From NCBI GenBank assembly GCA_027061805.1, contig JAMOWA010000005.1:1-64000 (forward strand): a DNA stretch of 64,000 nucleotides, in the 5' to 3' direction. This stretch comes from Thermoanaerobaculia bacterium. Its GTDB lineage: Bacteria > Acidobacteriota > Thermoanaerobaculia > Thermoanaerobaculales > Sulfomarinibacteraceae. Made by a program: the position numbers and the translations under genes. The notes under the pieces were generated by a model. It had not been told where the DNA came from and did no database searches. It saw only the letters and a list, made by a program, of their open reading frames with translations. This document shows positions 1 through 64,000 of the stretch, piece after piece. Within the stretch, counting starts at the first letter, position 1. Each line of letters opens with the position of its first letter.

Positions 1-326
1 TAAGGCAGACGAAACCCACCAGACCGAGTCGCCAAGGCTCCGATGGCCAGTCATCGGTGCAAGAACGCCCCGGCAATCTTGAGATTGCCAGTCGTCCGTG
101 TCGGGATGCTTTCCTTCGCCTTGGTACCTCCAACGGTCTCCTCCCCACATCCTTTTCACCGGAATCCTCTATATTGCTTCTGTGGAGACAATCTCTCTCG
201 AAGCTCAACCGTTTCGTCCACGCGGGGAGATCGGTGGCCTGTCATCCAGATCCCCCTGTCTCTCCGAGCCCCTGACCAGCCTCAGGCAGTGTCAACTTGC
301 TGGAACCCTGTTGGATCAGGTGCTCC
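1..326. other. Gene-free AT-richer leader before the flippase gene
   Basis: I recognise no gene here. One forward frame stays open from the window edge to about 275, but its translation is rich in Ser, Pro and Arg and resembles nothing I know, so I do not call it. The stretch holds one perfect dyad (72-89, arms GGCAATCT/AGATTGCC around TG), which could be an operator or a small hairpin. Base composition matches the AT-richer genes downstream and not the roughly 70 percent GC of the rest of the window. Confidence 0.4.
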
Positions 327-1910
327 ATGGCTTCAATCGAAAAGACGACCGTCATGCGTGATTCCGAGCAGCAGGGCACACGACCTCAAGAACGCTCCGT
401 GTCACAGTTCGTCGTGCGAGGCACCATCTTTCGCACCATGACATTCGCGCTCACAGCCCTCGTGGGTCTTCTATTGATGCCATTCATAGTGCACTCTCTC
501 GGGAACCGCTCCTATGGCATGTGGGCACTCGTGGGCTCCATCTTGAACTATTTTTCTCTTTTCGATCTTGGCATCTCATCAGCCGTCGAACGCTTTGTCT
601 CACGGGCTCTGGGCCAAGAAGACATCCCAGCTGCCAATACCATCATCAGCTCGGCGACATTTCTCTTCACAGGACTAGGATTAGCCTTGATCACTCTGGT
701 CATTCTGACAAGTGTCTCGATCCCATTTCTGATACATGATACCCACGACGGTATCCTCTTGGGACAGATCATCCTCATCGTCGGGTTGGGACTCGGCTTT
801 ACGTTCCCCGGGCGGGTTTTTGAGGGACTGTTCTCGGCTCAACTACGACAAGACGTTCTTTCAACTGTCTGGATCATCGTTCTCATTTGTCGCACACTCA
901 TCATCATAATGGTCTTGAGACTCGGTTGGGGGTTGAAAGGCCTCGCCCTCGCCACCTCCATATCCATTGTTGTTCGTTATGTCATACTTATTGCTCTGGG
1001 CAGAAAATCTCATCCGTGGCTCAGCATATCTCTCCACCTTTGCCGACGGCATCGCATTCAAGAACTCCTTGGGTATGGGCTGGTCGGTTTTCTCAATCGA
1101 ATTGGAGATTTTCTCCGTTTTCACCTCGACAATATCGTCATCGGCTCATTTCTGGGGCTCACCCCCATCACGCTCTACACAATCCCAGTCAAGCTCTTGG
1201 AATACTTCACAAACTTCATGCTAAGTGCGGTTGGATTCGTGGCACCCGTCTTCAGCAGGTATGAAGGCCTAGGTGAATCCAAAGCATTGAAAAACCGTTT
1301 CTTGGATATCACTAGAGTGTCCACCATTGCGGCAACATTCGTGGGAAGTAGCCTCCTCTTCTATGGGAAACCCTTCATCACACGCTGGATGGGCGAAGCA
1401 TATACCTCGAGCTATGATGTATTGTTGATGTTGGGTGTGCCGGCGATCTTTTCATTGATGTCGAATCCAAGCATTAGCTTACTTTACGGCATTTCGAAAC
1501 ATCACTACTATACTATTGCCAATATCCTCGAAGGATTTACAAATCTGTCATTGAGCCTCTTACTCGTCAGACAGTATGGGATTTATGGGGTCGCTCTCGG
1601 CACGGCCATCCCCATGATAATCTTCAAACTCGGAATTCAGCCCATCTACACCTGTCGTTCGATCAAGTTGGATCTTCGGAGGTACTATAGAATCCTCTTC
1701 TTTACGACGCTCAAATCATTCCTTCCAATCATGGTGTACTACATGGCCATTCAACGCCTTCTCGGGCCAACATTTATATCGATGTTCCCGATCTGGATTG
1801 GACAAACGATACTATTTCTTCCCATCGCGTGGAGATATATTCTTCGCCCAAGGGATCGGCGGACTATCAAATCCGCTCTTTCCCCTGATCGGACAGTACG
1901 ATGTTCATGA
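327..1910 (+). CDS. Polysaccharide flippase (Wzx/MATE-like membrane protein)
   Basis: This is a 527-residue membrane protein of the polysaccharide biosynthesis/flippase superfamily, expected to move lipid-linked glycan units across the inner membrane. About 12-14 hydrophobic segments are visible, starting near residue 40. The early segment with LGNRSYGMWAL followed by FDLGISSAVERFVS is typical of this superfamily (a Gly-rich loop, then a conserved DLG motif). I chose the ATG at 327; an ATG at 354 is equally possible, and a TTG 30 bases upstream is less likely. The gene leads the AT-rich group with the CDP-ribitol synthase and polyol-phosphate transferase, so its cargo is probably a surface glycan of that locus. 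No substrate can be read from the sequence. Confidence 0.85.
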   Translation: MASIEKTTVMRDSEQQGTRPQERSVSQFVVRGTIFRTMTFALTALVGLLLMPFIVHSLGNRSYGMWALVGSILNYFSLFDLGISSAVERFVSRALGQEDIPAANTIISSATFLFTGLGLALITLVILTSVSIPFLIHDTHDGILLGQIILIVGLGLGFTFPGRVFEGLFSAQLRQDVLSTVWIIVLICRTLIIIMVLRLGWGLKGLALATSISIVVRYVILIALGRKSHPWLSISLHLCRRHRIQELLGYGLVGFLNRIGDFLRFHLDNIVIGSFLGLTPITLYTIPVKLLEYFTNFMLSAVGFVAPVFSRYEGLGESKALKNRFLDITRVSTIAATFVGSSLLFYGKPFITRWMGEAYTSSYDVLLMLGVPAIFSLMSNPSISLLYGISKHHYYTIANILEGFTNLSLSLLLVRQYGIYGVALGTAIPMIIFKLGIQPIYTCRSIKLDLRRYYRILFFTTLKSFLPIMVYYMAIQRLLGPTFISMFPIWIGQTILFLPIAWRYILRPRDRRTIKSALSPDRTVRCS

Positions 1911-2016
1911 TTGAACACGATAGATCCAGAACGATCTGGAGATTCTGAAGAATGAATGTGAAAGCACAATTGTCTCTCAGGGCGCACACAGGAGAGAAGA
2001 AAGGAGTTCTCCCATT

Positions 2017-3384
2017 ATGAAAAACTTTGCTGTAGTCCTTGCGGGTGGCCTCGGAACAAGAACCGGTTACGATACCGCAAAACAGCTTCTCAAGATCGGC
2101 GGCAAGCCCGTCATGCACTTCGTAATGGATGTGTTGGAAGCTCATCCAAGAATCGATGGCATCGTACTCGTGGTCAATCCCGCCATTAGAAAGGAGGTCC
2201 AGACTCTGCTTCCGTCCACACGATATCGCAAACTCATGAAGATCGTTGATGGCGGAGAATCGCGGCTGGACAGCTCCAGAATCGGAGTCCGCTCCATACC
2301 AGAATCTCAAGGGAACGTCCTGATTCACGATGCCGTCCGGCCCTTCATGAGCTCCAGAATCATTGATGCTATCCTGAACGCTCTCGAGGCCTACAGTGCA
2401 GTCGACGTCGCCATCGAGCCAACGGACACCATCATCCGAGTCGATGAGCACGACCTGATCGAAGAAATTCCGGACCGTGCAGTCCTGAGGAGAGGGCAGA
2501 CCCCACAAGGATTCCGGCTTGACGTCATCAGAGAGGCTCACACGCTCGCAGTGCGGGAAGGCCAGGTTCGTGTGACCGACGACTGTGGCTTGGTCCTGAG
2601 GTACGGGCTGTGCAAGGTATTCGTCGTCCCAGGTGAGCGGACTAACATCAAGATCACATACCCTGAAGACCTTTACCTTGCCGACCGCATTTTCCAGCTC
2701 CGCGGAGACACCTTGCACGAAGATGTTGATCTCCACAGGCTTGAAGGATCTGTCCTGGCCGTGATTGGAGGTACCCGTGGCATCGGCAAGGCCATCGTAA
2801 AACTTGGACGAGCCCATGGCGCACGAGTATTCCCCTGCAGTAGGGCGACGGGTGTCGATGTCGCTAACCATGAATCCATAAGTAAATTTCTGAAACGTCT
2901 CCAGGAACAAGAAGAACTCATCCACCATGTCTTCAACTGTGCGGCTGTTCTGCGCAAGGGGCGCCTTGACCAACGATCCCCGGAGGAACTCAGGGAGGAA
3001 GTCGAAATCAACTACCTTGGTGCTCTCAACCTCATCGTGGCCGCCCTTCCCTATCTCCGGCAGACCAGGGGATCCATCACTCTGTTCACGTCAAGTTCCT
3101 ATACCCGTGGACGTCCTTTCTATGTAACCTACTCCTCGGCAAAGGCAGCCATCGTGAATCTCGTCCAGGGACTCACGGAGGAACTCGAAACCGAGGGTAT
3201 CACGATCAACGCCATCAACCCGGAACGATCGGCAACTCCCATGAGATTTGAGAACTTCGGAGAAGAGCCGCCGGAAACTCTTCTGAAACCCGAAGAAGTT
3301 GCATTGGCCGCACTTAAGACCGCCATTGCCCCAATTTCGGGAATGGTGATTGACGTGAGAAGATCCCGCCAGACGAGCGCATGA
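2017..3384 (+). CDS. Bifunctional CDP-ribitol synthase (IspD-like cytidylyltransferase fused to SDR reductase)
   Basis: Two domains are fused in 455 residues. Residues 1-230 are an IspD/TarI-type cytidylyltransferase: an N-terminal LAGGLGTR nucleotide loop, the K of TAKQLLKIGGKP, and VLIHDAVRPF. Residues 245-455 are a short-chain dehydrogenase with the cofactor loop GGTRGIGKA and the catalytic YSSAK. The same order is known from Bcs1/Acs1 of Haemophilus influenzae capsule loci, where the reductase converts ribulose-5-phosphate to ribitol-5-phosphate and the transferase makes CDP-ribitol. That function is inferred here by family and by the polyol-phosphate transferase encoded next. A good AAAGGAG ribosome site lies 12 bases before the ATG. 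Base composition is much lower in GC than in most of the window. Confidence 0.85.
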   Translation: MKNFAVVLAGGLGTRTGYDTAKQLLKIGGKPVMHFVMDVLEAHPRIDGIVLVVNPAIRKEVQTLLPSTRYRKLMKIVDGGESRLDSSRIGVRSIPESQGNVLIHDAVRPFMSSRIIDAILNALEAYSAVDVAIEPTDTIIRVDEHDLIEEIPDRAVLRRGQTPQGFRLDVIREAHTLAVREGQVRVTDDCGLVLRYGLCKVFVVPGERTNIKITYPEDLYLADRIFQLRGDTLHEDVDLHRLEGSVLAVIGGTRGIGKAIVKLGRAHGARVFPCSRATGVDVANHESISKFLKRLQEQEELIHHVFNCAAVLRKGRLDQRSPEELREEVEINYLGALNLIVAALPYLRQTRGSITLFTSSSYTRGRPFYVTYSSAKAAIVNLVQGLTEELETEGITINAINPERSATPMRFENFGEEPPETLLKPEEVALAALKTAIAPISGMVIDVRRSRQTSA

Positions 3385-3400
3385 GGGTCTTTAGGTGTTG

Positions 3401-4534
3401 ATGATACGACGGTTACTGCAACGACCTGCCTTGACTTTCGCAGGCATGGTCAGGAGGGCCTTGGGGAAAAGAGTCTCTGAAGAAAAGCCCCGTATCCTCA
3501 TCGACTGCATTGAGTTTTTTCATTTCCTGCACGTGGGACCTCTCGTCGACCGTCTCATCGAAGAAGGGCGGGTCACTGTGTACCTCCTGAAGAATCCCAC
3601 TCTCGGGGAGGCGGATATCCTCAGAATCAGAAGACCTGGCTTGAGACTTGTCTCTCCCATGAAAGTGAAATTTCTCAGTTTCGACGTCACGATCTCTCTG
3701 GATTTTTCCCAGCTCGTGTCCATACCTTCTAAGGGAACGTGGGCCTTTCTACCTCACGGGGATGGAATGAAGGCCCATTACACGGGCTCAGCCGAACTTG
3801 GGAAATACGACACCGTGTTCGCCCTAACGCGCTCTCAGGCACGGCTTCAGAGATCGTTCATTAACCACGGGGCGCAGGTGGTAGAGCTCGGCTTAATGAT
3901 CGGGGACCGTTTGACAGGCGAGCCAGTATCAGAGGACCAGCGACGACAGCTTCAAAGAAAGCTGGGATTGAAGCCCGAGCTTCCTGTTGTGCTCTATGCA
4001 CCCTCATGGTCCATCGATGATCATCATGTCATAATGAACCACATGCTGCTCCAGAGCCTCATGGAGCAGGATGAATTCAACGTCATCCTCAAACCCCATC
4101 CCAATCTACTGATACCAGAACGATGTGGCGGCAGGGATTGGGTAAGTGTCTTTCGTGCCATGCAGAGGGACAACTTCGTTGCAATCACGGACCGGAGCTC
4201 TCCCGTCTACGAATTCATGCCACATGCCGATGTCCTACTGTCGGACATCAGTTCGGTGGTCTTCGAGTTCCTTTTTCTCGATAAACCAATCGTGCTCCAC
4301 CTTAGAAAAGATGTGCTGAGAGAAATCGGTGGAGAAGCATACCTCCATGAAATTCTCCCTTCCATAGCACTGGCCGAGAAGAACGAAGAGGTCCTGCAAA
4401 AACTCAGGGAAGAAATCCGATCACCTCATACCCGCTCGGGAGCGAGGCGTCGTCTCCTCGAGGAGCGTTTCTTCAATGTCGGTCACGCAACCGAGCGGAC
4501 CACGGAGTGGATCTACTCGGTAACAGGAGCATAG
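3401..4534 (+). CDS. CDP-polyol phosphotransferase (TagF/TarL-like, Glyphos_transf family)
   Basis: The roughly 377-residue protein carries the hallmarks of CDP-glycerol/CDP-ribitol:poly(polyol-phosphate) transferases: HGDGMK near residue 125, YAPSW near 200, KPHPN near 235, and SDISSVVFEFLFLDKP near 285. The family transfers polyol-phosphate from a CDP carrier to a growing polymer at the cytoplasmic membrane. With a CDP-ribitol synthase encoded 16 bases upstream, the donor is most likely CDP-ribitol. ATG 3401 is used; GTG 3395 and TTG 3398 are in-frame alternatives directly before it. Only one transferase is present, so primer and polymerase roles cannot be separated. The gene shares the low GC of its neighbours. 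Confidence 0.85.
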   Translation: MIRRLLQRPALTFAGMVRRALGKRVSEEKPRILIDCIEFFHFLHVGPLVDRLIEEGRVTVYLLKNPTLGEADILRIRRPGLRLVSPMKVKFLSFDVTISLDFSQLVSIPSKGTWAFLPHGDGMKAHYTGSAELGKYDTVFALTRSQARLQRSFINHGAQVVELGLMIGDRLTGEPVSEDQRRQLQRKLGLKPELPVVLYAPSWSIDDHHVIMNHMLLQSLMEQDEFNVILKPHPNLLIPERCGGRDWVSVFRAMQRDNFVAITDRSSPVYEFMPHADVLLSDISSVVFEFLFLDKPIVLHLRKDVLREIGGEAYLHEILPSIALAEKNEEVLQKLREEIRSPHTRSGARRRLLEERFFNVGHATERTTEWIYSVTGA

Positions 4535-4588
4535 ATAGCAACGTCCTCCACAGGGGAAAGATGCCGGCGGGTTCCAGCCAATCAGTCC

Positions 4589-4612
4589 TTTTCACCTGGA
4601 TTTTCACCTGGA
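4589..4612. repeat. Perfect tandem 12-bp repeat across a stop codon
   Basis: The 12-mer TTTTCACCTGGA occurs twice head to tail (4589-4600 and 4601-4612). The second copy contains the stop codon of the reverse-strand glycosyltransferase (4604-4606), so one repeat unit extends the 3' end just past that gene. It lies in the 69-base gap between two convergent genes and may be a slippage product. Confidence 0.8.
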
Positions 4613-5617
4613 AGATATTGGGACAATGAACTTTCGTTTCCAGAGGGCACAGCGAGCATACAATCCTGGAAACCTGGAGAACAGCCTGTATGTCCAGAGT
4701 TTCCAGTCCTTTCTGGTCCAGTTCATACCTGCCGCTGTCCACTGCCGGGCTGCGCGGGGATCCCCAGTGGACAGAACGGCGTAGGCAGCCTCACGACAGA
4801 GAACTCCCATACGTCGGCGGAATCGGGGATCCCTCGCCAATCCGGGATGCCGATTCACTACCCGGCAGAGCACCTCGTAGGTCGAGGCCGCCATCATGCC
4901 GAGATCAGTACTTGTCTGGCTTGCATGGAACCTACACCAAACAAGACTCTTCTGAAGCAACGGAAAAGGACCACCGACCTCAAGCAGCCTGAACCAGCAA
5001 TCGTAGTCCTCGGCTCCTGAAAGAGACTCATCGAACCCCCCAGCATCGAGGATCACCTTTCTTTTCACAAGGATTGCCGCCGTGGCAAACAATGGACGGA
5101 GTGCCAACTCTGCAATGTTCACCACATCAGGCAGGCTTTCTCCACGGAGCGGCCAGGAGGGGAATCGTTCACGATTCTCGCGAAGCTCCTGTTCCCCGAG
5201 AGGGACGAGCGGTGCCCGAAATGCGGTGGCCCGACAGGCAACCGCAACGGCATTGGAATCGAGGGCTGCCTGGAGAAGCACGCTGATACATGAGGAAGAC
5301 AGAATATCGTCATCGTCCAGGAACAGAATCCATTCACCCGTGGCCTCGGCCATTCCTCTGTTGCGAGCAGCTCCATGCCCCTGCGGGGACTGCCGGAGGC
5401 TTCTGACTCTTCCATCTTCAGACGAGAGGACCCGAAGAACTGCAGGGGTGTCGTCATCGGAACCATCGTCCACCACGAGAACTTCCAGGTATTTGTGGGT
5501 CTGCCCCGTTGCCGAGCGGACGGCCGAGGGAAGTACCTTCACTCGATTTCGTGTGGGGATGACGATCGAGACACTGTTCGATTCCCTTGCCGGTGCCTTC
5601 GGAATCGTGAATTTCAT
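4604..5617 (-). CDS. Family 2 glycosyltransferase
   Basis: This 337-residue soluble GT-A fold enzyme has the GT2 landmarks in order: SIVIPTRNR at residues 17-25, VVDDG at 48-52, GHGAARNRGM near 80-89, and the metal-binding LDDDD at 100-104, then GGFDESL and EDYDCWFRLL further on. These residues bind a nucleotide-sugar and divalent metal. The C-terminal third is basic and has no membrane segment. It reads towards the capsule-like genes, tail to tail with the polyol-phosphate transferase, and shares their lower GC. It probably adds a sugar to the repeat unit or linkage of that polymer; the sugar is not predictable. Confidence 0.9.
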   Translation of the reverse strand: MKFTIPKAPARESNSVSIVIPTRNRVKVLPSAVRSATGQTHKYLEVLVVDDGSDDDTPAVLRVLSSEDGRVRSLRQSPQGHGAARNRGMAEATGEWILFLDDDDILSSSCISVLLQAALDSNAVAVACRATAFRAPLVPLGEQELRENRERFPSWPLRGESLPDVVNIAELALRPLFATAAILVKRKVILDAGGFDESLSGAEDYDCWFRLLEVGGPFPLLQKSLVWCRFHASQTSTDLGMMAASTYEVLCRVVNRHPGLARDPRFRRRMGVLCREAAYAVLSTGDPRAARQWTAAGMNWTRKDWKLWTYRLFSRFPGLYARCALWKRKFIVPISSR

Positions 5618-5820
5618 GGCATGGCCTCTAACGGGTAAACCACGGAAACGTCGCAGAAAACATCTGGCACATGCAAGGAGTCTGCGCTCCGAGAAGGGTT
5701 TGCGGTTTTCCAGTCGGTCCTGGATCCGGCATCACGAAACTCTTCCGTCCTTTCCCCTCAGAGCGTTTTGCGCCCCCCCTCACCGCAACCCTCACAGTCC
5801 ACGGCAGGCTATCCTGGGGC

Positions 5821-6921
5821 ATGGCCATCTCCATCGGCTTCGACGCCCGGGCAGCCGTGCTCGACCCCCACCGGGGTCTTGGGCGGGTCGCGGCGAGCCT
5901 TGCGGAGGCCCTCCTCGGCCGGGAGGACGTGGTGACGACGATCTTCGTGCCGCGAAGCTCTCATGATATTTCCGGACGATGGTACCGGGACGCCGCCCGG
6001 ATCGTCCACCTGCCCCAGCCACGCCGTGGGGCGTTCCTCTGGGACGGGCCCGCCTGGCGGTGGGTACTGCGGCACCATCCCGTGGATGTCCTCCACCTGC
6101 CCGCATGGGGTGTGCCGCCTGGGGTCCCGCTCCCCGTGGTGGCCACCCTCCACGACGTGACGCCGCTGCGCGTCCCGGAGTCGATCCGCTCGCGCCGGGT
6201 GCGCCGGCGCGCGGTCCAGCGGCTCGGGACCCACCACCGCGCCACGCTGGTCCACGCAGTCTCCCGCGCCACGGCCCGGGACGCCGTCCACGTCCTCGGC
6301 CTCCCACCCGACCGGATCCGGGTCGTCCACAACGGCGTTGCTCTTCGCGAAGCACGGGAGGCTTGCGGTGAGCGCCGCCACGTCTTGTTCGTGGGTGGCG
6401 CCGACCCCCACAAGCGCGTGGACCTGCTCGTCCGTGCGTGGTCCCTGGCGGAGGCCGCCGGTCTCCCGCCGCTCGTGGTGGCCGGCGGGGCTGCCCGGGA
6501 CCCCGGGGTGGTGGAGGCGGCCCGCCGCCATCCGGACCGGATCCGTGCGGCCGGCATCGTGGACGACGGGGAGCTCGAGGCGCTGTACGGGGGCGCGCTG
6601 GCCGTGCTCCTGCCCTCCCTGTGGGAGGGCTACGGCCTGCCCGCGGCCGAGGGCATGGCCCGGGGCGCCGTCCCCGTCCTCACGGCCCGGGCCTCGCTGC
6701 CCGAGGCCGGCCGGGACGCGGCGCTCTACCTTCCCGCCGGGGCCGGGCCCCTGGAATGGCTCGCCGCCGTCCGCCGGCTCGTGGAAGACCGGGAGCTCCG
6801 CGCCCGGCTGGTGGAACGGGGCCTCCGGCGGGCCCGTGAGAGGACCTGGGAGAGGACCGCGGACGCCCTCGTGGAGGTCTACCGCGAGGCGGTCAGCCGG
6901 TCGCGCAGCGCGCGCTCCTGA
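5821..6921 (+). CDS. Family 4 glycosyltransferase (GT-B fold)
   Basis: The 366-residue GT4 enzyme begins IGFDARAAVLDPHRGLGRVAASL, the usual N-terminal Rossmann half with a Gly-rich acceptor loop. The C-terminal half carries FVGGADPHKRVDLLV and the donor-site SLWEGYGLPAAEGMARG, whose Glu pair is the family EX7E motif. It uses a nucleotide-activated sugar and retains anomeric configuration, by family. ATG 5821 is chosen because homology starts there; the frame stays open 150 bases upstream but reads as non-protein. GC jumps to more than 70 percent from this gene onward. The last 43 bases overlap the end of the convergent spermidine-synthase-like gene. Confidence 0.9.
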   Translation: MAISIGFDARAAVLDPHRGLGRVAASLAEALLGREDVVTTIFVPRSSHDISGRWYRDAARIVHLPQPRRGAFLWDGPAWRWVLRHHPVDVLHLPAWGVPPGVPLPVVATLHDVTPLRVPESIRSRRVRRRAVQRLGTHHRATLVHAVSRATARDAVHVLGLPPDRIRVVHNGVALREAREACGERRHVLFVGGADPHKRVDLLVRAWSLAEAAGLPPLVVAGGAARDPGVVEAARRHPDRIRAAGIVDDGELEALYGGALAVLLPSLWEGYGLPAAEGMARGAVPVLTARASLPEAGRDAALYLPAGAGPLEWLAAVRRLVEDRELRARLVERGLRRARERTWERTADALVEVYREAVSRSRSARS

Positions 6922-9293
6922 GCGAGGATCGCCGGGTCCCTCCGCGCCAGCACGTCGCGCCACGGTACCGGAAGCCCGGCGAACGGGTTGCTCCGGGCCC
7001 GGAAGGCCGCCAGCAATGCCAGGTTGTCGTACCAGGTCCGGTCGCGGTCCAGGACCCGGCCGGAGAGGTACTCGACGACGGGGAGATCGTCCACGTGGGG
7101 CGGGACGTTCCGCGTGAGGAAGGCCACCTCCCGGGGACCCTGGAGGAGGTCGGCCCCCAGCGCCAGGGGCGAGTCCAGACCCGCGATCCGCAGGGACTCC
7201 GCCAGGCGGGGGTCCTCCAGAAGGTTCCAGCGGATCCGGACCGGCCCGGGCTCCACCTGTCCGGTGACCACGGTGAACTCGTTGACCGTGCCCGTGTCGT
7301 GCCACACGACGGTCCGGGGAAAGACCTCCACGAAGGCCCGGAGGATCCTCAGGAAGCTGTCCTGGTCGAGCGAGTAGAGCGGCAGCCACATGGAGACGAT
7401 GCCCCCCGGATTGAGATGCTCGCGGCACAGCCGGAAGTACTCCAGGGTGTAGAGGGTGCTGTTGCCCGCGTACACCGGGTGGATGGAGTCGGAGAGGATG
7501 ACGTCGTAGGTGGCGTCGGTGGCCAGCAGGTAGTTCCTGCCGTCGTTGATGATCGTACGGACCCTGGGGTCGGCCAGCACGTGGTGGTTGATGTGGGCGA
7601 AGAGCCTGTCGGAGGCCCGGAGGACCTCGGGCGAGATCTCCACCACGTCGATACGCTCCACGGGATGCCGGGCCACCGCCCAGCAGGTCCCCCCGGAGCC
7701 GAATCCAACGTGGAGCACCGTCCGCGGCGCTACCACCTGGAGCAGCGGGATCTGTCCCTGCATCTGTTGCACCACCAGGAGCTCCGGCGAGTCACCCGCC
7801 ACGTTGACGCCGTTGAGCTCCAGCGAGAGCCACGAGCCCCGTGCGTCCTCGTAGCGCTTCACCAGCACCGTGGCGGTGACGCTCTCGTCCACCTCCAGGA
7901 GCTCCACACCCTGGCCCATGGCGGCCCGCCGGAGCACCCAGTCCCGGGGCAGGGCCACGCCCACGGCCACGATCACGGCCAGCGTCGCCCACAGGAGCAC
8001 GTGCCGCCGGAGCCGGGGCCACAGCAGGCCGGCGATGCCGAGACTGATCGCCGCGAGCAGGAGCTGGGTCCACTGGCTGCCCAGCAGGGGCACCAGAAGG
8101 AAGGGCGCGGCGAGCGCGCCGAGGATCCCTCCCACCGTGTTCGCCGCGGCCACCCGGGCCACGTGCTCTCCGTCCGGCCTCCGGCCGGGATCCGCGTCCA
8201 CCGCCAGGGGGAAGGAGGCACCGAACAGCAGGGTCACGGGCACGAAGAGCACCAGCACCCCGGTGAAGACCACCGCCTGGAGCCCGGTGAAGGTGAGCGG
8301 CACCCGCAGAAGGCCCGGAACCGCCGAGAGCACCCGGTCCGCGAAACCCAGTCCCACCAGCTGGAGGACCAGCACGAGCCCCAGCCCGAGCTGGAGGGAG
8401 GCCAGGGCCCTCGCCGGCCGGGAGATCCTCCCCGACAGGCCGCGGACCACGAGGCTCCCCAGGGCGATCCCGAGGAGGTAGACCGCCAGGAGCACCGCGA
8501 AGGCGTAGACACGGGACCCCAGGTGGAGCACCAGGATGCGCACCCAGACCAGCTCCGCCGCCAGGGCCACGAAGCCCATGGCGCCCACGAGGGCGAGGTA
8601 GCGCCGGGGAACGGCATTCTGGTCCCCACCCTGGAGGACGACCTCCCCGGCGGGTGAGGGAGGCGGCACGTGTCCCTCGAGCCCCACGGCGCACACCGCC
8701 ACCAGGGCGCAGGCCAGGGCCGCCACGGAGAGGGACCCGCCCTCGCCGAGGCGCGGCAGGAGCACGTAGGCCGCGGTCATGACCCCGGCGAAGGCCCCCA
8801 GCGTGTTGATCCCGTACAGAACGCCCACCTTTCCGGCGAGACGCGATCCCCGGAGCCGTTCCACCAGGAGGGGCAGGGTCAGCCCCATGAGGACCGTGGG
8901 CACCGCCAGCACCAGGACCGCAAGGCCCAGCCGTGCGGCGATCCCGGCCGCCAGGTGCTGCCCGAGGTCCGGCCCCAGCCGGGTCCCGGCGGCGAGCAGC
9001 AACCCGAGGATCACGGGCGAGAGCCCGAAGAACCCCCCGATGGCAGCCTCGGCCAGTCCGTACCACCGCAGGTGGCGGGAGGTCCTGGAGGCCAGCTTCC
9101 CGCCGAGCCACGCCCCTCCCGCCATCCCGCCCATCCAGACCGCCACCACCGCGGAGGCCGCCCACACCGTGTTGCCCAGAACCAGGCCCAGCATGCGCAT
9201 CCAGACCACCTCGCCCACCAGGGCGGTCACACCCGACACGAAGAAGAGCAGGGCCACGAGCACCGGCATGAAGACCTCCAGTTTGCGATTCAT
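6879..9293 (-). CDS. Fused MFS-like membrane protein/spermidine synthase-like protein
   Basis: The 804-residue protein has an N-terminal membrane half of about 12-14 segments beginning FMPVLVALLFFVSGVTALVGEVVWMR. The C-terminal soluble half resembles polyamine aminopropyltransferases: an SAM-type loop VGFGSGGT in place of GGGDGG, VDVVEISPEV with the acidic ribose-binding residue, and DVILSDSIHP. Such fusions are common in deep bacterial lineages, but their substrate is mostly unproven, and the changed loop argues against plain spermidine synthesis. The ATG at 9293 overlaps the stop of the upstream YfhO gene by an ATGA, so the two are probably translationally coupled. It is the last gene of a long reverse-strand envelope series. 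Confidence 0.8.
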   Translation of the reverse strand: MNRKLEVFMPVLVALLFFVSGVTALVGEVVWMRMLGLVLGNTVWAASAVVAVWMGGMAGGAWLGGKLASRTSRHLRWYGLAEAAIGGFFGLSPVILGLLLAAGTRLGPDLGQHLAAGIAARLGLAVLVLAVPTVLMGLTLPLLVERLRGSRLAGKVGVLYGINTLGAFAGVMTAAYVLLPRLGEGGSLSVAALACALVAVCAVGLEGHVPPPSPAGEVVLQGGDQNAVPRRYLALVGAMGFVALAAELVWVRILVLHLGSRVYAFAVLLAVYLLGIALGSLVVRGLSGRISRPARALASLQLGLGLVLVLQLVGLGFADRVLSAVPGLLRVPLTFTGLQAVVFTGVLVLFVPVTLLFGASFPLAVDADPGRRPDGEHVARVAAANTVGGILGALAAPFLLVPLLGSQWTQLLLAAISLGIAGLLWPRLRRHVLLWATLAVIVAVGVALPRDWVLRRAAMGQGVELLEVDESVTATVLVKRYEDARGSWLSLELNGVNVAGDSPELLVVQQMQGQIPLLQVVAPRTVLHVGFGSGGTCWAVARHPVERIDVVEISPEVLRASDRLFAHINHHVLADPRVRTIINDGRNYLLATDATYDVILSDSIHPVYAGNSTLYTLEYFRLCREHLNPGGIVSMWLPLYSLDQDSFLRILRAFVEVFPRTVVWHDTGTVNEFTVVTGQVEPGPVRIRWNLLEDPRLAESLRIAGLDSPLALGADLLQGPREVAFLTRNVPPHVDDLPVVEYLSGRVLDRDRTWYDNLALLAAFRARSNPFAGLPVPWRDVLARRDPAILAQERALRDRLTASR

Positions 9294-11266
9294 TCCGCGG
9301 CGGGTCGCGGTTCCCCTTCCAGGGGGCCCTCCCTGCGGAACCCGGCCACGGCCAGGAGCGCCAGGACCGCGAGGCCCGGCCCCGACACGACCGCGGTCAC
9401 AGGATACCCCGGCGGCCAGTACCGGCCCACGATCCGGTGCGTTCCGGGCCCGAGCGCCACGACCTGGAGGATACCCGGGCCCCGCCCGGGTGCGGCGGGG
9501 CGCCCATCCACGGTCCACCGCCAGCCGCGGAGGGGCGGAAGGGCCAGGCTCAGCCGTGTGGCTCCCCCGGTGACCACCGCCACCTCCACGACGGACGGCG
9601 AGGGCCGGCTGAGCGCCACCACGCCGGGGGCCAGGGGAGCGCCGGGGCGGGGCGGTCCGGACCAGAGCACGGCCTCCGGGAGGGCTCTCCGATTGTCCAG
9701 GAGCCACACCCCACCCCGGGACGCCAGGGGAACCAGCTCACCACCGGGTCGGGGCCGGCCCAGCACCAGGAGCCTCCGCGCCGCCAGGGTGTCCAGCCAC
9801 CAGCGGCCGGCGGGTCCCGCGTCCGCTGCCGCCAGGTGCTCCATGAGGGCCCCGTGGGCCAGCGGTGCCTCGGTCCGCACCAGGGAGACCCCCGCCTTGA
9901 TGTTGGTGTAGCCCACCGGCCACACGCGCCACCGTGAGGGCTCCGCCCCCAGCCAGGCCCTGAGGTGGGGGCCCGTGGGCGGCGTGTAGACCCGTCCGGC
10001 GCTCTCCATCTCCGGCCATGGCCATGGCCCCTCCCCCGGGGGTGCAAGCCCCAGGAGGGGCCATCCCGCCACCACCGCCGCGCCGATCCCCACCACGAGC
10101 GCGACCCAGCGGAGCGTTCTTCCGGCGCGCAACGCAGCCAGGGCCAGCACTCCGGCGGGGAGCACCACGAGGAGGACCCCCAGCGCCCCCCCCGCCAGGG
10201 GAACCAGCGCCAGGGACAGGCCGGCGAGGATCAGCGCCGGCACCCTGCCCCCTCCTCCCAGCCACGTCTCGGCCCCGGTGCCGATGAAGGGCAGGAGGCA
10301 GAACACCGCGAGCACGGCGAAGCGGGACGGGTAGCGCACCATGCCGCCGGTGATCGTCATGTAGAGATCCTCCCCTCCCACAGCGGGCAGCACCGCCAGG
10401 AACAGGAGCGCCGCCGGGATCGCCAGCAGGACGGGACGGCGCCGCAGGCCCAGGACCGCGGCCAGCAGCAGGGGGGCCCCCAGGAAGAGGCTCCCGATCC
10501 AGGGAAAGCCGGTGCCCGGTTCGGGCACCCCGGGGACCAGGAGGCGCGCCAGGCCCGGAGGCGCCACCGCACCGGCCACGACCTCCGCCACGGCCCCCGT
10601 TCCACGGTCCCCCTCCGCCACCCAGGCCGCGAACGGTACCAGCTGGACCACCACCACCACGAGACCGAGGGCCAGCCCCGCCACCACCCGGGGCCGCCGC
10701 AGGCCCAGGAGCAGGGCCAGGCCGCAGCCGAAGACCCACACCACCGGCTCTCCGGCCAGCCATCCCATGGCGCAGGCCGCCGCCAGCGCGGGGACCTGCC
10801 GGCGTCCCTCCATCCTGGAGGCGAGGAGCATCCAGGGCACCCACGCCAGCGCTTCCAGGTTGTTCAGCATGCCCACCAGCCCCAGAACCGCACCGGCGGA
10901 CCACGCAGCGGCCTCGGCGAGGCCGACTCCCACCCCCCCGGCGCCCAGGCGCCGCGCCAGCACACCGATTCCCAGCGCCAGCAGCGCCAGGTGCAGCCCC
11001 ACCTCCATGGTGAGGGCGGTCTCCGATGGAAGCACGAGGTGGGTCCAGCGGGGAGGGTAGAGGAGGCCGGTCTGGGGGTTGGCGAACCAGGCCTCCGTGC
11101 ACCCGTTGAACGGGTTCAGCCATGGCATCTCGCCCCGGGACACGCACCGGGCCGTGGCCTCCCGCATGGGGAGGAAGTACCCGGGAACGTCCCGCGGCAG
11201 GGGAACCCGGCCCACCACCGGAGCCAGCGCCAGTAGCAGTGGAATCCACCAGAGGCGCAACCTCAC
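9290..11266 (-). CDS. YfhO-family polytopic membrane protein (1)
   Basis: This 658-residue protein has about 12 hydrophobic segments, large periplasmic loops near the N-terminus (FLPMREATARCVSRGEMPWLNPFNG), and a C-terminal soluble domain ending in a beta-rich region with GWRWTVDG. This layout fits the YfhO/GT-C superfamily, whose characterised members work in glycosylation of lipid-carried polymers. The GTG start at 11266 is favoured: it forms a GTGA overlap with the preceding stop and has GGAGG seven bases upstream. A second member of the family is encoded at 15954-18329, and both share the LNPF/LVDP plus GEPV loop pattern. Specific activity is unknown. Confidence 0.8.
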   Translation of the reverse strand: MRLRLWWIPLLLALAPVVGRVPLPRDVPGYFLPMREATARCVSRGEMPWLNPFNGCTEAWFANPQTGLLYPPRWTHLVLPSETALTMEVGLHLALLALGIGVLARRLGAGGVGVGLAEAAAWSAGAVLGLVGMLNNLEALAWVPWMLLASRMEGRRQVPALAAACAMGWLAGEPVVWVFGCGLALLLGLRRPRVVAGLALGLVVVVVQLVPFAAWVAEGDRGTGAVAEVVAGAVAPPGLARLLVPGVPEPGTGFPWIGSLFLGAPLLLAAVLGLRRRPVLLAIPAALLFLAVLPAVGGEDLYMTITGGMVRYPSRFAVLAVFCLLPFIGTGAETWLGGGGRVPALILAGLSLALVPLAGGALGVLLVVLPAGVLALAALRAGRTLRWVALVVGIGAAVVAGWPLLGLAPPGEGPWPWPEMESAGRVYTPPTGPHLRAWLGAEPSRWRVWPVGYTNIKAGVSLVRTEAPLAHGALMEHLAAADAGPAGRWWLDTLAARRLLVLGRPRPGGELVPLASRGGVWLLDNRRALPEAVLWSGPPRPGAPLAPGVVALSRPSPSVVEVAVVTGGATRLSLALPPLRGWRWTVDGRPAAPGRGPGILQVVALGPGTHRIVGRYWPPGYPVTAVVSGPGLAVLALLAVAGFRREGPLEGEPRPAAE

Positions 11267-13050
11267 GGGAGAGCCTCCTGGAGCTCCCGCCATTGCCACG
11301 CCGGTGCATACAGGAGGGCGCGCTCGTAGCTCTCCAGCACCCGGCCCCGGAGGCACCGCCGGGCCTCGCGGGCCCGGTCGAAATCGGTCCGCGCCCTCTC
11401 CTCCCTCCCCTGGTCCAGGTCCAGGCGCGCCAGCAGGAGCCAGCCCCCCACGCAGTTGGGCTCGACCTCCACGGCGCGCAGGGCGAACTCCCGGGCCCTG
11501 CCGGCATCCCCCGCCGCCCTCTCCAGCCGCGCCCGGTCCAGCCAGTACCACGGGAGACGGGGCTCGAGCTCACAGGCCCGGCGGAATGCCTCACGGGCCC
11601 GTTCCAGCGTGGCCGGCCACATCCCGAGGTCCCGGAGGATCTTGCCGTTGACCCGGCCTGCGAGGGCCCAGCTGGAAGCCGCACCGGCGTGGACCCGGAC
11701 CACGTGCTCCGACCAGAAGAGGGCCTCACCGGCCTCCTCCCGGCTCCACGCCGCCTTCGCCAGCAGGAACCCGATCCGCCGGCGGGCCGCCAGGTCGTCC
11801 AGGGGTTCCAGCCGCAGCATCGCCAGGACCTCCCTGGCATCTCGGCCGACAGACCTCTGGATCCGAGACAGAGCCGGTACTGCGAAGGACCACACCAGCA
11901 GGGAGCCCATGGATATCGCGCCCACGAGACGTATACCCGGACCGGGAGATGTTCTCCTGGGATGGCGCCCCTTCTGGAGTCGAGGCAAGGTGGCAGCCAG
12001 GAGTGCAGCCCACCACCACAGCACCACCGGCACCTCCACGAAGTCGTGCAGAGCCGCCATGACACTCATCGCAGCGAGCAGGGCCCAAGTCCCACGGTCG
12101 CCGGTGACCCGGACCTCCCGGAGCTCCTGGCGTGCGAACCAAGCTCCCACGAGTACGACAAGCACGCCCACGAGGCCAACCGCTGCCACGAAACCCAGAA
12201 ACGTGGACTCCGCCACCACAGCCCGGCGAGCGTGGAGGGCACAGTGTGTGGGAGTCGTCAAGCGGACCACGCCCATGGCATCCGCAAATCCCCCGGGACC
12301 CACTCCCAGCCACGGTGAGTCCATCAGCCGCCGAAGGACCGCCCCCCAAATCCTCGGCCGATACCAGGCCAGAGCATCGGGCTGGAGGTGAAAGCGCAAC
12401 CAGAGCAGCCCTCCCCCGGCTAGGCCCAAGACACCGCCGGCAATCCACCGAACCCTCCCCTTCGGTACCAGCAGCAATGTCCCAATCACCACAGCAAGGA
12501 CGCCCGCTCTGGAACCTGTCAGGCCGATCCCCAGGATCATGAGGCCTGCCATGGACCACGCGAGCCACTCCCGACGCCGGACCAGCGGAAACACGACAGG
12601 TACAAGCAGAGCTGCAGCCACGTTGGGGTTCTCGAAGAATCCCCCGGTTCGCAGGGTCCGCTCGCCCAACGCTCCGAGTAGGATACCGACCGCCACAATC
12701 CCGCCCGCTGCTGTCATGGGCCACGGCACTCCCGGCTCCCCACTATTTCCGCCATTTCGGAGCAGCATGAGGACCACCACTGCCCCCAGCCATCCACCGA
12801 CAGCCTCCTTGCCTCCCAGGGGCCAGGTACCAACGAGAAGCACATCCAATCCCGCCCAGGCCACCAGCGCCCAGCAGGCGAGTTCGATCCTGTCCGGCCT
12901 TCGGTAGCGCCACATGAGAATCGCTCCGAGGAGTGCCAGACCCAGCCCTGCCATCACCTGCTCTTTTGGATAGAAGGCACCCCCCGCAACGCCCACTGCG
13001 GCCACGAAACCCGCAGCGAGGAGGACATGGAGGGAAAGAGACTCTCTCAC
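11263..13050 (-). CDS. O-antigen ligase/polymerase-like protein with C-terminal TPR region
   Basis: The 595-residue protein has an N-terminal membrane part of about 11-12 segments and a C-terminal TPR-like helical region from about residue 430. In the large periplasmic loop, PWLGVGPGGF is followed by THCALHAR and AESTFLGFVAAVGLVG, the usual pattern of Wzy_C ligases and O-oligosaccharyltransferases (a conserved His, then E...G.G). It would transfer or polymerise undecaprenyl-linked glycans in the periplasm. GTG 13050 overlaps the upstream stop by GTGA. GC is a little lower here (11.9-13.0 kb) than in the flanking genes. It could be a WaaL-type ligase, a Wzy polymerase or a PglL/PilO-type protein transferase. 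Confidence 0.75.
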   Translation of the reverse strand: MRESLSLHVLLAAGFVAAVGVAGGAFYPKEQVMAGLGLALLGAILMWRYRRPDRIELACWALVAWAGLDVLLVGTWPLGGKEAVGGWLGAVVVLMLLRNGGNSGEPGVPWPMTAAGGIVAVGILLGALGERTLRTGGFFENPNVAAALLVPVVFPLVRRREWLAWSMAGLMILGIGLTGSRAGVLAVVIGTLLLVPKGRVRWIAGGVLGLAGGGLLWLRFHLQPDALAWYRPRIWGAVLRRLMDSPWLGVGPGGFADAMGVVRLTTPTHCALHARRAVVAESTFLGFVAAVGLVGVLVVLVGAWFARQELREVRVTGDRGTWALLAAMSVMAALHDFVEVPVVLWWWAALLAATLPRLQKGRHPRRTSPGPGIRLVGAISMGSLLVWSFAVPALSRIQRSVGRDAREVLAMLRLEPLDDLAARRRIGFLLAKAAWSREEAGEALFWSEHVVRVHAGAASSWALAGRVNGKILRDLGMWPATLERAREAFRRACELEPRLPWYWLDRARLERAAGDAGRAREFALRAVEVEPNCVGGWLLLARLDLDQGREERARTDFDRAREARRCLRGRVLESYERALLYAPAWQWRELQEALP

Positions 13051-14618
13051 CGCGGACCTTCAACTACGTGTGGCCCGGCGGGCTGCCCCCGGTCCTCCCC
13101 GCCCGGCCCGGCGACGTGGGCCCACCAGGACTCTCGCCAGGACTCTGGCCCTCTCCCCTGCAGGGCCAGCAGCTGGGCTCCCCGTATCGCCAGCCCGGGT
13201 GAACGCGGCCACCACCAGCGGGCCCGCCGGTATTCCGCAAGGCCCGTTGCCCGGAGTCCCGGCTGCTCTGCTGCAAGATCCAGTATGACCACCGTGGGAG
13301 CCAGCCTCCAGGGAGCCAGACGACGGGCGACCACCATGCGGTCCACTACGTGCTCCGGTCCCTCCCCGGCTCTGGGAACCCATGCTTCCAGCGCAGCTGA
13401 TGTGCCGCTGCCAGCCCAGAAGAAGAATACGGTCACGGTCAGAGCCACGACTATGGGAACCCTTCGGAGCCCGGTGCTGAAAGGCCTCTCGTCTTCGCCA
13501 CGGGTCAGGGCCAGGGACCAGCCCACCAGCACCGCCCATGGGACCACCACGCCGGAGGCGAAGAACGAGAAGTCCACGAGGTTGTGCAGGGGCACCACCA
13601 GGATGGCCCCCGCGAGGCCGGGGAACGTGGCCCGGACCCGGCGGGCCAGTGACACGATCCACCAGAAGAGGTACCCCGCGAACAGGAGTCCCGGCACACC
13701 CATCTCCGCGAGCCACTCCAGGGGAAGGCTGTGGGCGTGCTGGGGATGGTTGCCCACCGGGAACGGCACGGCCAGCGCCGCCGTTCCAAAACCGCCCAGG
13801 CCGGCGCCGGTCACCGGGGACTGCGTCCAGACCCAGACCGCGTTCGCCCAGTTCTGCCACCGGTGGACGAACGGCTCCCAGCGGGACAGGTCCGTACGGC
13901 CCACGACCACCGCTCCGAGGAGCACCGCGAAGACGACCGTGACCGCGAGGCACCACCTCCCGGACAGCTTCGGAAGTGCCACCAGGGACGCCCCCAGCGC
14001 CAGCACCACGCCCAGCGGGCTCCGGGTCAGGAGGACTCCGGTCCCTGCGAGGAGGAGCACCATTGCCCCGAGGCGGCGGTGCCCGTCGCGGATGGCCCCG
14101 ATCCCGAGGGGCACCATCATGGCCAGGAGGACGGCCAGATGCCCCGGGTGGAGCTGCGAGGCGAAGGCCCTGCCAATCTCGAGCCGGTGACGCACGGCCC
14201 AGGGCGTGGGAAGCGCCGTCCGGCCGAGCTCCTGAAGATCCAACCGGAACCCCAGGGCCACCTGCCACACCGCCCACAGGGTGAGCAGGGAGATCCCCAG
14301 GGCCAGGACGACGGTTCCCCTCTCCGGGGGCCCGGTCCGGGCGACCACCAGGATCACCAGCAGGACGGTGGCCGCGAGGGCCAGTGTCGCGACCCCCTGG
14401 GCCCTGTTCCAGCCCACCGCGATTCCCACGGCGATCCAGAGGGCGGAGAGAATCGGGCCGGCCGGCGAGCCTTCCGCGAGGCGTGGCACCACACCGTTGC
14501 CGACGACCACGGCGAGGGTCAGCAACCCCGCCACCACCACCCCGGACAGCGGATCGACCTCGAAGGGTCTCCACGCCACCAGCACCCCGGCACCCACCGG
14601 AACCACCCATCGCCACAT
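13047..14618 (-). CDS. O-antigen ligase/polymerase-like membrane protein
   Basis: This 523-residue polytopic protein has the Wzy_C motif PQHAHSLPLEWLAEMGVPGLL in its main periplasmic loop (His near residue 292), preceded by PVTGAGLGGFG. These residues define the lipid-A ligase/O-oligosaccharyltransferase family. The ATG at 14618 is chosen because the membrane protein starts there; the frame runs open further upstream as low-quality sequence. It couples to the next Wzy_C gene by GTGA. The two pilin-like genes read in the same direction just upstream, separated by an intrinsic terminator. Pilin glycosylation is therefore possible, but a ligase for the polysaccharide exported by Wzm/Wzt is equally compatible. 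Confidence 0.8.
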   Translation of the reverse strand: MWRWVVPVGAGVLVAWRPFEVDPLSGVVVAGLLTLAVVVGNGVVPRLAEGSPAGPILSALWIAVGIAVGWNRAQGVATLALAATVLLVILVVARTGPPERGTVVLALGISLLTLWAVWQVALGFRLDLQELGRTALPTPWAVRHRLEIGRAFASQLHPGHLAVLLAMMVPLGIGAIRDGHRRLGAMVLLLAGTGVLLTRSPLGVVLALGASLVALPKLSGRWCLAVTVVFAVLLGAVVVGRTDLSRWEPFVHRWQNWANAVWVWTQSPVTGAGLGGFGTAALAVPFPVGNHPQHAHSLPLEWLAEMGVPGLLFAGYLFWWIVSLARRVRATFPGLAGAILVVPLHNLVDFSFFASGVVVPWAVLVGWSLALTRGEDERPFSTGLRRVPIVVALTVTVFFFWAGSGTSAALEAWVPRAGEGPEHVVDRMVVARRLAPWRLAPTVVILDLAAEQPGLRATGLAEYRRARWWWPRSPGLAIRGAQLLALQGRGPESWRESWWAHVAGPGGEDRGQPAGPHVVEGPR

Positions 14619-14803
14619 ACATTCAGCGTAGCAGAGAGTCCTGGTGGTCATTCGGCGCCGTGGCACCGGCCCTGCACTCGCCCTGCATCCGGTGGCGGAA
14701 CACGAGGAGAGGCAACGGTCGTGAGCATCACCGGCACCCGGGGTGCAGATCCATGTCACGGCCACCTCCTCTTCACCCCTTTTCCTCTTCACCTCTTCAC
14801 AAG
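14619..14803. repeat. Intergenic spacer with CTCTTCAC short repeats
   Basis: No gene is seen between the terminator and the ligase start. The part at about 14766-14800 holds three copies of CTCTTCAC in a pyrimidine-rich run. The same TTCAC-type heptad/octad repeats recur in the spacer at 27705-27741. Confidence 0.5.
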
Positions 14804-14828
14804 AAAAAGGAGGCGCCGAAGCGCCTCC
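14804..14828 (-). terminator. Rho-independent terminator after the pilin gene
   Basis: Read on the reverse strand, GGAGGCGC and GCGCCTCC form a perfect 8-bp stem closed by a TTCG tetraloop, followed at once by TTTTTCTTG. It lies 25 bases past the pilin stop codon and should end the pilin transcript, separating it from the ligase genes downstream. Confidence 0.85.
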
Positions 14829-14853
14829 CGACGATTCACGGTCCGGTGACCGA

Positions 14854-15303
14854 TCAGTCGGTCTGCAGGCCCTCGGGCCACTGGGCAAACATCCCGTTGA
14901 TGAAGATGATGTCGTCGTCGAAGTTGGTGGTCCTCTGCGGTATGTCTCCTACTAGACCGTCGTAGGAACGATCCTTACCGTAGGATGAAATGCTGTACGC
15001 CAGCGGACCCGACACCACAGCAAACCGATTGTTCCAGCCATCCTGCTGGGGCAGCACCCTGACATAGGTGGGCGAAACATATTCCGCCAGGGCCGAAATG
15101 GATGTAGCAGTCGGGTAGAAGTTGAAATCCACCTGGTACTGCTCCATGCCGGTGGCGATGGTGCGGATGTCCGCCATGGACCTCTTCTGCCGGCCACGGT
15201 TGATGGCGTTCAGCAGGTTCGGGATCGCGATGGCGGCGATGATGCCGATGATGGCCACCACGATCAGCAGCTCGATGAGGGTGAAACCACGTTGTCTCTT
15301 CAT
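14854..15303 (-). CDS. Type IV pilin/GspG-like pseudopilin (1)
   Basis: The 149-residue prepilin has a textbook class III signal: MKRQRG, then FTLIELLIVVAIIGIIAAIAIPN, cleaved by PilD between G and F with Glu at mature position 5. The short C-terminal domain ends IIFINGMFAQWPEGLQ, a tail shared with the neighbouring pilin gene. Size and pattern fit GspG-like major pseudopilins of type II secretion or small pilins. No assembly ATPase, platform protein or peptidase lies in the window. The ribosome site AAAGGAGG precedes the ATG; a sigma-54-type promoter lies upstream and an intrinsic terminator follows, so it is a self-contained transcription unit, as expected for an abundant subunit. Confidence 0.92.
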   Translation of the reverse strand: MKRQRGFTLIELLIVVAIIGIIAAIAIPNLLNAINRGRQKRSMADIRTIATGMEQYQVDFNFYPTATSISALAEYVSPTYVRVLPQQDGWNNRFAVVSGPLAYSISSYGKDRSYDGLVGDIPQRTTNFDDDIIFINGMFAQWPEGLQTD

Positions 15304-15341
15304 TCTGGGGTCCTCCTTTCCCTGTTCGGGACCTTGATATT

Positions 15342-15357
15342 AGCAAGAATCGTGCCA
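15342..15357 (-). promoter_or_regulatory. Sigma-54 (-24/-12) promoter of pilin gene 1
   Basis: The reverse strand reads TGGCACGATTCTTGCT, an exact match to the RpoN consensus TGGCACG-N4-TTGCW with GG and GC ten bases apart. The predicted start is near 15331, giving a leader of about 28 bases that includes the AAAGGAGG ribosome site. Pilin genes in several phyla are RpoN-dependent, which fits. The overlapping TGCTAATAT could also be an extended sigma-70 -10 box. Confidence 0.72.
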
Positions 15358-15369
15358 TGTGTCATCGGG

Positions 15370-15415
15370 GTTCGGACACGAGAAATGACGCTCCACGTCA
15401 CTCCATCCCCCGAAC
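15370..15415. promoter_or_regulatory. Nested dyad upstream of the sigma-54 promoter
   Basis: GTTCGG (15370-15375) pairs with CCGAAC (15410-15415), and inside them TGACG (15386-15390) pairs with CGTCA (15396-15400). Both dyads share a centre near 15393, about 62 bases upstream of the predicted RpoN start. It could be an enhancer-binding-protein site or a transcript hairpin at the end of the upstream pilin mRNA. Confidence 0.4.
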
Positions 15416-15429
15416 AGTGGCGCCACGTG

Positions 15430-15885
15430 TCACCGGTTCACCTGGATTCCCTCGGGCCACTGGACGAACTGACCCCTCGACAGCACGATGTCGGCGTTGA
15501 CGTGGTGGGTCGGTCCCGAGACCCACGGGGAGGTCTCCACGCCATCGGCACCCCAGGAGACGAGGGTGTACCCCACCCCATCGCTCCGGTAGACGATCGC
15601 GCGCGACCACCCGTCGCGGACCGGGAGGGGCCTCACGTAGGTGGGCGCCAGGTGGGGCGCGATGGCCTCCACCGAACCGTCGTCCAGCCGGGGATAGAAG
15701 GAAAGGTCGTTGGAGTAGCTCTCCAGCGCCACGCCGATGGTGTGGAGGTCCATCATGGTTCGCCGCTGCCGGGCGCGGTCCAGGGCGCCCGGCAGGGCCA
15801 CCGCCGCGATGGCGGCCAGGAGTCCCAGGATGGCCACCACGATGAGGACCTCGACGAGCGTGAAGCCGCTGGATCGTCCCTTCAT
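15430..15885 (-). CDS. Type IV pilin/GspG-like pseudopilin (2)
   Basis: The 151-residue prepilin begins MKGRSSG, then FTLVEVLIVVAILGLLAAIAAVALPG, again a PilD site with Glu5. The C-terminal domain contains DGWSRAIVYRSDGVGYTLVSWGADG, the usual GspG-type beta region, and ends with VLSRGQFVQWPEGIQ, clearly related to the tail of the adjacent pilin. The ATG at 15885 is selected because the prepilin signal starts there; the frame extends 15 codons upstream without similarity. The two genes look like an ancient duplication. Function as pilin or pseudopilin cannot be separated without the rest of the machine. Confidence 0.9.
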   Translation of the reverse strand: MKGRSSGFTLVEVLIVVAILGLLAAIAAVALPGALDRARQRRTMMDLHTIGVALESYSNDLSFYPRLDDGSVEAIAPHLAPTYVRPLPVRDGWSRAIVYRSDGVGYTLVSWGADGVETSPWVSGPTHHVNADIVLSRGQFVQWPEGIQVNR

Positions 15886-15899
15886 GACGTACGAGCCCA

Positions 15900-15915
15900 C
15901 GCAATCTCCATACCA
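15900..15915 (-). promoter_or_regulatory. Possible sigma-54 promoter of pilin gene 2
   Basis: The reverse strand reads TGGTATGGAGATTGCG: GG and GC have the correct ten-base spacing, with two departures from TGGCACG. The predicted start lies only about 4 bases before the ATG at 15885. It is weaker than the promoter of the sister pilin gene but placed in the same way. Confidence 0.4.
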
Positions 15916-15934
15916 GGTCAACGACACCATCCGG

Positions 15935-15943
15935 TGCTATTCT
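15935..15943 (+). promoter_or_regulatory. Extended -10 promoter of YfhO gene 2
   Basis: TGCTATTCT is a TGn extended -10 box whose hexamer ends ten bases before the ATG at 15954. No good -35 is visible. The predicted transcript would have a leader of about four bases. Confidence 0.5.
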
Positions 15944-15953
15944 CGACCCGGAG

Positions 15954-18329
15954 ATGAGCGACTCTTCCGGAAGACGGTTCCACGATCGGGCGCTCCAGGC
16001 ACTCGCGCTGGTGGCGCTGTTGGTGCTCCTCTACATCCCCGGTCTGCTCACGGGCCGGATCCTCTGCTTCCGGGACAACCTCTCCCATCACCTGGGGTGG
16101 CGCCTCGCCGCTGCCGGGCGGATGGCGGCCGGAGAGCTCCCCCTGGTGGACCCCGTGATGGGCGGGGGAGCACCCCTCCTGGCCGATCCCAACACCATGG
16201 TGCTCTACCCCACGACGGCCCTCTTCTTCGTTCTGCCACCCGCTCTGGCCCTGACGCTGCACTACCTCCTCCACCAGCTCCTCCTGGGCCTCGGGGGGTT
16301 CCTGCTGCTGCGGCGGCTCGGCCGGGGGCCGCTCCCCGCACTCGTGGGTGCCACCTTTCTCGCCGGCGGGGGCCTGGCCTTCTCCCAGCTGGCCTTCACC
16401 AACGCAGCGGCCGCTCTGGCCTGGGCTCCGTGGATCGCCTGGACCGCCGCCGGCCGGTCCGTCCCGGCCGGGGACCTCCGCCGGCGGGTCGCTCTGGGGG
16501 GGCTGTTCGGAGCGCTGTCCCTCCTGGCCGGAGAACCCGTCATCACCCTCCTCTCCTGGATGCTCTGGGCCGTGGTACTGCTCTCGGGCGGAGTGGGCGG
16601 GAACCGGGAGCACCCGGGGCGCCGCGCCGGTCTGCTGGCGGCCCCCCTCCTCGCCCTCCTCCTCGCCGCGCCGGTCCTGCTGCCGGCTGCCGCGATCCGG
16701 GCCGAGAGCCGGCGCCACGTCATCGGGCTGCCGGAGGGCTCCGCCGGCGCCGACGCCTTCCGGCCCCTGCGGTGGCCCGAGCTGCTCCTGCCCCACCTCC
16801 ACGGCGCCCCCGGACCGTTCGCACCCGACGGGTTCTGGGCCCGCCCGACCTTCGGGTGGCTCCGCTACGAGGTCAACCTCCACCTGGGCACCCTCGCCCT
16901 CGTCCTGGTCTTCATGGGAATGCGTGGCAGGAAAAGCAGGATCTGGACCGTCACGACAGCCGGTGCTGCATTCCTCGCCGCCAGCGCCGGACTCCTCGAA
17001 AGACTTGCACAGGTGGTTCCCGCAGCGGGAGAGCTCCGGTACGTCATCAAGTTCCTGCTGCTGGCCCACCTGGCCCTGGCGCCGCTGGTGGCCAGGGGGG
17101 CGGTCGAGGCCCTGCGCCACCGGAAACGGTTCCGGCGGGTTTCCGCAGGCGCTGCGGCGGTTCTCCTGGTGCTGGCCGTTCCACTGAGCACCCCGGGAGG
17201 CGCCCGCCGCCTCCTCTCCCGCCTTGCGCCCGCCTCCAGGGCCAACCTGGAGGCGCCCGGCGTGGCCCGGTCGGTGGCCGCCTCCGTCCGGCGGGACCTG
17301 GCCACGGGCCTCCTCCCCCTGGCGGCGGCCGCCGTGGCGCCCCGGCTCCTCCTCCTGCCGGCGCTGGCCCTCCAGCTGGCCGCCGGGGGGGCCTCCATGC
17401 TCATCTGGGACACGCCCGGGCCGTACCTCGAACCGCCTCCCCTGGCCTCCCGCCTCGGCGACGACACCCGGGTCCTCGAAGCCGTGGGCTTCCGGTTCGA
17501 CACGCTCCACACCTCGGGCGATCCGGAGCTCGCCGCACCGGTCCGCCGGGCGCGCCTCGGAGCCGCCCAGCTCTGGCGCTACTACGGTGGCCTGCACGGG
17601 CTCCGGTACCGCGGGGCCGTGGGACCCGACGGCATGGAGCCCTGGTGGGTGGCCGACGCCGCCCGGCGCCTGAGGGCCTCGCCCCCCGCCGCCGTGGCCC
17701 ACGCCGCCCGCCACCTGGGCGCGGCCTGGATCCTCCACCACGAGGAGCTCCCCGGCTCCCCCGACGTGACGGCCACCGAGAGCCTCGAGGTCCTGGGCGA
17801 ACCCGTGGTGCTCCACCGTCTCGCCAGGCCCGTCCCGGCCGCCTGGCTCGCGGCCCGGGAGATCACCGCGGCCTCGCGGGACGCCGGGTGGCAGCTCCTC
17901 CTGGACCCCTCCGTGGAACCCGGCCGGGACGCCGTCACCCCCGGGAGGGTGCCGGGGCTCCGGAACCGGGGCGGCGGCACGGTGACCGTGGAGCTCAGGC
18001 GCCCGGACCGGTGGCGGCTCGTCACACGCGTGGCGGGCGAGGGCCTGCTGGTCCTCGACCAGGCCTATTCCGACCTGTGGCGGGTCACCGTGGACGGCCA
18101 CGACGTGGAGCCCGTCCTGGTGAACCTCTGGCAGCTGGGGATCCGCGTTCCCGCAGGGGAGCACCGCATCGAGGCGTGGTGGTCCAGGGGACCGTTCGCA
18201 CGGGGCGTGCTGCTGGCCATCCCCGGCCTTGCCCTCACCCTCCTCCTTCTGGTTCTTCCCAGTCGGGGCCGTCGGCCTCCCACCGGTGGGGAGGTGCCCA
18301 CACGCCGGGAAGGTCCCGGGATGCCGTGA
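15954..18329 (+). CDS. YfhO-family polytopic membrane protein (2)
   Basis: This 791-residue protein has about 13 hydrophobic segments, with an early periplasmic loop RDNLSHHLGWRLAAAGRMAAGELPLVDPVMGGGAPLLADP and a C-terminal beta-rich region containing LLVLDQAYSDLWRVTVDG, which is characteristic of bacterial YfhO proteins. The family is placed in the GT-C glycosyltransferase superfamily by membrane layout. It is divergent from the pilin genes and convergent with the Wzt gene, sharing its last 95 bases with that gene. It is longer than the relative at 9290-11266 by about 130 residues, mostly in the C-terminal soluble part. The exact sugar donor and acceptor are unknown. Confidence 0.82.
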   Translation: MSDSSGRRFHDRALQALALVALLVLLYIPGLLTGRILCFRDNLSHHLGWRLAAAGRMAAGELPLVDPVMGGGAPLLADPNTMVLYPTTALFFVLPPALALTLHYLLHQLLLGLGGFLLLRRLGRGPLPALVGATFLAGGGLAFSQLAFTNAAAALAWAPWIAWTAAGRSVPAGDLRRRVALGGLFGALSLLAGEPVITLLSWMLWAVVLLSGGVGGNREHPGRRAGLLAAPLLALLLAAPVLLPAAAIRAESRRHVIGLPEGSAGADAFRPLRWPELLLPHLHGAPGPFAPDGFWARPTFGWLRYEVNLHLGTLALVLVFMGMRGRKSRIWTVTTAGAAFLAASAGLLERLAQVVPAAGELRYVIKFLLLAHLALAPLVARGAVEALRHRKRFRRVSAGAAAVLLVLAVPLSTPGGARRLLSRLAPASRANLEAPGVARSVAASVRRDLATGLLPLAAAAVAPRLLLLPALALQLAAGGASMLIWDTPGPYLEPPPLASRLGDDTRVLEAVGFRFDTLHTSGDPELAAPVRRARLGAAQLWRYYGGLHGLRYRGAVGPDGMEPWWVADAARRLRASPPAAVAHAARHLGAAWILHHEELPGSPDVTATESLEVLGEPVVLHRLARPVPAAWLAAREITAASRDAGWQLLLDPSVEPGRDAVTPGRVPGLRNRGGGTVTVELRRPDRWRLVTRVAGEGLLVLDQAYSDLWRVTVDGHDVEPVLVNLWQLGIRVPAGEHRIEAWWSRGPFARGVLLAIPGLALTLLLLVLPSRGRRPPTGGEVPTRREGPGMP

Positions 18330-19485
18330 TCCGTACCCTGGCCGCCTGACACCAGTAGTCGTAGGCCAGGCCGTCCCGGGCGTGGATGGCCACGTCCAGG
18401 AGGTAGTCCCCGGGGGCCAGATCGAGCACGGGGTAGTGGCACCGCACCTCCCCGTCCCGGCTGAGCTCCACCGGCCGGATCCCGTCCAGGACCGTGTTGT
18501 GCCCACCCACATGGCCGCCGTCGGCCCGGTGCCAGGCGATCCCGAAGACGAAGTCCGTGACGGGCCGTCTCACGGCGTACCGGATGTGGACCGTGGCGTC
18601 CACCCCCGATGGGATCACCTTCAGGGGCACGCCTCCGCTGCTCACCACGACCTCACGGATCTCCACGTCCCCCGTGCCCCACCGCCTCCCCTCCTCCACG
18701 ACGCGGACCCTCTCCTGTTCCGCCGAGGGGACCTGCTCGTCCTCGGCAACGTCACTCCGGTACCGGGCCACCACGGCATCGGCGGCCCCCTCGGCCACCA
18801 TGCGACCGTCCCGCAGGTAGAGGGCGCGGTCGGCCAGCGAGCCCACCAGGTCCAGGTCGTGGGACACGATCACCAGGCTCACTCCGCCCCGCCGCAGGTG
18901 GGCGATCCGGTCCAGGCACCTCCGGGTGAAGGCCTCGTCCCCCACGGCCAGGACCTCGTCCACCAGGAGGACATCGGGGTCCACGGCCACCGCCACCGCG
19001 AACCCCAGACGGACGAACATCCCGGAAGAGTAGGTCTTGACCGGCTGGTCGATGAACTCGCCGATCTCGGCGAAGCGGACGATCTCCTCCAGGCGGTCCT
19101 CCACCTCCCGCCGGCCCAGCCCCAGCAGCATCCCGTTGATGATCACGTTCTCCCGGCCCGTGATCTCCGGGTGGAACCCGGCGCCCAGCTCGATGAGGGC
19201 GGTGACCCGACCCTCCACCTCCACGCTGCCACGGGATGGCTTGAGGATGCCCGTGATCAGCTTCAGCACGGTGGATTTCCCCGACCCGTTGGGACCGATG
19301 AGCGCCACGGCCTCCCCGGGGCCCACCTCCAGGTCCAGGTCCTCCACCGCCGTGAACCCCTCCGCGAGCCCACCCCGGAGGAGATCACCGTGGAGGAGGG
19401 CTCCCTTGAGGCTGTGGAGGCGGCCCCTCCGGCCCCTCCGGGGGAAGGTCTTCGTGACGCCGGCCAGCCGGATGCGCCCGCTCAC
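18235..19485 (-). CDS. wzt: Polysaccharide ABC exporter ATP-binding protein (Wzt-like)
   Basis: The 416-residue ATPase has Walker A GPNGSGKST (64-72), signature YSSGM (152-156), Walker B DVLLVDE (171-177) and switch H209, all typical of the TagH/KpsT/Wzt group. Residues about 255-416 form an extra beta-rich domain like the Wzt C-terminal domain that reads the end of the O-polysaccharide chain. With the permease encoded just upstream, it exports undecaprenyl-linked polysaccharide. GTG 19485 overlaps the permease stop by GTGA and has GGAGG close upstream; an earlier ATG in frame is not needed. The 3' end overlaps the convergent YfhO gene by 95 bases, which encode the last 30 or so residues of both proteins. 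Confidence 0.9.
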   Translation of the reverse strand: MSGRIRLAGVTKTFPRRGRRGRLHSLKGALLHGDLLRGGLAEGFTAVEDLDLEVGPGEAVALIGPNGSGKSTVLKLITGILKPSRGSVEVEGRVTALIELGAGFHPEITGRENVIINGMLLGLGRREVEDRLEEIVRFAEIGEFIDQPVKTYSSGMFVRLGFAVAVAVDPDVLLVDEVLAVGDEAFTRRCLDRIAHLRRGGVSLVIVSHDLDLVGSLADRALYLRDGRMVAEGAADAVVARYRSDVAEDEQVPSAEQERVRVVEEGRRWGTGDVEIREVVVSSGGVPLKVIPSGVDATVHIRYAVRRPVTDFVFGIAWHRADGGHVGGHNTVLDGIRPVELSRDGEVRCHYPVLDLAPGDYLLDVAIHARDGLAYDYWCQAARVRITASRDLPGVWAPPHRWEADGPDWEEPEGGG

Positions 19486-20279
19486 ACCGCCTCCACCAGC
19501 GTGTCGCGGAGCCGCCCGAAGATCCAGGCTCCCACCAGCCATGTCACCACGCCCACCAGGAACGCGGCGCCCCATTCCCACAGGGGAGCGGGGCGGCCGT
19601 CGAAGGCCACGCTCCGGTAGACCTCCACCAGGAACGACATGGGGTTCGCCCGGAGGAGGCGGTGCAGGAGCCTCCCGGGGATCCCGTCCAGGGAGTAGAT
19701 GATGGGCGAGGCGAAGAACAGGAGGTTGAGCAGGTTGCCCATGAGGTCACGGACATCCCGGAAGTGCACGGCCAGCGCGGAAACCGCCAGCGCCCCGCCC
19801 CCCGCCGTCAGCACCCAGGGAACCAGGGCCACGGGAATCAGGACCACCGTCCAGGGGAAGGGGTGGAGTCCGAGCCACGCTCCCACGCCAAGGGCGGCCA
19901 GCAGCACCGGCAGCGCCAGCAGGTGGTGGATCAGGTGGCTGGCCACCGTCACCGCCGGAAAGATCTCCGCGGGGCAGGTCACCTTGGCCAGCAGCGGGCC
20001 GTTGTCCACCAGCGTCACCGCCGCGTCCAGGAGGGCGCCCGAGAAGAACAGCCACGGCAGGAGACCGGCAAAGAGGAACAGCGCGTAGGGCTGGGCGCCT
20101 GGCATCCGGGGCTGGAACACCGTGGTGAAGACCACGGCGTAGACGGCCAGGAGGAGGAGTGGATTGAGCATCGACCAGAGGTACCCCAGCAGGGATGCCC
20201 TGTAGCGGGCCGCCAGCTCACGGCGAACAAGGACCCCCACGAGGGCCCGGTGACGCCACAGGAGGCTCAGGACCTCCAT
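19482..20279 (-). CDS. wzm: Polysaccharide ABC exporter permease (Wzm/ABC-2 type)
   Basis: The 265-residue ABC-2 permease has six predicted membrane segments. The N-terminal amphipathic start ELAARYRASLLGYLWSMLNPLLLL and the closing NPMSFLVEVYRSVAFDGRPAP match Wzm/TagG/KpsM exporters. It pairs with the ATPase encoded immediately downstream (GTGA overlap). Together they translocate a finished polysaccharide chain across the inner membrane. It starts 21 bases after the stop of a LivJ-like lipoprotein gene and may share its transcript. Confidence 0.92.
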   Translation of the reverse strand: MEVLSLLWRHRALVGVLVRRELAARYRASLLGYLWSMLNPLLLLAVYAVVFTTVFQPRMPGAQPYALFLFAGLLPWLFFSGALLDAAVTLVDNGPLLAKVTCPAEIFPAVTVASHLIHHLLALPVLLAALGVGAWLGLHPFPWTVVLIPVALVPWVLTAGGGALAVSALAVHFRDVRDLMGNLLNLLFFASPIIYSLDGIPGRLLHRLLRANPMSFLVEVYRSVAFDGRPAPLWEWGAAFLVGVVTWLVGAWIFGRLRDTLVEAV

Positions 20280-20300
20280 CGCCCTGGGACCGGCCCTTCC

Positions 20301-21479
20301 CTACTTCTTGCTGCCCAGGAGCTCGAGCACCTGGCGCCGGATCCGGCTGCGCTCCAGCTTGATGTAGCGGTCGTAGCTGACCACGTTGCCGTCACTCACG
20401 ATGAACATCTTCGGGTAGTGCTTCACCTCGCCGTAGTCGTCGAAGAGGATCGGTCCGGTGACGCCCTTGAACTCGCTGATCCCGAAATGGAGCGCCTTCT
20501 CGATCTCCACGGTTTCCGGCGGCCTCGCGATCTTCATGACGGCGATCACGATCCGCATGGCGTCGTAGCCGTGCGCCGCGAAGACGTCGGGGGCCCGCTG
20601 GTAGGTGTCCATGTAGCGCTTCACGAAGGCCTGCACCAGCTCGTCCTCCGACATCCTGTCGAAGGGCGGCAGGGGGAAGAACACGCCGGTGGCCATCTCG
20701 CCCAGGTCCTGGATCACTCTGCCGCTGTAGAACGCCGAGGTGGTCACCATCCGACCCTCGTACCCCACCTCTCTCAGGAACCGGATGACGGTGGCGATGT
20801 CCCCGGCGTACCCGATGATGTACACGGCCTGCGGGGATTCCTTCTTCAGCGCCGCCCGGGCCCTGTCCTGCCAGTCGGAATCCAGGATGGAGATGCGGCC
20901 GACGATCTTGCCCCCCAGGTTCTCCACGTACTTCTGCTGGAACTCCGGCTCGATACCCCGGGTGTACTCCGTGTCGCCAACGAACACGAGGGTGGTCTTC
21001 GCCCGGAGCTTGTCGTAGAGGAACTGCCCCGCCCGGGAGCCCTCCAGCTCGTCGGAGGGGTAGATCCTGAAGAAGTGCTTGCTCTTCTTGGCCAGGTCGG
21101 GCGCCGAGGCGGAGGGTGACAGGCACACGATGTCGAGGTCGTCCAGCACGGGGATGATCGCCCTGGCCTCGTCGCTGGTGGCGCCGGCGATCACCATCTT
21201 CGCGCCGCGCTCCTTCACCACCCGCCGCAGCTCCGCCTTCGCCACCTCCGGGTCCGAGCGGGTGTCGGCCCACACCACCTCGAACCCCTCCGGCAGGTCG
21301 TTGCGCTCACGGGCCTCCGTGAGCGCCACCCGGATCCCGCTCTCGATGGACTCGCCGTACGTGCTGGCATCTCCCGACGAGGGCAGGAGAATGCCGACAA
21401 CCGGGGCGCCTCCGCACGCGGAAAGGCCCAGCATCACTGCAAGGCCGGCCACCGCTCTTCCGAACTGACCTCTGGCCAT
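20301..21479 (-). CDS. Periplasmic-binding lipoprotein of the LivJ/ABC amino-acid receptor type
   Basis: This 392-residue protein has a lipoprotein signal ending LSAC (Cys22), then a type I periplasmic-binding fold: VVGILLPSSGDASTYGESIESG at the N-lobe ligand region, GATSDEARAIIPVLDDLDIVCLSPSAS, and FFRIYPSDELEGSRAGQFL. It resembles Leu/Ile/Val-binding (Peripla_BP_6) proteins, but no matching permease or ATPase is near; instead the Wzm/Wzt exporter follows after 21 bases. It may be a stand-alone ligand sensor. The start at 21479 has GGGGAGG upstream; the frame runs far beyond it as a GC-rich artefact. An extended -10 box lies about 36-41 bases upstream. Confidence 0.85.
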   Translation of the reverse strand: MARGQFGRAVAGLAVMLGLSACGGAPVVGILLPSSGDASTYGESIESGIRVALTEARERNDLPEGFEVVWADTRSDPEVAKAELRRVVKERGAKMVIAGATSDEARAIIPVLDDLDIVCLSPSASAPDLAKKSKHFFRIYPSDELEGSRAGQFLYDKLRAKTTLVFVGDTEYTRGIEPEFQQKYVENLGGKIVGRISILDSDWQDRARAALKKESPQAVYIIGYAGDIATVIRFLREVGYEGRMVTTSAFYSGRVIQDLGEMATGVFFPLPPFDRMSEDELVQAFVKRYMDTYQRAPDVFAAHGYDAMRIVIAVMKIARPPETVEIEKALHFGISEFKGVTGPILFDDYGEVKHYPKMFIVSDGNVVSYDRYIKLERSRIRRQVLELLGSKK

Positions 21480-21514
21480 GGTCACACCTCCCCCAAGGAG
21501 CACACACCGGCTCA

Positions 21515-21523
21515 AGGGTAGCA
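21515..21523 (-). promoter_or_regulatory. Extended -10 promoter for the lipoprotein-wzm-wzt genes
   Basis: The reverse strand reads TGCTACCCT, a TGn extended -10 box, followed by a leader of about 30 bases containing the GGGGAGG ribosome site of the lipoprotein gene. No convincing -35 is visible. Confidence 0.45.
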
Positions 21524-21562
21524 CAGGACGGGACGGGAAGGCCCCCGGGGAACACCCCCTCA

Positions 21563-22474
21563 TCACGGTTCCTCCTCCGGCAGCGGTTCCCTCCCGCCAC
21601 CCGCCAGGACCGCGAAGATCTGCCGCCGGCCGACTCCGAGCTTCGCGGCGGTCCAGCGGAGGGCCTCCGCCCGCTCCAGGCCACGGCGCACGGCCTCGCG
21701 GTACACGGCATCGACCACCTCGGAATCCACCCCAGGCGAGGTCTCCACCTCCCCGGGGGGGCCCACCACCAGGACGTACTCGCCGCGGGGCGATCCCGCC
21801 TCGCTCCCCACCGCCAGATCCCCCAGCGATCCCACCTCGGCACGCTCGTGGAGCTTGCTCAGCTCGGCCAGCAAGGTGGCGGGGCGGTCCGGCCCCAGCA
21901 CCCTCGCCAGGTCGGCCAGCTCCTCCCCCAGCCGGTGGGGCGACAGCAGGACCACCAGCGTCCAGGGAAGGCTCCGGAGATCTTCCAGGCGCCGTCTGCG
22001 GGGCCCCTTCCGGGGTGGCAGGAAGCCCACCAGCACCGCGGGGAGGGGCGGCTGGCCGGACGCCGCCAGCGCCGCCGTGAACGCCGAGGGGCCGGGCACA
22101 CTCAGGACCCGGACGCCGAGCTTCCGGGCCTCCCGCACCAGGGTGAAGCCCGGATCCGAGAGGACCGGGGTCCCGGCGTCGCTCATCAGGACCACGTGCC
22201 CGCCCCGCTCCAGGACCTCCAGGGCCTGCCCACGGCGCCGTTCCTCGTTGTGCTCGTTGAAGCTGACCACGCGGCCCGCCGGTGCCGCGCCGAGGTGGCG
22301 GATCACGGTGGCCGCCCGCCGCGTGTCCTCGGCGAGGATCAGGTCCGCCCCCTCCAGCACGGTGCCGGCCCGGGCCGAGAGATCGTCCAGGGTCCCGATG
22401 GGCGTGGCCAGGAGCCAGAGGGTGCCCCACTCCGGACCGTCCCCGCGATCCCGTTCCCTCGACACGCCTGCCAT
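21563..22474 (-). CDS. rsmI: 16S rRNA (cytidine-1402 2'-O) methyltransferase RsmI
   Basis: The 303-residue SAM-dependent tetrapyrrole-methylase-fold enzyme has the RsmI motifs ATPIGTLDDLS (23-33), AEDTR (48-52), FNEHN, SDAGTPVLSDPG and VPGPSAFTAAL in order. It 2'-O-methylates C1402 in helix 44 of 16S rRNA, next to the P site. The ATG at 22474 has GGAGG six bases upstream; the in-frame stretch before it is not conserved. The C-terminal region is longer than the minimal core, ending in an Arg/Ala-rich helix region with LGVGRRQIFAVL. It is divergent from a SurA-like gene with only 46 bases between the start codons. Confidence 0.95.
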   Translation of the reverse strand: MAGVSRERDRGDGPEWGTLWLLATPIGTLDDLSARAGTVLEGADLILAEDTRRAATVIRHLGAAPAGRVVSFNEHNEERRRGQALEVLERGGHVVLMSDAGTPVLSDPGFTLVREARKLGVRVLSVPGPSAFTAALAASGQPPLPAVLVGFLPPRKGPRRRRLEDLRSLPWTLVVLLSPHRLGEELADLARVLGPDRPATLLAELSKLHERAEVGSLGDLAVGSEAGSPRGEYVLVVGPPGEVETSPGVDSEVVDAVYREAVRRGLERAEALRWTAAKLGVGRRQIFAVLAGGGREPLPEEEP

Positions 22475-22504
22475 TCCAGCCTCCTCGCCCGGTGCACCCG
22501 CCAC

Positions 22505-22513
22505 TGGTATGAT
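22505..22513 (+). promoter_or_regulatory. Extended -10 promoter giving a likely leaderless mRNA
   Basis: TGGTATGAT is a strong extended -10 box. The hexamer ends seven bases before the GTG at 22521, so the predicted transcript start coincides with the start codon. An ATG at 22509 lies inside the -10 box and could not be in that transcript. Confidence 0.55.
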
Positions 22514-22520
22514 ACCAGCC

Positions 22521-23174
22521 GTGGGCCACCGCAACCTTCTCCTCATGGTCTGTGTTTTCAGCATGTTGGTCGCTCCCCTGCTGGCGGGTGGGCGGGACGG
22601 GACCCTGGTGGACGAGGTGGTGGCCGCCGTGGGCGTCTACCCCATCCTCGAGAGCGATCTGACCCTGGCGCGTCTGGTCCACCTGACCCCCGAGCAGGAG
22701 GGCACCCCCGAGGAGGAACGTTCGCGGATCCTTCAGGCGCGCGTCCGGCTGGAGGTCCAGTACCGCGACCTGGAGGCCTCCGGCGTGCTGTACCGGCTCG
22801 AGATCGACCGGGACGCCGTGGTGGAGGACCTGGAACGCCGTGCCGGGGGGCGTCAGGAGCTGGAGGCCGCCCTCCGGAGCCACGGCCTCACCATGGAGGA
22901 CGTGAGCGAGCTCGCCTACCGGATCGCCGCGGTCAACGCCTACGTCCGCCAACGGCTCCGCCCACGGGTCCGCGTGCAGCCCGACGAGCTCCACAAGGCC
23001 TACGAGGAAACGCTGGCCCTGGAGATCTCCTCCCGGGGCGGTACACCACCACCCCTGGACGAGGTGAGGGACCAGCTCCACAGGATCCTGGTGGAGCGCA
23101 AGCTCAACCACGAGATCGCCCGTTGGATCCAGGAGGCCGGGAGACGGCAGGAGGTCACGATCCTGGTGCCCTGA
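22521..23174 (+). CDS. SurA N-domain-like periplasmic protein without a PPIase domain
   Basis: The roughly 217-residue protein has a signal peptide (GHRNLLLMVCVFSMLVAPLLAGG) followed by VDEVVAAVGVYPILESDL, the hallmark start of the SurA chaperone core (VD.IVAVVN...I..S.L). The rest is helical with conserved spacing to the end. A parvulin-type isomerase domain is absent, so it can only supply the chaperone part. The GTG at 22521 fits the promoter; ATG 22509 and ATG 22545 are alternatives. It ends in a 20-base convergent overlap with a lytic transglycosylase gene. Role in outer-membrane protein folding is inferred from family alone. Confidence 0.65.
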   Translation: MGHRNLLLMVCVFSMLVAPLLAGGRDGTLVDEVVAAVGVYPILESDLTLARLVHLTPEQEGTPEEERSRILQARVRLEVQYRDLEASGVLYRLEIDRDAVVEDLERRAGGRQELEAALRSHGLTMEDVSELAYRIAAVNAYVRQRLRPRVRVQPDELHKAYEETLALEISSRGGTPPPLDEVRDQLHRILVERKLNHEIARWIQEAGRRQEVTILVP

Positions 23175-25413
23175 GCTCCCCCACGTCCCCGCCCCGGTCG
23201 TCGCAGCGGAGCCGAACCCCGCCCTCCACGGGCGTGACGGCGGTGGCACCCCTTCCGAGCTCCCCGGAGTAGAGGGCACTGTACACGCAGGAGGCCTCCA
23301 GCACGTCGGAGACATAACCCCGGGTGACGTCGAAGGCCACCGCCAGGAGGAACCACGACTCCTCGCCGGATCCGCCCTCCAGGGCGAGCCAGGAGGCGGC
23401 CTGCGCCTCCCCGGCGTTGTAGGCCGCCACGGTGGCGGCCCAGTTTCCTCCGAAGCGCCGGAGCAGGCGGCCGATCTCCACGGCGCCGAGGCGCAACGCC
23501 ACCTCCGGGCGGAAGAGGTCCTCCGGACGGGGCGGGTCCCACCCCCGGGAGGCGGCGACCCGGGCCGCCGTGGCCGGCATGAGCTGCACGAGGCCCCGTG
23601 CCCCCACCGCCGAGAGCGCCCGTGGATTCCACCGCGACTCCTCCCGCGACACGGCGGCAAGAAGCGTCCAGGGGACGCCACCCTCCCCGGCGGCGGCGAG
23701 CAGCGGCCCACGGAACACAAGCGGGTAGAGCAGGGTCTGGAGGCTCTCGGGAAACACCAGGGGGGGAGCGTCGGGGGCGACCCTGTCCCGAACCGAGCCC
23801 GCCGCCCTCAGGGCCAGGCGGGTCCGCCCGGTCCGCGCCAGCTGGCGCGCGGTCCATGCCGATTCCACGGCCGAGGCCCGGGGGAAGCCCGAGGGATCCC
23901 AGCGCGCCGCAGCCTCCTCGAGCCCGAGCTCCCAGAGGCCCCGGGCCAACCGCCCCCCCCAGCGGAGTGACCCGTCGCTGCCCGTGAGGGGAACGAGCCG
24001 CTCCCGCGCCTCCCGAAGCTCGAGCACACCCTCCCGGTCCACGGTGAGCGGTGCCCACCGGAGCAGTGCCCGCCGCAACTCACGCCCCTCCGCCCCGAGA
24101 TCCTCCCGGCAGCGGCGGCGCCAGTCCCGGAGGATCGCCTCCGGCATGGTGGCGGCCAGCCTCCGGGCCTCAACGAACCAGAACCCCGACACGCCCGACG
24201 CGGCAGCTGCCTCGAGGTGGGCAGCGGCGTCCTCCACGCGGCCCGCTCTCGCGGCACACCCCGCCGCCGTCACCCGGGCGGGCCCCTTCCAGCGCCGGCT
24301 GCGGACCCTCGCGAGGAGCTCCACGGCACGGTCATCCCCGCCGCTGGCATGGGCGAACAACGCCTCGAGGATCCAGCCCCTGTCCCTCGCCCGGCCGCTC
24401 CGGATGGCCCGGAGGGTACGGTCGGCGGCCTCCACCCGGCCCAGGGAGAGCTCCAGGCGGGCCACGAAGAGGCGCCGGTCGTCCGAGGGCCGGGTCCTGA
24501 GGGCTCTCGAGGCGAACCGGAGGGCCCTCTCGCGGTCCCCTCCCAGCTCCATCGCCCGCGCCGCGTGCACCAGGAGCTCGGCCCTCCTCGCGGACGAGGG
24601 TGCCCTGGCCAGTGCCCTCAGGTACCACGAGACGGCCTCGTCCCAGCGGTCCTGCCGGAACGCGCAGCGTCCCCTCAGGTACATCACCTCCCACCGGGGG
24701 ACACCACGGTGGTCCCGCCGGGCAAGCCCTTCCAGCAGCCGGGCCGCCTCACCGTAGTGGGCATGCCGGTACAGCGCCCGCGCTGCGAGCCACCGGTCGC
24801 GGGCGCCCTCGGGCCCGAGGGCCAGGAGTGACCGGGCCGCCTCCAGGGCCGCCAGGTCCCGGGACCGGCGCTCCAGGAGCCTGCGCAGCCCCGCCCTCCC
24901 GTCGGGTCCCTCCGCCCGGTACCTCGCCAGCTGGAGGCGCCTGCGGAGCTTCAGGGGCAACCGGCGTTCCGTCCGGCGCAGGCGCTGCATGAGATCCCGT
25001 GCGATACCGGCCTCGAGGGCCTCGGCCGCCACCTCCACGGCGCGTTCCCGGAGGCTCCACGTGGCCCTGCCCGCCAGTACCGGCAGGACCAGCTCCACCG
25101 CCCTCTCCGGCTCCTCCCCGACGAGCTCCCCGGCGAGCTCCACACGGGCCACCGCTCCCACCACGGGATCGGCAAGGGCCGCCTCGAGGAACCTCCTGCG
25201 GGCCTCCCCGTCGCCCGAGTGCCCGGCCGCCTCCGCAGCCACGAGGGCGGTTCCCCCGGCCAGCGGCACCTGCCGGTCCTGGAGCCGGGCCAGACGGAGG
25301 ACCTCGTCCCAGCGCCCCTCGCGCACCAGCACCGACAGCCCGTCCCCGGCGGACGCAACCCCCGCCACCAGAACCACGGCAGCGACGAGCCAGGAACGTC
25401 TTCCAATCGGCAC
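23155..25413 (-). CDS. Soluble lytic murein transglycosylase (Slt-like)
   Basis: The 752-residue secreted protein has a signal peptide (RRSWLVAAVVLVAGVASAG), a long Arg/Ala-rich superhelical region with TPR-like units, and a C-terminal SLT domain. The catalytic Glu sits in SREESRWNPRALSAVGARGLVQLMPATA, followed by AAYNAGEAQAASW. The family cleaves peptidoglycan glycan strands to 1,6-anhydromuropeptides, as E. coli Slt70 does with its ring of helices. GTG 25413 is chosen because the signal peptide starts there and a -10 box lies just upstream. The C-terminal tail is short after the SLT domain. Confidence 0.88.
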   Translation of the reverse strand: MPIGRRSWLVAAVVLVAGVASAGDGLSVLVREGRWDEVLRLARLQDRQVPLAGGTALVAAEAAGHSGDGEARRRFLEAALADPVVGAVARVELAGELVGEEPERAVELVLPVLAGRATWSLRERAVEVAAEALEAGIARDLMQRLRRTERRLPLKLRRRLQLARYRAEGPDGRAGLRRLLERRSRDLAALEAARSLLALGPEGARDRWLAARALYRHAHYGEAARLLEGLARRDHRGVPRWEVMYLRGRCAFRQDRWDEAVSWYLRALARAPSSARRAELLVHAARAMELGGDRERALRFASRALRTRPSDDRRLFVARLELSLGRVEAADRTLRAIRSGRARDRGWILEALFAHASGGDDRAVELLARVRSRRWKGPARVTAAGCAARAGRVEDAAAHLEAAAASGVSGFWFVEARRLAATMPEAILRDWRRRCREDLGAEGRELRRALLRWAPLTVDREGVLELREARERLVPLTGSDGSLRWGGRLARGLWELGLEEAAARWDPSGFPRASAVESAWTARQLARTGRTRLALRAAGSVRDRVAPDAPPLVFPESLQTLLYPLVFRGPLLAAAGEGGVPWTLLAAVSREESRWNPRALSAVGARGLVQLMPATAARVAASRGWDPPRPEDLFRPEVALRLGAVEIGRLLRRFGGNWAATVAAYNAGEAQAASWLALEGGSGEESWFLLAVAFDVTRGYVSDVLEASCVYSALYSGELGRGATAVTPVEGGVRLRCDDRGGDVGELRAPGS

Positions 25414-25419
25414 GTGCGA

Positions 25420-25428
25420 GTTGTAGCA
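25420..25428 (-). promoter_or_regulatory. Extended -10 before the lytic transglycosylase start
   Basis: On the reverse strand TGCTACAAC is followed by six bases and then the GTG start at 25413. The GGGAGGAG further upstream is too far away to act as a ribosome site, so the message may be leaderless. Confidence 0.45.
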
Positions 25429-25458
25429 CTCCTCCCGCGCGCCGTCACGGAAATGAAC

Positions 25459-25486
25459 TTGCCGCCGGTGGGGTTTGGAGGATAAT
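25459..25486 (+). promoter_or_regulatory. Sigma-70-type promoter of trxB
   Basis: TTGCCG (25459-25464) and GATAAT (25481-25486) are separated by 16 bases. The predicted start is near 25493, giving a leader of about 64 bases before trxB, which has a GGAG ribosome site. Confidence 0.55.
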
Positions 25487-25556
25487 GTGGGCCGCGTCAC
25501 GGGATCCTCCCCGGCGAACCCGGTGACGCCATCACACAGTAACCCGGAGATGCACC

Positions 25557-26504
25557 ATGACCCAGAAGAAGCACACCAAGGTCCTCATCATCGGATCCGG
25601 CCCCGCCGGCCTGACCGCCGCCATCTACGCGGCACGGGCCGAGCTCGACCCCGTGGTCGTGGAGGGCATGCAGCCCGGCGGCCAGCTCACCATCACCACC
25701 GAGGTGGAGAACTTCCCCGGCTTCCCCGAGGGAATCCTGGGACCCGAGCTCATGCAGAGGGTCAAGGAGCAGGCGGAGCGGTTCGGCACCGGGTTCATCT
25801 TCGACGAGGTCAAGGACGTGGACCTCGATGTCCGGCCGTTCGTGGTGCACACCGCCAGCCACGGCGAGCTCACCTGCGATGCCCTCATCATCGCCTCGGG
25901 CGCCTCGGCCCGGCTGCTCGGTCTCGAGTCCGAAAAGCGGTTCATGGGCCGCGGGGTCTCCGCCTGCGCCACCTGCGACGGGTTCTTCTTCAAGGACCGG
26001 CAGGTGGTCATCGTGGGGGGCGGGGACACCGCCATTGAGGAGGCCATCTTCCTCACGCGGTTCGCCAGCAAGGTCACCGTGGTCCACCGGCGGGACGAGC
26101 TCCGCGCATCGAAGATCATGCAGGAACGGGCCATGGCCAACCCCAAGATCGAGTTCGTGTGGAACGCCGTCATCGACGAGATCCTCGGCGACGAGGAGAC
26201 CGGCGTGACCGGCGTCCGCCTGAAGGACACGGTCACGGGAGAGACCCGCGAGATGGCCACCGACGGGGTGTTCGTGGCCATCGGCCACAGGCCCAACACC
26301 GAGATCTTCAGGGGAAAGCTGGAGATGGACGAGGTGGGCTACATCGTCACGAAGCCCGACACCACGGCCACCTCGGTGGAGGGCGTGTGGGCCTGCGGCG
26401 ACGTCCAGGACAGCACCTACCGCCAGGCCATCACGGCGGCGGGAACCGGCTGCATGGCCGCCATCGAGGCCGAGCGCTGGCTGGCCGAGCACGGCGAGGG
26501 GTGA
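25557..26504 (+). CDS. trxB: Thioredoxin reductase (NADPH)
   Basis: The 315-residue flavoprotein has the FAD-binding [16 protein letters not shown] (13-28), active-site CATC (137-140), NADPH-binding [10 protein letters not shown] (154-163) with HRRDELRAS after it, and the C-terminal [19 protein letters not shown] flavin contact. It passes electrons from NADPH through FAD and the CATC disulfide to thioredoxin. Length and motif order are standard for the bacterial low-molecular-weight type. It is followed by an IscA-like gene and def, a plausible co-transcribed set. Confidence 0.96.
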
Positions 26505-26547
26505 TCCGGGGGTCTCTCCCGACCGTCCCGGCGATCCGGGAATGAAG

Positions 26548-26563
26548 CCGTGCCGTGGCACGG
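26548..26563. promoter_or_regulatory. 16-bp dyad before the IscA-like gene
   Basis: CCGTGCC and GGCACGG are perfect inverted arms around GT, about 30 bases before the start codon. It may be an RNA hairpin between trxB and the IscA-like gene or a repressor site. I saw no -10 box placed well around it. Confidence 0.4.
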
Positions 26564-26592
26564 TTGAAGCAACAGCACGAGCTGGAGGAACC

Positions 26593-26925
26593 ATGATCAC
26601 CATCACCGACACCGCCATCACCAAGGTCAAGGAGTTCGCCGCCTCCATGCCCGAGGCGGAGGGCAAGCACCTGAGGATCTTCATCCAGGGGATGGGGTGC
26701 TCGGGCTTCGCGTACGGGTTCACCTTCGATGAGAAGAGGGACGGCGACACGGTCGTCGACGCCGGCGAGCTCGCCATCCTGGTGGACCCCCAGAGCGCGC
26801 CCTACCTCGCGGGCTCCACGGTGGACTTCGTGGAGGACGAGCGTGGTGCCGGGTTCACCGTGGACAACCCCAACGCCGCAGGCATGGACGGCGCGGGGTG
26901 CGGTGGGGGCTGCAGCTGTGGCTGA
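26593..26925 (+). CDS. IscA/ErpA-type iron-sulfur carrier protein
   Basis: The 110-residue HesB-fold protein has the conserved first Cys in GMGCSGFAYGF (Cys36) and a C-terminal Cys cluster (Cys103, Cys107, Cys109), following the family pattern NPNA...C.C. A-type carriers bind and pass on Fe-S clusters or iron during maturation of target enzymes. The tail GCGGGCSCG has one more Cys than usual for IscA, where the end is normally C-G-C. The ATG at 26593 follows GGAGG by five bases. The stop overlaps the GTG of def by eight bases. Confidence 0.92.
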   Translation: MITITDTAITKVKEFAASMPEAEGKHLRIFIQGMGCSGFAYGFTFDEKRDGDTVVDAGELAILVDPQSAPYLAGSTVDFVEDERGAGFTVDNPNAAGMDGAGCGGGCSCG

Positions 26926-27505
26926 GGCGGGCCTCCCGGCCTCCACGGCCCAGAAGCTCCGGGTGGTCCGGCTCGGGCATCCGGTGCTCCGGAAGGTGGC
27001 CGAGCCCGTCCCGGAGGAGTGGTTCGACACGGGCCGGCTCAACAACCTGGCCACCGACCTGCTCCACACCATGATGGTCGAGGAGGGTGTGGGGCTGGCG
27101 GCCCCCCAGGTGGCCGAGCCGCTCCGCCTCTTCGCCTACTGGCTCCCGGGCTCCGAGGACGAGCCCGAGGTGGAGCCCCGGGTCATCGTCAACCCCGAGA
27201 TCCGTCCCGTGGGCGAGGAGACGGAGGAGGGGTGGGAGGGGTGCCTCTCCATCCCGGGCCTCAGGGGCCTCGTACCCCGGTACGTCCGCATCAAGGTCAA
27301 GGGGCGCGCCGTGGACGGATCGCCCGTTTCCCTCACCGCCGACGGCTTCCATGCGCGGGTCATCCAGCACGAGTACGACCACCTGGACGGCATCGTCTAC
27401 CTGGACCGCATGACCGCCATGCGCTCCCTCATGTTCGAGCCCGAGTGGGAGCGCTACGTCCTGGCTCCCGCGGAGGCGGAGCAGGAGGAATCCCCGGACG
27501 CCTGA
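26918..27505 (+). CDS. def: Peptide deformylase
   Basis: The 195-residue enzyme has all three deformylase motifs: GVGLAAPQ (57-64), EGCLS with the metal Cys (107-111) and HEYDH with the two metal His and catalytic Glu (151-155). It removes the formyl group from nascent proteins. GTG 26918 overlaps the previous stop by eight bases, with a G-rich ribosome site; GTG 26963 is a possible shorter start. It is an unusual neighbour of trxB and the Fe-S carrier: the common fmt partner is absent. Confidence 0.95.
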   Translation: MAEAGLPASTAQKLRVVRLGHPVLRKVAEPVPEEWFDTGRLNNLATDLLHTMMVEEGVGLAAPQVAEPLRLFAYWLPGSEDEPEVEPRVIVNPEIRPVGEETEEGWEGCLSIPGLRGLVPRYVRIKVKGRAVDGSPVSLTADGFHARVIQHEYDHLDGIVYLDRMTAMRSLMFEPEWERYVLAPAEAEQEESPDA

Positions 27506-27560
27506 ACACAGCCCGGGCAGATGAACGGACCCGCCCCCCCCCGTTGTCGCCCGGCCTCCC

Positions 27561-27741
27561 GTGAAACGTGAAACGGAAAACGTGAAACGAATGAGGATTC
27601 GAGATCGTGTGACGCCGCGGTGCTCCGGCGGCGTGCGCTTTCTGTCACCGTCGCTCACCCCCGCGCCCCTGCACCCCTGCCCCCCTGCGCCCGACCGACC
27701 GAGCTTCACTCTTCACCCTTCACCTCTCCACTCTTCACTCC
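27561..27741. repeat. Inverted heptad-repeat spacer
   Basis: The gap between def and the acyl-CoA dehydrogenase gene has no gene. It starts with four heptads GTGAAAC (27561-27588, the third altered to GGAAAAC), has three octads GCNCCCCT (about 27663-27690) in the middle and ends with about five TTCACYC heptads (27705-27741). The left heptads are complementary in type to the right ones, so the transcript or single strand could fold back. The AGGGGNGC octad recurs at 46020-46053. Confidence 0.6.
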
Positions 27742-27757
27742 CTCACCTGCTCCATGG

Positions 27758-27766
27758 TGCTATCAT
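27758..27766 (+). promoter_or_regulatory. Extended -10 promoter of the acyl-CoA dehydrogenase gene
   Basis: TGCTATCAT is an extended -10 box. The predicted start near 27773 leaves a leader of about 25 bases with an AGGGGG ribosome site before ATG 27798, and excludes the in-frame ATG at 27765. Confidence 0.55.
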
Positions 27767-27797
27767 GCGCCGGTATCGAAACGCGAAGGGGGATGAC

Positions 27798-29012
27798 ATG
27801 CGCGAGTTGCTGAGTTCGCAGAATCTCGATCACAAGGACCGGGCCCACGAGGTGGCCGAGAAGTACGTGCGCCCCGCGGCCGCGGAGCTGGACCGGACCG
27901 GGGAGTACGGCTGGGAGATCCTCGAGGCGCTGAAGAGCTACGGGCTCACCGGCATCTGGATCCCGAAGGAGTACGGCGGCCAGGGTGCCGGCGTGCTGGA
28001 CCTCTGCCTCGTGGTGGAGGAGCTGTCCCGCGCCTGCGGCGGCGTGGGTGTGGCCTACGCGGTGAACGCGCTCGGCTCCTTCCCCATCATCCTGGGCGGC
28101 ACCGAGGAGCAGAAGCAGACGTACCTCCCGCCCATCGCCGCGGGCGAGCAGCTCATCGCCTTCGGCCTCTCGGAGAAGCCCTCCGGCTCCGATGCGGGCT
28201 CCCTCCGCACCACGGCCGTCAGGGACGGGGACCACTACGTCATCAACGGCGAGAAGAAGTGGAACACCAACGGTGCCGTGGCCTCCACCTACACCGTGTA
28301 CGCCCTCACCGACCCCGACCGGGGCATGCGGGGCATCTCGGCCTTCATCGTGGAGAAGGACACCCCCGGCTTCCGTGTGGGCAAGCGTGAGGACACCATG
28401 GGCATCCGGACCGTGCCCGTGAACGAGCTCCACTTCGAGGACTGCCGGGTCCCGGCCGCCAACCTGCTCGGTCTCAAGGAGGGCGTGGGCTTCAAGAACG
28501 CCATGATGACCCTGGACCGCGCCCGCCCGGGCGTGGCGGCCCAGGCGCTCGGCCTCGCGCAGGGGGCCTTCGAGTGGGCCCTCCGCTACACCAGCGAGCG
28601 GCGCCAGTTCGGCCAGACGGTGCTCTCCTTCCAGGCCATCCAGTTCATGCTGGCGGACATGGCGACCCAGATCGAGGCGGCCCGCCAGCTGGTCTACGCG
28701 TCGGCCCGGGCCATCGACTCCGGCGCGAAGGGCATCTCGCGCATGGCCGCCATGGCCAAGGTCTTCGCAACCGACACGGCCATGAAGGTGACCACGGACG
28801 CGGTGCAGCTCTTCGGCGGCTACGGCTTCTGCAAGGACTACCCCATCGAGAAGTACATGCGCGACGCCAAGATCACCCAGATCTACGAGGGCACCAACCA
28901 GATCCAGCGGGTGGTCATCGGCCGGGCGCTGACCCGGGAGCTCAAGGACCTGGCCGGGCACCTGGACGTGCACGTGGAGCACTTCCCCGAGTTCCTGGAG
29001 GGTGGTGAGTAG
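27798..29012 (+). CDS. Acyl-CoA dehydrogenase
   Basis: The 404-residue flavoenzyme has the family landmarks: FGLSEKPSGSDAGSL and VINGEKKWNTNG around the flavin site, RRQFGQTVLSFQAIQF, and VQLFGGYGFCKDYPIEKYMRDAKITQIYEGTNQIQR. The Glu in IYEGT matches the catalytic base of short-chain/butyryl-type enzymes. It would oxidise an acyl-CoA to the enoyl-CoA and hand electrons to ETF. No ETF or thiolase genes are nearby, so chain length is uncertain; the pattern is closest to short-chain or methylsuccinyl/glutaryl-like groups. ATG 27798 is set by the ribosome site. Confidence 0.92.
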   Translation: MRELLSSQNLDHKDRAHEVAEKYVRPAAAELDRTGEYGWEILEALKSYGLTGIWIPKEYGGQGAGVLDLCLVVEELSRACGGVGVAYAVNALGSFPIILGGTEEQKQTYLPPIAAGEQLIAFGLSEKPSGSDAGSLRTTAVRDGDHYVINGEKKWNTNGAVASTYTVYALTDPDRGMRGISAFIVEKDTPGFRVGKREDTMGIRTVPVNELHFEDCRVPAANLLGLKEGVGFKNAMMTLDRARPGVAAQALGLAQGAFEWALRYTSERRQFGQTVLSFQAIQFMLADMATQIEAARQLVYASARAIDSGAKGISRMAAMAKVFATDTAMKVTTDAVQLFGGYGFCKDYPIEKYMRDAKITQIYEGTNQIQRVVIGRALTRELKDLAGHLDVHVEHFPEFLEGGE

Positions 29013-29109
29013 GCACCCCGGACAGCCGATCTTCCTGTGACCCGGGTCGCACCGCGGCCCGGGTCGTGCCATGTCCGGCCCCTCCGGGCTGCCATCCCGC
29101 GTCCCGATG

Positions 29110-29118
29110 TGTCATAAT
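29110..29118 (+). promoter_or_regulatory. Extended -10 promoter of the DivIVA-domain gene
   Basis: TGTCATAAT is a strong extended -10 box; GAAGGAGG lies downstream at a good distance from the ATG at 29143. The acyl-CoA dehydrogenase gene ends about 100 bases before it, so the DivIVA-hutI pair probably has its own promoter. Confidence 0.6.
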
Positions 29119-29142
29119 GGGAAGTTGAAGGAGGTACGGGAG

Positions 29143-29664
29143 ATGGCCGAGCTCACACCCCTCGACATCCTGGGCGTCTCGTTCGCGAAGCGCCTCCACG
29201 GCTACGACCCCCACCAGGTCCACGAGTTCCTTTCCCAGGTGGCGTCCACCGTGGAGGGCCTCGTCAGGGACCGGGGCGAGCTCAAGCAGCGCGTCCACAG
29301 GCTCGAGAAGGAGCTGGCCTCCTTCCGCGAGCGGGAGAACGCCCTCCAGGACGCCCTGGTGGCCGCCCAGCGCTCTGCCGAGGAGACGCTGGAGAGCTCC
29401 CGTGCCGAGGGCCAGCGGATCATCGAGGAGGCCCAGCTTCTCGGGGAACGGCTCATGGAGGAGGCCAACCAGAGGGCCGCCAACATCGAGACCGTCATCG
29501 CCGAGCTCAGGGCACGCCGCCGCGAGGTGCGTGGGGAGCTCATGCGCCTGGTGGAGCTGCTCCAGGGGCTGATCCGCGACGACCAGCAGCTGGAGCGCGA
29601 GGAGCGCCCCACACCGCAGCTCGCCGTGCTCAAGCGGCGCCGGGACGCCTCCGGCGAGGCCTGA
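29143..29664 (+). CDS. DivIVA-domain coiled-coil protein
   Basis: The 173-residue protein starts ELTPLDILGVSFAKRLHGYDPHQVHEFLSQVA, the DivIVA N-terminal membrane-curvature domain (with FxxxxxGYD..V..FL), then a long coiled coil to about residue 150 and a basic tail. Such proteins mark curved membrane and recruit division or polar growth factors in Gram-positives; Gram-negative homologues are poorly studied. The ATG is fixed by an AAGGAGG ribosome site. hutI starts one base after the stop codon, so the two are probably one transcript, although no functional link is known. Confidence 0.85.
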   Translation: MAELTPLDILGVSFAKRLHGYDPHQVHEFLSQVASTVEGLVRDRGELKQRVHRLEKELASFRERENALQDALVAAQRSAEETLESSRAEGQRIIEEAQLLGERLMEEANQRAANIETVIAELRARRREVRGELMRLVELLQGLIRDDQQLEREERPTPQLAVLKRRRDASGEA

Positions 29665-29665
29665 G

Positions 29666-30958
29666 ATGGCCCTGCTCGTGCACAACGCCTCCCGGGTGGT
29701 CACCCCCACCGGGACGGCGCCGGCCCGCAGGAACGACCTGGGCGAGCTCCGGATCCTCGACGGCGCCGTGGTGCGCTGCGAGGAGGGCCGCATCGCCTTC
29801 GTGGGGCCACCTGAGGAGCACGACCGCCTCTTCCCGCCCCCGGAGGAACGCCTGGACGCGGGGGGCGGCTGCGTGATCCCGGGCTTCGTGGACCCCCACA
29901 CCCACCCGGTCTGGGCGGGCTCCCGGGAGGACGAGTTCAACCGGCGCCTGCGTGGCGAGACCTACATGGACATCGCCCGGGCCGGGGGAGGCATCAACTC
30001 CACGGTGCGGGCCACCCGCGGCGCCTCCTTCGAGGAGCTTCTCGAGGGAACCCTGGCCCGGCTCGACACCTTCCTCCTCCACGGCACCACCACCCTGGAG
30101 GCCAAGTCGGGCTACGGCCTGGACCTGGACACCGAGCTGCGGATGCTCGAGGTCATCGCGGAGGCCGGCAGGCGGCATCCCCTGGACCTGGTGCCCACCT
30201 GCCTGGCCGCCCACGAGGTGCCCCCCGAGCACCGCGACGACCCCGGGGCCTGGGTGGAGGAGCTGGTCCGGCGCATCCACCCGGAGATCGCCCGCCGGGG
30301 CCTGGCCGAGGCGGTGGACGTCTTCTGCGAGGAGGGGGTCTTCGACCTGGAGCAGACCCGGCACCTCCTGGCCGACGCGCCCCTCTACGGCTGGCGGATC
30401 CACCTGCACGCCGACGAGCTGACCCCCCTGGGCGGTGCGGAGCTGGCCGTGGAGCTGGGGGCGCTGACCGCCGACCACCTGGTGCACGTGACGGAGGAGG
30501 GCATCGCCGCGCTCGCGGACTCCGACACCCTGGCCGTGCTGCTGCCGGGGACCTCCTTCTTCCTCCGGTCGTCCTACGCGCCCGCCCGGCGCATGGTGGA
30601 GGCCGGCTGCGCCGTGGCCCTGGCCACCGACTTCAACCCCGGCTCCTCGCCCACCGAGTCCATGCCCGCCATCCTCCAGCTGGCCACACTGGTCATGGGG
30701 CTCACCGTGGAGGAGGCGCTCACCGCGGCCACCCTCAACGCCGCGGCGGCCATCGGCCGGGCGGGGGAGCTCGGCACCCTGGAGGAAGGCAAGCGCGCCG
30801 ACCTGGCGGTGCTCCGCGAGCCCACCCACCACCACCTGGTCTACCACTACGGGGTCAACCCCGTGCGCCACGTGGTGAAGGGCGGCACCGTTGTGGTCCG
30901 GGACGGCACACTCGACAATCTCGGCGCGAGAGGACGGAGCGGAACCAGCCCGGCATGA
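29666..30958 (+). CDS. hutI: Imidazolonepropionase with a displaced C-terminus
   Basis: The 430-residue amidohydrolase of histidine breakdown opens imidazolone-5-propionate to formiminoglutamate. The metal site is seen in DPHTHP (His78, His80), HLHADE near 247 and ATDFNPGSSPTES near 320; the substrate-binding SGYGLDLDTELRML is intact. The last conserved segment is GVNPVRHVVKGGTVVVRDG. After this the native end appears to have been replaced by TLDNLGARGRSGTSPA, because a 107-bp copy of the 3' end reappears 1,728 bp downstream with the likely original ending VRVA. The catalytic residues are all upstream of the junction, so activity may survive. No hutH, hutU or hutG is nearby. Confidence 0.93.
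   Translation: MALLVHNASRVVTPTGTAPARRNDLGELRILDGAVVRCEEGRIAFVGPPEEHDRLFPPPEERLDAGGGCVIPGFVDPHTHPVWAGSREDEFNRRLRGETYMDIARAGGGINSTVRATRGASFEELLEGTLARLDTFLLHGTTTLEAKSGYGLDLDTELRMLEVIAEAGRRHPLDLVPTCLAAHEVPPEHRDDPGAWVEELVRRIHPEIARRGLAEAVDVFCEEGVFDLEQTRHLLADAPLYGWRIHLHADELTPLGGAELAVELGALTADHLVHVTEEGIAALADSDTLAVLLPGTSFFLRSSYAPARRMVEAGCAVALATDFNPGSSPTESMPAILQLATLVMGLTVEEALTAATLNAAAAIGRAGELGTLEEGKRADLAVLREPTHHHLVYHYGVNPVRHVVKGGTVVVRDGTLDNLGARGRSGTSPA
30797..30903 (+). repeat. 107-bp direct repeat, copy 1 (inside hutI)
   Basis: This segment encodes the C-terminal DLAVLREPTHHH...VVVRD part of hutI. It is identical to 32525-32631 except for one base (TAC here, CAC in the other copy). The identity stops sharply at both ends. 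It marks the left boundary of an insertion of about 1.6 kb. Confidence 0.95.
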
Positions 30959-30983
30959 TCGCTTCTCCCCGGAGCCCCTGAGG

Positions 30984-30989
30984 TAGACT
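30984..30989 (+). promoter_or_regulatory. -10 box directly before the inserted gene
   Basis: TAGACT ends six bases before the ATG at 30996; no ribosome site separates them, so the transcript is probably leaderless. No clear -35 is present. Confidence 0.4.
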
Positions 30990-30995
30990 GCCGGC

Positions 30996-32474
30996 ATGGA
31001 GCTCTCCGGACCCGATACAACCCGGGCCCCGTCCGATCGGCGTCCGCACGGCGCCGCCCGCCATGCCCTGGGGTGGTTCGGGGGGGCTCTCCTCCTCTAC
31101 GGCTGGTCGGCGGCAAGAGCTCCCATGTGGGCGGACAGCTCCAAGCTCACCCTCTACGCCATCTCCGGGTACCTTCCCTCTCTCAATCCCGGAGACCACC
31201 CGGGATGGACACTCCTCGCCCGTGGGTGGCTGGTGCTGATCCGGTTCCTGGGAGCGATCCAGGCGCTTCATCTGCTCTCGGCCGTAAGCGGCGCTCTCGG
31301 AATCGCACTGGTCTTCACACTGGTGACACGATGGACGGATGACATGGCCCGGGGACACGCAGCCGCAACCATCCTCCTGGTTGCACATTCCCTGTGGTGG
31401 ACCTCCTCCCTGACGGAGAGCTATGCCCCCGCTCTCACGCTGGCGCTGACCGCCCTCCTGGCAGCCGGGGCTCCCGGAACCCTGCGTGGCCTCGCCACCG
31501 GAATCGCCACCGGTCTCGGTACCGCCGTCCACCCCTTCAGCCTCGTGCTCTCGGGTCCGCTCCTCGCCGTCCACTGGAAGCGCCCTTCCATCTGGGGAGG
31601 GGTGCTCCTGGGCTCCTCCCCGATCTGGTTGGGCCTGATGGGCACCCCTGCCGATCCGCTCACGGGTCACTCTGCCGGTGGTGCAGGAACATGGAGATGG
31701 CACATCCAGCAATTCCTCGATCCCCACCACATCCTCATGGGTGGCCTCATGGTCCTGGCGCTTCTCGCCTTCAACCTCGGACCTGTCGGCTCGTGGGCCG
31801 TCGTCCGGAGCCTCCGCCACTCATCCGGTCATCCCTGTCCCCGAACGGCATGGACTGTTCTGGCCGGGTACCTCCTCGTTCTCTGCCTCTACAGTCCATT
31901 CCGGCTCCACCTGATGGTGGGATTCGGCATCAGCGCACTTGTTCTCCTCACCGGTCCGCAGCTCGGGCTCCCCGCACGAATCGGTCATGTCATTGTCCAG
32001 GCAACAGCCTACCTCTGTCTGCCACTGCTCCTGGGGCTGGTGGGCCGAGGCGATCTCGGACTCCGCCAACTCCCCGAGCGAAACAACGCCTGGTACTTCC
32101 TGTGCCCGATCAAGAACTTCGACCATGGTCCCGAAAGATACGCCCATTCTCTGCTGGAGCAGGCCCCGGACAATGCGACCATCATCTCCGATTTCAACCC
32201 CGGAGCGGTCCTCGCTCTGGTCCAACGTACCGAGAGCCTTCGCCCGGATCTCGTCATATTGCCCACCGTCGTGGACGAAACGCTGGGCGGTTCCGATCCG
32301 GCGGCAGCATTGTCGGCTCTCATCCTCGATCAGATCGAGCAGGGCAACCCCGTCGTTCTTGCGGACCGGTGGGAGCCGTACTACCACACCTCGGAGATCG
32401 AGCGCCGCCTGCCTGTTTCGTTGGTTCCATGTGGTCCCGGTTGGAGGATCGTCCCCGAATCGGGAGAGCAGTAA
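30996..32474 (+). CDS. Inserted polytopic membrane protein (DUF2723-like, GT-C type)
   Basis: The 492-residue protein has about ten membrane segments. The first periplasmic loop WADSSKLTLYAISGYLPSLNPGDHPGWTLL follows the DUF2723/protein O-mannosyltransferase-like pattern of an acidic residue followed by a HPG motif. The C-terminal third is soluble: NNAWYFLCPI, APDNATIISDFNPGAVLALV, PDLVILPTVV. GC is clearly lower than in hutI. It is the only gene in a segment flanked by 107-bp direct repeats of the hutI tail, so it was acquired as a unit. A sugar or lipid-transfer role is a family-level guess; the catalytic acid is not confirmed. Confidence 0.75.
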   Translation: MELSGPDTTRAPSDRRPHGAARHALGWFGGALLLYGWSAARAPMWADSSKLTLYAISGYLPSLNPGDHPGWTLLARGWLVLIRFLGAIQALHLLSAVSGALGIALVFTLVTRWTDDMARGHAAATILLVAHSLWWTSSLTESYAPALTLALTALLAAGAPGTLRGLATGIATGLGTAVHPFSLVLSGPLLAVHWKRPSIWGGVLLGSSPIWLGLMGTPADPLTGHSAGGAGTWRWHIQQFLDPHHILMGGLMVLALLAFNLGPVGSWAVVRSLRHSSGHPCPRTAWTVLAGYLLVLCLYSPFRLHLMVGFGISALVLLTGPQLGLPARIGHVIVQATAYLCLPLLLGLVGRGDLGLRQLPERNNAWYFLCPIKNFDHGPERYAHSLLEQAPDNATIISDFNPGAVLALVQRTESLRPDLVILPTVVDETLGGSDPAAALSALILDQIEQGNPVVLADRWEPYYHTSEIERRLPVSLVPCGPGWRIVPESGEQ

Positions 32475-32524
32475 CACGATCACCGTTTCTCTCCCGGCAA
32501 CCGGAGCGTCTCGCCACGGATCGG

Positions 32525-32650
32525 GCCGACCTGGCGGTGCTCCGCGAGCCCACCCACCACCACCTGGTCTACCACCACGGGGTCAACCCCGTGCGCCACG
32601 TGGTGAAGGGCGGCACCGTTGTGGTCCGGGATGGTGTCCGCGTGGCCTGA
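32525..32650 (+). pseudogene. Orphan 3' end of hutI (direct repeat copy 2)
   Basis: The first 107 bases (32525-32631) match 30797-30903 with one change, then the frame continues to VRVA and a TGA at 32648-32650. There is no start codon or ribosome site in front of it, so it is a translated-tail remnant and not a gene. It probably preserves the original hutI terminus displaced by the inserted segment. The convergent heptosyltransferase-like gene ends four bases later. Confidence 0.9.
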
Positions 32651-32653
32651 GCT

Positions 32654-33649
32654 TCAGGCCTCCAGCAGCCCGAGCACCCTTCCCAGCACCTCGTCCACCC
32701 CGATCTCCCGGAGGCAGGCCTGCGTCCCCAGCGGACACACGGGCTCGAAGCAGGGTGCGCAGTCCAGGCCACGTGAGACCACGGCGCTCCGCGGTCCGAG
32801 CGGCGCGGTCCGCCGGGGATCGGTGGGCCCGAAGAGCCCCACCACCGGGCAGCCCGCCAGGGCCGCCAGGTGCATGGGCCCCGAGTCGTTGGCAACCACC
32901 GCGGCCAGGTGGGACATGAGGCCCGCGAGCCCCGCCACGTCCAGGGAGGAACCCAGCGCCGGGAGCTCCCCGCCGGAGGCCGCCCGGACCTCCGCCGCCA
33001 CGCCCTCCTCGCCGGGCCCGATCAGGACGACGGGAACGAAGCCCCGGCCGGCCAGCCTCGCGGCCAGTTCCCCGAAACGCTCCACGGGCCAGCGCTTGGA
33101 CTCGCCCCAGGCCGCGGAGGGGGCCAGCCCGACCACAGGGCCGCCGGCACCCACCGCCGCGAGCGCCACCCTCCCCTCCTCCCGCAGCGCCCCGGACAGC
33201 TCCGGCCGCCAGCCGGGATCGGCCGGCGGGAGGCCCAGGCGCTCCAGGATCGGATCGGCGTCGTGCACCTGGTGACGCTCCCTGTCCACCGCCACCGGGT
33301 CGCTGAGCAGCAGCCGGCCGCCCTCCCCCATGCTGCCCAGGCTCCTCCGGGCCGTCAGGCGGAGCAGCAGCTTGGCCCGCCCCGCATGGCGGAGGGTGAC
33401 CCCAACACCGAAGCGGCCGGTATCCGAGCGCAGCTTCCGGGCCACGGCAAATGGGGACTCGCCCTTCCGGGTGACCACCACCCGCACGGCGGGGAACAGC
33501 TCTGCCAGCAGACGTTCCACGGGGGGCCGTGCGTGGAGCACGGTCTCCCCGTCCGCGTTGGCCGCGACGAGCCGCGCCACCGCAGGGAGGGACATCACCA
33601 CGTCGCCCACCCAGTTGGGCAGATCGACGAGGAGACGGTCCGGGAGCAT
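32654..33649 (-). CDS. Glycosyltransferase family 9 (heptosyltransferase-like)
   Basis: The 331-residue GT-B enzyme starts RLLVDLPNWVGDVVMSLPAVARL, the N-terminal heptosyltransferase motif, and has GLAPSAAWGESKRWPVERF, VLIGPGEEG, and ANDSGPMHLAALAGCPVVGLFGPTDP near the C-terminus, where the donor ADP-heptose binds. Cys residues in LDCAPCFEPVCPL follow the LpsA/WaaF-type spacing. It would build the inner core of lipopolysaccharide. The ATG shares one base with the stop of the upstream phosphodiesterase gene (TGATG). The core block and this gene may form one transcript. Confidence 0.9.
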   Translation of the reverse strand: MLPDRLLVDLPNWVGDVVMSLPAVARLVAANADGETVLHARPPVERLLAELFPAVRVVVTRKGESPFAVARKLRSDTGRFGVGVTLRHAGRAKLLLRLTARRSLGSMGEGGRLLLSDPVAVDRERHQVHDADPILERLGLPPADPGWRPELSGALREEGRVALAAVGAGGPVVGLAPSAAWGESKRWPVERFGELAARLAGRGFVPVVLIGPGEEGVAAEVRAASGGELPALGSSLDVAGLAGLMSHLAAVVANDSGPMHLAALAGCPVVGLFGPTDPRRTAPLGPRSAVVSRGLDCAPCFEPVCPLGTQACLREIGVDEVLGRVLGLLEA

Positions 33650-34443
33650 CAGTCCGGGGCCACCCGGATCCGCCGGATCGACAGCGCCCGGCCGGTCTCC
33701 GGATCGGCCTCCACCACCGCGCCCCGGAGCTCTCCCCCGCGGCGCGCAGGCTCGAAGGGGCGGGGCGTGTTGAGGAGGAAGCGCTCCAGGACCTTCTGGG
33801 GCCGCATGCCGATGATGGACTCGTAGGGGCCCGTCATGCCCACGTCGGTCTGCAGCGCGGTCCCCCCCGGCAGGATCCGCTCGTCGGCCGTGGGCACGTG
33901 GGTGTGGGTTCCCAGCACGGCCGTCACGCGGCCGTCCAGGTGCCACCCCATGGCCTGCTTCTCCGAGGTGGCCTCGGCGTGCATGTCCACGACGATCACG
34001 CGCACCCCCGGATGGGCCGAGGCGATCTCCGCGAGCACCTCGTCGGCGACCCTGAAGGGGTTGTCGATGGGGGGCATCAGGGCCTGGCCCTGGAGGTTCA
34101 CCACGGCCACGGGCACCCCCGCTGCCGTCTCCTCCACGACCCACCCACGGCCGGGGTTCCCCCGGGGATAGTTGGCCGGCCGGATGAGCGTGGGGTAGGC
34201 GTCCAGGAGCGGGATCCCCTCCTTCTTGTCCCAGATGTGGTTGCCGCTGGTCCAGACGTCCACGGGGAGCGCGTCCAGCTCCTCCATGACCTGTGGGGTG
34301 ACACCGAAGCCCCCCGCGGCGTTCTCCAGGTTGGCCACCACGAAGTCCACCCGCTCGCGGTCGACGAGCGGCTCCAGGTGGGCCGCGAGCAGCCGCCGGC
34401 CCACCTTCGCCATCACGTCGCCCACGAACAGGATGCGGATCAC
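33649..34443 (-). CDS. ymdB: YmdB-type metallophosphoesterase
   Basis: The 264-residue TIGR00282 phosphodiesterase has [12 protein letters not shown] at the start, [34 protein letters not shown] and [26 protein letters not shown], covering the two-metal site. Bacillus YmdB hydrolyses cyclic nucleotides and controls biofilm versus motility; function outside Firmicutes is less certain. It is coupled to rny by an ATGA overlap, the same rny-ymdB order as in many bacteria. Confidence 0.93.
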
Positions 34444-36014
34444 TTGGCGTACTCCACGGCCCGGGTCTCGCGGATGACGGTCACCTTGATCTGGCCCGGG
34501 TAGGTGAGCTCGGCCTCGATCTTCCTGGCCACGTCCCGCGCCATCCAGAGGGCCTCCTCGTCGGAGATCTTGCCGGACTGGACGATGATCCGGAGCTCAC
34601 GGCCTGCCTGGATGGCGTAGGCCTTCTCCACGCCCTTGAAGTCGGCGGCGAGGGCCTCCAGGCGTTCCAGGCGCTTGATGTAGTTCTCCAGGATCTCCCG
34701 CCGGGCCCCCGGCCGGGCGGCGGACAGCGCGTCGGCGGCCGTGACCAGCACGGCCTCCACCGAGTGGGGGTCGTAGTCGCCGTGGTGGCACTCCATGGCG
34801 TGGATGACGGCCTCCGACTCGCCGTGGCGCTTGAGCATCTCGCGCCCGAGCTCCAGGTGGGTGCCCTCCATCTCGCGGTCCACGGCCTTTCCGATGTCGT
34901 GGAGCAGGCCCGCACGCTTGGCCACCTGGGCATCTGCGCCCAGCTCGGCGGCCATGTGGTGGGCCAGCCAGGCCACCTCCATGGAGTGCTGGAGGGCGTT
35001 CTGTCCGTAGGAGGAGCGGAACTGGAGCCGCCCCAGGAGCTTGATCAGCTCCGGGTGGAGGTCGGGGATGCCGGCCTCCAGTGCGGCAGCCTCGCCGTCG
35101 GCGAAGAGCTTCTCGTCCATCTCCGCCTGGATCTTGGCCACCACCTCCTCGATGCGGGCGGGGTGGATCCGGCCGTCCTGGACCAGGCGCTCCAGCGACA
35201 GTCGCGCGATCTCCCGGCGGACGGGCTCGAAGCAGGAGAGGATCACGGCCTCGGGCGTGTCGTCCACGATGAGGTCCACACCCGTGGCCTGCTCGAAGGC
35301 CCGGATGTTCCGGCCCTCCCGGCCGATGATCCGGCCCTTCATGTCATCGGAGGGGAGGTCCACCACGGAGACCGTGCTCTCCACCACATGCTCCGAGGCG
35401 ATGCGTTGGATGGCCATGGAGATGACACGGCGGGCCTTGTCCTTGGCCTTCTCCGTGGCCTCGTCCTCGATGCGCTTGACCAGGTTGGCGGCCTCCATGC
35501 GGGCCTCGTTCTCCATGGTTCGCATGAGCTCGGCCTTGGCCTGCTCGGTGGTGAGGCCGGCGATCTGCTCGAGCCGCATCCTCTGCTCGGCCACGGCGGA
35601 CTCGAGCTCCTCCTCCTTCTCCAGGAGGACCCTGTCCCGGGCCTTGAGCTCGAGCTCCAGCTCCTCCACCCGCCGCTCCCGCTCGCCCAGGACGAGCGCC
35701 CTCTCCTCGAGCTGGACCTCACGCTGGTCCAGGCGTTTCTCGATGCTGGCCAGCTCCAGCCGGTGTTCCCGTGTTTCCCGTTCGAATTCGGTGCGTGCCG
35801 AGAGAAGACGTTCCCTGGCGTTGACATCCGCGTCCCGGAGCGTGCGCTGGGCCTCGACCTCGGCCTCCGCCACGATCCGCCGGGCTTCCTTCCGGGCCTC
35901 GCCGATCAGGCGCTGCCCCTCCCGGCGAACCTTCAGCCACAGGACCCAGACCCCGCCAAGGGCCGCCAGCAGCACCACTGCGCCGATGGCTACGATCAAC
36001 GTGGTGTTCACCAT
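34440..36014 (-). CDS. rny: Ribonuclease Y
   Basis: The 524-residue enzyme has an N-terminal membrane anchor (residues about 5-27), a long coiled coil to about 200, a KH domain with [15 protein letters not shown], and an HD domain with HDIGKA plus [11 protein letters not shown]. It is the membrane-bound endoribonuclease that starts mRNA decay where RNase E is lacking. Length and domain order are standard. It lies downstream of zapA with a 241-base gap holding a 6S RNA candidate and overlaps ymdB by four bases. Confidence 0.96.
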
Positions 36015-36044
36015 ATCCCCCCTGTCAAGGAGCGATCAGTGCGA

Positions 36045-36205
36045 CCGGCGAGTGGAGGGACGTTGGTGTCTCGGAGTGGCCGTGAAAGTGGAGGCCCCCG
36101 CTACGGCCGTGTGAGCAAGCCCATTTGAACCTGCGTGACCACAGGTGGGTGCCTGTCCGCCACTCCTCGAAGCGACAAAACCCGGCGACCCCTCAAATAG
36201 GTGTT
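36045..36205 (-). ncRNA. ssrS: 6S RNA candidate (ssrS) between zapA and rny
   Basis: The 241-base gap between zapA and rny on the reverse strand folds as one long hairpin. Outer stem GAGGG/CCCTC (plus-strand 36190-36194 with 36055-36059) is followed by short helices GTT/AAC and GTC/GAC, then an 8-bp helix formed by 36159-36166 and 36073-36080. Inside lie an apical stem (CCTG/CAGG) and a small GGCC hairpin on the 3' side of a bubble, as in 6S RNA, which mimics an open promoter to bind RNA polymerase. Location beside zapA is a known 6S position. Ends are approximate and no promoter of its own is seen. Confidence 0.55.
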
Positions 36206-36235
36206 GGTTCAGCAATAGTTCTGCTCATCACCAAC
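36203..36235 (-). other. Hairpin between zapA and the RNA candidate
   Basis: On the reverse strand GTTGGT (plus 36230-36235) and ACCAAC (36203-36208) pair, with an inner AGCA/TGCT helix. No U-run follows. It may protect the zapA 3' end or be a processing signal for the RNA behind it. Confidence 0.4.
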
Positions 36236-36255
36236 CGCGCAGGGACCTCCTTGTC

Positions 36256-36567
36256 CTAGTTCTCCTCCGGGGCGTTCCCGGATTCCAGAACCCCTTCGAG
36301 TTTCTTCACCAGACGTTCCGCGTGCCTTTCAAGCTCCCTTTGCCGGGCGTCCTGATCCGTCTCGCGCTCTGTAAAGAGCTCGTCCGCGATGTTGAGAGCG
36401 GTCAGGATCGCGATCCTGACCGTGTCGACGCTGGAGGCACGGTCGGCCACCTCGCGCATCCTCTGGTCCACGAAGCGCGCCAGCTCCTGCAGGCGCTCCT
36501 CGTCACCGTCGGCACGCAACCCGAGCCGCTGGCCGAAGATCTCGACTGTGGCCCGGACGGTGGTCAT
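36256..36567 (-). CDS. zapA: Cell division protein ZapA
   Basis: The 103-residue protein has a small N-terminal globular domain (VRATVEIFGQRLGLRADGDEERLQELARFVDQRMREV) and a C-terminal coiled coil, the ZapA pattern. It crosslinks FtsZ filaments at midcell. The ribosome site AAAGGAGGG and a good -10 box (TATACT) lie upstream. In many bacteria the gene sits between pheT and the 6S RNA/rny region, as here, apart from one inserted gene in between. Confidence 0.93.
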   Translation of the reverse strand: MTTVRATVEIFGQRLGLRADGDEERLQELARFVDQRMREVADRASSVDTVRIAILTALNIADELFTERETDQDARQRELERHAERLVKKLEGVLESGNAPEEN

Positions 36568-36588
36568 CGTCCCTCCTTTCCACGATCG

Positions 36589-36594
36589 AGTATA
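36589..36594 (-). promoter_or_regulatory. -10 box of the zapA promoter
   Basis: The reverse strand reads TATACT, a near-perfect -10 box, followed by a 21-base stretch with the AAAGGAGGG ribosome site before the zapA ATG at 36567. The -35 (around TGTGAC) is weak. This shows zapA is transcribed separately from pheT. Confidence 0.6.
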
Positions 36595-36633
36595 TACGAT
36601 CCGTCACACGGGCGAATCCCCACCTCCACCCCG

Positions 36634-36642
36634 TGCTATCCT
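36634..36642 (+). promoter_or_regulatory. Extended -10 promoter of the inserted GT-C-type gene
   Basis: TGCTATCCT is an extended -10 box oriented forward, back to back with the zapA promoter. It leaves a leader of about 145 bases before ATG 36795, in which I see no other feature. Confidence 0.45.
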
Positions 36643-36794
36643 CCGGAGGTGTCAGCCCATCACGTCAGGATCCGGCACCACCATCCGGCGCCTCCGGAAT
36701 CCGCGTCCTTTCGGGAAAGCTCGCCGGCCGTACCGGTGAACGGGCCGCTCCCCGCCCCCTCGGAACCCCCTTCCTCCACCCCGAGGCCAGCCCC

Positions 36795-38342
36795 ATGAGC
36801 ACCGTCGAAAGGAAGCAGAGACGCGTTCAGTCGTGGTTGTTCTCACTGCTCCCCCTGGTGCTCGTCCTGGTGCTGTACGGTCCGGCTCTCCGCTTCGAGC
36901 TCATGGGCGACGACTACCAGTGGTGGCAGCACGCCCATGCCGCCATGCACCGGCCCGCTCTCCTGCTGGCGGACCTGGACGGCTTCTATCGCCCCGCAAA
37001 CACATGGACCCTGGTGGCGGACAGGCTCGGATCCGGAGATTCCCCGGCGGGGTTCCACCTGACGAACCTCCTGCTGCACGGCATGGCGGGAGTCCTCCTC
37101 GTGCTGGCCGGCCGGCGTCTCCGCCTGCCCATTCCGGAAATGGTCCTCGTCGGTGTGCTCTGGGCCCTCTCTCCATTTTCGGAGGAGCCGGCGGTTTCGG
37201 TGGCCATCCGTTTCCAGGATCTGCTGTTCATCGCCTGGCTGGGGCTGATCCTGGCCTGGCCACGGGCCGGCGGCTGGTCACGACCGAGGATGGCGGTGAT
37301 CGTTGCGCTCACACTGCTGGCTGCCGCCAGCAAGGAGACCTGGGTGGTCACGCCGGCCCTGGCCTTCGCGCTCGGGGCGGCCATCGAACAGGTACGGTTC
37401 CCGGCCTGCCTGCGCCGTTCCGCACCCTTCGTCCTGGCGGCCGCCGTGTACACGGCCATCTACTTCATCGTGTTCCCGGGGGACAAGGGCTACTTCGACC
37501 CCGGCTTCGCGGCCGTGTCCAAGTTGCCCCACCAGCTGGCGGCATTCCTCCACCTCGAGCAGCTCGTCCCTCTGGCCTTCCCCTTCGGCTGGAAGGACGT
37601 GCTGGCCATCACACTGGTGACCGGCCTCGTCATCTGGGGCTGGCGCCGAAGGCAGCCGGCGGCCATGGTCGGCTCCACCCTCCTCCTGGCACCCATGCTC
37701 CCGACCCTCATGGTGCCCTTCCTGCCCACCCGGTACACCTCGATCCCCTACGCGGGGTTCCTCCTGCTCGTGGCCTCGTGGGTGGCCCACGCCCGGAGGG
37801 ATCCCGCCGCGCATCCCCTCCGGCGACGAGGAACTACCGGAGCGGCCCTTGCGCTGGCCATCCTCGTCCTCATGGCGGGATGGTTCACCGTCAGGGCCGA
37901 CCTCGTGGACTACGCCCGGGTTTCCTCGGCACACGGAATGCTCGTGGCCGAGGCCCGCTGCATCGCCCCCGAGATTCCCCTCCACGCTCCCTTCCTCGTG
38001 GTACGGGGTGAGGACGACGACCCCCTCACCACCATTGCGCTCGACCCCCGTGGACTCCCGAAGATCTACTTTCCCCGCCATCCCGACCCTTCCGGCCTGA
38101 TCGATGCGGCGGCCCTCTTCGAGTGGGCCGTCCACCACGAGGACACACGGTTCGAGAGCATGCGTCCGGCCGCTCTCGGCGGGGTGGCCGGTGCCGTGAT
38201 CGTCCATGGCCACCACGGCTTCCTGGTGGTGAACCGCCACGTGCCGGACCTCGCCGAGGCGGCGGGGGCCTGGCGGAAGGCGGGGTTCCGCCTGAGAGCT
38301 GTCCGTCCGGTACCTCTCGGCCCCCGGCCCGGTGGTTCCTGA
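36795..38342 (+). CDS. GT-C-type polytopic membrane protein (TMTC/PMT-like)
   Basis: The 515-residue protein has about 11 membrane segments. The first periplasmic loop contains FELMGDDYQWWQHAHAAMHRP, where the DD pair fits the catalytic acid of GT-C mannosyl- or arabinosyltransferases, followed by RPANTWT and GFHLTNLLLHGMAGVLL, a pattern seen in bacterial TMTC-like proteins. The C-terminal domain is soluble and short. ATG 36795 is the first ATG in frame after the promoter. It interrupts the reverse-strand pheT-zapA-rny block on the opposite strand, and no partner gene is adjacent. The acceptor is unknown. Confidence 0.72.
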   Translation: MSTVERKQRRVQSWLFSLLPLVLVLVLYGPALRFELMGDDYQWWQHAHAAMHRPALLLADLDGFYRPANTWTLVADRLGSGDSPAGFHLTNLLLHGMAGVLLVLAGRRLRLPIPEMVLVGVLWALSPFSEEPAVSVAIRFQDLLFIAWLGLILAWPRAGGWSRPRMAVIVALTLLAAASKETWVVTPALAFALGAAIEQVRFPACLRRSAPFVLAAAVYTAIYFIVFPGDKGYFDPGFAAVSKLPHQLAAFLHLEQLVPLAFPFGWKDVLAITLVTGLVIWGWRRRQPAAMVGSTLLLAPMLPTLMVPFLPTRYTSIPYAGFLLLVASWVAHARRDPAAHPLRRRGTTGAALALAILVLMAGWFTVRADLVDYARVSSAHGMLVAEARCIAPEIPLHAPFLVVRGEDDDPLTTIALDPRGLPKIYFPRHPDPSGLIDAAALFEWAVHHEDTRFESMRPAALGGVAGAVIVHGHHGFLVVNRHVPDLAEAAGAWRKAGFRLRAVRPVPLGPRPGGS

Positions 38343-38347
38343 CCCGC

Positions 38348-38716
38348 TCAGCCCTCGCCCAGGGCCTCGTCGATACGCTTGAGGATGCCTTCGATGCGGG
38401 CTGCCAGCTCCTGGCGCTCCCGCTCCAGGGCCTTCACCGTGCGGGCGGTCTCGGCGCCTCCGGCGGTCTTCTTTTCGGCCTCCGCCGCACGGGCCTCCGC
38501 TGCCTCGAGCTGCTTCCTGAGTCCGGCAAGCTCGTCCTCGAGCCCCCCCACGCGCTCCTCGCTCGCCCTCGCCCTCTCCTCTGCGGTGGCGGCACGCCCG
38601 GTGGCGGCCTCGAGCTCCTTCTCCAGCTCGGCGATCCGCGAGGTGGCCGCGGCGAACCGCTCCAGCAACTCGTCGACCCTCGCCTCCAGCTTTTTCAGTA
38701 CGGGACTCTTGGCCAT
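38348..38716 (-). CDS. Small coiled-coil protein downstream of pheT
   Basis: The 122-residue protein is almost entirely a predicted coiled coil of heptads rich in Ala, Glu and Arg, with a Lys-rich start (MAKSPVLKKLEARVDELLERF). It has GGGGAGG seven bases before the ATG. Short coiled-coil genes between pheT and zapA are frequent, and a division role next to ZapA is often assumed, comparable to ZapB; that is inference from location. It ends five bases before the convergent membrane-protein gene. Confidence 0.75.
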   Translation of the reverse strand: MAKSPVLKKLEARVDELLERFAAATSRIAELEKELEAATGRAATAEERARASEERVGGLEDELAGLRKQLEAAEARAAEAEKKTAGGAETARTVKALERERQELAARIEGILKRIDEALGEG

Positions 38717-38798
38717 GCCGCCTCCCCTCTCCACTCCACCAGCACCGGTGTGCCCACAGGATACCGCGAACTGCTCTCCGGGGCGACACCCGCGGTGG

Positions 38799-40841
38799 TC
38801 AGGCGAAGGTGACGCCGAGCTTTTCCGCCAGCGCTGCGCGAAGCGCCTCCTGGGCCGCGTTGACCTCGTCCTGGGTCAGCGAGCGTTCACCGTGGCGGTA
38901 GACCAGGCGCAGCGTGGTCCTCACGGCACCCTCCGGCAGGCCCTTGCCCGTGTAGCGCGCCACGAGCTCGATGCGCTCCACCAGGCCGGAGGCCAGCCCC
39001 CGCACGGCGGCCTCCAGCTCGGCGTAGCCCAGGGTCTCCCGGTGCTCCACCGTCATGTCGGCCAGGACGGCGGGGAAGCGGGGCAGCTCCCGGAAGCGGG
39101 GCAGGGGGAGCTCCTCCGGTGCCGCGGAGAGATCCAGCTCCGCCACGTACAGTGGCTGGCGGATCTCCCATCGCCCGGCCATGGCACCGCCCAGACGGCC
39201 GGCGAGGCCCACGGTCCGGCCGTCCTCCGTCACCAGGACCGCCCCCTCGGCCTCGTCCAGCCAGGGGGCCCCTCCACGCCGCCACACCAGTGCCGGGAAC
39301 CCGATGCGCTCCGCCACCTCCTCCACCACGCCCTTGAGGTGGAGGAAGGAGACCTTCTCCCTGTGGGCCCAGTTCCCCACGGAGCCCGACAGCACGATGC
39401 CCAGGTGTTCCCGCTCCACCGGCCCGCCCTCCCCGAGACCGAAGACCCGCCCCTCCTCGAAGAGGGCCAGGTCGTTCTCGCCCTGGTTGAGGTTGGTCCG
39501 GGCCGCCGACAGCAGCCCCGGCAGGAGGCTCCGGCGCATGGTCCCCTGGGTGCCGGCCAGCGGATTGTCCAGGGGCAGGGGATCGTCCTGTGCCAGGGGG
39601 AGCGAGGCCGCGAGCGTGTCCTCTGCCGGTGCGATGAAGGCCCAGGTGATCACCTCGGCCAGGCCCACCCCCACGGCGGCGTCCCGGGCGCGGTCCACCA
39701 GGGGCCAGGCGCCCCGCCGCTCCCCGGGCGCGGTGGAGAGCGTGGGCAGCACGGAGGGCACCGCGTCGTAGCCCACGTGGCGGATCACCTCCTCGTGGAG
39801 GTCCTGCACCAGCTCGATGTCCACCCGCCAGGAGGGCACGGTGACCCGGACGGTGCCGTCCTCCCGGGAGGGGGCGAAGCCCAGCCCCTCCAGGATGCGG
39901 AGCACGTCATCGGCCGGGATCTCGAGGCCCGCAAAACGCGACAGCGCCGCCACCTCGAGCTCGAGCTCCCGCGGCGACCAGGGACGCGGGTGGGTGTCCA
40001 CCCGGCCCGGGCAGACGCTTCCGCCCGTGAGCCGCGCGATCAGCGCCGCCGCGGCGTCCGCCGCCACGGGCACCATCTCCGGGTCGGCGCCCCGCTCGAA
40101 ACGGTGGGAGGCCTCGGTGTGCATCCCGAGCTTCCGGGCAGCACGGCGGATCACCAGGGGATCGAACCAGGCGCTCTCCAGGAGGATGTCCCGGGTGCCC
40201 TCGTTGATCTCGCTCTCCGCCCCGCCCATGATGCCGGCCAGGGCCGTGGCGCGCTCCGCGTCGGCGATCACCAGCATGGAGGGGTCGAGCTTCCGGAGCT
40301 CGCCGTCCAGGGTCCGGAGCTCCTCGCCCTCCCGGGCACGCCGCACCACGATGCGCCGCCGGGCCACCAGGTCCAGGTCGAAGGCGTGCAGCGGCTGCCC
40401 CAGCTCCAGGAGCACGTAGTTGGTGGCGTCCACGACGTTGTTGATGGGCCGCACACCGCAGCGCTCGAGCCGGGCCTTCATCCAGTCCGGGGACTCGCCG
40501 AGCCGAACGCCGCGGATCACCCGGGCCACGTAACGTGAGCAGGCCCCCGGGTCCTCGATCTCCACGGAGACCAGCTCCGCCGCGGCCTCCCCAGACTCCT
40601 CGAGCTCCACGGTCAGGGGCCTCAGGGCCGCACCGGTGGCCACCGCCCCCTCGCGGGCCAGGCCCCGGTGGTTCATGGCGTCCGGACGGTTCGTGGTCAC
40701 ATCCACGTCCCAGATCTCGGAGTCACCGGAGGGCTCGCGCACCTCCACGTTGAGACCGCAGGCCGTCAGGCGCTCGGCCAGCTCGTCCCCGGAGGGGGCG
40801 TCCTCCAGCTGCTCGCGGATCCACTCCTGGTCGAACCTCAT
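38799..40841 (-). CDS. pheT: Phenylalanine-tRNA ligase beta subunit, short form
   Basis: The 680-residue subunit is about 110 residues shorter than usual (near 790-800). The N-terminal part goes from GLNVEVREPSGDSEIWDVDVTTNRPDAMNHRGLAREGA straight into the B3/B4 region, so the OB-fold tRNA-binding (EMAP-like) insert is missing. Later landmarks are normal: RCGVRPINNVVDATNYVLLELGQPLHAFD, ESAWFDPLVIRRAARKLGMHTEASHRFERG, and the C-terminal ferredoxin-fold domain RYTGKGLPEGAVRTTLRLVYRHGERSLTQDEV. It pairs with PheS (ATGA overlap) as an alpha2beta2 enzyme charging tRNA-Phe. Confidence 0.95.
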   Translation of the reverse strand: MRFDQEWIREQLEDAPSGDELAERLTACGLNVEVREPSGDSEIWDVDVTTNRPDAMNHRGLAREGAVATGAALRPLTVELEESGEAAAELVSVEIEDPGACSRYVARVIRGVRLGESPDWMKARLERCGVRPINNVVDATNYVLLELGQPLHAFDLDLVARRRIVVRRAREGEELRTLDGELRKLDPSMLVIADAERATALAGIMGGAESEINEGTRDILLESAWFDPLVIRRAARKLGMHTEASHRFERGADPEMVPVAADAAAALIARLTGGSVCPGRVDTHPRPWSPRELELEVAALSRFAGLEIPADDVLRILEGLGFAPSREDGTVRVTVPSWRVDIELVQDLHEEVIRHVGYDAVPSVLPTLSTAPGERRGAWPLVDRARDAAVGVGLAEVITWAFIAPAEDTLAASLPLAQDDPLPLDNPLAGTQGTMRRSLLPGLLSAARTNLNQGENDLALFEEGRVFGLGEGGPVEREHLGIVLSGSVGNWAHREKVSFLHLKGVVEEVAERIGFPALVWRRGGAPWLDEAEGAVLVTEDGRTVGLAGRLGGAMAGRWEIRQPLYVAELDLSAAPEELPLPRFRELPRFPAVLADMTVEHRETLGYAELEAAVRGLASGLVERIELVARYTGKGLPEGAVRTTLRLVYRHGERSLTQDEVNAAQEALRAALAEKLGVTFA

Positions 40842-41857
40842 GCGAACTGCCTCGTCAGTCTCTGGTCACCGGAGAACAGGAGCCTCAGGTCCGGGATGCC
40901 GTGGACCAGCATGGCCACCCGGTCGAGCCCCAGCCCGAAGGCGAAGCCCGTGTAACGCTCCGCGTCCACGCCCACCTTCTCGAAGACCCGCGGATCCACC
41001 ATGCCCGAGCCCAGGATCTCGATCCAGCCGGAGCCCGAGCAGACCCCACAGCCCGAGCCGCCGCAGAAGATGCACGTGATGTCCACCTCCGCCGAGGGCT
41101 CCGTGAAGGGGAAGTAGCTGGGCCGGAAGCGCACGGCCACGTCCGAGAAGAGCTCGTGGAGGAAGGTCTCCAGGGTGGCCTTGAGATGGCCGAAGGTGAT
41201 CCCCTCGTCCACCACCAGCCCCTCGATCTGGTGGAACATGGGCGAGTGCCTCAGGTCCGAGTCCCTCCGGTAGACCCGGCCGGGCACCACGATGCGGATG
41301 GGCGGCGACTGCCGCTCCATCACCCGCGCCTGGACCGGCGAGGTGTGGGTCCGCAGCACGTGGCCGCTGGGCATGTAGAAGGTGTCCTGATCGTCCCGGG
41401 CCGGGTGATCCGGCGGAATGTTCAGGGCCTCGAAGTTGTGCCAGTCGTCCTCCACCTCGGGCCCGTCCTCCACGGAGTAGCCCATGCGGAGGAAGATGTT
41501 CTCGATGCGGCGGCGCACCAGGTGCACGGGGTGCTGCGCGCCGCGGGGCGGCCGCCGTCCCGGCAGGGTCACGTCCACGGTGGAGACCTTCGCCGCGGCC
41601 TTCCGGGAGCCCGCCGCGGCGGCGGCCTCCTTCAACCGGCCCTCCACGAGCTTCTTGAGCTCGTTGAGCGCCCGGCCGTAATCGCGCTTCTGCTCCGGGG
41701 GCAGCTCCCGCAGCGCGGCGGTCAGCTCCTGGAGCAGGCCGGAGCGGCGGCCGGCGTAGCGGATCCGGACGGCCTCCAGGGCCTCCGGGTCGTTGCCGGC
41801 GGCCTCGAGATCCGCCAGGAAGGCCTCCCGGACCTCGGCCAGACGTTCGAGACCCAT
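40838..41857 (-). CDS. pheS: Phenylalanine-tRNA ligase alpha subunit
   Basis: The 339-residue class II synthetase catalytic subunit has an N-terminal coiled coil (about 1-85), motif 1 around PDHPARDDQDTFYM, motif 2 VYRRDSDLRHSPMFHQIEGLVVD, and motif 3 YTGFAFGLGLDRVAML. Cys residues in CIFCGGSGCGVCSGSG could hold a metal, as in some bacterial PheS. It forms the aminoacylation site with PheT. The gene follows rplT by seven bases and overlaps pheT by ATGA. Confidence 0.97.
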   Translation of the reverse strand: MGLERLAEVREAFLADLEAAGNDPEALEAVRIRYAGRRSGLLQELTAALRELPPEQKRDYGRALNELKKLVEGRLKEAAAAAGSRKAAAKVSTVDVTLPGRRPPRGAQHPVHLVRRRIENIFLRMGYSVEDGPEVEDDWHNFEALNIPPDHPARDDQDTFYMPSGHVLRTHTSPVQARVMERQSPPIRIVVPGRVYRRDSDLRHSPMFHQIEGLVVDEGITFGHLKATLETFLHELFSDVAVRFRPSYFPFTEPSAEVDITCIFCGGSGCGVCSGSGWIEILGSGMVDPRVFEKVGVDAERYTGFAFGLGLDRVAMLVHGIPDLRLLFSGDQRLTRQFA

Positions 41858-41864
41858 CAGCGCC

Positions 41865-42218
41865 TCACTTCCGGGACTGCCTGGCCAGCTCGGCGAGCTG
41901 CGTGAAGGCCGCCGGGTCGTGGACGGCCAGGTCGGCGAGGACCTTCCGGTCGAGGCCGCAGCCCGCGGCCTTGAGCCCGGAGATGAAGCTGCTGTAGGTC
42001 AGCCCGTTCTCCCGGGCCGCGGCGTTGATGCGGGTGATCCACAGGGACCGGAAGTGCCGCTTGCGCTGCTTGCGGTCCCGGTAGGCGTACTGGAGGGACT
42101 TCTCCACCTGGAGCTTGGCGATGCGGTGCAGGCGCGACTTGCCGCCCCAGTAGCCCTCGGCGAGCTTGAGGATCTTCTTGCGCCGGTCCTTCCGGTGGCT
42201 GGAACGCTTGACTCTCAT
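41865..42218 (-). CDS. rplT: 50S ribosomal protein L20
   Basis: The 117-residue protein has the L20 pattern throughout: [21 protein letters not shown], then a basic helix region [37 protein letters not shown] and [17 protein letters not shown]. It binds 23S rRNA early in assembly and often represses its own operon. It follows rpmI by 11 bases. Confidence 0.98.
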
Positions 42219-42229
42219 GGTGTCCCTCC

Positions 42230-42430
42230 TTACGAACCGTACGGGAGCATGCGCTCCAGCACCTTGGCGTCACAGTCCTTGACCATGGCGGAGGAGCGCA
42301 GCTTCCGCTTCCGCTTGCGGGTCTTCTTGGACAGGATGTGGGAATGGTAGGCGTGGTGGCGCTTGAACCCGCCGCTGGCGGTGCGCTTCACCCTCTTGGC
42401 CGCTCCCCGGTGTGTCTTCAGCTTCGGCAT
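42230..42430 (-). CDS. rpmI: 50S ribosomal protein L35
   Basis: The 66-residue basic protein starts [36 protein letters not shown] and ends [14 protein letters not shown], the standard L35 form. A GGGAGG ribosome site precedes it by five bases. It lies only 26 bases after thrS, so the infC gene usually found between the two is absent. Confidence 0.98.
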
Positions 42431-42456
42431 GGTGCCTCCCTGGTGTTCCTGGCCCC

Positions 42457-44397
42457 TCAGAGCTCGAGGGACCGTGTCCTTGCGGCATTGACGATTCGTT
42501 CCACCACGGTGTCGAGGGGGTGCACCCCCTCGTCGCGGCGGTGGCGCAGGCGGAGGGCGACGGTCCCCTGCTCGGCCTCCCGGCCGCCCACCACCAGCAG
42601 GTAGGGGACCTTCATGGCCTCGCCCTCGCGGATCTTGTAGCCCAGCTTCTCCGAGCGGCGGTCCACCCCGGCACGGATCCCCGCCTCGCGGAGCCTCCGG
42701 CAGACCGATTCGGCGTAGTCGTTCACGGCGTCGGTGATGGGCAGCACGCGGGCCTGCTCGGGTGCGAGCCACGGCGGCAGGTCGCCCCCGAAGTGCTCCA
42801 GCATCACCCCGAAGAAGCGCTCGATGGAACCCAGGATGGCCCTGTGGATCATCACGGGGCGCTTCTCGGTCCCATCGGTGTCCACGTAGCTCAGCTCGAA
42901 GCGCTCGGGCAGCAGGAAGTCCAGCTGGATGGTGGCCAGCTGCCACTCCCGCCCGATGGCGTCGTGGACCACGAAGTCGATCTTCGGACCGTAGAAGGCG
43001 CCGTCGCCCTCGTTCACGGTGTAGGAGGTCCCCCGGACGTCCAGGCAGCGGGCCAGCACGGTCTCGGCGTGCTCCCAGATGGCCGGGTCGCCCATGGCCT
43101 TCTCCGGCCGCGTGGAGAGGAAGATCTCGATGTCGGCGAAGCCGAAGATGCCGTAGATCTCGAAGATGAAGTCGAAGAGCGCCGTGATCTCCGGCTCGAT
43201 CTGCTCCGGCGTGCAGAAGATGTGGGCATCGTCCTGGGCGAAGGAACGGACCCGGGTCAGTCCCGTCACCACCCCCGACCGCTCGTAGCGGTGGAGCCTC
43301 CCGAAGTCCGCGATCCTGCGGGGCAGGTCGCGGTAGGAGTGCGCCCTCGTGCCGAAGATCAGGCAGTGGGAGGGGCAGTTCATGGGCTTGACCGAGAACT
43401 TGCGGTCCTCCACCTCGTCGAAGGCGTCGGCGAAGAACATGTTCTCGCGGTAGTTGTCGTAGTGCCCGGACCGCTTCCAGAGGGCCACGTCGAAGATCTG
43501 CGGAGTGATGACCTCCTCGTAGCCGTACTCGCGGTACTTCTCCCGCATGAGGTCCACCAGCGCGTTGTAGACCAGGGCGCCCCGCGGGTGGAAGAAGGGG
43601 CTCGCCGGCGCCTCGGGATGGAAGGAGAAGAGGTCCAGCTCCCGTCCCAGCCGCCGGTGGTCGCGCCGCCGGATCTCCTCCAGGCGCGCGAAGTAGGCGT
43701 CCAGCTCCTTCTTGGAGGGGAAGGCCGTGCCGTAGAGCCGCTGGAGCATCTCGTTGCGCTCGTCGCCCTTGAAGTAGGCCCCCGAGGCCTCCAGCAGCTT
43801 CACCGCGCCGATCTGGGAGGTGCGCTGCACGTGGGGCCCCCGGCAGAGGTCCAGGAAGTCCCCGTGCCGGTAGAGGGTGATGGTCTCGCCCTCGGGGATG
43901 TCCTCCAGCCGGACGAGCTTGATGTCCTCGCCCCGCTCCTCCATGATCCGGCGGGCCTCCTCGCGGCTCACCTCGATGCGCTCGAAGGGCAGGTCCTCCT
44001 TGATGATGCGCATCATCTCGGCCTCGATCCGCTCGAAGTCCTCGGGCCGGAAGGGCCGCGGGAAGCGGAAGTCGTACTGGAACTTCTCCGAGTGGTCCTG
44101 GCGGCCGGCGTCGATGGGGGTCCCGGGCCACAGCCGCTTCACCGCGTCGGCCATCACGTGCTCCGCCGAGTGGCGGATCACCTCGCCGCCCTCGGGGTCC
44201 TTCACCGTGACGATCCGGAGCTCCACGTCCTCGTCGAGCGGCGTGCGCAGGTCCACCAGGCGCCCGTCCACCACCCCCGCCACGGCGTCACCTGCCAGGC
44301 GGCGGCCGATGGACTCGGCCACCTGGAGCACCGTGGTGCCCGCCTCGTACTCCCGTGTGGTCCCGTCCGGCAGTGTGACGTGAATCGTCCTCGCCAT
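42457..44397 (-). CDS. thrS: Threonine-tRNA ligase
   Basis: The 646-residue class II synthetase has an N-terminal TGS domain ([19 protein letters not shown]), an editing domain with [17 protein letters not shown], the catalytic core with [22 protein letters not shown] and an anticodon-binding C-terminus. Zn ligands (Cys in NCPSH plus His residues) are present. ATG 44397 is chosen over an upstream in-frame ATG by homology. It is preceded by two tRNA-Val genes and an intrinsic terminator, so thrS may need read-through or its own promoter. Confidence 0.97.
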
Positions 44398-44427
44398 GGT
44401 TCCGACCAGCCCTTTCTTCCCGTTCCC

Positions 44428-44458
44428 AAACAAGAACCCCGGCCGCAGAAGGCCGGGG
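44428..44458 (-). terminator. Rho-independent terminator between tRNA genes and thrS
   Basis: On the reverse strand CCCCGGCC-TTCTGC-GGCCGGGG forms an 8-bp perfect stem (plus 44437-44458), followed by TTCTTGTTTG. The U-run is interrupted, so read-through into thrS is plausible and could serve as attenuation. Confidence 0.65.
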
Positions 44459-44468
44459 AGGGGGTGCA

Positions 44469-44545
44469 TGGTAGGCGCGCGCGGACTCGAACCGCGGACC
44501 TCATCCGTGTGAGGGATGCGCTCTAACCAACTGAGCTACGCGCCT
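44469..44545 (-). tRNA. tRNA-Val (CAC)
   Basis: The reverse strand forms a complete cloverleaf: acceptor AGGCGCG/CGCGCCT, D-arm GCTC...GAGC, anticodon stem CATCC/GGATG with loop CTCACAC (anticodon CAC), T-arm CGCGG-TTCGAGT-CCGCG, discriminator A and encoded CCA. It reads codon GTG. It lies 14 bases from the second Val gene, in the same transcript. Confidence 0.95.
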
Positions 44546-44559
44546 GGATACGCCAACTA

Positions 44560-44636
44560 TGGTAGGCGCGAGCGGACTCGAACCGCTGACCTCTACCGTG
44601 TCAAGGTAGCACTCTAACCAGCTGAGCTACGCGCCT
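44560..44636 (-). tRNA. tRNA-Val (GAC)
   Basis: The reverse strand has the same acceptor AGGCGCG/CGCGCCT and D-arm as its neighbour, with anticodon stem CTACC/GGTAG and loop TTGACAC (anticodon GAC), T-stem AGCGG/CCGCT and encoded CCA. It reads GTC and GTT. It is the first gene behind the promoter at 44739-44767. Confidence 0.95.
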
Positions 44637-44738
44637 TCAGGCTACCGGCAGGTGATTCCCGGGGGAATGCTTCCGAACCCGCCCTCGTCCTTCATTGGTC
44701 TCGTTGCAAAGATCTGCCCTCCATCAGGAGGGGTGGGC

Positions 44739-44767
44739 ATCCTAGCAACGGCGGGGGCGGGTGTCAA
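44739..44767 (-). promoter_or_regulatory. Sigma-70-type promoter of the tRNA-Val pair
   Basis: The reverse strand reads TTGACA, a 17-base spacer, then TAGGAT. It is the best -35/-10 pair in the window. The predicted start is near 44732, leaving about 95 bases of leader before the first tRNA. Confidence 0.75.
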
Positions 44768-44789
44768 CACGTGGCACCCGCCACGACCC

Positions 44790-45302
44790 CTACACCTCTC
44801 CGGGCGGCAGCGCCCGCGCCGCGGGGAGGGGAACCTGCTCCACGTGGCCCCGGCCGAGCCAGACGTGGAGCTCCCGCCCGAAGGCCTGCACCGTGGCGAT
44901 GGTGACGTCCACCTCGGGCGGCAGCCACCGGCCCAGGTCCACCACCACGATGCCGGCCCGGCGGAAGACCGTGAGCAGCTCGTCCTCCAGGGCGTCCAGG
45001 ATGGCCACCACCGCGGCCCGCGGCAGGCGGACGCCGAGCCCGCGGATCCGCCGCAACCTGAAGCCCAGGTGTCGCTGCCGCAGCCGGATCTCGGCGATCT
45101 GGGCCGAGGCGCGAAGCCGCATCCCCTTCCACAGCACCGTGGCGAAGACGGCGACCGCGTCCCCCGCCGCGGCCAGACGGACCGACTCCACCTGCTCGAT
45201 CCGCTCGAGGCGGCGGGCCAGCACCGCCTCCACGCGGTCCAGGTCCACCACCAGGTGGGTGGGGTCCCAGCGGAGCAGCGGCGGCAGCACAGCGGAGTTC
45301 AC
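44790..45302 (-). CDS. Hypothetical protein divergent from sfsA
   Basis: I do not recognise this 170-residue protein. It has no signal peptide or membrane segment; charged helical parts alternate with beta strands (LVVDLDRVEAVLARRLERIEQ, VVVDLGRWLPPEVDVTIATVQAFGRELHVWLGRGHVEQVPL). A repeated pattern of hydrophobic-Asp-hydrophobic strands suggests a compact alpha/beta or lipid-binding-like fold. GTG 45302 sits six bases after a TATACT box, so I prefer it over the ATG at 45317, which would lie inside the promoter. Confidence 0.6.
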   Translation of the reverse strand: MNSAVLPPLLRWDPTHLVVDLDRVEAVLARRLERIEQVESVRLAAAGDAVAVFATVLWKGMRLRASAQIAEIRLRQRHLGFRLRRIRGLGVRLPRAAVVAILDALEDELLTVFRRAGIVVVDLGRWLPPEVDVTIATVQAFGRELHVWLGRGHVEQVPLPAARALPPGEV

Positions 45303-45307
45303 CCCGC

Positions 45308-45314
45308 TAGTATA
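45308..45314. promoter_or_regulatory. Overlapping divergent -10 boxes
   Basis: Forward, TAGTAT (45308-45313) ends seven bases before the sfsA ATG at 45321. Reverse, TATACT (45309-45314) ends six bases before the GTG at 45302. The two boxes share five base pairs, so polymerase can use only one direction at a time, and both messages would be leaderless. Confidence 0.55.
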
Positions 45315-45320
45315 CATCCC

Positions 45321-46019
45321 ATGATCTTTCCCGAACCACTGCTCCCCGCCACCTTCCTCCGGCGCTACAAGCGCTTCCTGGTGGACGTGGAGCTCGCGGA
45401 CGGCGCCACGCTCACCGCCCACTGCCCCAACTCCGGATCCCTGCTCTCCTGCACCGGCCCCGGCTGGCCCGTGCTGCTCTCCGACAGCCACAACCCGAAA
45501 CGCAAGCTCCGCTTCACCTGGGAGATGATCCACAACGGCCGCTGCTGGATCGGCATCAACACCCACCGGGCCAACGCCCTGGCCGCCGAGGCCATCGCCG
45601 CCGGGCGCATCCCGGAGCTGGCCGGCTACCCCTCCCTCCGCCGGGAGGTCCGCCACGGCGAGCGCAGCCGGGTGGACCTGCTGCTCGAGGACGGGGAACA
45701 CCGCTGCTGGGTGGAGGTCAAGAACGTCACCCTGGTGGACGCCGCGGGCCGCTACGCCTTCCCCGACGCCCCCACCGAGCGGGGCCGCCGTCACCTGGCC
45801 GAGCTCACGGCGAGGGTCGCCGAGGGGGACCGGGCGGCCATGCTCTTCGTGATCCAGCGCAGTGACGGCAGCCACCTCGTCCCCGCAGCGGACATCGACC
45901 CCGCCTACGCGGCGGCGCTCCGGCGCGCCCGGGACGCCGGGGTGGAGCTCCTCTCCTGGAGGGCCGAGGTGCGGCCCGAGGGCATCGAGCTGGTGGAGGC
46001 GGTGGAGCTGCGGATCTGA
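45321..46019 (+). CDS. sfsA: Sugar fermentation stimulation protein SfsA homologue
   Basis: The 232-residue protein has the SfsA landmarks: RRYKRFLVDVELADGATLTAHCPNSGSL (N-terminal OB-like part), RKLRFTWEMI, THRANALAAEAI, SRVDLLLEDGEHRCWVEVKNVTLVD (nuclease-like D...E.K core) and FPDAPTERGRRHLAEL. The family was named for an effect on maltose metabolism in E. coli; a DNA-binding or nuclease role is proposed but unsettled. The ATG is set by homology and by the -10 box seven bases upstream. Confidence 0.93.
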   Translation: MIFPEPLLPATFLRRYKRFLVDVELADGATLTAHCPNSGSLLSCTGPGWPVLLSDSHNPKRKLRFTWEMIHNGRCWIGINTHRANALAAEAIAAGRIPELAGYPSLRREVRHGERSRVDLLLEDGEHRCWVEVKNVTLVDAAGRYAFPDAPTERGRRHLAELTARVAEGDRAAMLFVIQRSDGSHLVPAADIDPAYAAALRRARDAGVELLSWRAEVRPEGIELVEAVELRI

Positions 46020-46219
46020 GGAGCAGGGGCGCAGGGGGGCAGGGGCGCAGGGGGAGAGTCTCCACGGTCACCATCGTGGCCGTGGGTCATGGCCGGGGCC
46101 ACGGGAACGGACCAGGATCATCGAGGACAAGGTCACGGATCGAGAACCGTCCCCGTCATCCGCCACCGTGTGCCGTCGCCGACGCCGTCAGCTGCACCCG
46201 CTCCCAGCCGCCGTCGCCG
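46020..46219. repeat. Intergenic spacer with AGGGGNGC octads
   Basis: No gene is found between sfsA and the convergent carbamoyltransferase gene. It begins with four octads of the GCAGGGGS type (about 46023-46053) and continues with short CGTGGCC/GGTCACGG-like pieces. The same octad, in the opposite orientation, is in the spacer at 27663-27690; a partial copy lies near 63228. Confidence 0.55.
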
Positions 46220-47203
46220 TCACCCGCCCATGACGAGGGTCATGAGCGCCTTCTGCACGTGGAGCCGGTTCTCGGCCTCGTCGTAGACCACCGACTGCGG
46301 CCCGTCGATCACCTCGTCGGTGACCTCGCGCCCCCGGTCGGCGGGCAGGGGGTGCATGTAGATCAGGTGCTCCCTGCCCAGGGCCATCCGCTCGGCGTCG
46401 CAGCGCCAGTCGGGGTACTTCTCGATGAGGCGCAGGCCCTCCTGCACGTCGGTGGTGGTCATGAGCGGCCCCCACGACTTGGGCACCACGATGTCGGCGT
46501 CCTCGAAGGCCTCCTCGAATCGGTCCGTGATCGTGAAGCTGGCCCCCGCGGCCTCGGTGTTGGCCCGCGCCTGCTCCTCGATCTCGGGCATGAGCCGGAA
46601 CTCGGGCGGGCAGGCCAGGGTCACGTCCAGCCCGAAGCGGGGCATCATCAGGATCAGGCTCTGGGGCACGGACAGCGGCCGCACGTAGTTGGGCGCCGAG
46701 GTCCACGCCACCCCCAGCTTGAGCCCGCGGGTCCTCCCCTCGAACTTCTCCAGGATGGTCAGGTAGTCCGCCAGGATCTGGCAGGGGTGGTAGACGTCGC
46801 ACTGCATGGAGATCACGGGGATCTCCGCGTGCCCGGCCACCTCACGCAGGTAGGCGTTGCCCTCGCCGAAGGCGCAGTGCCGGATGGCGATGGCGTCACC
46901 GTAGCGCGAGAGCACCTTCGCCGTGTCCCGGGCGTTCTCCCCGTGGCTGATCTGCATCGTGTCCGGCGAGAGGAAGATCCCGTGCCCCCCCAGCTGGGTG
47001 ATCCCCGTCTCGAAGGAGTTGCGGGTCCTGGTGGAGGAGTCGAAGAAGATCATGTAGAGCGTCTTCGCCGCCAGCCACGGCGTGGGTCGCCCCTCCGCCT
47101 TGGCCCTCTTGAGCTCCAGCGCCAGGTCGAAGATCCGCCCGAGCTCCTCCACGCTCCAGTCCTGGGTGGTGATGAAGTGTCTGCCCTTCAGATCGTGCGT
47201 CAT
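46220..47203 (-). CDS. ygeW: YgeW-like carbamoyltransferase
   Basis: The 327-residue aspartate/ornithine carbamoyltransferase-fold enzyme has the carbamoyl-phosphate motif SSTRTRNSFETGI, HPCQILAD and HPLPADRG. The segment SAPNYVRPLSVPQSLILMMPRFGLDVTLACP and DADIVVPKSWGPL match the knotted YgeW group and not classical ArgF. It is shorter than E. coli YgeW (about 396). In the purine-degradation setting it would phosphorolyse a ureido compound to carbamoyl phosphate for ATP production. It is the last gene of the reverse-strand cluster, 37 bases after ygeY, with a GGGAGG ribosome site. Confidence 0.85.
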   Translation of the reverse strand: MTHDLKGRHFITTQDWSVEELGRIFDLALELKRAKAEGRPTPWLAAKTLYMIFFDSSTRTRNSFETGITQLGGHGIFLSPDTMQISHGENARDTAKVLSRYGDAIAIRHCAFGEGNAYLREVAGHAEIPVISMQCDVYHPCQILADYLTILEKFEGRTRGLKLGVAWTSAPNYVRPLSVPQSLILMMPRFGLDVTLACPPEFRLMPEIEEQARANTEAAGASFTITDRFEEAFEDADIVVPKSWGPLMTTTDVQEGLRLIEKYPDWRCDAERMALGREHLIYMHPLPADRGREVTDEVIDGPQSVVYDEAENRLHVQKALMTLVMGG

Positions 47204-47240
47204 CCGAGGCCTCCCATGATGTCCTTCCTCTCTTCGCGGT

Positions 47241-48446
47241 TCACGCCATCTCGTGGGCGAGGATCTCCGGGATCAGGCTGTGGATCGCGGCGGCCGCCAC
47301 CAGGTCCTCCACCGCCACGCGCTCCTGCGTGGTGTGGGCCAGCTCCTCCCGGCCGGGGGCGAAGCCCACGGTGGGGATGCCCAGCCGCCCCATGGTGGCC
47401 ACACCGTTGGTGGAGAAGTGCCACCGCGAGATCAGGGGCTCCCGACCCAGGACCTCTGCCGCGGCCGCGGCGGTCCCCCGGACCAGGGGATGATCCTCCT
47501 CGAGCACCCATGTGGGGAAGTACTTCTCCTGCCGGGCCACGGTCCCCCTCCAGCTGGTGGCCTCGTACCGGAGCAGCTCCACCGTGGCCTCGCCCAGGTG
47601 GGGCAGGGCCCGGAGCTCCGCAAGAGCCGTCTCCACCGTCTCGCCCGCCGTGAGCCTCCGGTCCAGGTAGAGCACCGCCCGATCCGGCACGGCGTTGAGC
47701 GAGGGCGTGGACACGTCCAGGTACGAGGCCACGATGGAACCCTTTCCCAGGAACTCGTCCTCCGCCAGGCGTCCGTTCAGGGCCTCGATGTCCTGGAGGA
47801 TGGGGGCCATGGCGTAGAGCGCGTTGACCCCGTGCTCGGCATGGGCCCCGTGGGCGGAACGTCCCACCGTGGTGATGGTGGCCTCCAGCCGCCCCCTGTG
47901 GCCGCGGAAGACGGCGAGGTCGGTGGGCTCCGTGAGCACCACCGCGTCCGGGCGGATGCCCTCCCTCTCGATCAGGTGGAGCATGCAGTACCCGTCGCAG
48001 TCCTCCTCCATCACCGAGGCGCTGAGCCAGACCGTCACCCCCTCCGGAAGGCCACGGTCCATGAGGATCCGTGCCCCGTAGGCGGCACAGGCGATGCCGG
48101 GCAGCTGGTCCACGGCGCCACGGCCCCAGACGAGGCCGTCCTCGAGCTTCCCCTCGAAGGGGTCGACATCCCAGGCGGAGGGATCCCCCACCCCCACCGT
48201 GTCGATGTGCCCGTCCACCAGGATCGAGAAGGGGCCCGATCCGATCCGGGCCACCACGGTTCCCAGGGAATCGTAGAAGACCTCGTCGAAGCCCAGCTCC
48301 GTGTACTCCCGGTGCACCCGCTCGCAGCGCTCCCGCTCCCGGCAGCTCTCCGCCGGGATGGCGATCATGTCCCGGAGGAAGCGGACGATCCGCTCCTCGC
48401 ACCCCCGGGCCGCCGCCAGGGCCGCCTCACCGCGTGGGCTCCTCAC
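47241..48446 (-). CDS. ygeY: YgeY-like M20 metallohydrolase
   Basis: The 401-residue M20 peptidase/deacylase has the metal site in LVDGHIDTV, RGAVDQL, EEDCDGY and the C-terminal His region STNGVATMGRLGIPTVGFAPG, which resembles YgeY (TIGR03526-type selenium metabolism hydrolase). M20 members cleave amide bonds of small acylated or carbamoylated amino acids. GTG 48446 overlaps the PLP-enzyme stop by GTGA and has GGAGGT five bases upstream. Cluster context suggests it hydrolyses an intermediate of purine ring breakdown. Confidence 0.85.
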   Translation of the reverse strand: MRSPRGEAALAAARGCEERIVRFLRDMIAIPAESCRERERCERVHREYTELGFDEVFYDSLGTVVARIGSGPFSILVDGHIDTVGVGDPSAWDVDPFEGKLEDGLVWGRGAVDQLPGIACAAYGARILMDRGLPEGVTVWLSASVMEEDCDGYCMLHLIEREGIRPDAVVLTEPTDLAVFRGHRGRLEATITTVGRSAHGAHAEHGVNALYAMAPILQDIEALNGRLAEDEFLGKGSIVASYLDVSTPSLNAVPDRAVLYLDRRLTAGETVETALAELRALPHLGEATVELLRYEATSWRGTVARQEKYFPTWVLEEDHPLVRGTAAAAAEVLGREPLISRWHFSTNGVATMGRLGIPTVGFAPGREELAHTTQERVAVEDLVAAAAIHSLIPEILAHEMA

Positions 48447-49912
48447 GCTGCACCTCCGCCGCGGACGAGCTTCTCCACCACGCCCGTGTCCGCGTTGAAG
48501 CGCCGGATGGCCTCGTCCCACTCGGGCACGGTGTCGGTGAGGTCCTTCCAGAAGGACGGGCTCCAGAGCGCCTCCAGCTCCTCCACGCTCCGCCCCTGCT
48601 GCTCCACCCAGGTGAAGTACTTCAGGTTGTGCAGCCGCCGCCGCTCGCTGAAGGTCAGCTCCCGGAGGTGGTCGGTGGTGGTGCCCAGCACCCAGCGCTC
48701 GAAGTCGATGTGGGCCCGGAGCTCGTCGTAGGGACCGCGCTCGGCCTCCATCTCCGCCAGGCGGGTCCGGTACATCTCCACGGAGTCGGTGAAGCTGGTG
48801 ACCAGGATGTCGTCGGGTCCCAGCCCGAAGTAGCGAGCGGTCTTGATGGCCGCCAGCACGTTGCAGATGGAGGAGATGCCCAGATCGCCCAGCCGGGCCA
48901 CGGTGGCCTCCGGCACACCGCGCTCCACGAGCACCTCCCGGCCCACGGGCTCGTTGAAGAGCCGGAGCAGGCTCATGGTGGCCTCGTCGTCGATGGCCAC
49001 CACAAGGTCCGTGTTGCGGACGTTGTGGATCCATGGCACGTGCTTGTCTCCGATGCCCTCGATGCGGTGGCCGCCGAAACCGTTGAGCAGCAGGGTGGGG
49101 CACTGGAGCGCCTCGGCCGCCGCGATGATGGAGCCCGGGAAGCGGGCCTTGAGGTGGTCCCCCGCGGCCAGGGTCCCCCCGGAGCCGGTGGCGCCCACCC
49201 AGCCGGTGAAACGGCCGGAGGGACCGGCGTTGGCCGCGAGCCACTCCTCCACGGCGGGCCCCGTCACCGCCCAGTGCCAGAGGTAGTTCCCGAACTCGTC
49301 GAACTGGTTGAAGATCACCACCTCGGGCCGGGTCTCGCGGAGCTCCCAGCACTTGTCGAAGATCTCCTTGACGTTGGACTCGCAGCCCGGCGTGGCGATG
49401 ACCTCCGCCCCGATCTCCTCGAGCCACCGGAAGCGCTCCCGGCTCATCTCCTCGGGCAGGATGGCCACGGCACGGCACCCCAGGAGCACGCTGTCGAAGG
49501 CGCCGCCCCGGCAGTAGTTGCCGGTGGAGGGCCACACGGCCACCTGGGTGGTGGGATCGAAGTCCCCGTGCACCAGCCGCGGAACCAGGCACCCGAAGGC
49601 CGCCCCCACCTTGTGGGAGCCCGTGGGGAAGTGGCGGCCCACCAGGCCCACGATCCGCGCCTCCACCCCCGTCAGCTCCGGCGGGAGCTCCAGGGCGTTC
49701 ACCGGTCCGAAGCCCCCGGTCTCCGGGTCGTTGTGCCAGGTGATCCGGTAGAGGTTCAGGGGGTCCACGGCCTGCGGATCCACACCCCGGACGGCCTCCC
49801 GGATGGATCCCGGAATGCGTTCCGGATGCCGTTGCTCCTCCAGGGTGGGGATGGGGATCCCCCGCTCCCGGCACCGCTCCACCGCCCGCGCTCGGATCTC
49901 GTCCCTCTCCAT
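48443..49912 (-). CDS. Fold-type II PLP-dependent lyase at the ygeX position
   Basis: The 489-residue enzyme has the fold-type II PLP lysine in TGSHKVGAAF (Lys near residue 101), an Asn/Gly loop STGNYCRGGAF and the phosphate-binding GATGSGGTLAAGDHL, like cysteine synthase and diaminopropionate ammonia-lyase. It stands where ygeX stands in enterobacterial clusters but is about 90 residues longer, and the sequence is not a close YgeX match, so I do not give the symbol. It would eliminate ammonia from a small amino acid, plausibly 2,3-diaminopropionate. A -10 box TAGAAT (49934-49939) and GGAGGT lie upstream. Confidence 0.85.
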   Translation of the reverse strand: MERDEIRARAVERCRERGIPIPTLEEQRHPERIPGSIREAVRGVDPQAVDPLNLYRITWHNDPETGGFGPVNALELPPELTGVEARIVGLVGRHFPTGSHKVGAAFGCLVPRLVHGDFDPTTQVAVWPSTGNYCRGGAFDSVLLGCRAVAILPEEMSRERFRWLEEIGAEVIATPGCESNVKEIFDKCWELRETRPEVVIFNQFDEFGNYLWHWAVTGPAVEEWLAANAGPSGRFTGWVGATGSGGTLAAGDHLKARFPGSIIAAAEALQCPTLLLNGFGGHRIEGIGDKHVPWIHNVRNTDLVVAIDDEATMSLLRLFNEPVGREVLVERGVPEATVARLGDLGISSICNVLAAIKTARYFGLGPDDILVTSFTDSVEMYRTRLAEMEAERGPYDELRAHIDFERWVLGTTTDHLRELTFSERRRLHNLKYFTWVEQQGRSVEELEALWSPSFWKDLTDTVPEWDEAIRRFNADTGVVEKLVRGGGAA

Positions 49913-49979
49913 GGACCACCTCCGGAACCGCCGATTCTACACCCCGAGCCGGGAAAACGCCTGCGTGCCGACCGGCCGC

Positions 49980-51332
49980 TCAGTCCCCGTCCCCTCCCAG
50001 GCTCGCGAAGCGCTCCCAGAGGTACGGCGCCGTGGCACGGGCCTCGGCGGCGAGCGTGGCCGGGTCGAGCGTCGTGTGCCGTCCGTCCCGGAGGAGGATG
50101 CGGCCCCTGGCGATGGTGTGACGCACCGGCGATTCGGAGGCTCCGTACACGAGATGACCCAGGATGTTCTCCGGGCCGGGAGGCGTGGGGGGGACGTCCT
50201 CCAGCACCACCAGGTCCGCCGGGGCGCCGGGCTCCAGACGGCCCAGGAGGGGCTCGCCGAGGGCCTCGGCCGCACGCCGGGCGTTGACCTCGAGCAGACC
50301 GGCCACCTCGGTGAAGCAGCACCCGGGATCGCCCCGGAGGCTCCGCTGGGCCAGCAGGGCCGACCGGAGGGAGCCCAGCATCCGCGAGGACATCCCGTCG
50401 GTCCCGAGCCCCACCCGGCATCCGGCCCCCAGAGCACGCGCCAGGTCGAGGGTCCCCACGGCGTTGTTGGCGTTGGACTCCGGGTTGTGGACCAGCACCG
50501 CGCCGCTGGCGGCGACGGTCTCCAGGTCCACCTCCTCCAGGTGGACACCGTGGACCAGCAGGGCGAGGCGATCCAGGAGCCCGGCGCGCTCCAGGCGTTC
50601 CACGGGACCCGCTCCGTACCGTTGCCAGGAGAGCTCCACGTCCAGCGGGTCCTCCGCCACGTGGACGTGGATCCCCACGCCCCCCGGGCGGTCACGCCCC
50701 ACACGGGAGAGGGTCTCGTCCGACAGCGTGAAGGAGGCGTGGAGACCCAGCATCCCCCTCAGGGACGGGTGGTCCCGGTGCCGGACCGCGAAGTCCAGGT
50801 TCTCCTCCAGCCCGGCCAGGGCCTCGTGGTGCCCGTTCCTGTCGCTCACCTCGTAGCAGAGCACCGCGCGGATCCCCGACCGCTCCGCGGCGAGGCCGAT
50901 GAGGTCGAGGCTCCCCCGGAGGAACGAGGGCGAGGCATGGTGGTCGAAGAGGGTGGTGCACCCCCAGCGGATGCAGGCCGCCAGGGTCAACTCCGCGGAG
51001 AGCCGCACCGTCTCCTCGTCCAGGGCCCTGTCCAGCCGCCACCACAGGCCCCGGAGCACCCGCCCGAAGTCATGCATGGGAATGCCCGGATCCAGCCCCC
51101 TGGCCAGGGCCGAGTAGGCGTGGTGGTGGAGGTTGACGAGGCCCGGAAGGATCAGGTTGCCATCGACCTCCAGGTGCTCTGCCCCGGGGTACCGCCCGGC
51201 CAGGGCGCCGTACGGCCCCACGGCCACGATGCGTTCCCCCTCCCATACCACCGCGCCATCGGTGATCACGGCGGCGTCCGGCCCGAAGCCGGTCACCACC
51301 ACGCCCGGTCCGACCATCGTCCGCTCCGTCAC
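49980..51332 (-). CDS. ssnA: SsnA-type amidohydrolase
   Basis: The 450-residue cyclic amidohydrolase matches SsnA closely: NLHHHAYSALARGLD (metal His), LWWRLDRALDEETVRLSAEL, FDHHASPSF, HVHVAEDPLDVELS, VHNPESNANNAVG, LGTDGMSS and NILGHLVYGASESPVRH. It is a purine-cluster aminohydrolase by family. GTG 51332 overlaps the hyuA stop (GTGA) and follows a strong GGAGGGGGGAGGG site; the earlier ATG 51356 is less likely. The 67-base gap to the PLP-lyase gene holds a possible second promoter. Confidence 0.9.
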   Translation of the reverse strand: MTERTMVGPGVVVTGFGPDAAVITDGAVVWEGERIVAVGPYGALAGRYPGAEHLEVDGNLILPGLVNLHHHAYSALARGLDPGIPMHDFGRVLRGLWWRLDRALDEETVRLSAELTLAACIRWGCTTLFDHHASPSFLRGSLDLIGLAAERSGIRAVLCYEVSDRNGHHEALAGLEENLDFAVRHRDHPSLRGMLGLHASFTLSDETLSRVGRDRPGGVGIHVHVAEDPLDVELSWQRYGAGPVERLERAGLLDRLALLVHGVHLEEVDLETVAASGAVLVHNPESNANNAVGTLDLARALGAGCRVGLGTDGMSSRMLGSLRSALLAQRSLRGDPGCCFTEVAGLLEVNARRAAEALGEPLLGRLEPGAPADLVVLEDVPPTPPGPENILGHLVYGASESPVRHTIARGRILLRDGRHTTLDPATLAAEARATAPYLWERFASLGGDGD

Positions 51333-52720
51333 GTACCCTCCCCCCTCCGGATCCATCTGCCGTGGGGCTCCGCGAATCGACCGTGGTCACCCTCGCGCCA
51401 GAACACCCTCCGTCCCCGGACCCAGGTCTCCCGGATCCGGCCCGTGAGCTCCCACCCCTCCAGCGGCGTGTACCGGTTCTTGTTGTGGAGGTCGGCGGCG
51501 CGGACGGTCCACCGGACCTTCTCGTCGATCACCGCCAGGTCCGCATGGAAGCCCGGAGCGATCCGGCCCTTGAACCCTCCGACCCCCAGGAGCTTCGCCG
51601 GGGCCGTCGCCGTGACCTCCACCAGCCGCTCCAGGCTCAGGCGTCCCCGTCGGAAACCCTCGGAATAGAGGAATGGCAGGAGCAGCTCAACCCCTGGAAC
51701 CCCACCGTAATCGGTCCAGATGGAACCGGTGGTCTTCTCGTCCGGCCAGACCCCGGCTGCGTGATCCGAGGCCACCAGTGCGATCTCCCCGGCGGCCAGT
51801 CCACGCCACAGTTCCTCCCGGTCGGCGGCGGTCTTCACCACGGGAGCGGTCTTCAGCAGGGAGCCCAGCCGCTCCAGGTCCTCCACCGTGTGGGCCAGGA
51901 AGTGTGGGCAGGTCTCGGCCGACACCGGGAGCCCCTCCTTCCGGGCCCGGGAGAGCACCTCCATGGCTCCGGCCGACGCCACGTGGACCACGTGGGCCCG
52001 GGAGCCCGTGGCCCGCACCGCCTCCACCACGGTCCGGGCGGCCAGGATCTCGGCCTCCGCGGGCCGGCTGGCCGCGTAGTCCAGCGGCCCGTCGCCGCCG
52101 GCCTCCCGGATGTCCCGGGTCAGCTCCAGCACGAGCTCCCGGTCCTCGGCGTGGACCCCCACGGGGACCCCCAGCCGGCCGGCCACCGCGAGGACCGTCC
52201 GGAGCTGCCCCGCCGTCAGGTCCCCGAAGGAGTCCATGCCCGAGAGCAGGTACACCTTCACGGCGCCGACACCCTCCTCCACGAGCTCCCCGAGGCGCTC
52301 CTCCCAGCCGGACTCCCCCATCACCTGCGCACACACGCCCCCCCACAACATGAAGTCCACACGGGCCTTCGGGGCGATGACCGCAAGCTTGGTCCGCAGG
52401 TTCTCCACCGAGGTCACCGGCGGGACCGAGGTGCAGGGCATGTCGGCGATACAGCCCACGCCGCCCGCCGCCGCGGCCCGGGTGCCTGTGGCGAAATCCT
52501 CCCGGTGGGTGAAACCGGGATCGTCGAAGTGGACATGGAGATCGATGGCCGCGGGGAGCACCAGGGCCCCACCGAGGTCCACGCGGCGGTCCGCCGCCAC
52601 CTCCTCCTCCGGCCCCGCCACCGCGGCGATCCGTTCCCCCTCGAGGAGGATGCTGGCGGGCCTTCGCTCGTCACCGCATCCCGGGATCACCAGGTTTTCC
52701 AGCAGAATCCTCGCGGCCAT
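51329..52720 (-). CDS. hyuA: HyuA/allantoinase/dihydropyrimidinase-type amidohydrolase
   Basis: The 463-residue cyclic amidohydrolase has the metal motif DLHVHFDDPGFTHRED, the bridging Lys in AVKVYLLSGMDSFGD, GVHAED, VVHVASAGAM, ETCPHFLAHT and SDHAAGVWPDEK. The pattern lies between allantoinase and dihydropyrimidinase; by neighbourhood it corresponds to HyuA of the yge/ygf region. It opens a hydantoin- or dihydropyrimidine-like ring. The ATG at 52720 is preceded only by TATGGT six bases upstream, so the operon message may be leaderless. It heads the reverse-strand operon. Confidence 0.85.
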   Translation of the reverse strand: MAARILLENLVIPGCGDERRPASILLEGERIAAVAGPEEEVAADRRVDLGGALVLPAAIDLHVHFDDPGFTHREDFATGTRAAAAGGVGCIADMPCTSVPPVTSVENLRTKLAVIAPKARVDFMLWGGVCAQVMGESGWEERLGELVEEGVGAVKVYLLSGMDSFGDLTAGQLRTVLAVAGRLGVPVGVHAEDRELVLELTRDIREAGGDGPLDYAASRPAEAEILAARTVVEAVRATGSRAHVVHVASAGAMEVLSRARKEGLPVSAETCPHFLAHTVEDLERLGSLLKTAPVVKTAADREELWRGLAAGEIALVASDHAAGVWPDEKTTGSIWTDYGGVPGVELLLPFLYSEGFRRGRLSLERLVEVTATAPAKLLGVGGFKGRIAPGFHADLAVIDEKVRWTVRAADLHNKNRYTPLEGWELTGRIRETWVRGRRVFWREGDHGRFAEPHGRWIRRGEGT

Positions 52721-52726
52721 GGAACC

Positions 52727-52732
52727 ACCATA
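52727..52732 (-). promoter_or_regulatory. -10 box before hyuA
   Basis: The reverse strand reads TATGGT followed by six bases and then the hyuA ATG. No -35 or ribosome site is visible, consistent with an activated or leaderless promoter. Confidence 0.4.
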
Positions 52733-52769
52733 CCCCAGCGGCCGGCACGCCCTCCACGGCCCACGGCAC

Positions 52770-52810
52770 GGGGAGCCGCGTTGACAACGGGGCTCCCCCA
52801 CCCGTACCGT
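52770..52810 (+). promoter_or_regulatory. ArsR promoter with a 29-bp dyad over the -35
   Basis: TTGACA (52781-52786), an 18-base spacer and TACCGT (52805-52810) lie six bases before the ArsR ATG. Centred on A52784, positions 52770-52798 form a dyad with 13 of 14 pairs matched: outer GGGGAGCC/GGCTCCCC and inner CGTTG/CAACG. A regulator bound there would cover the -35, so autorepression is likely; the divergent hyuA operon is within reach. Confidence 0.65.
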
Positions 52811-52816
52811 AACCCC

Positions 52817-53185
52817 ATGACACCACCCCTCAAGGCCACGACCCGGCTCTTCAAGGCCCTCGCCCATCCGGCCCGTCTCCGGATCCTGGCCATGCTCCGT
52901 GGCGGGGAACTCTGCGTCTGCCAGCTGACCGCCGTGCTCGGTCTCGCCCCCTCCACGGTCTCGGCGCACCTCACGGAACTGCGCCGTGCGGACCTCCTCC
53001 ACGAACGGAAGGAGGGGCGCTGGGTCTTCCTGTTCCTCCCCACCGGCTCCCCCATGGAGGAGCTCCTCGACGCCGTGTGGCGCCAGGTGGAGGGTGACCC
53101 CACGGTGGCGGAGGACACCGAGAAGGCCGAACGACTGCGCCGCCTGGGCCCGGAGAAGGTCTGCGGCACGCACTTCCACGACTGA
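52817..53185 (+). CDS. ArsR-family regulator
   Basis: The 122-residue winged-helix protein has FKALAHPARLRILAMLRGGELCVCQLTAVLGLAPSTVSAHLTELRRADLL. The ELCVCQL motif (31-37) in the recognition helix matches the As(III)/Sb(III)-sensing site ELCVCDL of ArsR, so Cys33 and Cys35 may bind a metalloid or thiol-reactive ligand; the C-terminal CGTHFHD could add ligands. No arsenic resistance genes lie nearby. It is divergent from the hyuA purine cluster and behind a dyad operator. Regulation of the hyuA operon is inferred from placement. Confidence 0.88.
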   Translation: MTPPLKATTRLFKALAHPARLRILAMLRGGELCVCQLTAVLGLAPSTVSAHLTELRRADLLHERKEGRWVFLFLPTGSPMEELLDAVWRQVEGDPTVAEDTEKAERLRRLGPEKVCGTHFHD

Positions 53186-53327
53186 GCGGGACCGCCCACC
53201 GCCGGGAGGACGCCCACGAGCGGTCAACCCGCTTCCGGTGTGGCACGGTTGCCGACCGGGATATCATGGAGGGTGATCCAGATGGGAACCCGGGGAAGGG
53301 TGCCGACGCCGCCCCCAACACCGTTCC

Positions 53328-53383
53328 TTGACATTCCTCCTGTGGTGGCGGTATTCTCGAAAAGTTAGTGAGCACTCACTAAC
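53328..53383 (+). promoter_or_regulatory. Promoter and TetR operator of the efflux operon
   Basis: TTGACA (53328-53333), 18 bases, then TATTCT (53352-53357). The predicted start overlaps a perfect dyad GTTAGTGAGCACTCACTAAC (53364-53383; arms of nine bases around CA). A TetR dimer here would block initiation of its own operon, the classic autorepression layout. Confidence 0.8.
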
Positions 53384-53399
53384 CCCCCGGAGGTTCCCC

Positions 53400-54026
53400 G
53401 TGACATCGAGCACCACGACACACCCCACACCCCGGCAGGACGAGATTCTCGACCATGCCATGGCCCTGGTGCGGCAGGGCGGCCTCGGGGCCCTGACCAC
53501 CAAGAGGCTGGCCGGGAGCGTGGGGTTCACCGAGGCTGCCCTCTACCGGCACTTCCCCTCCAAGCAGGCCCTGATCCTGGGCATGATGGACCGTCTCGAG
53601 GCCATGCTGCTGGGACGGATCCGCTCCATCGCAGCCGAGGAGGACCTTCCCGTCGCCGAACGGCTGCAGAGGATCGTCCTCCACCACACCACCATCATCC
53701 GGGAGCACCAGAGCCTGCCCATCCTCCTCCTCGCCGAGGCCTCGGTCTCCGAGGACCGGGTCCTGCTGGACCGCATGCGCTCCATCTTCCGGGGCTCCCT
53801 GGAGACGGTGGAGGACCTCATCGCCGAGGGCCAGGCACGGGGGGAGATCGTCCACGGGCCCGAGCCCGACTGCCTCGCCATGCTGTTCCTCGGAGCACCG
53901 GCATCCCTGGCCATCCGCCACCGGCTTCTTCCCGATCCACCCTCGGAAGAGAGGTTCTGCAGGGTGCTCATTCCCTTCATCGTGGACTCCGTGCGGCAGA
54001 CCCCAGGAGAAGGAGACGTGTCATGA
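53400..54026 (+). CDS. TetR-family repressor of the efflux operon
   Basis: The 208-residue regulator has a TetR helix-turn-helix (QDEILDHAMALVRQGGLGALTTKRLAGSVGFTEAALYRHFPSKQALI) and a helical ligand domain with no recognisable drug-specific motif. The GTG at 53400 has GGAGG six bases upstream and lies behind the operator; an upstream TTG would lie in the promoter. The stop overlaps the outer-membrane factor gene by ATGA, so repressor and pump are in one transcript. Confidence 0.92.
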   Translation: MTSSTTTHPTPRQDEILDHAMALVRQGGLGALTTKRLAGSVGFTEAALYRHFPSKQALILGMMDRLEAMLLGRIRSIAAEEDLPVAERLQRIVLHHTTIIREHQSLPILLLAEASVSEDRVLLDRMRSIFRGSLETVEDLIAEGQARGEIVHGPEPDCLAMLFLGAPASLAIRHRLLPDPPSEERFCRVLIPFIVDSVRQTPGEGDVS

Positions 54027-55417
54027 AGCCCATTCGGTACAACATCCCGGCTCTGGCCGTGGCGGGAATGCTCTGGATGTCCCCCCTCGGCGCCCAGGAG
54101 CCGGCTCCACCGGCACCGGCCCCCATCGCTCCCGGGGCAGCCGCACCGGCACCCCCTCCCTCCCCGATCCACCTCACGCTGGACGAGGCCGTGGCCCGGG
54201 CCCTCGAGGCCAACCCGGGCCTGAAGGCCATGGCACACCGGAGCTCCGCGGCCGAACGCTCGGCCCGGGCCGCCGGCCGGACCCGCTGGGGCCAGCTGGA
54301 CGCCTTCTTCAGCTCCACCCGCTACAACGACGACTGGATGGTCCGGCCCATGTCCCGGCAGATGTTCGAGGAGGCCGGAGGATTCGCCGGACTCCCCTGG
54401 GACCGGAACCAGCGCCACTACGGCCTCAACTTCCAGATCCCCCTCTACATGGGTGGGGAGCTTTCCAGCGGCATCAGGATCCGGCAGCTGGAGGCCGAGA
54501 AGGCGGCCTCCCTCCTGGAGGGAACCCGCTGGCAGGTCCGTTTCAACGCCGTGTCGCTCTACACCGGGCTTCAGACCCTGGATGCCCTGGAGGCCTCCAT
54601 GGACGAGCTCATCCGTTCCCTGGAGCTCACGAGCCGGCGCCTCGACCTCATGGTGGAGACCGGCAAGCGGCCGGAGCTGGACCGGTTGAAGGTGGTGGAG
54701 GAGCTCCAGGACGCCCGGGCGCAGCGGGCCGGGCTCCACGCCGACCGCGTCAGGGTCTCGTCCCTGCTGCTCGCGCTCATGGGGAGCGATCCCTCCGGAG
54801 AGGTCGTCACCGATCCCCTTCCGGACCGCCTGCCGGAGCTCGCCATGACACCGGCGGAGCTCCGCGCCAGCCTGGGGGCGACCTCCCGGGTCCGGCGGGC
54901 CCGCTTCGCCGCCGAGCAGGGTGAGCGCGGCGTCCGCATGGCCACCTCGAGCTTCATCCCGAAGGTGGTCGCCAGCGGCAACGTGACCCAGAACGCCGCG
55001 CCCTCCCTCGACGACCCGCTGGACACCTGGCAGGTCTCCGTGGGGGTCGTGGTGCCGATCTTCCACGGCGCCTCGCGCTTCGAGGAGCTGGCCGCCGCCA
55101 GGGACCAGCGGAGCGCGGCGCAGGAGGCACTCGTCCAGGCCGAGATGGATGCCGGCGCCCGCCTGGAGGAGGCCCTGGCCCGGCTGGAGGCCGCCCGTGC
55201 CGAACTCGACGCCGCCCGTGCCCGGGTCGCCGCGGGTTCCGAGGCCGCCCGGATCGAGCAGATCCGTTACGACACGGGAGCGGGCACCGTGGAGGACCTC
55301 CTCCGCGCCAGGTCCCGGGAGCAGGCGGCACGGGCCTCCCTGGCCAGGGCCCTCGGCGCCGTCATCACCGCTGCGGAGCGGATCAACAGCATCGTGGAAA
55401 AGGAGGCCGTTCGATGA
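54023..55417 (+). CDS. TolC-like outer-membrane efflux protein
   Basis: The 464-residue secreted protein has a signal peptide, a Pro/Ala-rich linker (residues about 25-50) and two outer-membrane-efflux repeats (LTLDEAVARALEANPGLKAM... and RFEELAAARDQRSAAQEALVQAE) with long helical coiled-coil regions. It forms the trimeric exit duct for the adaptor and RND pump encoded next. All three are joined by ATGA overlaps. Confidence 0.9.
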   Translation: MKPIRYNIPALAVAGMLWMSPLGAQEPAPPAPAPIAPGAAAPAPPPSPIHLTLDEAVARALEANPGLKAMAHRSSAAERSARAAGRTRWGQLDAFFSSTRYNDDWMVRPMSRQMFEEAGGFAGLPWDRNQRHYGLNFQIPLYMGGELSSGIRIRQLEAEKAASLLEGTRWQVRFNAVSLYTGLQTLDALEASMDELIRSLELTSRRLDLMVETGKRPELDRLKVVEELQDARAQRAGLHADRVRVSSLLLALMGSDPSGEVVTDPLPDRLPELAMTPAELRASLGATSRVRRARFAAEQGERGVRMATSSFIPKVVASGNVTQNAAPSLDDPLDTWQVSVGVVVPIFHGASRFEELAAARDQRSAAQEALVQAEMDAGARLEEALARLEAARAELDAARARVAAGSEAARIEQIRYDTGAGTVEDLLRARSREQAARASLARALGAVITAAERINSIVEKEAVR

Positions 55418-56595
55418 AGAGGCTCACGTGGATCGTTGTGGCGGTGCTGGTGGCCGCAGGCTTGCTGGCCGTTCGGATGAAGCGGGTCCACGACAAGAAC
55501 GCCGCGCCCCTGGTGCAGCAGGTGAGGCCCGTGGTGGAAGTGGCCTCCGTCACCAGGGGCAGGGTGGGCAGCGTGCGCCACGTGACCGGCACCGTGGTGG
55601 CCGGTGAGGAGGCCCGGGTCGCCCCGCAGATCATGGCCCGGATCCTGGAGATCCGCGTCCGCGAGGGACAGCAGGTCCGTGAGGGGCAGCTCCTGGCGGT
55701 CCTGGACTCCCGGGAGCTGGAGGATGCCATGGCCCAGGCGGGGGCCGGGCTGGCCGCGGCCCGGGAGGGCGTGGCCGCCGCCGAGGCGGCCTGGCAGGCC
55801 CAGCGGAACGCCACGGAGCGCGACCGGCTGCTCCATGACGCCGGCGCCATTTCCGACGAGCAGTGGGAGCACTCCCAGGCCGCGGAGAAGACCTCCCAGG
55901 CGCGCCTGGAGGCCGCCCGCGCCGAGCTCCGGGTGGCCGAAAAGCGCCACGACCAGGCCCGCACCCGGCGCAACTACGCGTTCCTGAAGGCCCCCTTCGA
56001 CGGCGTCGTCACCGCCCGCATGGCCGATCCCGGCGACCTGGCCGTGCCGGGCAAGCCGGTGCTGGTCGTGGCCCGGCAGGAGGGCATCCGGGTCCGTGCC
56101 GGCCTGCCCGTCGGGGACCTCGCCCGCCTGGCCCCTGGCCACCCGGTGACCGTCAGCGCCGATGGGAAGGTGGTGGAGACCACCGTCTCGCGGATCGTGC
56201 CGGCCACGGGCGCCTCGGGGCTGGCCTCCTTCGAGGCGGATCTGGTCCAGGTGCCCGAGACCTTCGTACCCGGCGCCACCGTGGGCGTGGACGTGGAGCT
56301 CGGCGACGCCGAGGGTCTGGTGGTTCCGGCCGGCGCGCTCCTGGAGGGTGAAAACGGCACCTGGGTCTTCGTGGCCGGAAATGCCGCCGAAACGGGAGAG
56401 ACAGGCGGGCGAACCGCCACCATCCGGCCCGTGGAGGTCCATCCCACGGCACGATCCCTCGACTCCGTGGTGGTGGAGGGCGAGCTCGAGGAGGGCGACC
56501 TCGTGGTGGTGGCCCTCCCCTCCCGGCTCATGACCCTCGCTCCCGGGACCACGGTGGAGATCGCGGCGCCATCCCCCGGGGAGGGCGGCGCATGA
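55414..56595 (+). CDS. RND efflux periplasmic adaptor (membrane fusion protein)
   Basis: The 393-residue protein has one N-terminal membrane anchor (WIVVAVLVAAGLLAV), a lipoyl-like part (VAPQIMARILEIRVREGQQVREGQLLAVLD), a helical hairpin of about 100 residues, and a beta-barrel and membrane-proximal domain (FDGVVTARMADPGDLAVPGKPVLVV...). It bridges the RND pump and the TolC-like duct. Confidence 0.92.
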   Translation: MKRLTWIVVAVLVAAGLLAVRMKRVHDKNAAPLVQQVRPVVEVASVTRGRVGSVRHVTGTVVAGEEARVAPQIMARILEIRVREGQQVREGQLLAVLDSRELEDAMAQAGAGLAAAREGVAAAEAAWQAQRNATERDRLLHDAGAISDEQWEHSQAAEKTSQARLEAARAELRVAEKRHDQARTRRNYAFLKAPFDGVVTARMADPGDLAVPGKPVLVVARQEGIRVRAGLPVGDLARLAPGHPVTVSADGKVVETTVSRIVPATGASGLASFEADLVQVPETFVPGATVGVDVELGDAEGLVVPAGALLEGENGTWVFVAGNAAETGETGGRTATIRPVEVHPTARSLDSVVVEGELEEGDLVVVALPSRLMTLAPGTTVEIAAPSPGEGGA

Positions 56596-59500
56596 GCTTC
56601 GTCGACGCCTACCTGAAGCGGCCCCACCTGGTCTCGGCCCTGCTGATGCTCTCGGCAGGGCTCGGGGTCATCGGCTACAACCGGCTCCCCTTCAAGCTCT
56701 TCCCCGACACGGAACGGCCCCAGGTGGCCGTGGTGACCATGCTCCCCGGCGCCTCGGCCACCGACGTGGAGAGCGACCTCACCCGGCCCATCGAGCGGGA
56801 GCTCTCCGCACTGGACCAGGTCCGGGCCGTGCGCTCCACCAGCCGGGACGAGGTCTCCGCCGTGACCGTGGAGTTCCGCTACACCCGGGACCTGGCGAGC
56901 GCCACCACCGACGTGGCCAACGCCCTGGAGAAGGTGAAGTCCCGGTTCCCGCCGGGGACACGCCCCCCCATCCTCTTCCAGGTCTCCTCGGCCACCGCCC
57001 CCGTGATGACCCTGGCCCTCCGCCCGAAGGAGGGCTCCCACCTGGACCTCTCCATGGTGCGGCAGATGGCCGAGAACCAGATCCGGGACCGGATCCTCCA
57101 GCTGCCGGAGGTGGCCAACGTGGAGGTCTTCGGGGGGCACCAGCCGGTGATCCTCGTGACCCCGGACCGGGACGCCCTGGAGCGCTACCACCTCGGGGTG
57201 GCGGAGCTGGCGGCGGCCCTGGCCGCGGCCAACGCCAACCAGCCGGCCGGCCTCGTCATCGGGCAGGGTACCCAGATCGTGCTCAAGCGCCTGGGGGCGC
57301 TGGCAAGCCCGGCCGACGTGGCCCGCGTGGTCATCACCGACCGCGGGCCGGGCATCGTGCGGGTGGGGGACGTGGCCCGGGTCCGCCGCGGCACCGCGGA
57401 GCCCCGGAGCGCCTTCCACGGGGACGGGAAACCCGCCATCGCACTGAACGTCCAGCGGCAGCGGGACGGCAACGTGCTCGAGACCATCGGGGCGGTGAAG
57501 GAGATCCTCCCCGAACTCGAGGCCGCCTTCCCCTCCGTGGACTTTTCCATCCCCGATTCCCAGGAGGAACTGCTCACCCTCTCGGTCTCCAACATGCGGG
57601 ACGCGCTCAAGAGCTCCATCCTGATGACGGTCACCGTGCTCTTCCTCTTCCTGGCCTCGGGGCGCAGTCTCGCCCTGGTGGGCCTGTCGCTGCCCATGAC
57701 CTTCATGCTCACCTTCGGCGTCATGTGGCTCGGTGGCATGGAGCTCAACATCGTCACCCTCACCGCCATCACGCTGGCCGTGGGGATGCTGGTGGACGAC
57801 TCCATCGTGGTGGTGGAGAACATCCAGCGGCACCTGGACGAGCTGGGGCGGCCCGTGAGAGAGGCCGTGGTCGGCGGCACCAGGGAGATCCTGCTGGCCG
57901 ACTTCTCCGGCACCGCCACCACCGTGCTGGCCCTGACACCCATCGTCTTCGTGGGGGGCTACGTGCAGCGGGTCATGCGGCCCCTGGCCCTCACCCTCAT
58001 CATCGCGCTGCTGGCCTCCTTCTTCGTCTCGGTGACCATCATCCCCCTGGTGGCGCCCTGGATCCTGAAGCGGGAGGGCGAGGGACGCGGCACCCTTCCC
58101 GAGCGTCTCACCGCCCGCCTGGCGGACACCGTGCTGGGGTGGCTCCGCGGCTTCTACCAGGGCACCACCCGGCTGGCACTGCGTCAGCGGGCCCTGTTCC
58201 TGGTGGCGGGCACCGTGATGTTCGTGATCGCGGCACGCCAGATGCCCGTGGCCGGCCGGGACCTCATGCCGCCCATGGACACCGGCATCGTGAAGGTGGC
58301 CTTCGAGGCCGACGCCGGCAGCTCGCTGGCGGCCACCGAGGGGCTGCTCCGGCGGATGGAGGACATCATCGCGAAGGCGCCCGGCGTGGAGTCCTCCCTG
58401 GCCATGATCGGTTCCGAGGCCGACGTGATCTTCTTCGGCTCCGGCAGGACCTCCAGCCAGGGTTCCATCACCGTCAACTTCGTGGACCGCTTCCACCGGA
58501 AGGAGACCATCTGGCAGATCGAGGACGAGCTCCGTTCGGCCTTCCAGAAGCTGCCGGGGCTCCACCACGTGGACGTCTACGACTACGGCGCCACGCCGCT
58601 GTCCACCATCAAGGCCCCGGTGGACGTGATGGTCTCCGGCCCCGATCTCGAGACGCTGGCCGCCATCGGCCGGGACATCCGGACCCGCCTGGAGGCAAGG
58701 CTCCGCGGGGCCACCTCCATCGGCCTCTCCTGGCGCCTGGACGCCGAGGAGGCCGCGCTCGAGCTCGATCCGGGCCAGCTCGCCCGATACGGGATCTCCC
58801 CGCGGGCGGTGACCGCCCAGCTGGGCGGGGCCGTGGGCGGCCTGCCCGCCTCCGTGCTCCGGGTTCCCAACCAGGACGGCCAGACCATCTGGGTCCAGCT
58901 CCCCGCCGGACAGCGCGCCCACCTGCACACCCTGGAGACCTTCCCCATCCGGACACCCCGCGGTACCGTGCCCCTGGCCCAGCTGGGTGTCATCCATACC
59001 CAACCCACGGCCCAGATGATCACCCACGAGGGCCTGGAGCGGACCCTGGACGTGATGGCCTTCCGGAAGACCCGGGCCATCTCGCACCTCCAGGAGGACG
59101 TGCTCGCCGCCCTGGAGGGCCTGGATCTGCCCCCCGGCTACACCATCTCCCACCAGGGCGAGATCTTCCAGATGAACGAGTCCTTCGCCCGCCTGGGCGG
59201 CGCGCTCTCGCTGAGCCTGCTCCTGCTCTTCTTCTCCCTGGTGCCCACCTTCCGCTCCTGGCTGCACCCCGTCACCATCATGTCGGTGATCCCCCTGGGC
59301 GTGATCGGCGCCTCGTGGATGCTCCTGATCTCGGGCCGGCACGCCTGCATGCCCGCCATGATGGGGCTCATCCTGCTGGGCGGCATCGTGGTGAACAACT
59401 CCATCCTGCTGCTCGACTTCGCCCGCTCGGCCCGGGAGAGGGGGGTCGGCCTGGAGGACGCCCTGGTGGATGCCGTGGGGGTCCGCATGCGGCCCATCCT

Positions 59501-59729
59501 CATGACCGCCACCTCCACCATCGTGGGCATGATCCCCATCGCCATGGAGTGGTCCGTGGGCCTGGAGCGCCTCTCGCCCCTGGCCGTGGTGGCCGTGGGC
59601 GGCCTCCTGGTGGCCACCTTCCTGACCATGGTCTACGTGCCCATCATGTACTCCCTGCTGGAGGACGCGAAGGACGCCATGCAGCGGAGGCTCGCACGGA
59701 TCGGGACCGGGAACACGGGGGAGGTCTGA
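56592..59729 (+). CDS. RND efflux transporter (HAE-1/AcrB-like)
   Basis: The 1045-residue RND pump has the N-terminal membrane start (FVDAYLKRPHLVSALLMLSAGLGVIGYNRLP), porter loops, and the proton-relay GMLVDDSIVVVENIQRHLDE in the fourth segment, with a second half repeating the layout (GIVVNNSILLLDFARSARERG). Lack of typical heavy-metal motifs supports the hydrophobic/amphiphilic class. Substrate is unknown; TetR control suggests induction by a small hydrophobic compound. Confidence 0.94.
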   Translation: MSFVDAYLKRPHLVSALLMLSAGLGVIGYNRLPFKLFPDTERPQVAVVTMLPGASATDVESDLTRPIERELSALDQVRAVRSTSRDEVSAVTVEFRYTRDLASATTDVANALEKVKSRFPPGTRPPILFQVSSATAPVMTLALRPKEGSHLDLSMVRQMAENQIRDRILQLPEVANVEVFGGHQPVILVTPDRDALERYHLGVAELAAALAAANANQPAGLVIGQGTQIVLKRLGALASPADVARVVITDRGPGIVRVGDVARVRRGTAEPRSAFHGDGKPAIALNVQRQRDGNVLETIGAVKEILPELEAAFPSVDFSIPDSQEELLTLSVSNMRDALKSSILMTVTVLFLFLASGRSLALVGLSLPMTFMLTFGVMWLGGMELNIVTLTAITLAVGMLVDDSIVVVENIQRHLDELGRPVREAVVGGTREILLADFSGTATTVLALTPIVFVGGYVQRVMRPLALTLIIALLASFFVSVTIIPLVAPWILKREGEGRGTLPERLTARLADTVLGWLRGFYQGTTRLALRQRALFLVAGTVMFVIAARQMPVAGRDLMPPMDTGIVKVAFEADAGSSLAATEGLLRRMEDIIAKAPGVESSLAMIGSEADVIFFGSGRTSSQGSITVNFVDRFHRKETIWQIEDELRSAFQKLPGLHHVDVYDYGATPLSTIKAPVDVMVSGPDLETLAAIGRDIRTRLEARLRGATSIGLSWRLDAEEAALELDPGQLARYGISPRAVTAQLGGAVGGLPASVLRVPNQDGQTIWVQLPAGQRAHLHTLETFPIRTPRGTVPLAQLGVIHTQPTAQMITHEGLERTLDVMAFRKTRAISHLQEDVLAALEGLDLPPGYTISHQGEIFQMNESFARLGGALSLSLLLLFFSLVPTFRSWLHPVTIMSVIPLGVIGASWMLLISGRHACMPAMMGLILLGGIVVNNSILLLDFARSARERGVGLEDALVDAVGVRMRPILMTATSTIVGMIPIAMEWSVGLERLSPLAVVAVGGLLVATFLTMVYVPIMYSLLEDAKDAMQRRLARIGTGNTGEV

Positions 59730-59760
59730 AGACCGGGTGACGGGAATGACGGCGGCCGGA

Positions 59761-59837
59761 GGCGGCAACGGCGGCGGCCGGGAGCGCTCCGCCGATCCAC
59801 ACGGTCGTGCGTCCACCGCGGCCCCTCCGTTGCCGCC
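59761..59837. repeat. Inverted repeat after the efflux operon
   Basis: GGCGGCAACGG (59761-59771) and CCGTTGCCGCC (59827-59837) are perfect 11-base arms around a 55-base loop. No U-run follows, so it is not a standard terminator, but it separates the pump gene from ygfK. A possible ygfK -10 box (TACCAT near 59855) comes after it. Confidence 0.5.
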
Positions 59838-59908
59838 GCCGCCGCCCTCCGCTACCATCGAGCGGATGCAATTCTCCGGAACGACCGGCGTCGCGGAGCG
59901 AGCCCCCC

Positions 59909-62900
59909 ATGCCTGACCGGCTGCGGCCGACGTCCTTCGTGGTTCTGGCCCGTTGGATCCTGGGGGGGCTGGAACGCGGGGAGGTGCTGGAACTCCCGCG
60001 GGAGCTCTGGTTCGAGCCCCGGGGGGACGAGCCCTACCGGGTGGCCCGGGGCTGGACGGGAACACCGCTGGCCACGCCCTTCGGGGTGGCTGCGGGGCCG
60101 CACACCCAGCTGGCGGCGGGGATCGTGGCCTCCTGGCTCGCGGGCGCCCGGGTCCTGGAGCTCAAGACGGTGCAGCGCCGTGCGGTGGAGGTGGTGCGGC
60201 CCTGCATCCGCATCCGCGACGAGGGACTCAACGTGGAGTGGTCCCAGGAGCTGGACCCCCGGGCCTCCTTCGCGCAGTACCTCGACGCCTGGGTGCTGAT
60301 CCACGGGCTCCACCGGCTGCTGGGCTGGCCCGGCGGGGGTCCGGAGACCCTCTTCGACATCAGCGTGGGTTACGACATGGAGGGCCTGCTCTCGCCGGAG
60401 ATGCAGGGTTACCTGGCCCTGGTGGCCGACGCCGGGGAGCTGCTGGAGGAGCGCCTCGACGCGCTGGCCCGCCTGGAGCCCTCGCTGGCGGGGCTCGCGG
60501 TGCCCTCCCGCCTGGCGGCGAGCGCCACCATCTCCACCCTCCACGGCTGCCCTCCGGAGGAGATCGGGGCAATGGCGCGGCACCTCATGGAGGAGCACGG
60601 CCTCGCCGTCCGGGTGAAGCTCAACCCCACGCTCCTGGGGGCCGACACTATCCGGGAGCTGCTGCACGGCTCCCTGGGGTGGCGTGAGCTGGTTCCGGAC
60701 GAGGCGGCCTTCGCCCACGACCTGGGGCTCGGGCAGGCTGTGGAGCTGGTGGGCGGGATGGGGGCCGTGGCCGCGCGTTGCGGGACACGCTTCGGCGTGA
60801 AGCTCTCCAACACCCTGCCCCTGGTGCACGACGGCTCGGTCTTTCCGGAGTCGGAGCGGACCATGTACCTCTCGGGCCGCCCGCTTCACGCGCTCACCGT
60901 GCAGACGGCGCTGAAGCTCGTGGAGGCGGTGGGAGCCCCCCTGGACGTCTCCTTCTGCGGCGGGGCCGACGCCTTCAACGTGGCGGAGCTCGTGGCGGCC
61001 GGGCTCGATCCTGTCACCGTCTGCTCGGACCTGCTCCGGCCCGGGGGCGTGGCCCGGCTGGGCCAGTACGCCATGGAGCTCCAGCGGGCCATGGAGACCG
61101 CCGGCGCGGCGGACCCGGGTTCCTTCGCCCTGGCCCGTGCCCGGGAGCGGGGCTTTCGCGGCGACGACCCCACCCTGGCGGCCCGCCACAACCTGGAGCG
61201 CTACGCGGCCGGTGTGCTCGGGGACCCTCGCTACCGTCGCGGCGCCGGACCGCCGCCGCCCGGCCTGAAGGGGCACCGGCCCCTGGGCATCCTGGACTGC
61301 ATCCACGCCCCCTGCGTGGAGGACTGCGGCATCGGCCAGGAGGTGCCGGAGTACATGCGCCGGGTGGCGGCGGGCGACAGGGAGGGCGCCGCGGCGGTGA
61401 TCCGCCGCGACAACGCCCTGCCGGTCTCCCTGGGCCGCGCCTGCCACCACCCCTGCGAGACCCGGTGCACCCGGGAGGCCTACGAGGCGCCCCTGGCCAT
61501 CCGGGAGATCAAGCGCTTCGCCATGGAGGCGGCCCCCGAGCCCCCCGGCCCCGCGCCGCTCCTGCCGGTGAACCCCGTGGCCGTGGTGGGTGCCGGACCC
61601 TGCGGGCTGGCGGCCGCTCTCGACCTCAGGCGGTCCGGAGTGCCCGTCACCGTGCTGGAGGCCCGGCCCGAGGCCGCGGGCATGCTCACGGACACCATCC
61701 CCGCCTATCGCGCCCCGGACCCCGCCGTGGCCCGGGACCTCGCGGCCCTGGCCGCCGAGGGCGTTGAGATCCGCCGGGGTGTGCGCTTCGGCAGGGACAC
61801 GGACCTGGACGGGCTTCGAGCCGAGGGCTTCGGGCCCGTGGTGCTGGCCGCGGGCGCCCAGAGGGGCCGGCGGATGGGCATCCCCGGGGAGGAGCTGGAG
61901 GGTGTGCTGGACGGCCTGGAGCTGCTCCGGCGGGCCCGCCGCGGCCTGGAGCTCCCACCGGCCTCCCGGGCCGTGGTGGTGGGCGGCGGCGACGTGGCCG
62001 TGGACTGCGCCCGCACACTCCGCCGCCTGCTGGAAGCGGGCCGCGTGGAGATCCTCTACCGTCGCCGGGTGCAGGACATGCCGGCCCAGGCCGAGGAGAT
62101 CCGGGCCCTGGAGGAGGAGGGGATCCCCATCCGCGAGCTGCTGGTGCCGGTGGCGGCCACGGGGAGGGACGGGCGCCTGGAGAGGGTGCGCTGCGAGCGC
62201 CTGCGGCCCGGCGCGCCCGGCCCCGACGGCCGGCCCCGGCCGGAGCCCACGGGGGAGACCGTGGAGCTCCCGGTGGATCTCATGGTGGTGGCCATCGGCC
62301 AGGAGCCGGACCCGGCGGTGCTGGCCATCCCGGGCCTCGAGCGGACGCCCTCGGGCTGGGTGGCGGCCGACCCGGAGACCGGGCGCACCGGCGTGCCGGG
62401 GCTCTGGGCCGGCGGTGACGTGGTGCGGGGGCCCTCCTCGCTGGTGGCGGCCGCGGGTGATGGCCGGCGGATCGCCGCCGATATCCTCCGGGAGCTGGGC
62501 CTCGCCCAGCCTGGGGCGGCCACGCCGCCGGACGGCCGGGGACGGTACCGGGAGCTCCTGGCCCGCCGGGCCCGGCGGTTGCCCCGGGTGGAGCTGCCCG
62601 AGCTGCCCCCGGAGCGGCGGCGGGGCTTCGCCGAGGTGGCGTTGCCCCTGGACGAAGAGGCGGCCTGGCGGGAGGCCGCGCGCTGCCTGGAGTGCGACCT
62701 GCTCTGCTCCACCTGCGTCACCGTCTGCCCCAACCGGGCCTTCCTGACGCTCGAGCTGGACCCCTTCGCGGTGCGCTGGGGCCTGCCGGGGAAGGAGCCC
62801 GTGAAGCTCGCCGTGACCCAGCCCTTCCAGACGGTGGTGCTCAACGACCTGTGCAACGCCTGCGGCAACTGCACCGAGTTCTGCCCCACGGCGGGGCAGC

Positions 62901-63199
62901 CCCACGAGGACAAGCCGCGGCTCCTGCTGGAGCGGGAGGTCTTCGCGGCGTTCCCCCACAACGCGGTGCTGCTGGAGGAGGGCGCCCTCCGCCTGAAGTG
63001 GCGGGGCGGGGAGCACCGCCTGGAGTGGGGCGACCCGGCCCGCCACACGGGTCCCGGCCTCACCGCCACGCTGGACCCCGCCACCGGGGAGCTCCTGGAG
63101 ACCCGGGCCACCGGGACCCCGGTGGACTGGGAACCCTGCCTCCTCCTGCTCGCGCTGGCCCGTGGACTCGCCCGCAGACCCGAGCTCTGGAGCGGGTGA
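59909..63199 (+). CDS. ygfK: YgfK-like flavin/iron-sulfur oxidoreductase
   Basis: The 1096-residue protein has an N-terminal region of about 430 residues like dihydroorotate/dihydropyrimidine dehydrogenase barrels, a glutamate-synthase-type Cys domain (CIHAPCVEDCGIG near 463, then CHHPCETRC), FAD site VVGAGPCGLAAALDLRRSG near 560, NAD(P)H site VVVGGGDVAVDCA near 690, and C-terminal ferredoxin Cys (LECDLLCSTCVTVCPN near 930; CNACGNCTEFCP near 981). This order matches YgfK, called a putative selenate reductase subunit, and linked to purine breakdown. ATG 59909 is used. It stands alone on the forward strand after the efflux genes. Confidence 0.9.
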   Translation: MPDRLRPTSFVVLARWILGGLERGEVLELPRELWFEPRGDEPYRVARGWTGTPLATPFGVAAGPHTQLAAGIVASWLAGARVLELKTVQRRAVEVVRPCIRIRDEGLNVEWSQELDPRASFAQYLDAWVLIHGLHRLLGWPGGGPETLFDISVGYDMEGLLSPEMQGYLALVADAGELLEERLDALARLEPSLAGLAVPSRLAASATISTLHGCPPEEIGAMARHLMEEHGLAVRVKLNPTLLGADTIRELLHGSLGWRELVPDEAAFAHDLGLGQAVELVGGMGAVAARCGTRFGVKLSNTLPLVHDGSVFPESERTMYLSGRPLHALTVQTALKLVEAVGAPLDVSFCGGADAFNVAELVAAGLDPVTVCSDLLRPGGVARLGQYAMELQRAMETAGAADPGSFALARARERGFRGDDPTLAARHNLERYAAGVLGDPRYRRGAGPPPPGLKGHRPLGILDCIHAPCVEDCGIGQEVPEYMRRVAAGDREGAAAVIRRDNALPVSLGRACHHPCETRCTREAYEAPLAIREIKRFAMEAAPEPPGPAPLLPVNPVAVVGAGPCGLAAALDLRRSGVPVTVLEARPEAAGMLTDTIPAYRAPDPAVARDLAALAAEGVEIRRGVRFGRDTDLDGLRAEGFGPVVLAAGAQRGRRMGIPGEELEGVLDGLELLRRARRGLELPPASRAVVVGGGDVAVDCARTLRRLLEAGRVEILYRRRVQDMPAQAEEIRALEEEGIPIRELLVPVAATGRDGRLERVRCERLRPGAPGPDGRPRPEPTGETVELPVDLMVVAIGQEPDPAVLAIPGLERTPSGWVAADPETGRTGVPGLWAGGDVVRGPSSLVAAAGDGRRIAADILRELGLAQPGAATPPDGRGRYRELLARRARRLPRVELPELPPERRRGFAEVALPLDEEAAWREAARCLECDLLCSTCVTVCPNRAFLTLELDPFAVRWGLPGKEPVKLAVTQPFQTVVLNDLCNACGNCTEFCPTAGQPHEDKPRLLLEREVFAAFPHNAVLLEEGALRLKWRGGEHRLEWGDPARHTGPGLTATLDPATGELLETRATGTPVDWEPCLLLLALARGLARRPELWSG

Positions 63200-63327
63200 G
63201 GAGGTCGTCCGCCCACCCGGGAGGAGCGGGGGCGCAGGGGTGGGTTCACGTTCGGGGCGGGTCGAGATCGGAGACACGATCACGGTCACAGCCAGGGGCA
63301 GGGTCGGGGTCATGGACACAGACACGA
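63200..63327. other. GC-rich spacer after ygfK
   Basis: No gene is seen. The stretch has a partial copy of the GGGGCGCAGGGG octad (about 63228-63242) and short GGTCACGG-type pieces like those after sfsA. Confidence 0.4.
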
Positions 63328-63465
63328 ATGTACACCCTCGCCGTCTTCGAATTCATCGAGGGCTGGTACAACCCCTCCCGCCTCCACTCCGCCCTCTGCT
63401 ACCAGTCCCCCAACCAGTACGAAAGGAGAAACCTCCATCATCACATCCAACGTCTCGATCCGTGA
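63328..63465 (+). pseudogene. IS3-family transposase remnant
   Basis: Only the last 45 residues of an OrfB-type transposase remain. The segment FIEGWYNPSRLHSALCYQSPNQYERR is the typical C-terminal end of the DDE integrase core (W-YN..R.HSAL.Y.SP..YE). The catalytic D-D-E residues and the upstream frame are gone and no terminal repeats were seen. Confidence 0.8.
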
Positions 63466-63775
63466 TGGTTCTTCCGTCCCACCACCACGCCCCGCAGCGC
63501 CCGCTCCGCCTCACGATCCGGTGCCTCACCGTGCATCCCCCGACGCTGCACCACAACCCCTCCCTCCACGACCCGGGACAGGGCGAGGGCGTACCCCGGA
63601 CCCGGACTCCGACACGGCCGGGGACCCTTCTCCCGGTTCCGGTGGCCGGGAGGGTGGCGGGATGCGCGGATTGTGATGGGGATCACAACCGGTGTTCTCC
63701 GGGCTTGACAGGGAGTGGTGTGGGTGATGTGGTCAGGAGGTGGACACCCGTTCGAGAAGAATCCTGGGGGTGCGC
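63466..63775 (+). other. Spacer with regulatory sites, no gene
   Basis: Codons here are not protein-like. The right half holds a CRP-type palindrome at 63671-63688 and a TTGACA at 63705-63710; the predicted start lies near 63740. The left half after the transposase remnant shows nothing I can name. Confidence 0.4.
63671..63688 (+). promoter_or_regulatory. CRP/FNR-type palindrome
   Basis: TTGTGATGGGGATCACAA is a perfect dyad and fits TGTGA-N6-TCACA exactly. Its centre is about 26 bases before a TTGACA (63705-63710), near position -61 from a likely start, the class I activator position. No regulator of this family is encoded in the window. Confidence 0.65.
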
Positions 63776-64000
63776 ATGGCGTTGTGTGGAAACGATACGC
63801 AGTACCGTGAGTACGGGGCACGCAGGGGGGCCGCCGTGCAGGTGTTCGTGGTGGCCTCCCTGGTCCTGGCGCTGGTTCCGGTTGGCGACGCTGCAAGTGA
63901 GGAGGGGGGGGGGGAGTTAGCCCACTCAGGGTCGTTCAGGGGCTCCGGCTGGTGCCGCCATGGGGTGTCGGTGGCGAGGCGGCTGTTCGACGGGCACGGG
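63776..64000 (+). CDS. Secreted protein, cut by window end (N-terminus only)
   Basis: An open frame of 75 codons runs off the window. It starts MALCGNDTQYREYGARRGAAV and continues into a signal-peptide-like core VQVFVVASLVLALVPVGDAAS, followed by a Glu/Gly run encoded by an 11-G tract (63904-63914). GGGGG precedes the ATG by about four bases. I do not recognise the mature part. It lies behind the CRP-type palindrome. Confidence 0.45.
   Translation, partial: MALCGNDTQYREYGARRGAAVQVFVVASLVLALVPVGDAASEEGGGELAHSGSFRGSGWCRHGVSVARRLFDGHG

Follow-up and report, generated by a model that had tools for sequence, protein, structure and literature searches.

The first 5640 bases of the 64,000-base stretch of Acidobacteriota DNA analysed here (the window) are probably a horizontally exchanged polyol-phosphate cassette, set in a variable slot of a conserved O-antigen/exopolysaccharide locus. 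Judging from their sequences, the four genes of this AT-rich block probably hang a ribitol-phosphate-like group on surface sugar chains. A polyol-phosphate cassette in a swappable slot is rare, but it is of an already known kind.

An AT-rich block in a variable polysaccharide slot

The window covers positions 1-64,000 of contig C5, which is 65,905 bases long and belongs to a 3.10 Mb assembly of 68 contigs that is 96.85% complete. GC content is 53.2% in positions 1-5640 compared with a mean of 70.9% elsewhere (38 windows of 5640 bases; standard deviation 1.2, minimum 68.5). The break is sharp: over the initial 12 kb, the change point that fits best is position 5769. This bears out the original prediction of an AT-rich stretch until about 5.6 kb followed by more than 70% GC. 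The four cassette genes have foreign codon usage, and the GT4 gene beyond them is host-like. GC3 is 0.571 for the flippase, 0.607 for the fusion, 0.602 for the PF04464 transferase and 0.599 for the GT2 enzyme, and reaches 0.893 in the adjoining GT4 gene. The host mean is 0.884 (standard deviation 0.056; 28 ORFs from the rest of the window), a value biased upward because these ORFs were chosen with GC3 above 0.75. Synonymous-codon distance to 24 host ORFs is 0.33-0.39 for the cassette genes, about three times the leave-one-out host mean of 0.116 (maximum 0.175), and 0.100 for GT4. GC and codon usage, the composition checks named at the outset, thus agree on a foreign composition of the four genes and give no match to host usage. 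An Rfam search of positions 1-6000 returned no match.

The cassette includes a Wzx-like lipid-linked oligosaccharide flippase (357-1910, forward strand; PF13440, 1.6e-14; PF01943, 2.9e-14), whose start may be TTG at 297 or ATG at 357, and a GT2 glycosyltransferase (4604-5617, reverse strand; PF00535, 6.1e-32), both expected from the original prediction and both recognised by Pfam. The slot is bordered by a GT4 glycosyltransferase gene of host composition (5821-6921, forward strand, with an ORF callable from 5671; PF13439, PF00534), which has orthologues in 6 of 20 family genomes, the copies in five other genomes being 60-73% identical. Adjoining it is an MFS-spermidine-synthase-like gene (6879-9707; PF01564), an arrangement also found in the family genomes G013 and G014 (67% and 60%). 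This gene and those that follow lie on the reverse strand. They comprise an unnamed conserved-core protein with no Pfam match (9293-11551, an automatic ORF call that overlaps 6879-9707; 45-56% to five family genomes) and two further conserved-core genes (11266-14888), one TPR-containing (11266-13050) and one encoding a Wzy_C O-antigen ligase/polymerase (13050-14888; PF04932, 3.9e-9), each 44% identical to its counterpart in the related genome G008. Wzt (ABC_tran and Wzt_C; PF14524, 3.8e-19) and Wzm-like (ABC2_membrane; PF01061, 1.8e-18) exporter genes are also present (18238-20279). The components of a Wzx/Wzy-dependent system, namely a flippase, a Wzy-type polymerase/ligase and an initiating PF00953 transferase, occur in one locus, the PF00953 gene sitting on contig C14, which is joined to the locus by synteny.

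Position 1 marks the start of contig C5 rather than any biological boundary, and it lies inside a dispersed repeat of about 129 bp with imperfect terminal inverted repeats, recognised from alignments (copy at 1-126, forward strand). Positions 1-114 have 23 matches in the genome, five of them identical, and the repeat is common to the contig ends of C14, C43, C44 and C5. It is the likely cause of the contig break, and its folding is no better than that of shuffled sequences (z -1.14). C14 ends in a copy of window positions 1-114, but a join of C14 to C5 from this overlap was dropped because the overlapping sequence is the repeat itself, and the join is therefore argued from synteny only. C14 bears the other flank of the slot, consisting of the PF00953 transferase (70%), a GT2 gene (65%) and a GT4 gene (42-47%), and by synteny appears to be the left neighbour of C5. 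In the parts of C43 and C44 that were read, inspection of the ORFs by eye revealed none related to polysaccharides. Neither an integrase nor a transposase was found among the larger ORFs that were scanned with Pfam in the cassette, on the GT4 side and at the C14 end. The search for an integrase to the left of the window, a check named at the outset, thus gave none among the ORFs scanned on C14, and the border shows the repeat only.

Between equivalent flanks, relatives carry a homologous cassette, a different set of genes or no gene at all, which makes the site a variable slot within a conserved polysaccharide locus of the Wzy type. Four genomes are informative for this comparison: the genome studied here (G000), G008, G007 and G013. 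In G008, from another genus of the family, all four genes have homologues, and these lie next to the same GT4 gene (63%), with identities of 53% for the flippase, 63% for the fusion, 50% for the PF04464 transferase and 54% for GT2. Gene order differs in G008: with the flippase as reference, the fusion, PF04464 and GT2 genes are inverted, and one extra GT4 gene is present. G007, which shares its genus with G008, has GT2 genes in the slot together with an unnamed ORF of 727 aa and host GC. In G013 the slot is empty, with the two border glycosyltransferases about 100 bases apart. The G006 sequence stops at the GT4 border gene, and in G014 one side of the slot is conserved but not the far flank.

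A probable CDP-ribitol synthase and a divergent transferase

The fusion gene (2017-3384, forward strand) encodes a TarI-type cytidylyltransferase (PF01128, 3.2e-51) joined to an SDR reductase (PF00106, 4.4e-26). Pfam thus supports the Bcs1-type fusion of the original prediction, with CDP-ribitol as its most likely product, and the protein is probably a bifunctional CDP-ribitol (CDP-pentitol) synthase. Across 26 fusions, the N-terminal motif residues R15, K22, D105, R154 and K212 are invariant, as are G251, G255 and G257 of the SDR glycine-rich loop and Y372 and K376 of the Tyr-x-x-x-Lys motif. The window fusion also carries the TarI-type residues D130, G160 and C190. Among 43 other fusions, D130 is present in 41 and both G160 and C190 in all 43, and the stand-alone IspDs of the family have none of them (0/11 at each position). 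Stand-alone homologues from other sources, six in number, give a mixed picture (C190 3/6, G160 0/6, D130 0/6). In alignments, the solved TarI-type proteins 4jis and 3f1c carry the same three residues and B. subtilis IspD (5ddt) does not. We infer that these positions may set specificity.

Fold and scores leave the substrate undecided, because the fusion passes the NCBIfam ispD model (186.4 against a cut-off of 181.3), misses the ribitol model (143.1 against 166) and, in a fold search with its structure model (pLDDT 90.8), retrieves IspD first, above TarI. The narrow pass of the ispD cut-off, together with the lack of a second full IspD in the assembly, would suit a protein that acts as the organism's own IspD in making isoprenoids and has an unrelated reductase fused to it. 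However, no DXR was found in this genome and two HMG-CoA reductase matches were. With no other full IspD, a role of the fusion in isoprenoid synthesis is therefore unlikely. The TarI-type residues, the neighbouring polysaccharide genes and the separate IspD that G008 has besides its own fusion also speak against that role, which is scarcely credible overall, and a CDP-ribitol-type synthase is likelier. The cassette might instead work as proposed with arabinitol or another pentitol as the activated polyol: CDP-arabinitol pathways with similar parts exist. This substitution is improbable, given the TarI-type residues and a two-activity design like that which passages of PMC10299916 describe for the CDP-ribitol synthase Bcs1.

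The CDP-ribitol-type synthase is followed by a divergent, TagF-like PF04464 polyol-phosphate transferase (3395-4534, forward strand; 61.5 bits against a cut-off of 22.1). The match spans profile positions 147-362 of 367, leaving the N-terminal third uncovered. Both histidines are kept, as H121 (PHGDGMK) and H235 (KPHP), in a low-identity alignment to the WHG and HP of relatives. The WHG motif of TagF/TarL teichoic acid polymerases is itself absent and replaced by PHG. No NCBIfam equivalog cut-off is reached, the best model being TarF at 29.6 against 550 bits. A fold search with the structure model (mean pLDDT 66) listed TagF first (E 5.5e-12), with further matches to TarL with CDP-ribitol (8va1), the capsule multienzyme 8a0m, Cps3D (8qoy) and Bcs3. 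The model lends modest support only, because the underlying alignment (A3), mostly of PF04464 relatives, included two epimerases and one sub-threshold row. The TagF/TarL-type transferase of the original prediction is thus better described as a divergent PF04464 member. The ribitol-phosphate polymer of that prediction is a candidate product only: a probable CDP-polyol synthase and a probable transferase are present, but a single polyol-phosphate group in a repeat made by Wzy would be no worse a fit than a TagF-type chain.

In the proposed working of the cassette, the SDR half would reduce D-ribulose-5-phosphate to D-ribitol-5-phosphate (the pentitol could differ), and the TarI-type half would combine this with CMP to give CDP-ribitol. 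The PF04464 enzyme would then transfer the polyol-phosphate from CDP to one of the sugars in a lipid-linked repeat unit, to which GT2 would also add a sugar. Finally, the flippase would move the repeat unit across the membrane, where the Wzy-type proteins of the conserved core would polymerise it.

Distribution and history of the cassette

The original view that such genes are unusual in a bacterium of this kind is supported by their distribution. Of 396 genomes sampled from the phylum, four have a full-length fusion (eight match at 1e-50, with at most four candidates scored per genome); the order has it in 2 of 37 genomes and the family in 2 of 20. PF04464 occurs in 28 of the 396, and the flippase has an orthologue in 2 of the 20 family genomes. 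No paper in the library searched links Acidobacteriota with CDP-ribitol. Named relatives of the fusion come from Bacillota, Cyanobacteriota/Melainabacteria, Pseudomonadota, Chlamydiota, archaeal bins and others. Searches of plasmids and phages yielded no close relative (best 45.5% and 35.1%, respectively).

The tree and neighbour counts used 45 loci, picked from 80 as covering both halves of the fusion; a few of them are truncated, and L093 and L103 are among those left out. PF04464 lies above its cut-off within 8 kb of the fusion in 14 of 31 non-chlamydial named loci, and five others have a LicD-like gene nearby. Neither was found within 8 kb in 12 of the 31, several of which are shortened by contig ends, and the chlamydial clade has PF04464 or LicD in none of 14 loci. 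An iterated-profile search had counted 15 PF04464 loci, a number lowered to 14 because Pfam rejected matches in L064 and L067 (one each, both UDP-GlcNAc 2-epimerases) and one in L051 that fell below its cut-off.

A tree of 47 fusions built by a quick method makes the G008 fusion the sister of the window fusion (support 100); the stem of the pair is long (0.65) and nested in a clade of mixed phyla (support 97). The phylogeny named as a check on acquisition thus places the window fusion, together with that of G008, among mixed phyla. Read together with the un-ameliorated codon usage, this position makes it likeliest that slot cassettes were exchanged within or near the family after G000 and G008 split, from a lower-GC relative. 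It is possible that both cassettes were inherited from the common ancestor of these two genomes.

The recent acquisition originally proposed is plausible for this genome, given its un-ameliorated codon usage, but within the family the cassette is no novelty. A recent genomic island from a distant donor, without earlier history in the lineage, would account for GC3 values of 0.57-0.61 against 0.88 in the host, for a cassette confined to two family genomes and for a pair placed among mixed phyla. However, it would leave unexplained why the G008 slot has homologues of all four genes, why the two fusions are sisters and why cassette divergence (50-63%) lies within the range of the flanking genes, which runs from 43% (Wzy-type) to 71% (PF00953 transferase) between the same genomes. 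Coupled with the lack of an integrase among the ORFs scanned, this makes such an island unlikely. The position at a contig end and the 18-point difference in GC could also point to a mis-binned or chimeric piece from another organism in the sample. This is very improbable, as the AT-rich end runs on without a break into the core genes and the GT4 gene of host type, the cassette's counterpart in G008 adjoins the same GT4 gene, and C14 of the same assembly bears the other flank. Exchange within or near the family remains the likeliest history.

Known systems and biological meaning

Polyol-phosphate capsules and O-antigens are an established kind in Gram-negatives, according to sections of PMC10299916, PMC3989065 and PMC11666461, and the first two include known or predicted ribitol-phosphate examples. 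For instance, passages of PMC10299916 describe Bcs1 and Acs1 of Haemophilus influenzae types b and a as single proteins that couple NADPH reduction of ribulose-5-phosphate to CTP activation, their product feeding a TagF-like transferase domain in Bcs3. The window fusion shares this reductase and cytidylyltransferase design, a likeness drawn from published function, with fusions from Proteus (40%) and Parabacteroides (45.5%) standing in for the H. influenzae protein in sequence comparisons. However, in H. influenzae the polymerase is a large protein of several domains and the capsule leaves by an ABC exporter, whereas the transferase here is a single 379-aa protein accompanied by a Wzx-like flippase and Wzy-type genes.

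The same fusion is encoded on Parabacteroides distasonis plasmid NZ_OY725790.1, annotated as a 'bifunctional cytidylyltransferase/SDR family oxidoreductase' (45.5% over 99%). It lies among sugar-transporter, Wzy and GT2 genes, with a LicD-family gene in place of PF04464. The O-antigen locus of H. parainfluenzae strain 17, as treated in parts of PMC3989065, likewise has a predicted ribitol phosphate in a Gram-negative O-antigen, but with two separate CDP-ribitol enzymes and a WefL-like transferase. The PF04464 protein resembles TagF, TarL and Cps3D in its GT-B fold and two conserved histidines, and differs in its PHG motif, weak N-terminal match and far lower equivalog scores. Among the 50 fold matches listed for the fusion, human ISPD (4cvh) is the sole entry that aligns over both domains (478 columns), at 17% identity, a TM-score of 0.50 by query and an rmsd of 10.1. 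ISPD, a eukaryotic protein, makes CDP-ribitol, according to the title of PMC4873967.

One reading goes further and is held tentatively, at somewhat below even chances. The PHG branch of the window and G008 may represent a separate type of polyol-phosphate transferase, one whose role is to decorate repeat units of the Wzy type and not to build teichoic chains. In this reading, the slot would be a locus for serotype switching that is exchanged among genera within a single Acidobacteriota family.

These observations do not overturn known biology. Positions 130, 160 and 190 offer automatic annotation a simple residue test between a TarI-type fusion and IspD, which is useful because the fusion passes the ispD cut-off. 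More broadly, CDP-ribitol-type surface chemistry would be extended to the little-studied phylum Acidobacteriota, in which the comparison of four genomes shows an antigen-like variable slot.

Architecture and relatives of the fusion protein

The cytidylyltransferase-SDR fusion, a probable CDP-ribitol synthase, was compared with known structures through a model of its product (window 2017-3384). Among the matches listed, human ISPD (4cvh) was the sole structure to align over both domains, suggesting that the modelled protein shares a two-part architecture with the human enzyme. Related fusions also occur in other phyla. For instance, those of Chlamydiota form their own clade in the tree with a support of 100 (14 loci, L077-L101), and no PF04464 polyol-phosphate transferase or LicD gene was found within 8 kb of the fusion at any of these loci. 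High-GC copies were present in two archaeal bins, assigned to Methanomassiliicoccales and 'Euryarchaeota' (L070 and L071), one of which has a LicD-like gene adjoining the fusion.

The polysaccharide core and the contig ends

The host-like GT4 gene bordering the variable slot (window 5821-6921) is adjoined by a gene for an MFS-spermidine-synthase-like protein (window 6879-9707). This arrangement is kept in the family members G013 and G014, and no such gene was seen beside the border GT4 in G007 or G008. The conserved core also includes two pilin-like genes (window 14857-15930), one with N_methyl and T2SSG matches, that are retained by relatives.

A dispersed repeat of ~129 bp lies at window 1-126 and at the ends of three further contigs, C14 (L174), C43 (L198) and C44 (L197), such that contig breaks coincide with it. 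Sequence searches returned 23 matches across the genome, five of them identical over 114 b. With its imperfect inverted ends, the repeat resembles an ERIC- or MITE-like element. On C14, the left neighbour by synteny, two overlapping ORFs of 402 and 248 aa (L174 14118-15937, minus strand) lie between GT2 and GT4 genes. Neither has a Pfam match, and the two frames may represent a single membrane protein with a frameshift.

Isoprenoid routes within the family

HMG-CoA reductase is present in the genome studied here (G000), G013 and G014, whereas G007 and G008, in which the reductase was searched for and not found, carry a stand-alone IspD. Isoprenoid routes therefore seem to differ within this one family.

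Follow-up and report, generated by a model that had tools for sequence, protein, structure and literature searches.

How does a single membrane-protein gene come to lie between two nearly identical copies of the end of its neighbor? The question is raised by a locus in a stretch of 64,000 nucleotides (here, the window), which makes up most of contig C5 of a draft genome of 3.1 Mb in 68 contigs (hereafter, G000). The neighbor, hutI (29666–30958, plus strand), is an open reading frame for an imidazolonepropionase-like amidohydrolase of 430 amino acids, with amidohydrolase Pfam matches and 71–80% identity to hutI of relatives in the same family. Toward its end, the codons for RADLAVL..VVRDG form repeat copy 1 (30794–30906, plus strand), and copy 2, an orphan hutI 3′ end, lies 1,728 bp further on (32522–32634, plus strand). 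The two are 97% identical over 113 nt. In their near-identical cores (30797–30903 and 32525–32631), pairwise alignment matches 106 of 107 positions, the sole difference being TAC/CAC. A preliminary description of this DNA had reported two such repeats around one lower-GC membrane-protein gene, and we confirm it: the single open reading frame between the copies (30996–32474) encodes 492 amino acids and has a GC content of 65.0%. A whole-genome search found the 107-mer at two sites only, the two hutI-end copies, and a chance origin of the repeat is excluded (own-genome E-values of 1e-50 and 4e-49). Elsewhere in the window, direct repeats of at least 60 nt are limited to a tRNA-like pair (44468/44559) and a 73% identical pair at 15156–15288 and 15735–15867; by eye, the latter resembles, on the minus strand, the conserved N-termini of two adjacent type IV pilin-like genes.

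Between the copies, the gene that we call M (30996–32474, plus strand) is preceded by 92 nt and followed by 50 nt, both single-copy in the genome. The upstream stretch (30904–30995, plus strand) is identified as non-hutI sequence by codon counts and genome search, and comprises a new hutI tail and the hutI–M gap; a putative −10-like box, TAGACT, was read by eye immediately before the M start. The downstream stretch (32475–32524, plus strand) runs from the M stop codon to copy 2. Copy 1 continues leftward into hutI, and copy 2 rightward into a hutI-like ending, ..DGVRVA* (32632–32650, plus strand), and then GT9, the outward continuity expected of a Campbell-type repeat. GT9 (32654–33652, minus strand), which we take to be glycosyltransferase-family-9-like, is a convergent and conserved neighbor, and relatives have 51–60% identical orthologues of it located downstream of either M or hutI; its stop lies 3 nt from that of the hutI-like ending. 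The hutI and GT9 stop regions together form a perfect inverted repeat (GGCCTGA-GCT-TCAGGCC, 32644–32660) that could be a shared terminator of the convergent genes. In agreement with the preliminary description, the list of open reading frames contains no apparent transposase or integrase between or beside the copies. Nor was a pair of terminal inverted repeats found around the insert, and the duplication measures 107 bp; the marks of a transposon or IS (transposase, inverted repeats, and short target duplication) are therefore absent.

The two copies end differently: hutI reads through copy 1 into TLDNLGARGRSGTSPA, a C-terminal tail of 16 residues, and copy 2 ends in RDGVRVA. DGVR occurs at the same place in the hutI of relatives (DGVRF.. 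in G017 and DGVRT.. in G005), whose endings are similar. The pattern D-G-x-R-[VITLF] followed by an early stop has a frequency of ~9e-5 in random G000 DNA, a generous figure because the pattern was picked after seeing the data and no more than 7 of 17 relatives have G-x-R. In the hutI body (412 codons), AGA, AAT, and GCA are absent, ACA occurs once, and GGA twice; the 16-codon tail uses AGA, AAT, GCA, and ACA, plus two GGA. From the DGVRVA* pattern of copy 2 and the foreign codons of the copy-1 tail, it appears that hutI has probably recruited a tail and that its old ending survives downstream as copy 2, as had been proposed at the outset. At its end, copy 2 has GAT GGT, two codons seldom used in hutI, which is a little unexpected if this is the native ending. 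Copy 2 further has His at a position where Tyr or Phe stands in the inspected relatives, a Tyr-to-His substitution that fits a copy without function. Since hutI products of 417–430 amino acids are found among relatives, the longer tail is by itself not abnormal. Neither the new tail nor the gap between M and copy 2 showed homology above shuffles to the intergenic DNA of relatives.

The M product has no convincing family in Pfam, NCBIfam, or PADLOC. A profile of the M family matches TMEM260, a protein O-mannosyltransferase, with an E-value of 0.0021. The AlphaFold (AF2) model of M is confident (pLDDT 91.5), and Foldseek searches with it return ArnT (E-value 3e-6) and OST subunits (E-values 4e-5 to 7e-4), i.e., proteins of the polytopic GT-C fold. 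The family shares conserved WADSSKL and NPGDH stretches and two invariant aspartates, Asp47 and Asp67. In GT-C glycosyltransferases, the first extracytoplasmic loop typically holds a catalytic acidic residue. Based on profile and model, M is most likely a lipid-linked-sugar glycosyltransferase, a polytopic membrane protein of predicted ArnT/TMEM260-like fold. It thus resembles the GT-C glycosyltransferases (ArnT, TMEM260, OST/PMT) in its matches to TMEM260 and ArnT, but differs from them in its lack of a recognized family and in sharing just 13–14% identity with ArnT in the structural alignment. In composition, the GC3 of M is 74%, whereas hutI, GT9, and ymdB have a GC content of 72–76% and a GC3 of 91–96%. 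In G004, the closest sampled relative, M has a GC3 of 83%, and the GC3 of hutI is above 90% in both genomes. The value is not extreme, with 12% of roughly called genes in a 394-kb genome sample being equal or lower; at most, it suggests weakly that M has had a different recent past or is under weak constraint.

Is M, then, a newcomer? Four family members have orthologues of it at 51–62% identity, and many members of the sister family have orthologues at ~44–50%. In G007, G008, and G013, representing two genera, the order divIVA, hutI, M, convergent GT9, ymdB, and rny is the same as in G000, and there is a single hutI end; the same hutI–M–GT9 order is found in records L077, L078, and L086. In G030, from the sister family, M is likewise adjacent to hutI, though oppositely oriented. 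The M tree, ((G000,G004),G007),(G008,G013), agrees with the marker tree for these genomes, a tree that places the sister family badly, three of the five markers being missing from its fetched stretches. Judged by these comparisons, M is not a foreign delivery and is the usual hutI neighbor in relatives. The new acquisition envisaged in the preliminary description, i.e., a foreign cassette, is ruled out by the same-place orthologues in three related genomes and by the match between M and marker trees. Its suggestion that M be sought beside hutI, or between copies of a host gene, in other genomes is answered by the three relatives, all of which have M next to hutI with one hutI end; for the same reason, the opposite prospect of relatives that all carry both copies is contradicted. 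We also considered an ancient insertion whose second hutI end has decayed in relatives. This is ruled out by the 99% likeness of the copies in G000 and by the M–GT9 gaps in relatives, which are about 0–50 nt.

In G004, which is the sister of G000 in both trees, the arrangement differs. Its hutI site has neither M nor GT9, and its M follows acpS on a different contig, which breaks off within M (C40, record L047, 9555–11245); a move of M or a misjoin in the contig would account for this. In the acpS region of G000 itself, neither M nor an M remnant was found. Across the family, the hutI–ymdB interval (30958–34443 in the window; records L043–L055) varies, holding M and GT9, GT9 only, GT9 with 1.7–3 kb of other DNA, or nothing. 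G009 retains only the last ~36 residues of M (C115, record L117, 7747–7854), a probable gene remnant, and has no true hutI. In G001 (C431, record L118, 1885–2064), only a 3′ end fragment of a close-type hutI is present, beside what by eye appears to be IS transposase sequence, possibly an IS disruption.

The reading that we favor, with a probability of roughly one half, is that the locus is a scar left when DNA from a close relative bearing M recombined into an M-less hutI–GT9 allele by way of the final 107 bp of hutI. The recipient would have had hutI ending in DGVRVA* directly against GT9, without M, and the donor fragment would have come from a very close relative with the hutI–M order usual in the clade. 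A RecA-type homologous step would have taken place within those 107 bp. At its other end, the fragment would have been joined illegitimately at 32524/32525, 50 nt after M, at a short GC-rich match. In the alignment, CGGGCC stands against CGCGCC of hutI at this proposed joint (32522–32527), a candidate microhomology. The fragment may have recircularized and entered by a single crossover (Campbell type), or the event may have been one-sided, homology-facilitated, and illegitimate. Either route would leave hutI fused to a donor tail, M preceded by its own start region, and, beside GT9, a second, nonfunctional end of hutI. If a circle was used, the 99% likeness of the copies means that the donor hutI end was nearly identical to that of the recipient; a one-sided event would allow the duplicated stretch to derive from the recipient alone.

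Several observations bear on this scar reading. DNA in which M is linked to hutI exists in the clade, M immediately following hutI and preceding GT9 in G007, G008, and G013. The preliminary description had looked to the nearest genomes for hutI loci with the old ending and no insert, and in this comparison G004 is M-less at hutI, its site also lacking GT9, and DGVR is found in G017 and G005, no congener of G000 being among the relatives compared. ComEC is present in G000 and Ku was not found there, a combination compatible with DNA uptake that proves nothing. The Campbell-type integration proposed earlier is plausible, since the copies continue outward into native sequence and there is precedent for such products (PMC3240628), but not as the delivery of a newly acquired gene. 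Among single events, recombination with an M-less allele is the simplest to account for every border. Against it, an arm of 107 bp is short for homologous recombination, and M is ancestrally at this site, where a rearrangement within the locus could lead to the same outcome with no transfer.

Such a local rearrangement is the main rival, possible though the less likely of the two. M would have been resident since the clade ancestor; a replication template switch would have placed a copy of the terminal ~130 bp of hutI, together with its ending, in the M–GT9 gap, and the first end would then have lost its original last codons, so that it now reads into old intergenic DNA. No second strain is required, and the ancestral position and apparently vertical inheritance of M in the three related genomes agree with this course of events, as does the Tyr-to-His change in copy 2. 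Moreover, with copy 2 subtracted, the M–GT9 gap is normal for relatives. The difficulty lies in its need for two events, a duplication and then the removal or exchange of the first hutI ending at precisely the edge of the repeat; the copied block must also finish 3 nt from the stop of GT9. Had no more than the 107 bp been copied, the resemblance of DGVRVA* to a hutI ending would be accidental, at the ~9e-5 level given above.

It is improbable that M was captured from another site of the same genome into a staggered break in hutI, whose fill-in produced a 107-bp target duplication. A long target-site duplication would be consistent with such a directly repeated flank–gene–flank arrangement, and the position of M beside acpS in G004 implies that M has moved in the clade. 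However, the capture would have struck by chance the same hutI–GT9 gap that M occupies in G007, G008, and G013, the acpS locus of G000 bears no trace of M, and neither inverted-repeat ends nor a transposase were found.

An artifact would make all of these events unnecessary, i.e., the hutI ends of two strains might have been falsely joined in assembly, and the genome, a draft of 68 contigs, may have been assembled from a metagenome in which strains were mixed. Nonetheless, an exact overlap of 126 nt links the beginning of C5 to another contig, and two further contigs begin with 127 nt that also occur elsewhere, as is characteristic of a graph built with k = 127. The longest exact stretch common to the two hutI copies is 55 nt, and the repeat is therefore too short to mislead such an assembler; within the genome, the sequence spanning 32524/32525 matches nothing but itself. 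A false join at the repeat is thus unlikely on these grounds, and the assembly error that the preliminary description had named as a refutation finds little room, the spot looking sound; we hold a chimera of assembly or strains to be hardly probable. Dispersed repeats do occur in G000. One family of ~130 nt, 91–100% identical, includes the contig start (window 1–126), L100:537–664, L108:16641–16768, L109:11518–11645, and L114:19414–19543. Others of ~150–290 nt, often at or near contig ends, are found at window 63453–63712, L102:9–268, L110:1619–2208, L096:15760–15956, and L103:1–197.

A more general process may be imagined, in which genes like M come and go at the hutI–GT9–ymdB interval of the family through the conserved hutI end, leaving orphan hutI ends behind; we regard such recurrent, transposase-free cassette exchange as very doubtful. 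Least likely of all is the small transposase-free gene delivery suggested earlier, in the form of a new system inserting genes behind copies of host gene ends, which the anatomy alone would permit but which is unsupported, as the 394-kb genome sample contains no second gene bracketed by copies of its neighbor's end, M is a resident, repeat-free hutI neighbor in three relatives, and ordinary recombination suffices.

The locus looks like an ordinary, if tidy, recombination scar, a known kind of event that lends no support to a new gene-delivery system. Its value lies in offering a clean natural example of the gene-end duplication left by single-crossover or one-sided recombination, in an uncultured group of Acidobacteriota where gene gain and loss are hard to catch happening. 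It also illustrates that a low-GC gene bracketed by repeats need not be foreign, M being the usual neighbor in relatives.

The nearest counterpart is the Campbell-type integration seen in the E. coli lacZ-end assay. When incoming DNA was homologous at one end, the recombinants screened arose mostly by end loss, recircularization, and a single crossover, with gene-end duplications of 109–950 bp (PMC3240628). The G000 locus shares with these products a duplicated gene 3′ end around the insert (107 bp here) and, as we read it, one homologous crossover and one illegitimate joint; unlike the selected plasmid insert of the assay, it holds a clade-typical hutI neighbor, and its history is reconstructed from a single genome. 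True HFIR was ~10 times rarer in E. coli than such products and generally caused deletions (PMC3240628). HFIR in S. pneumoniae, A. baylyi, and P. stutzeri, as summarized in the same study, combines, as is proposed for hutI, one homologous anchor with one illegitimate joint at a short match, the microhomology being 3–10 bp. There, however, the recipient generally, though not universally, loses DNA of about the insert size, whereas here the hutI end is duplicated and none is lost. The same logic operates on a larger scale in the T6SS arrays of V. cholerae and in Rhs loci, where orphan immunity genes and 3′ ends are displaced old gene ends kept downstream of a new segment anchored by upstream homology (PMC5361080). 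Those clusters are effector/immunity arrays that undergo repeated displacement; at hutI, by contrast, the end of a metabolic gene and a glycosyltransferase-like gene would record one event.
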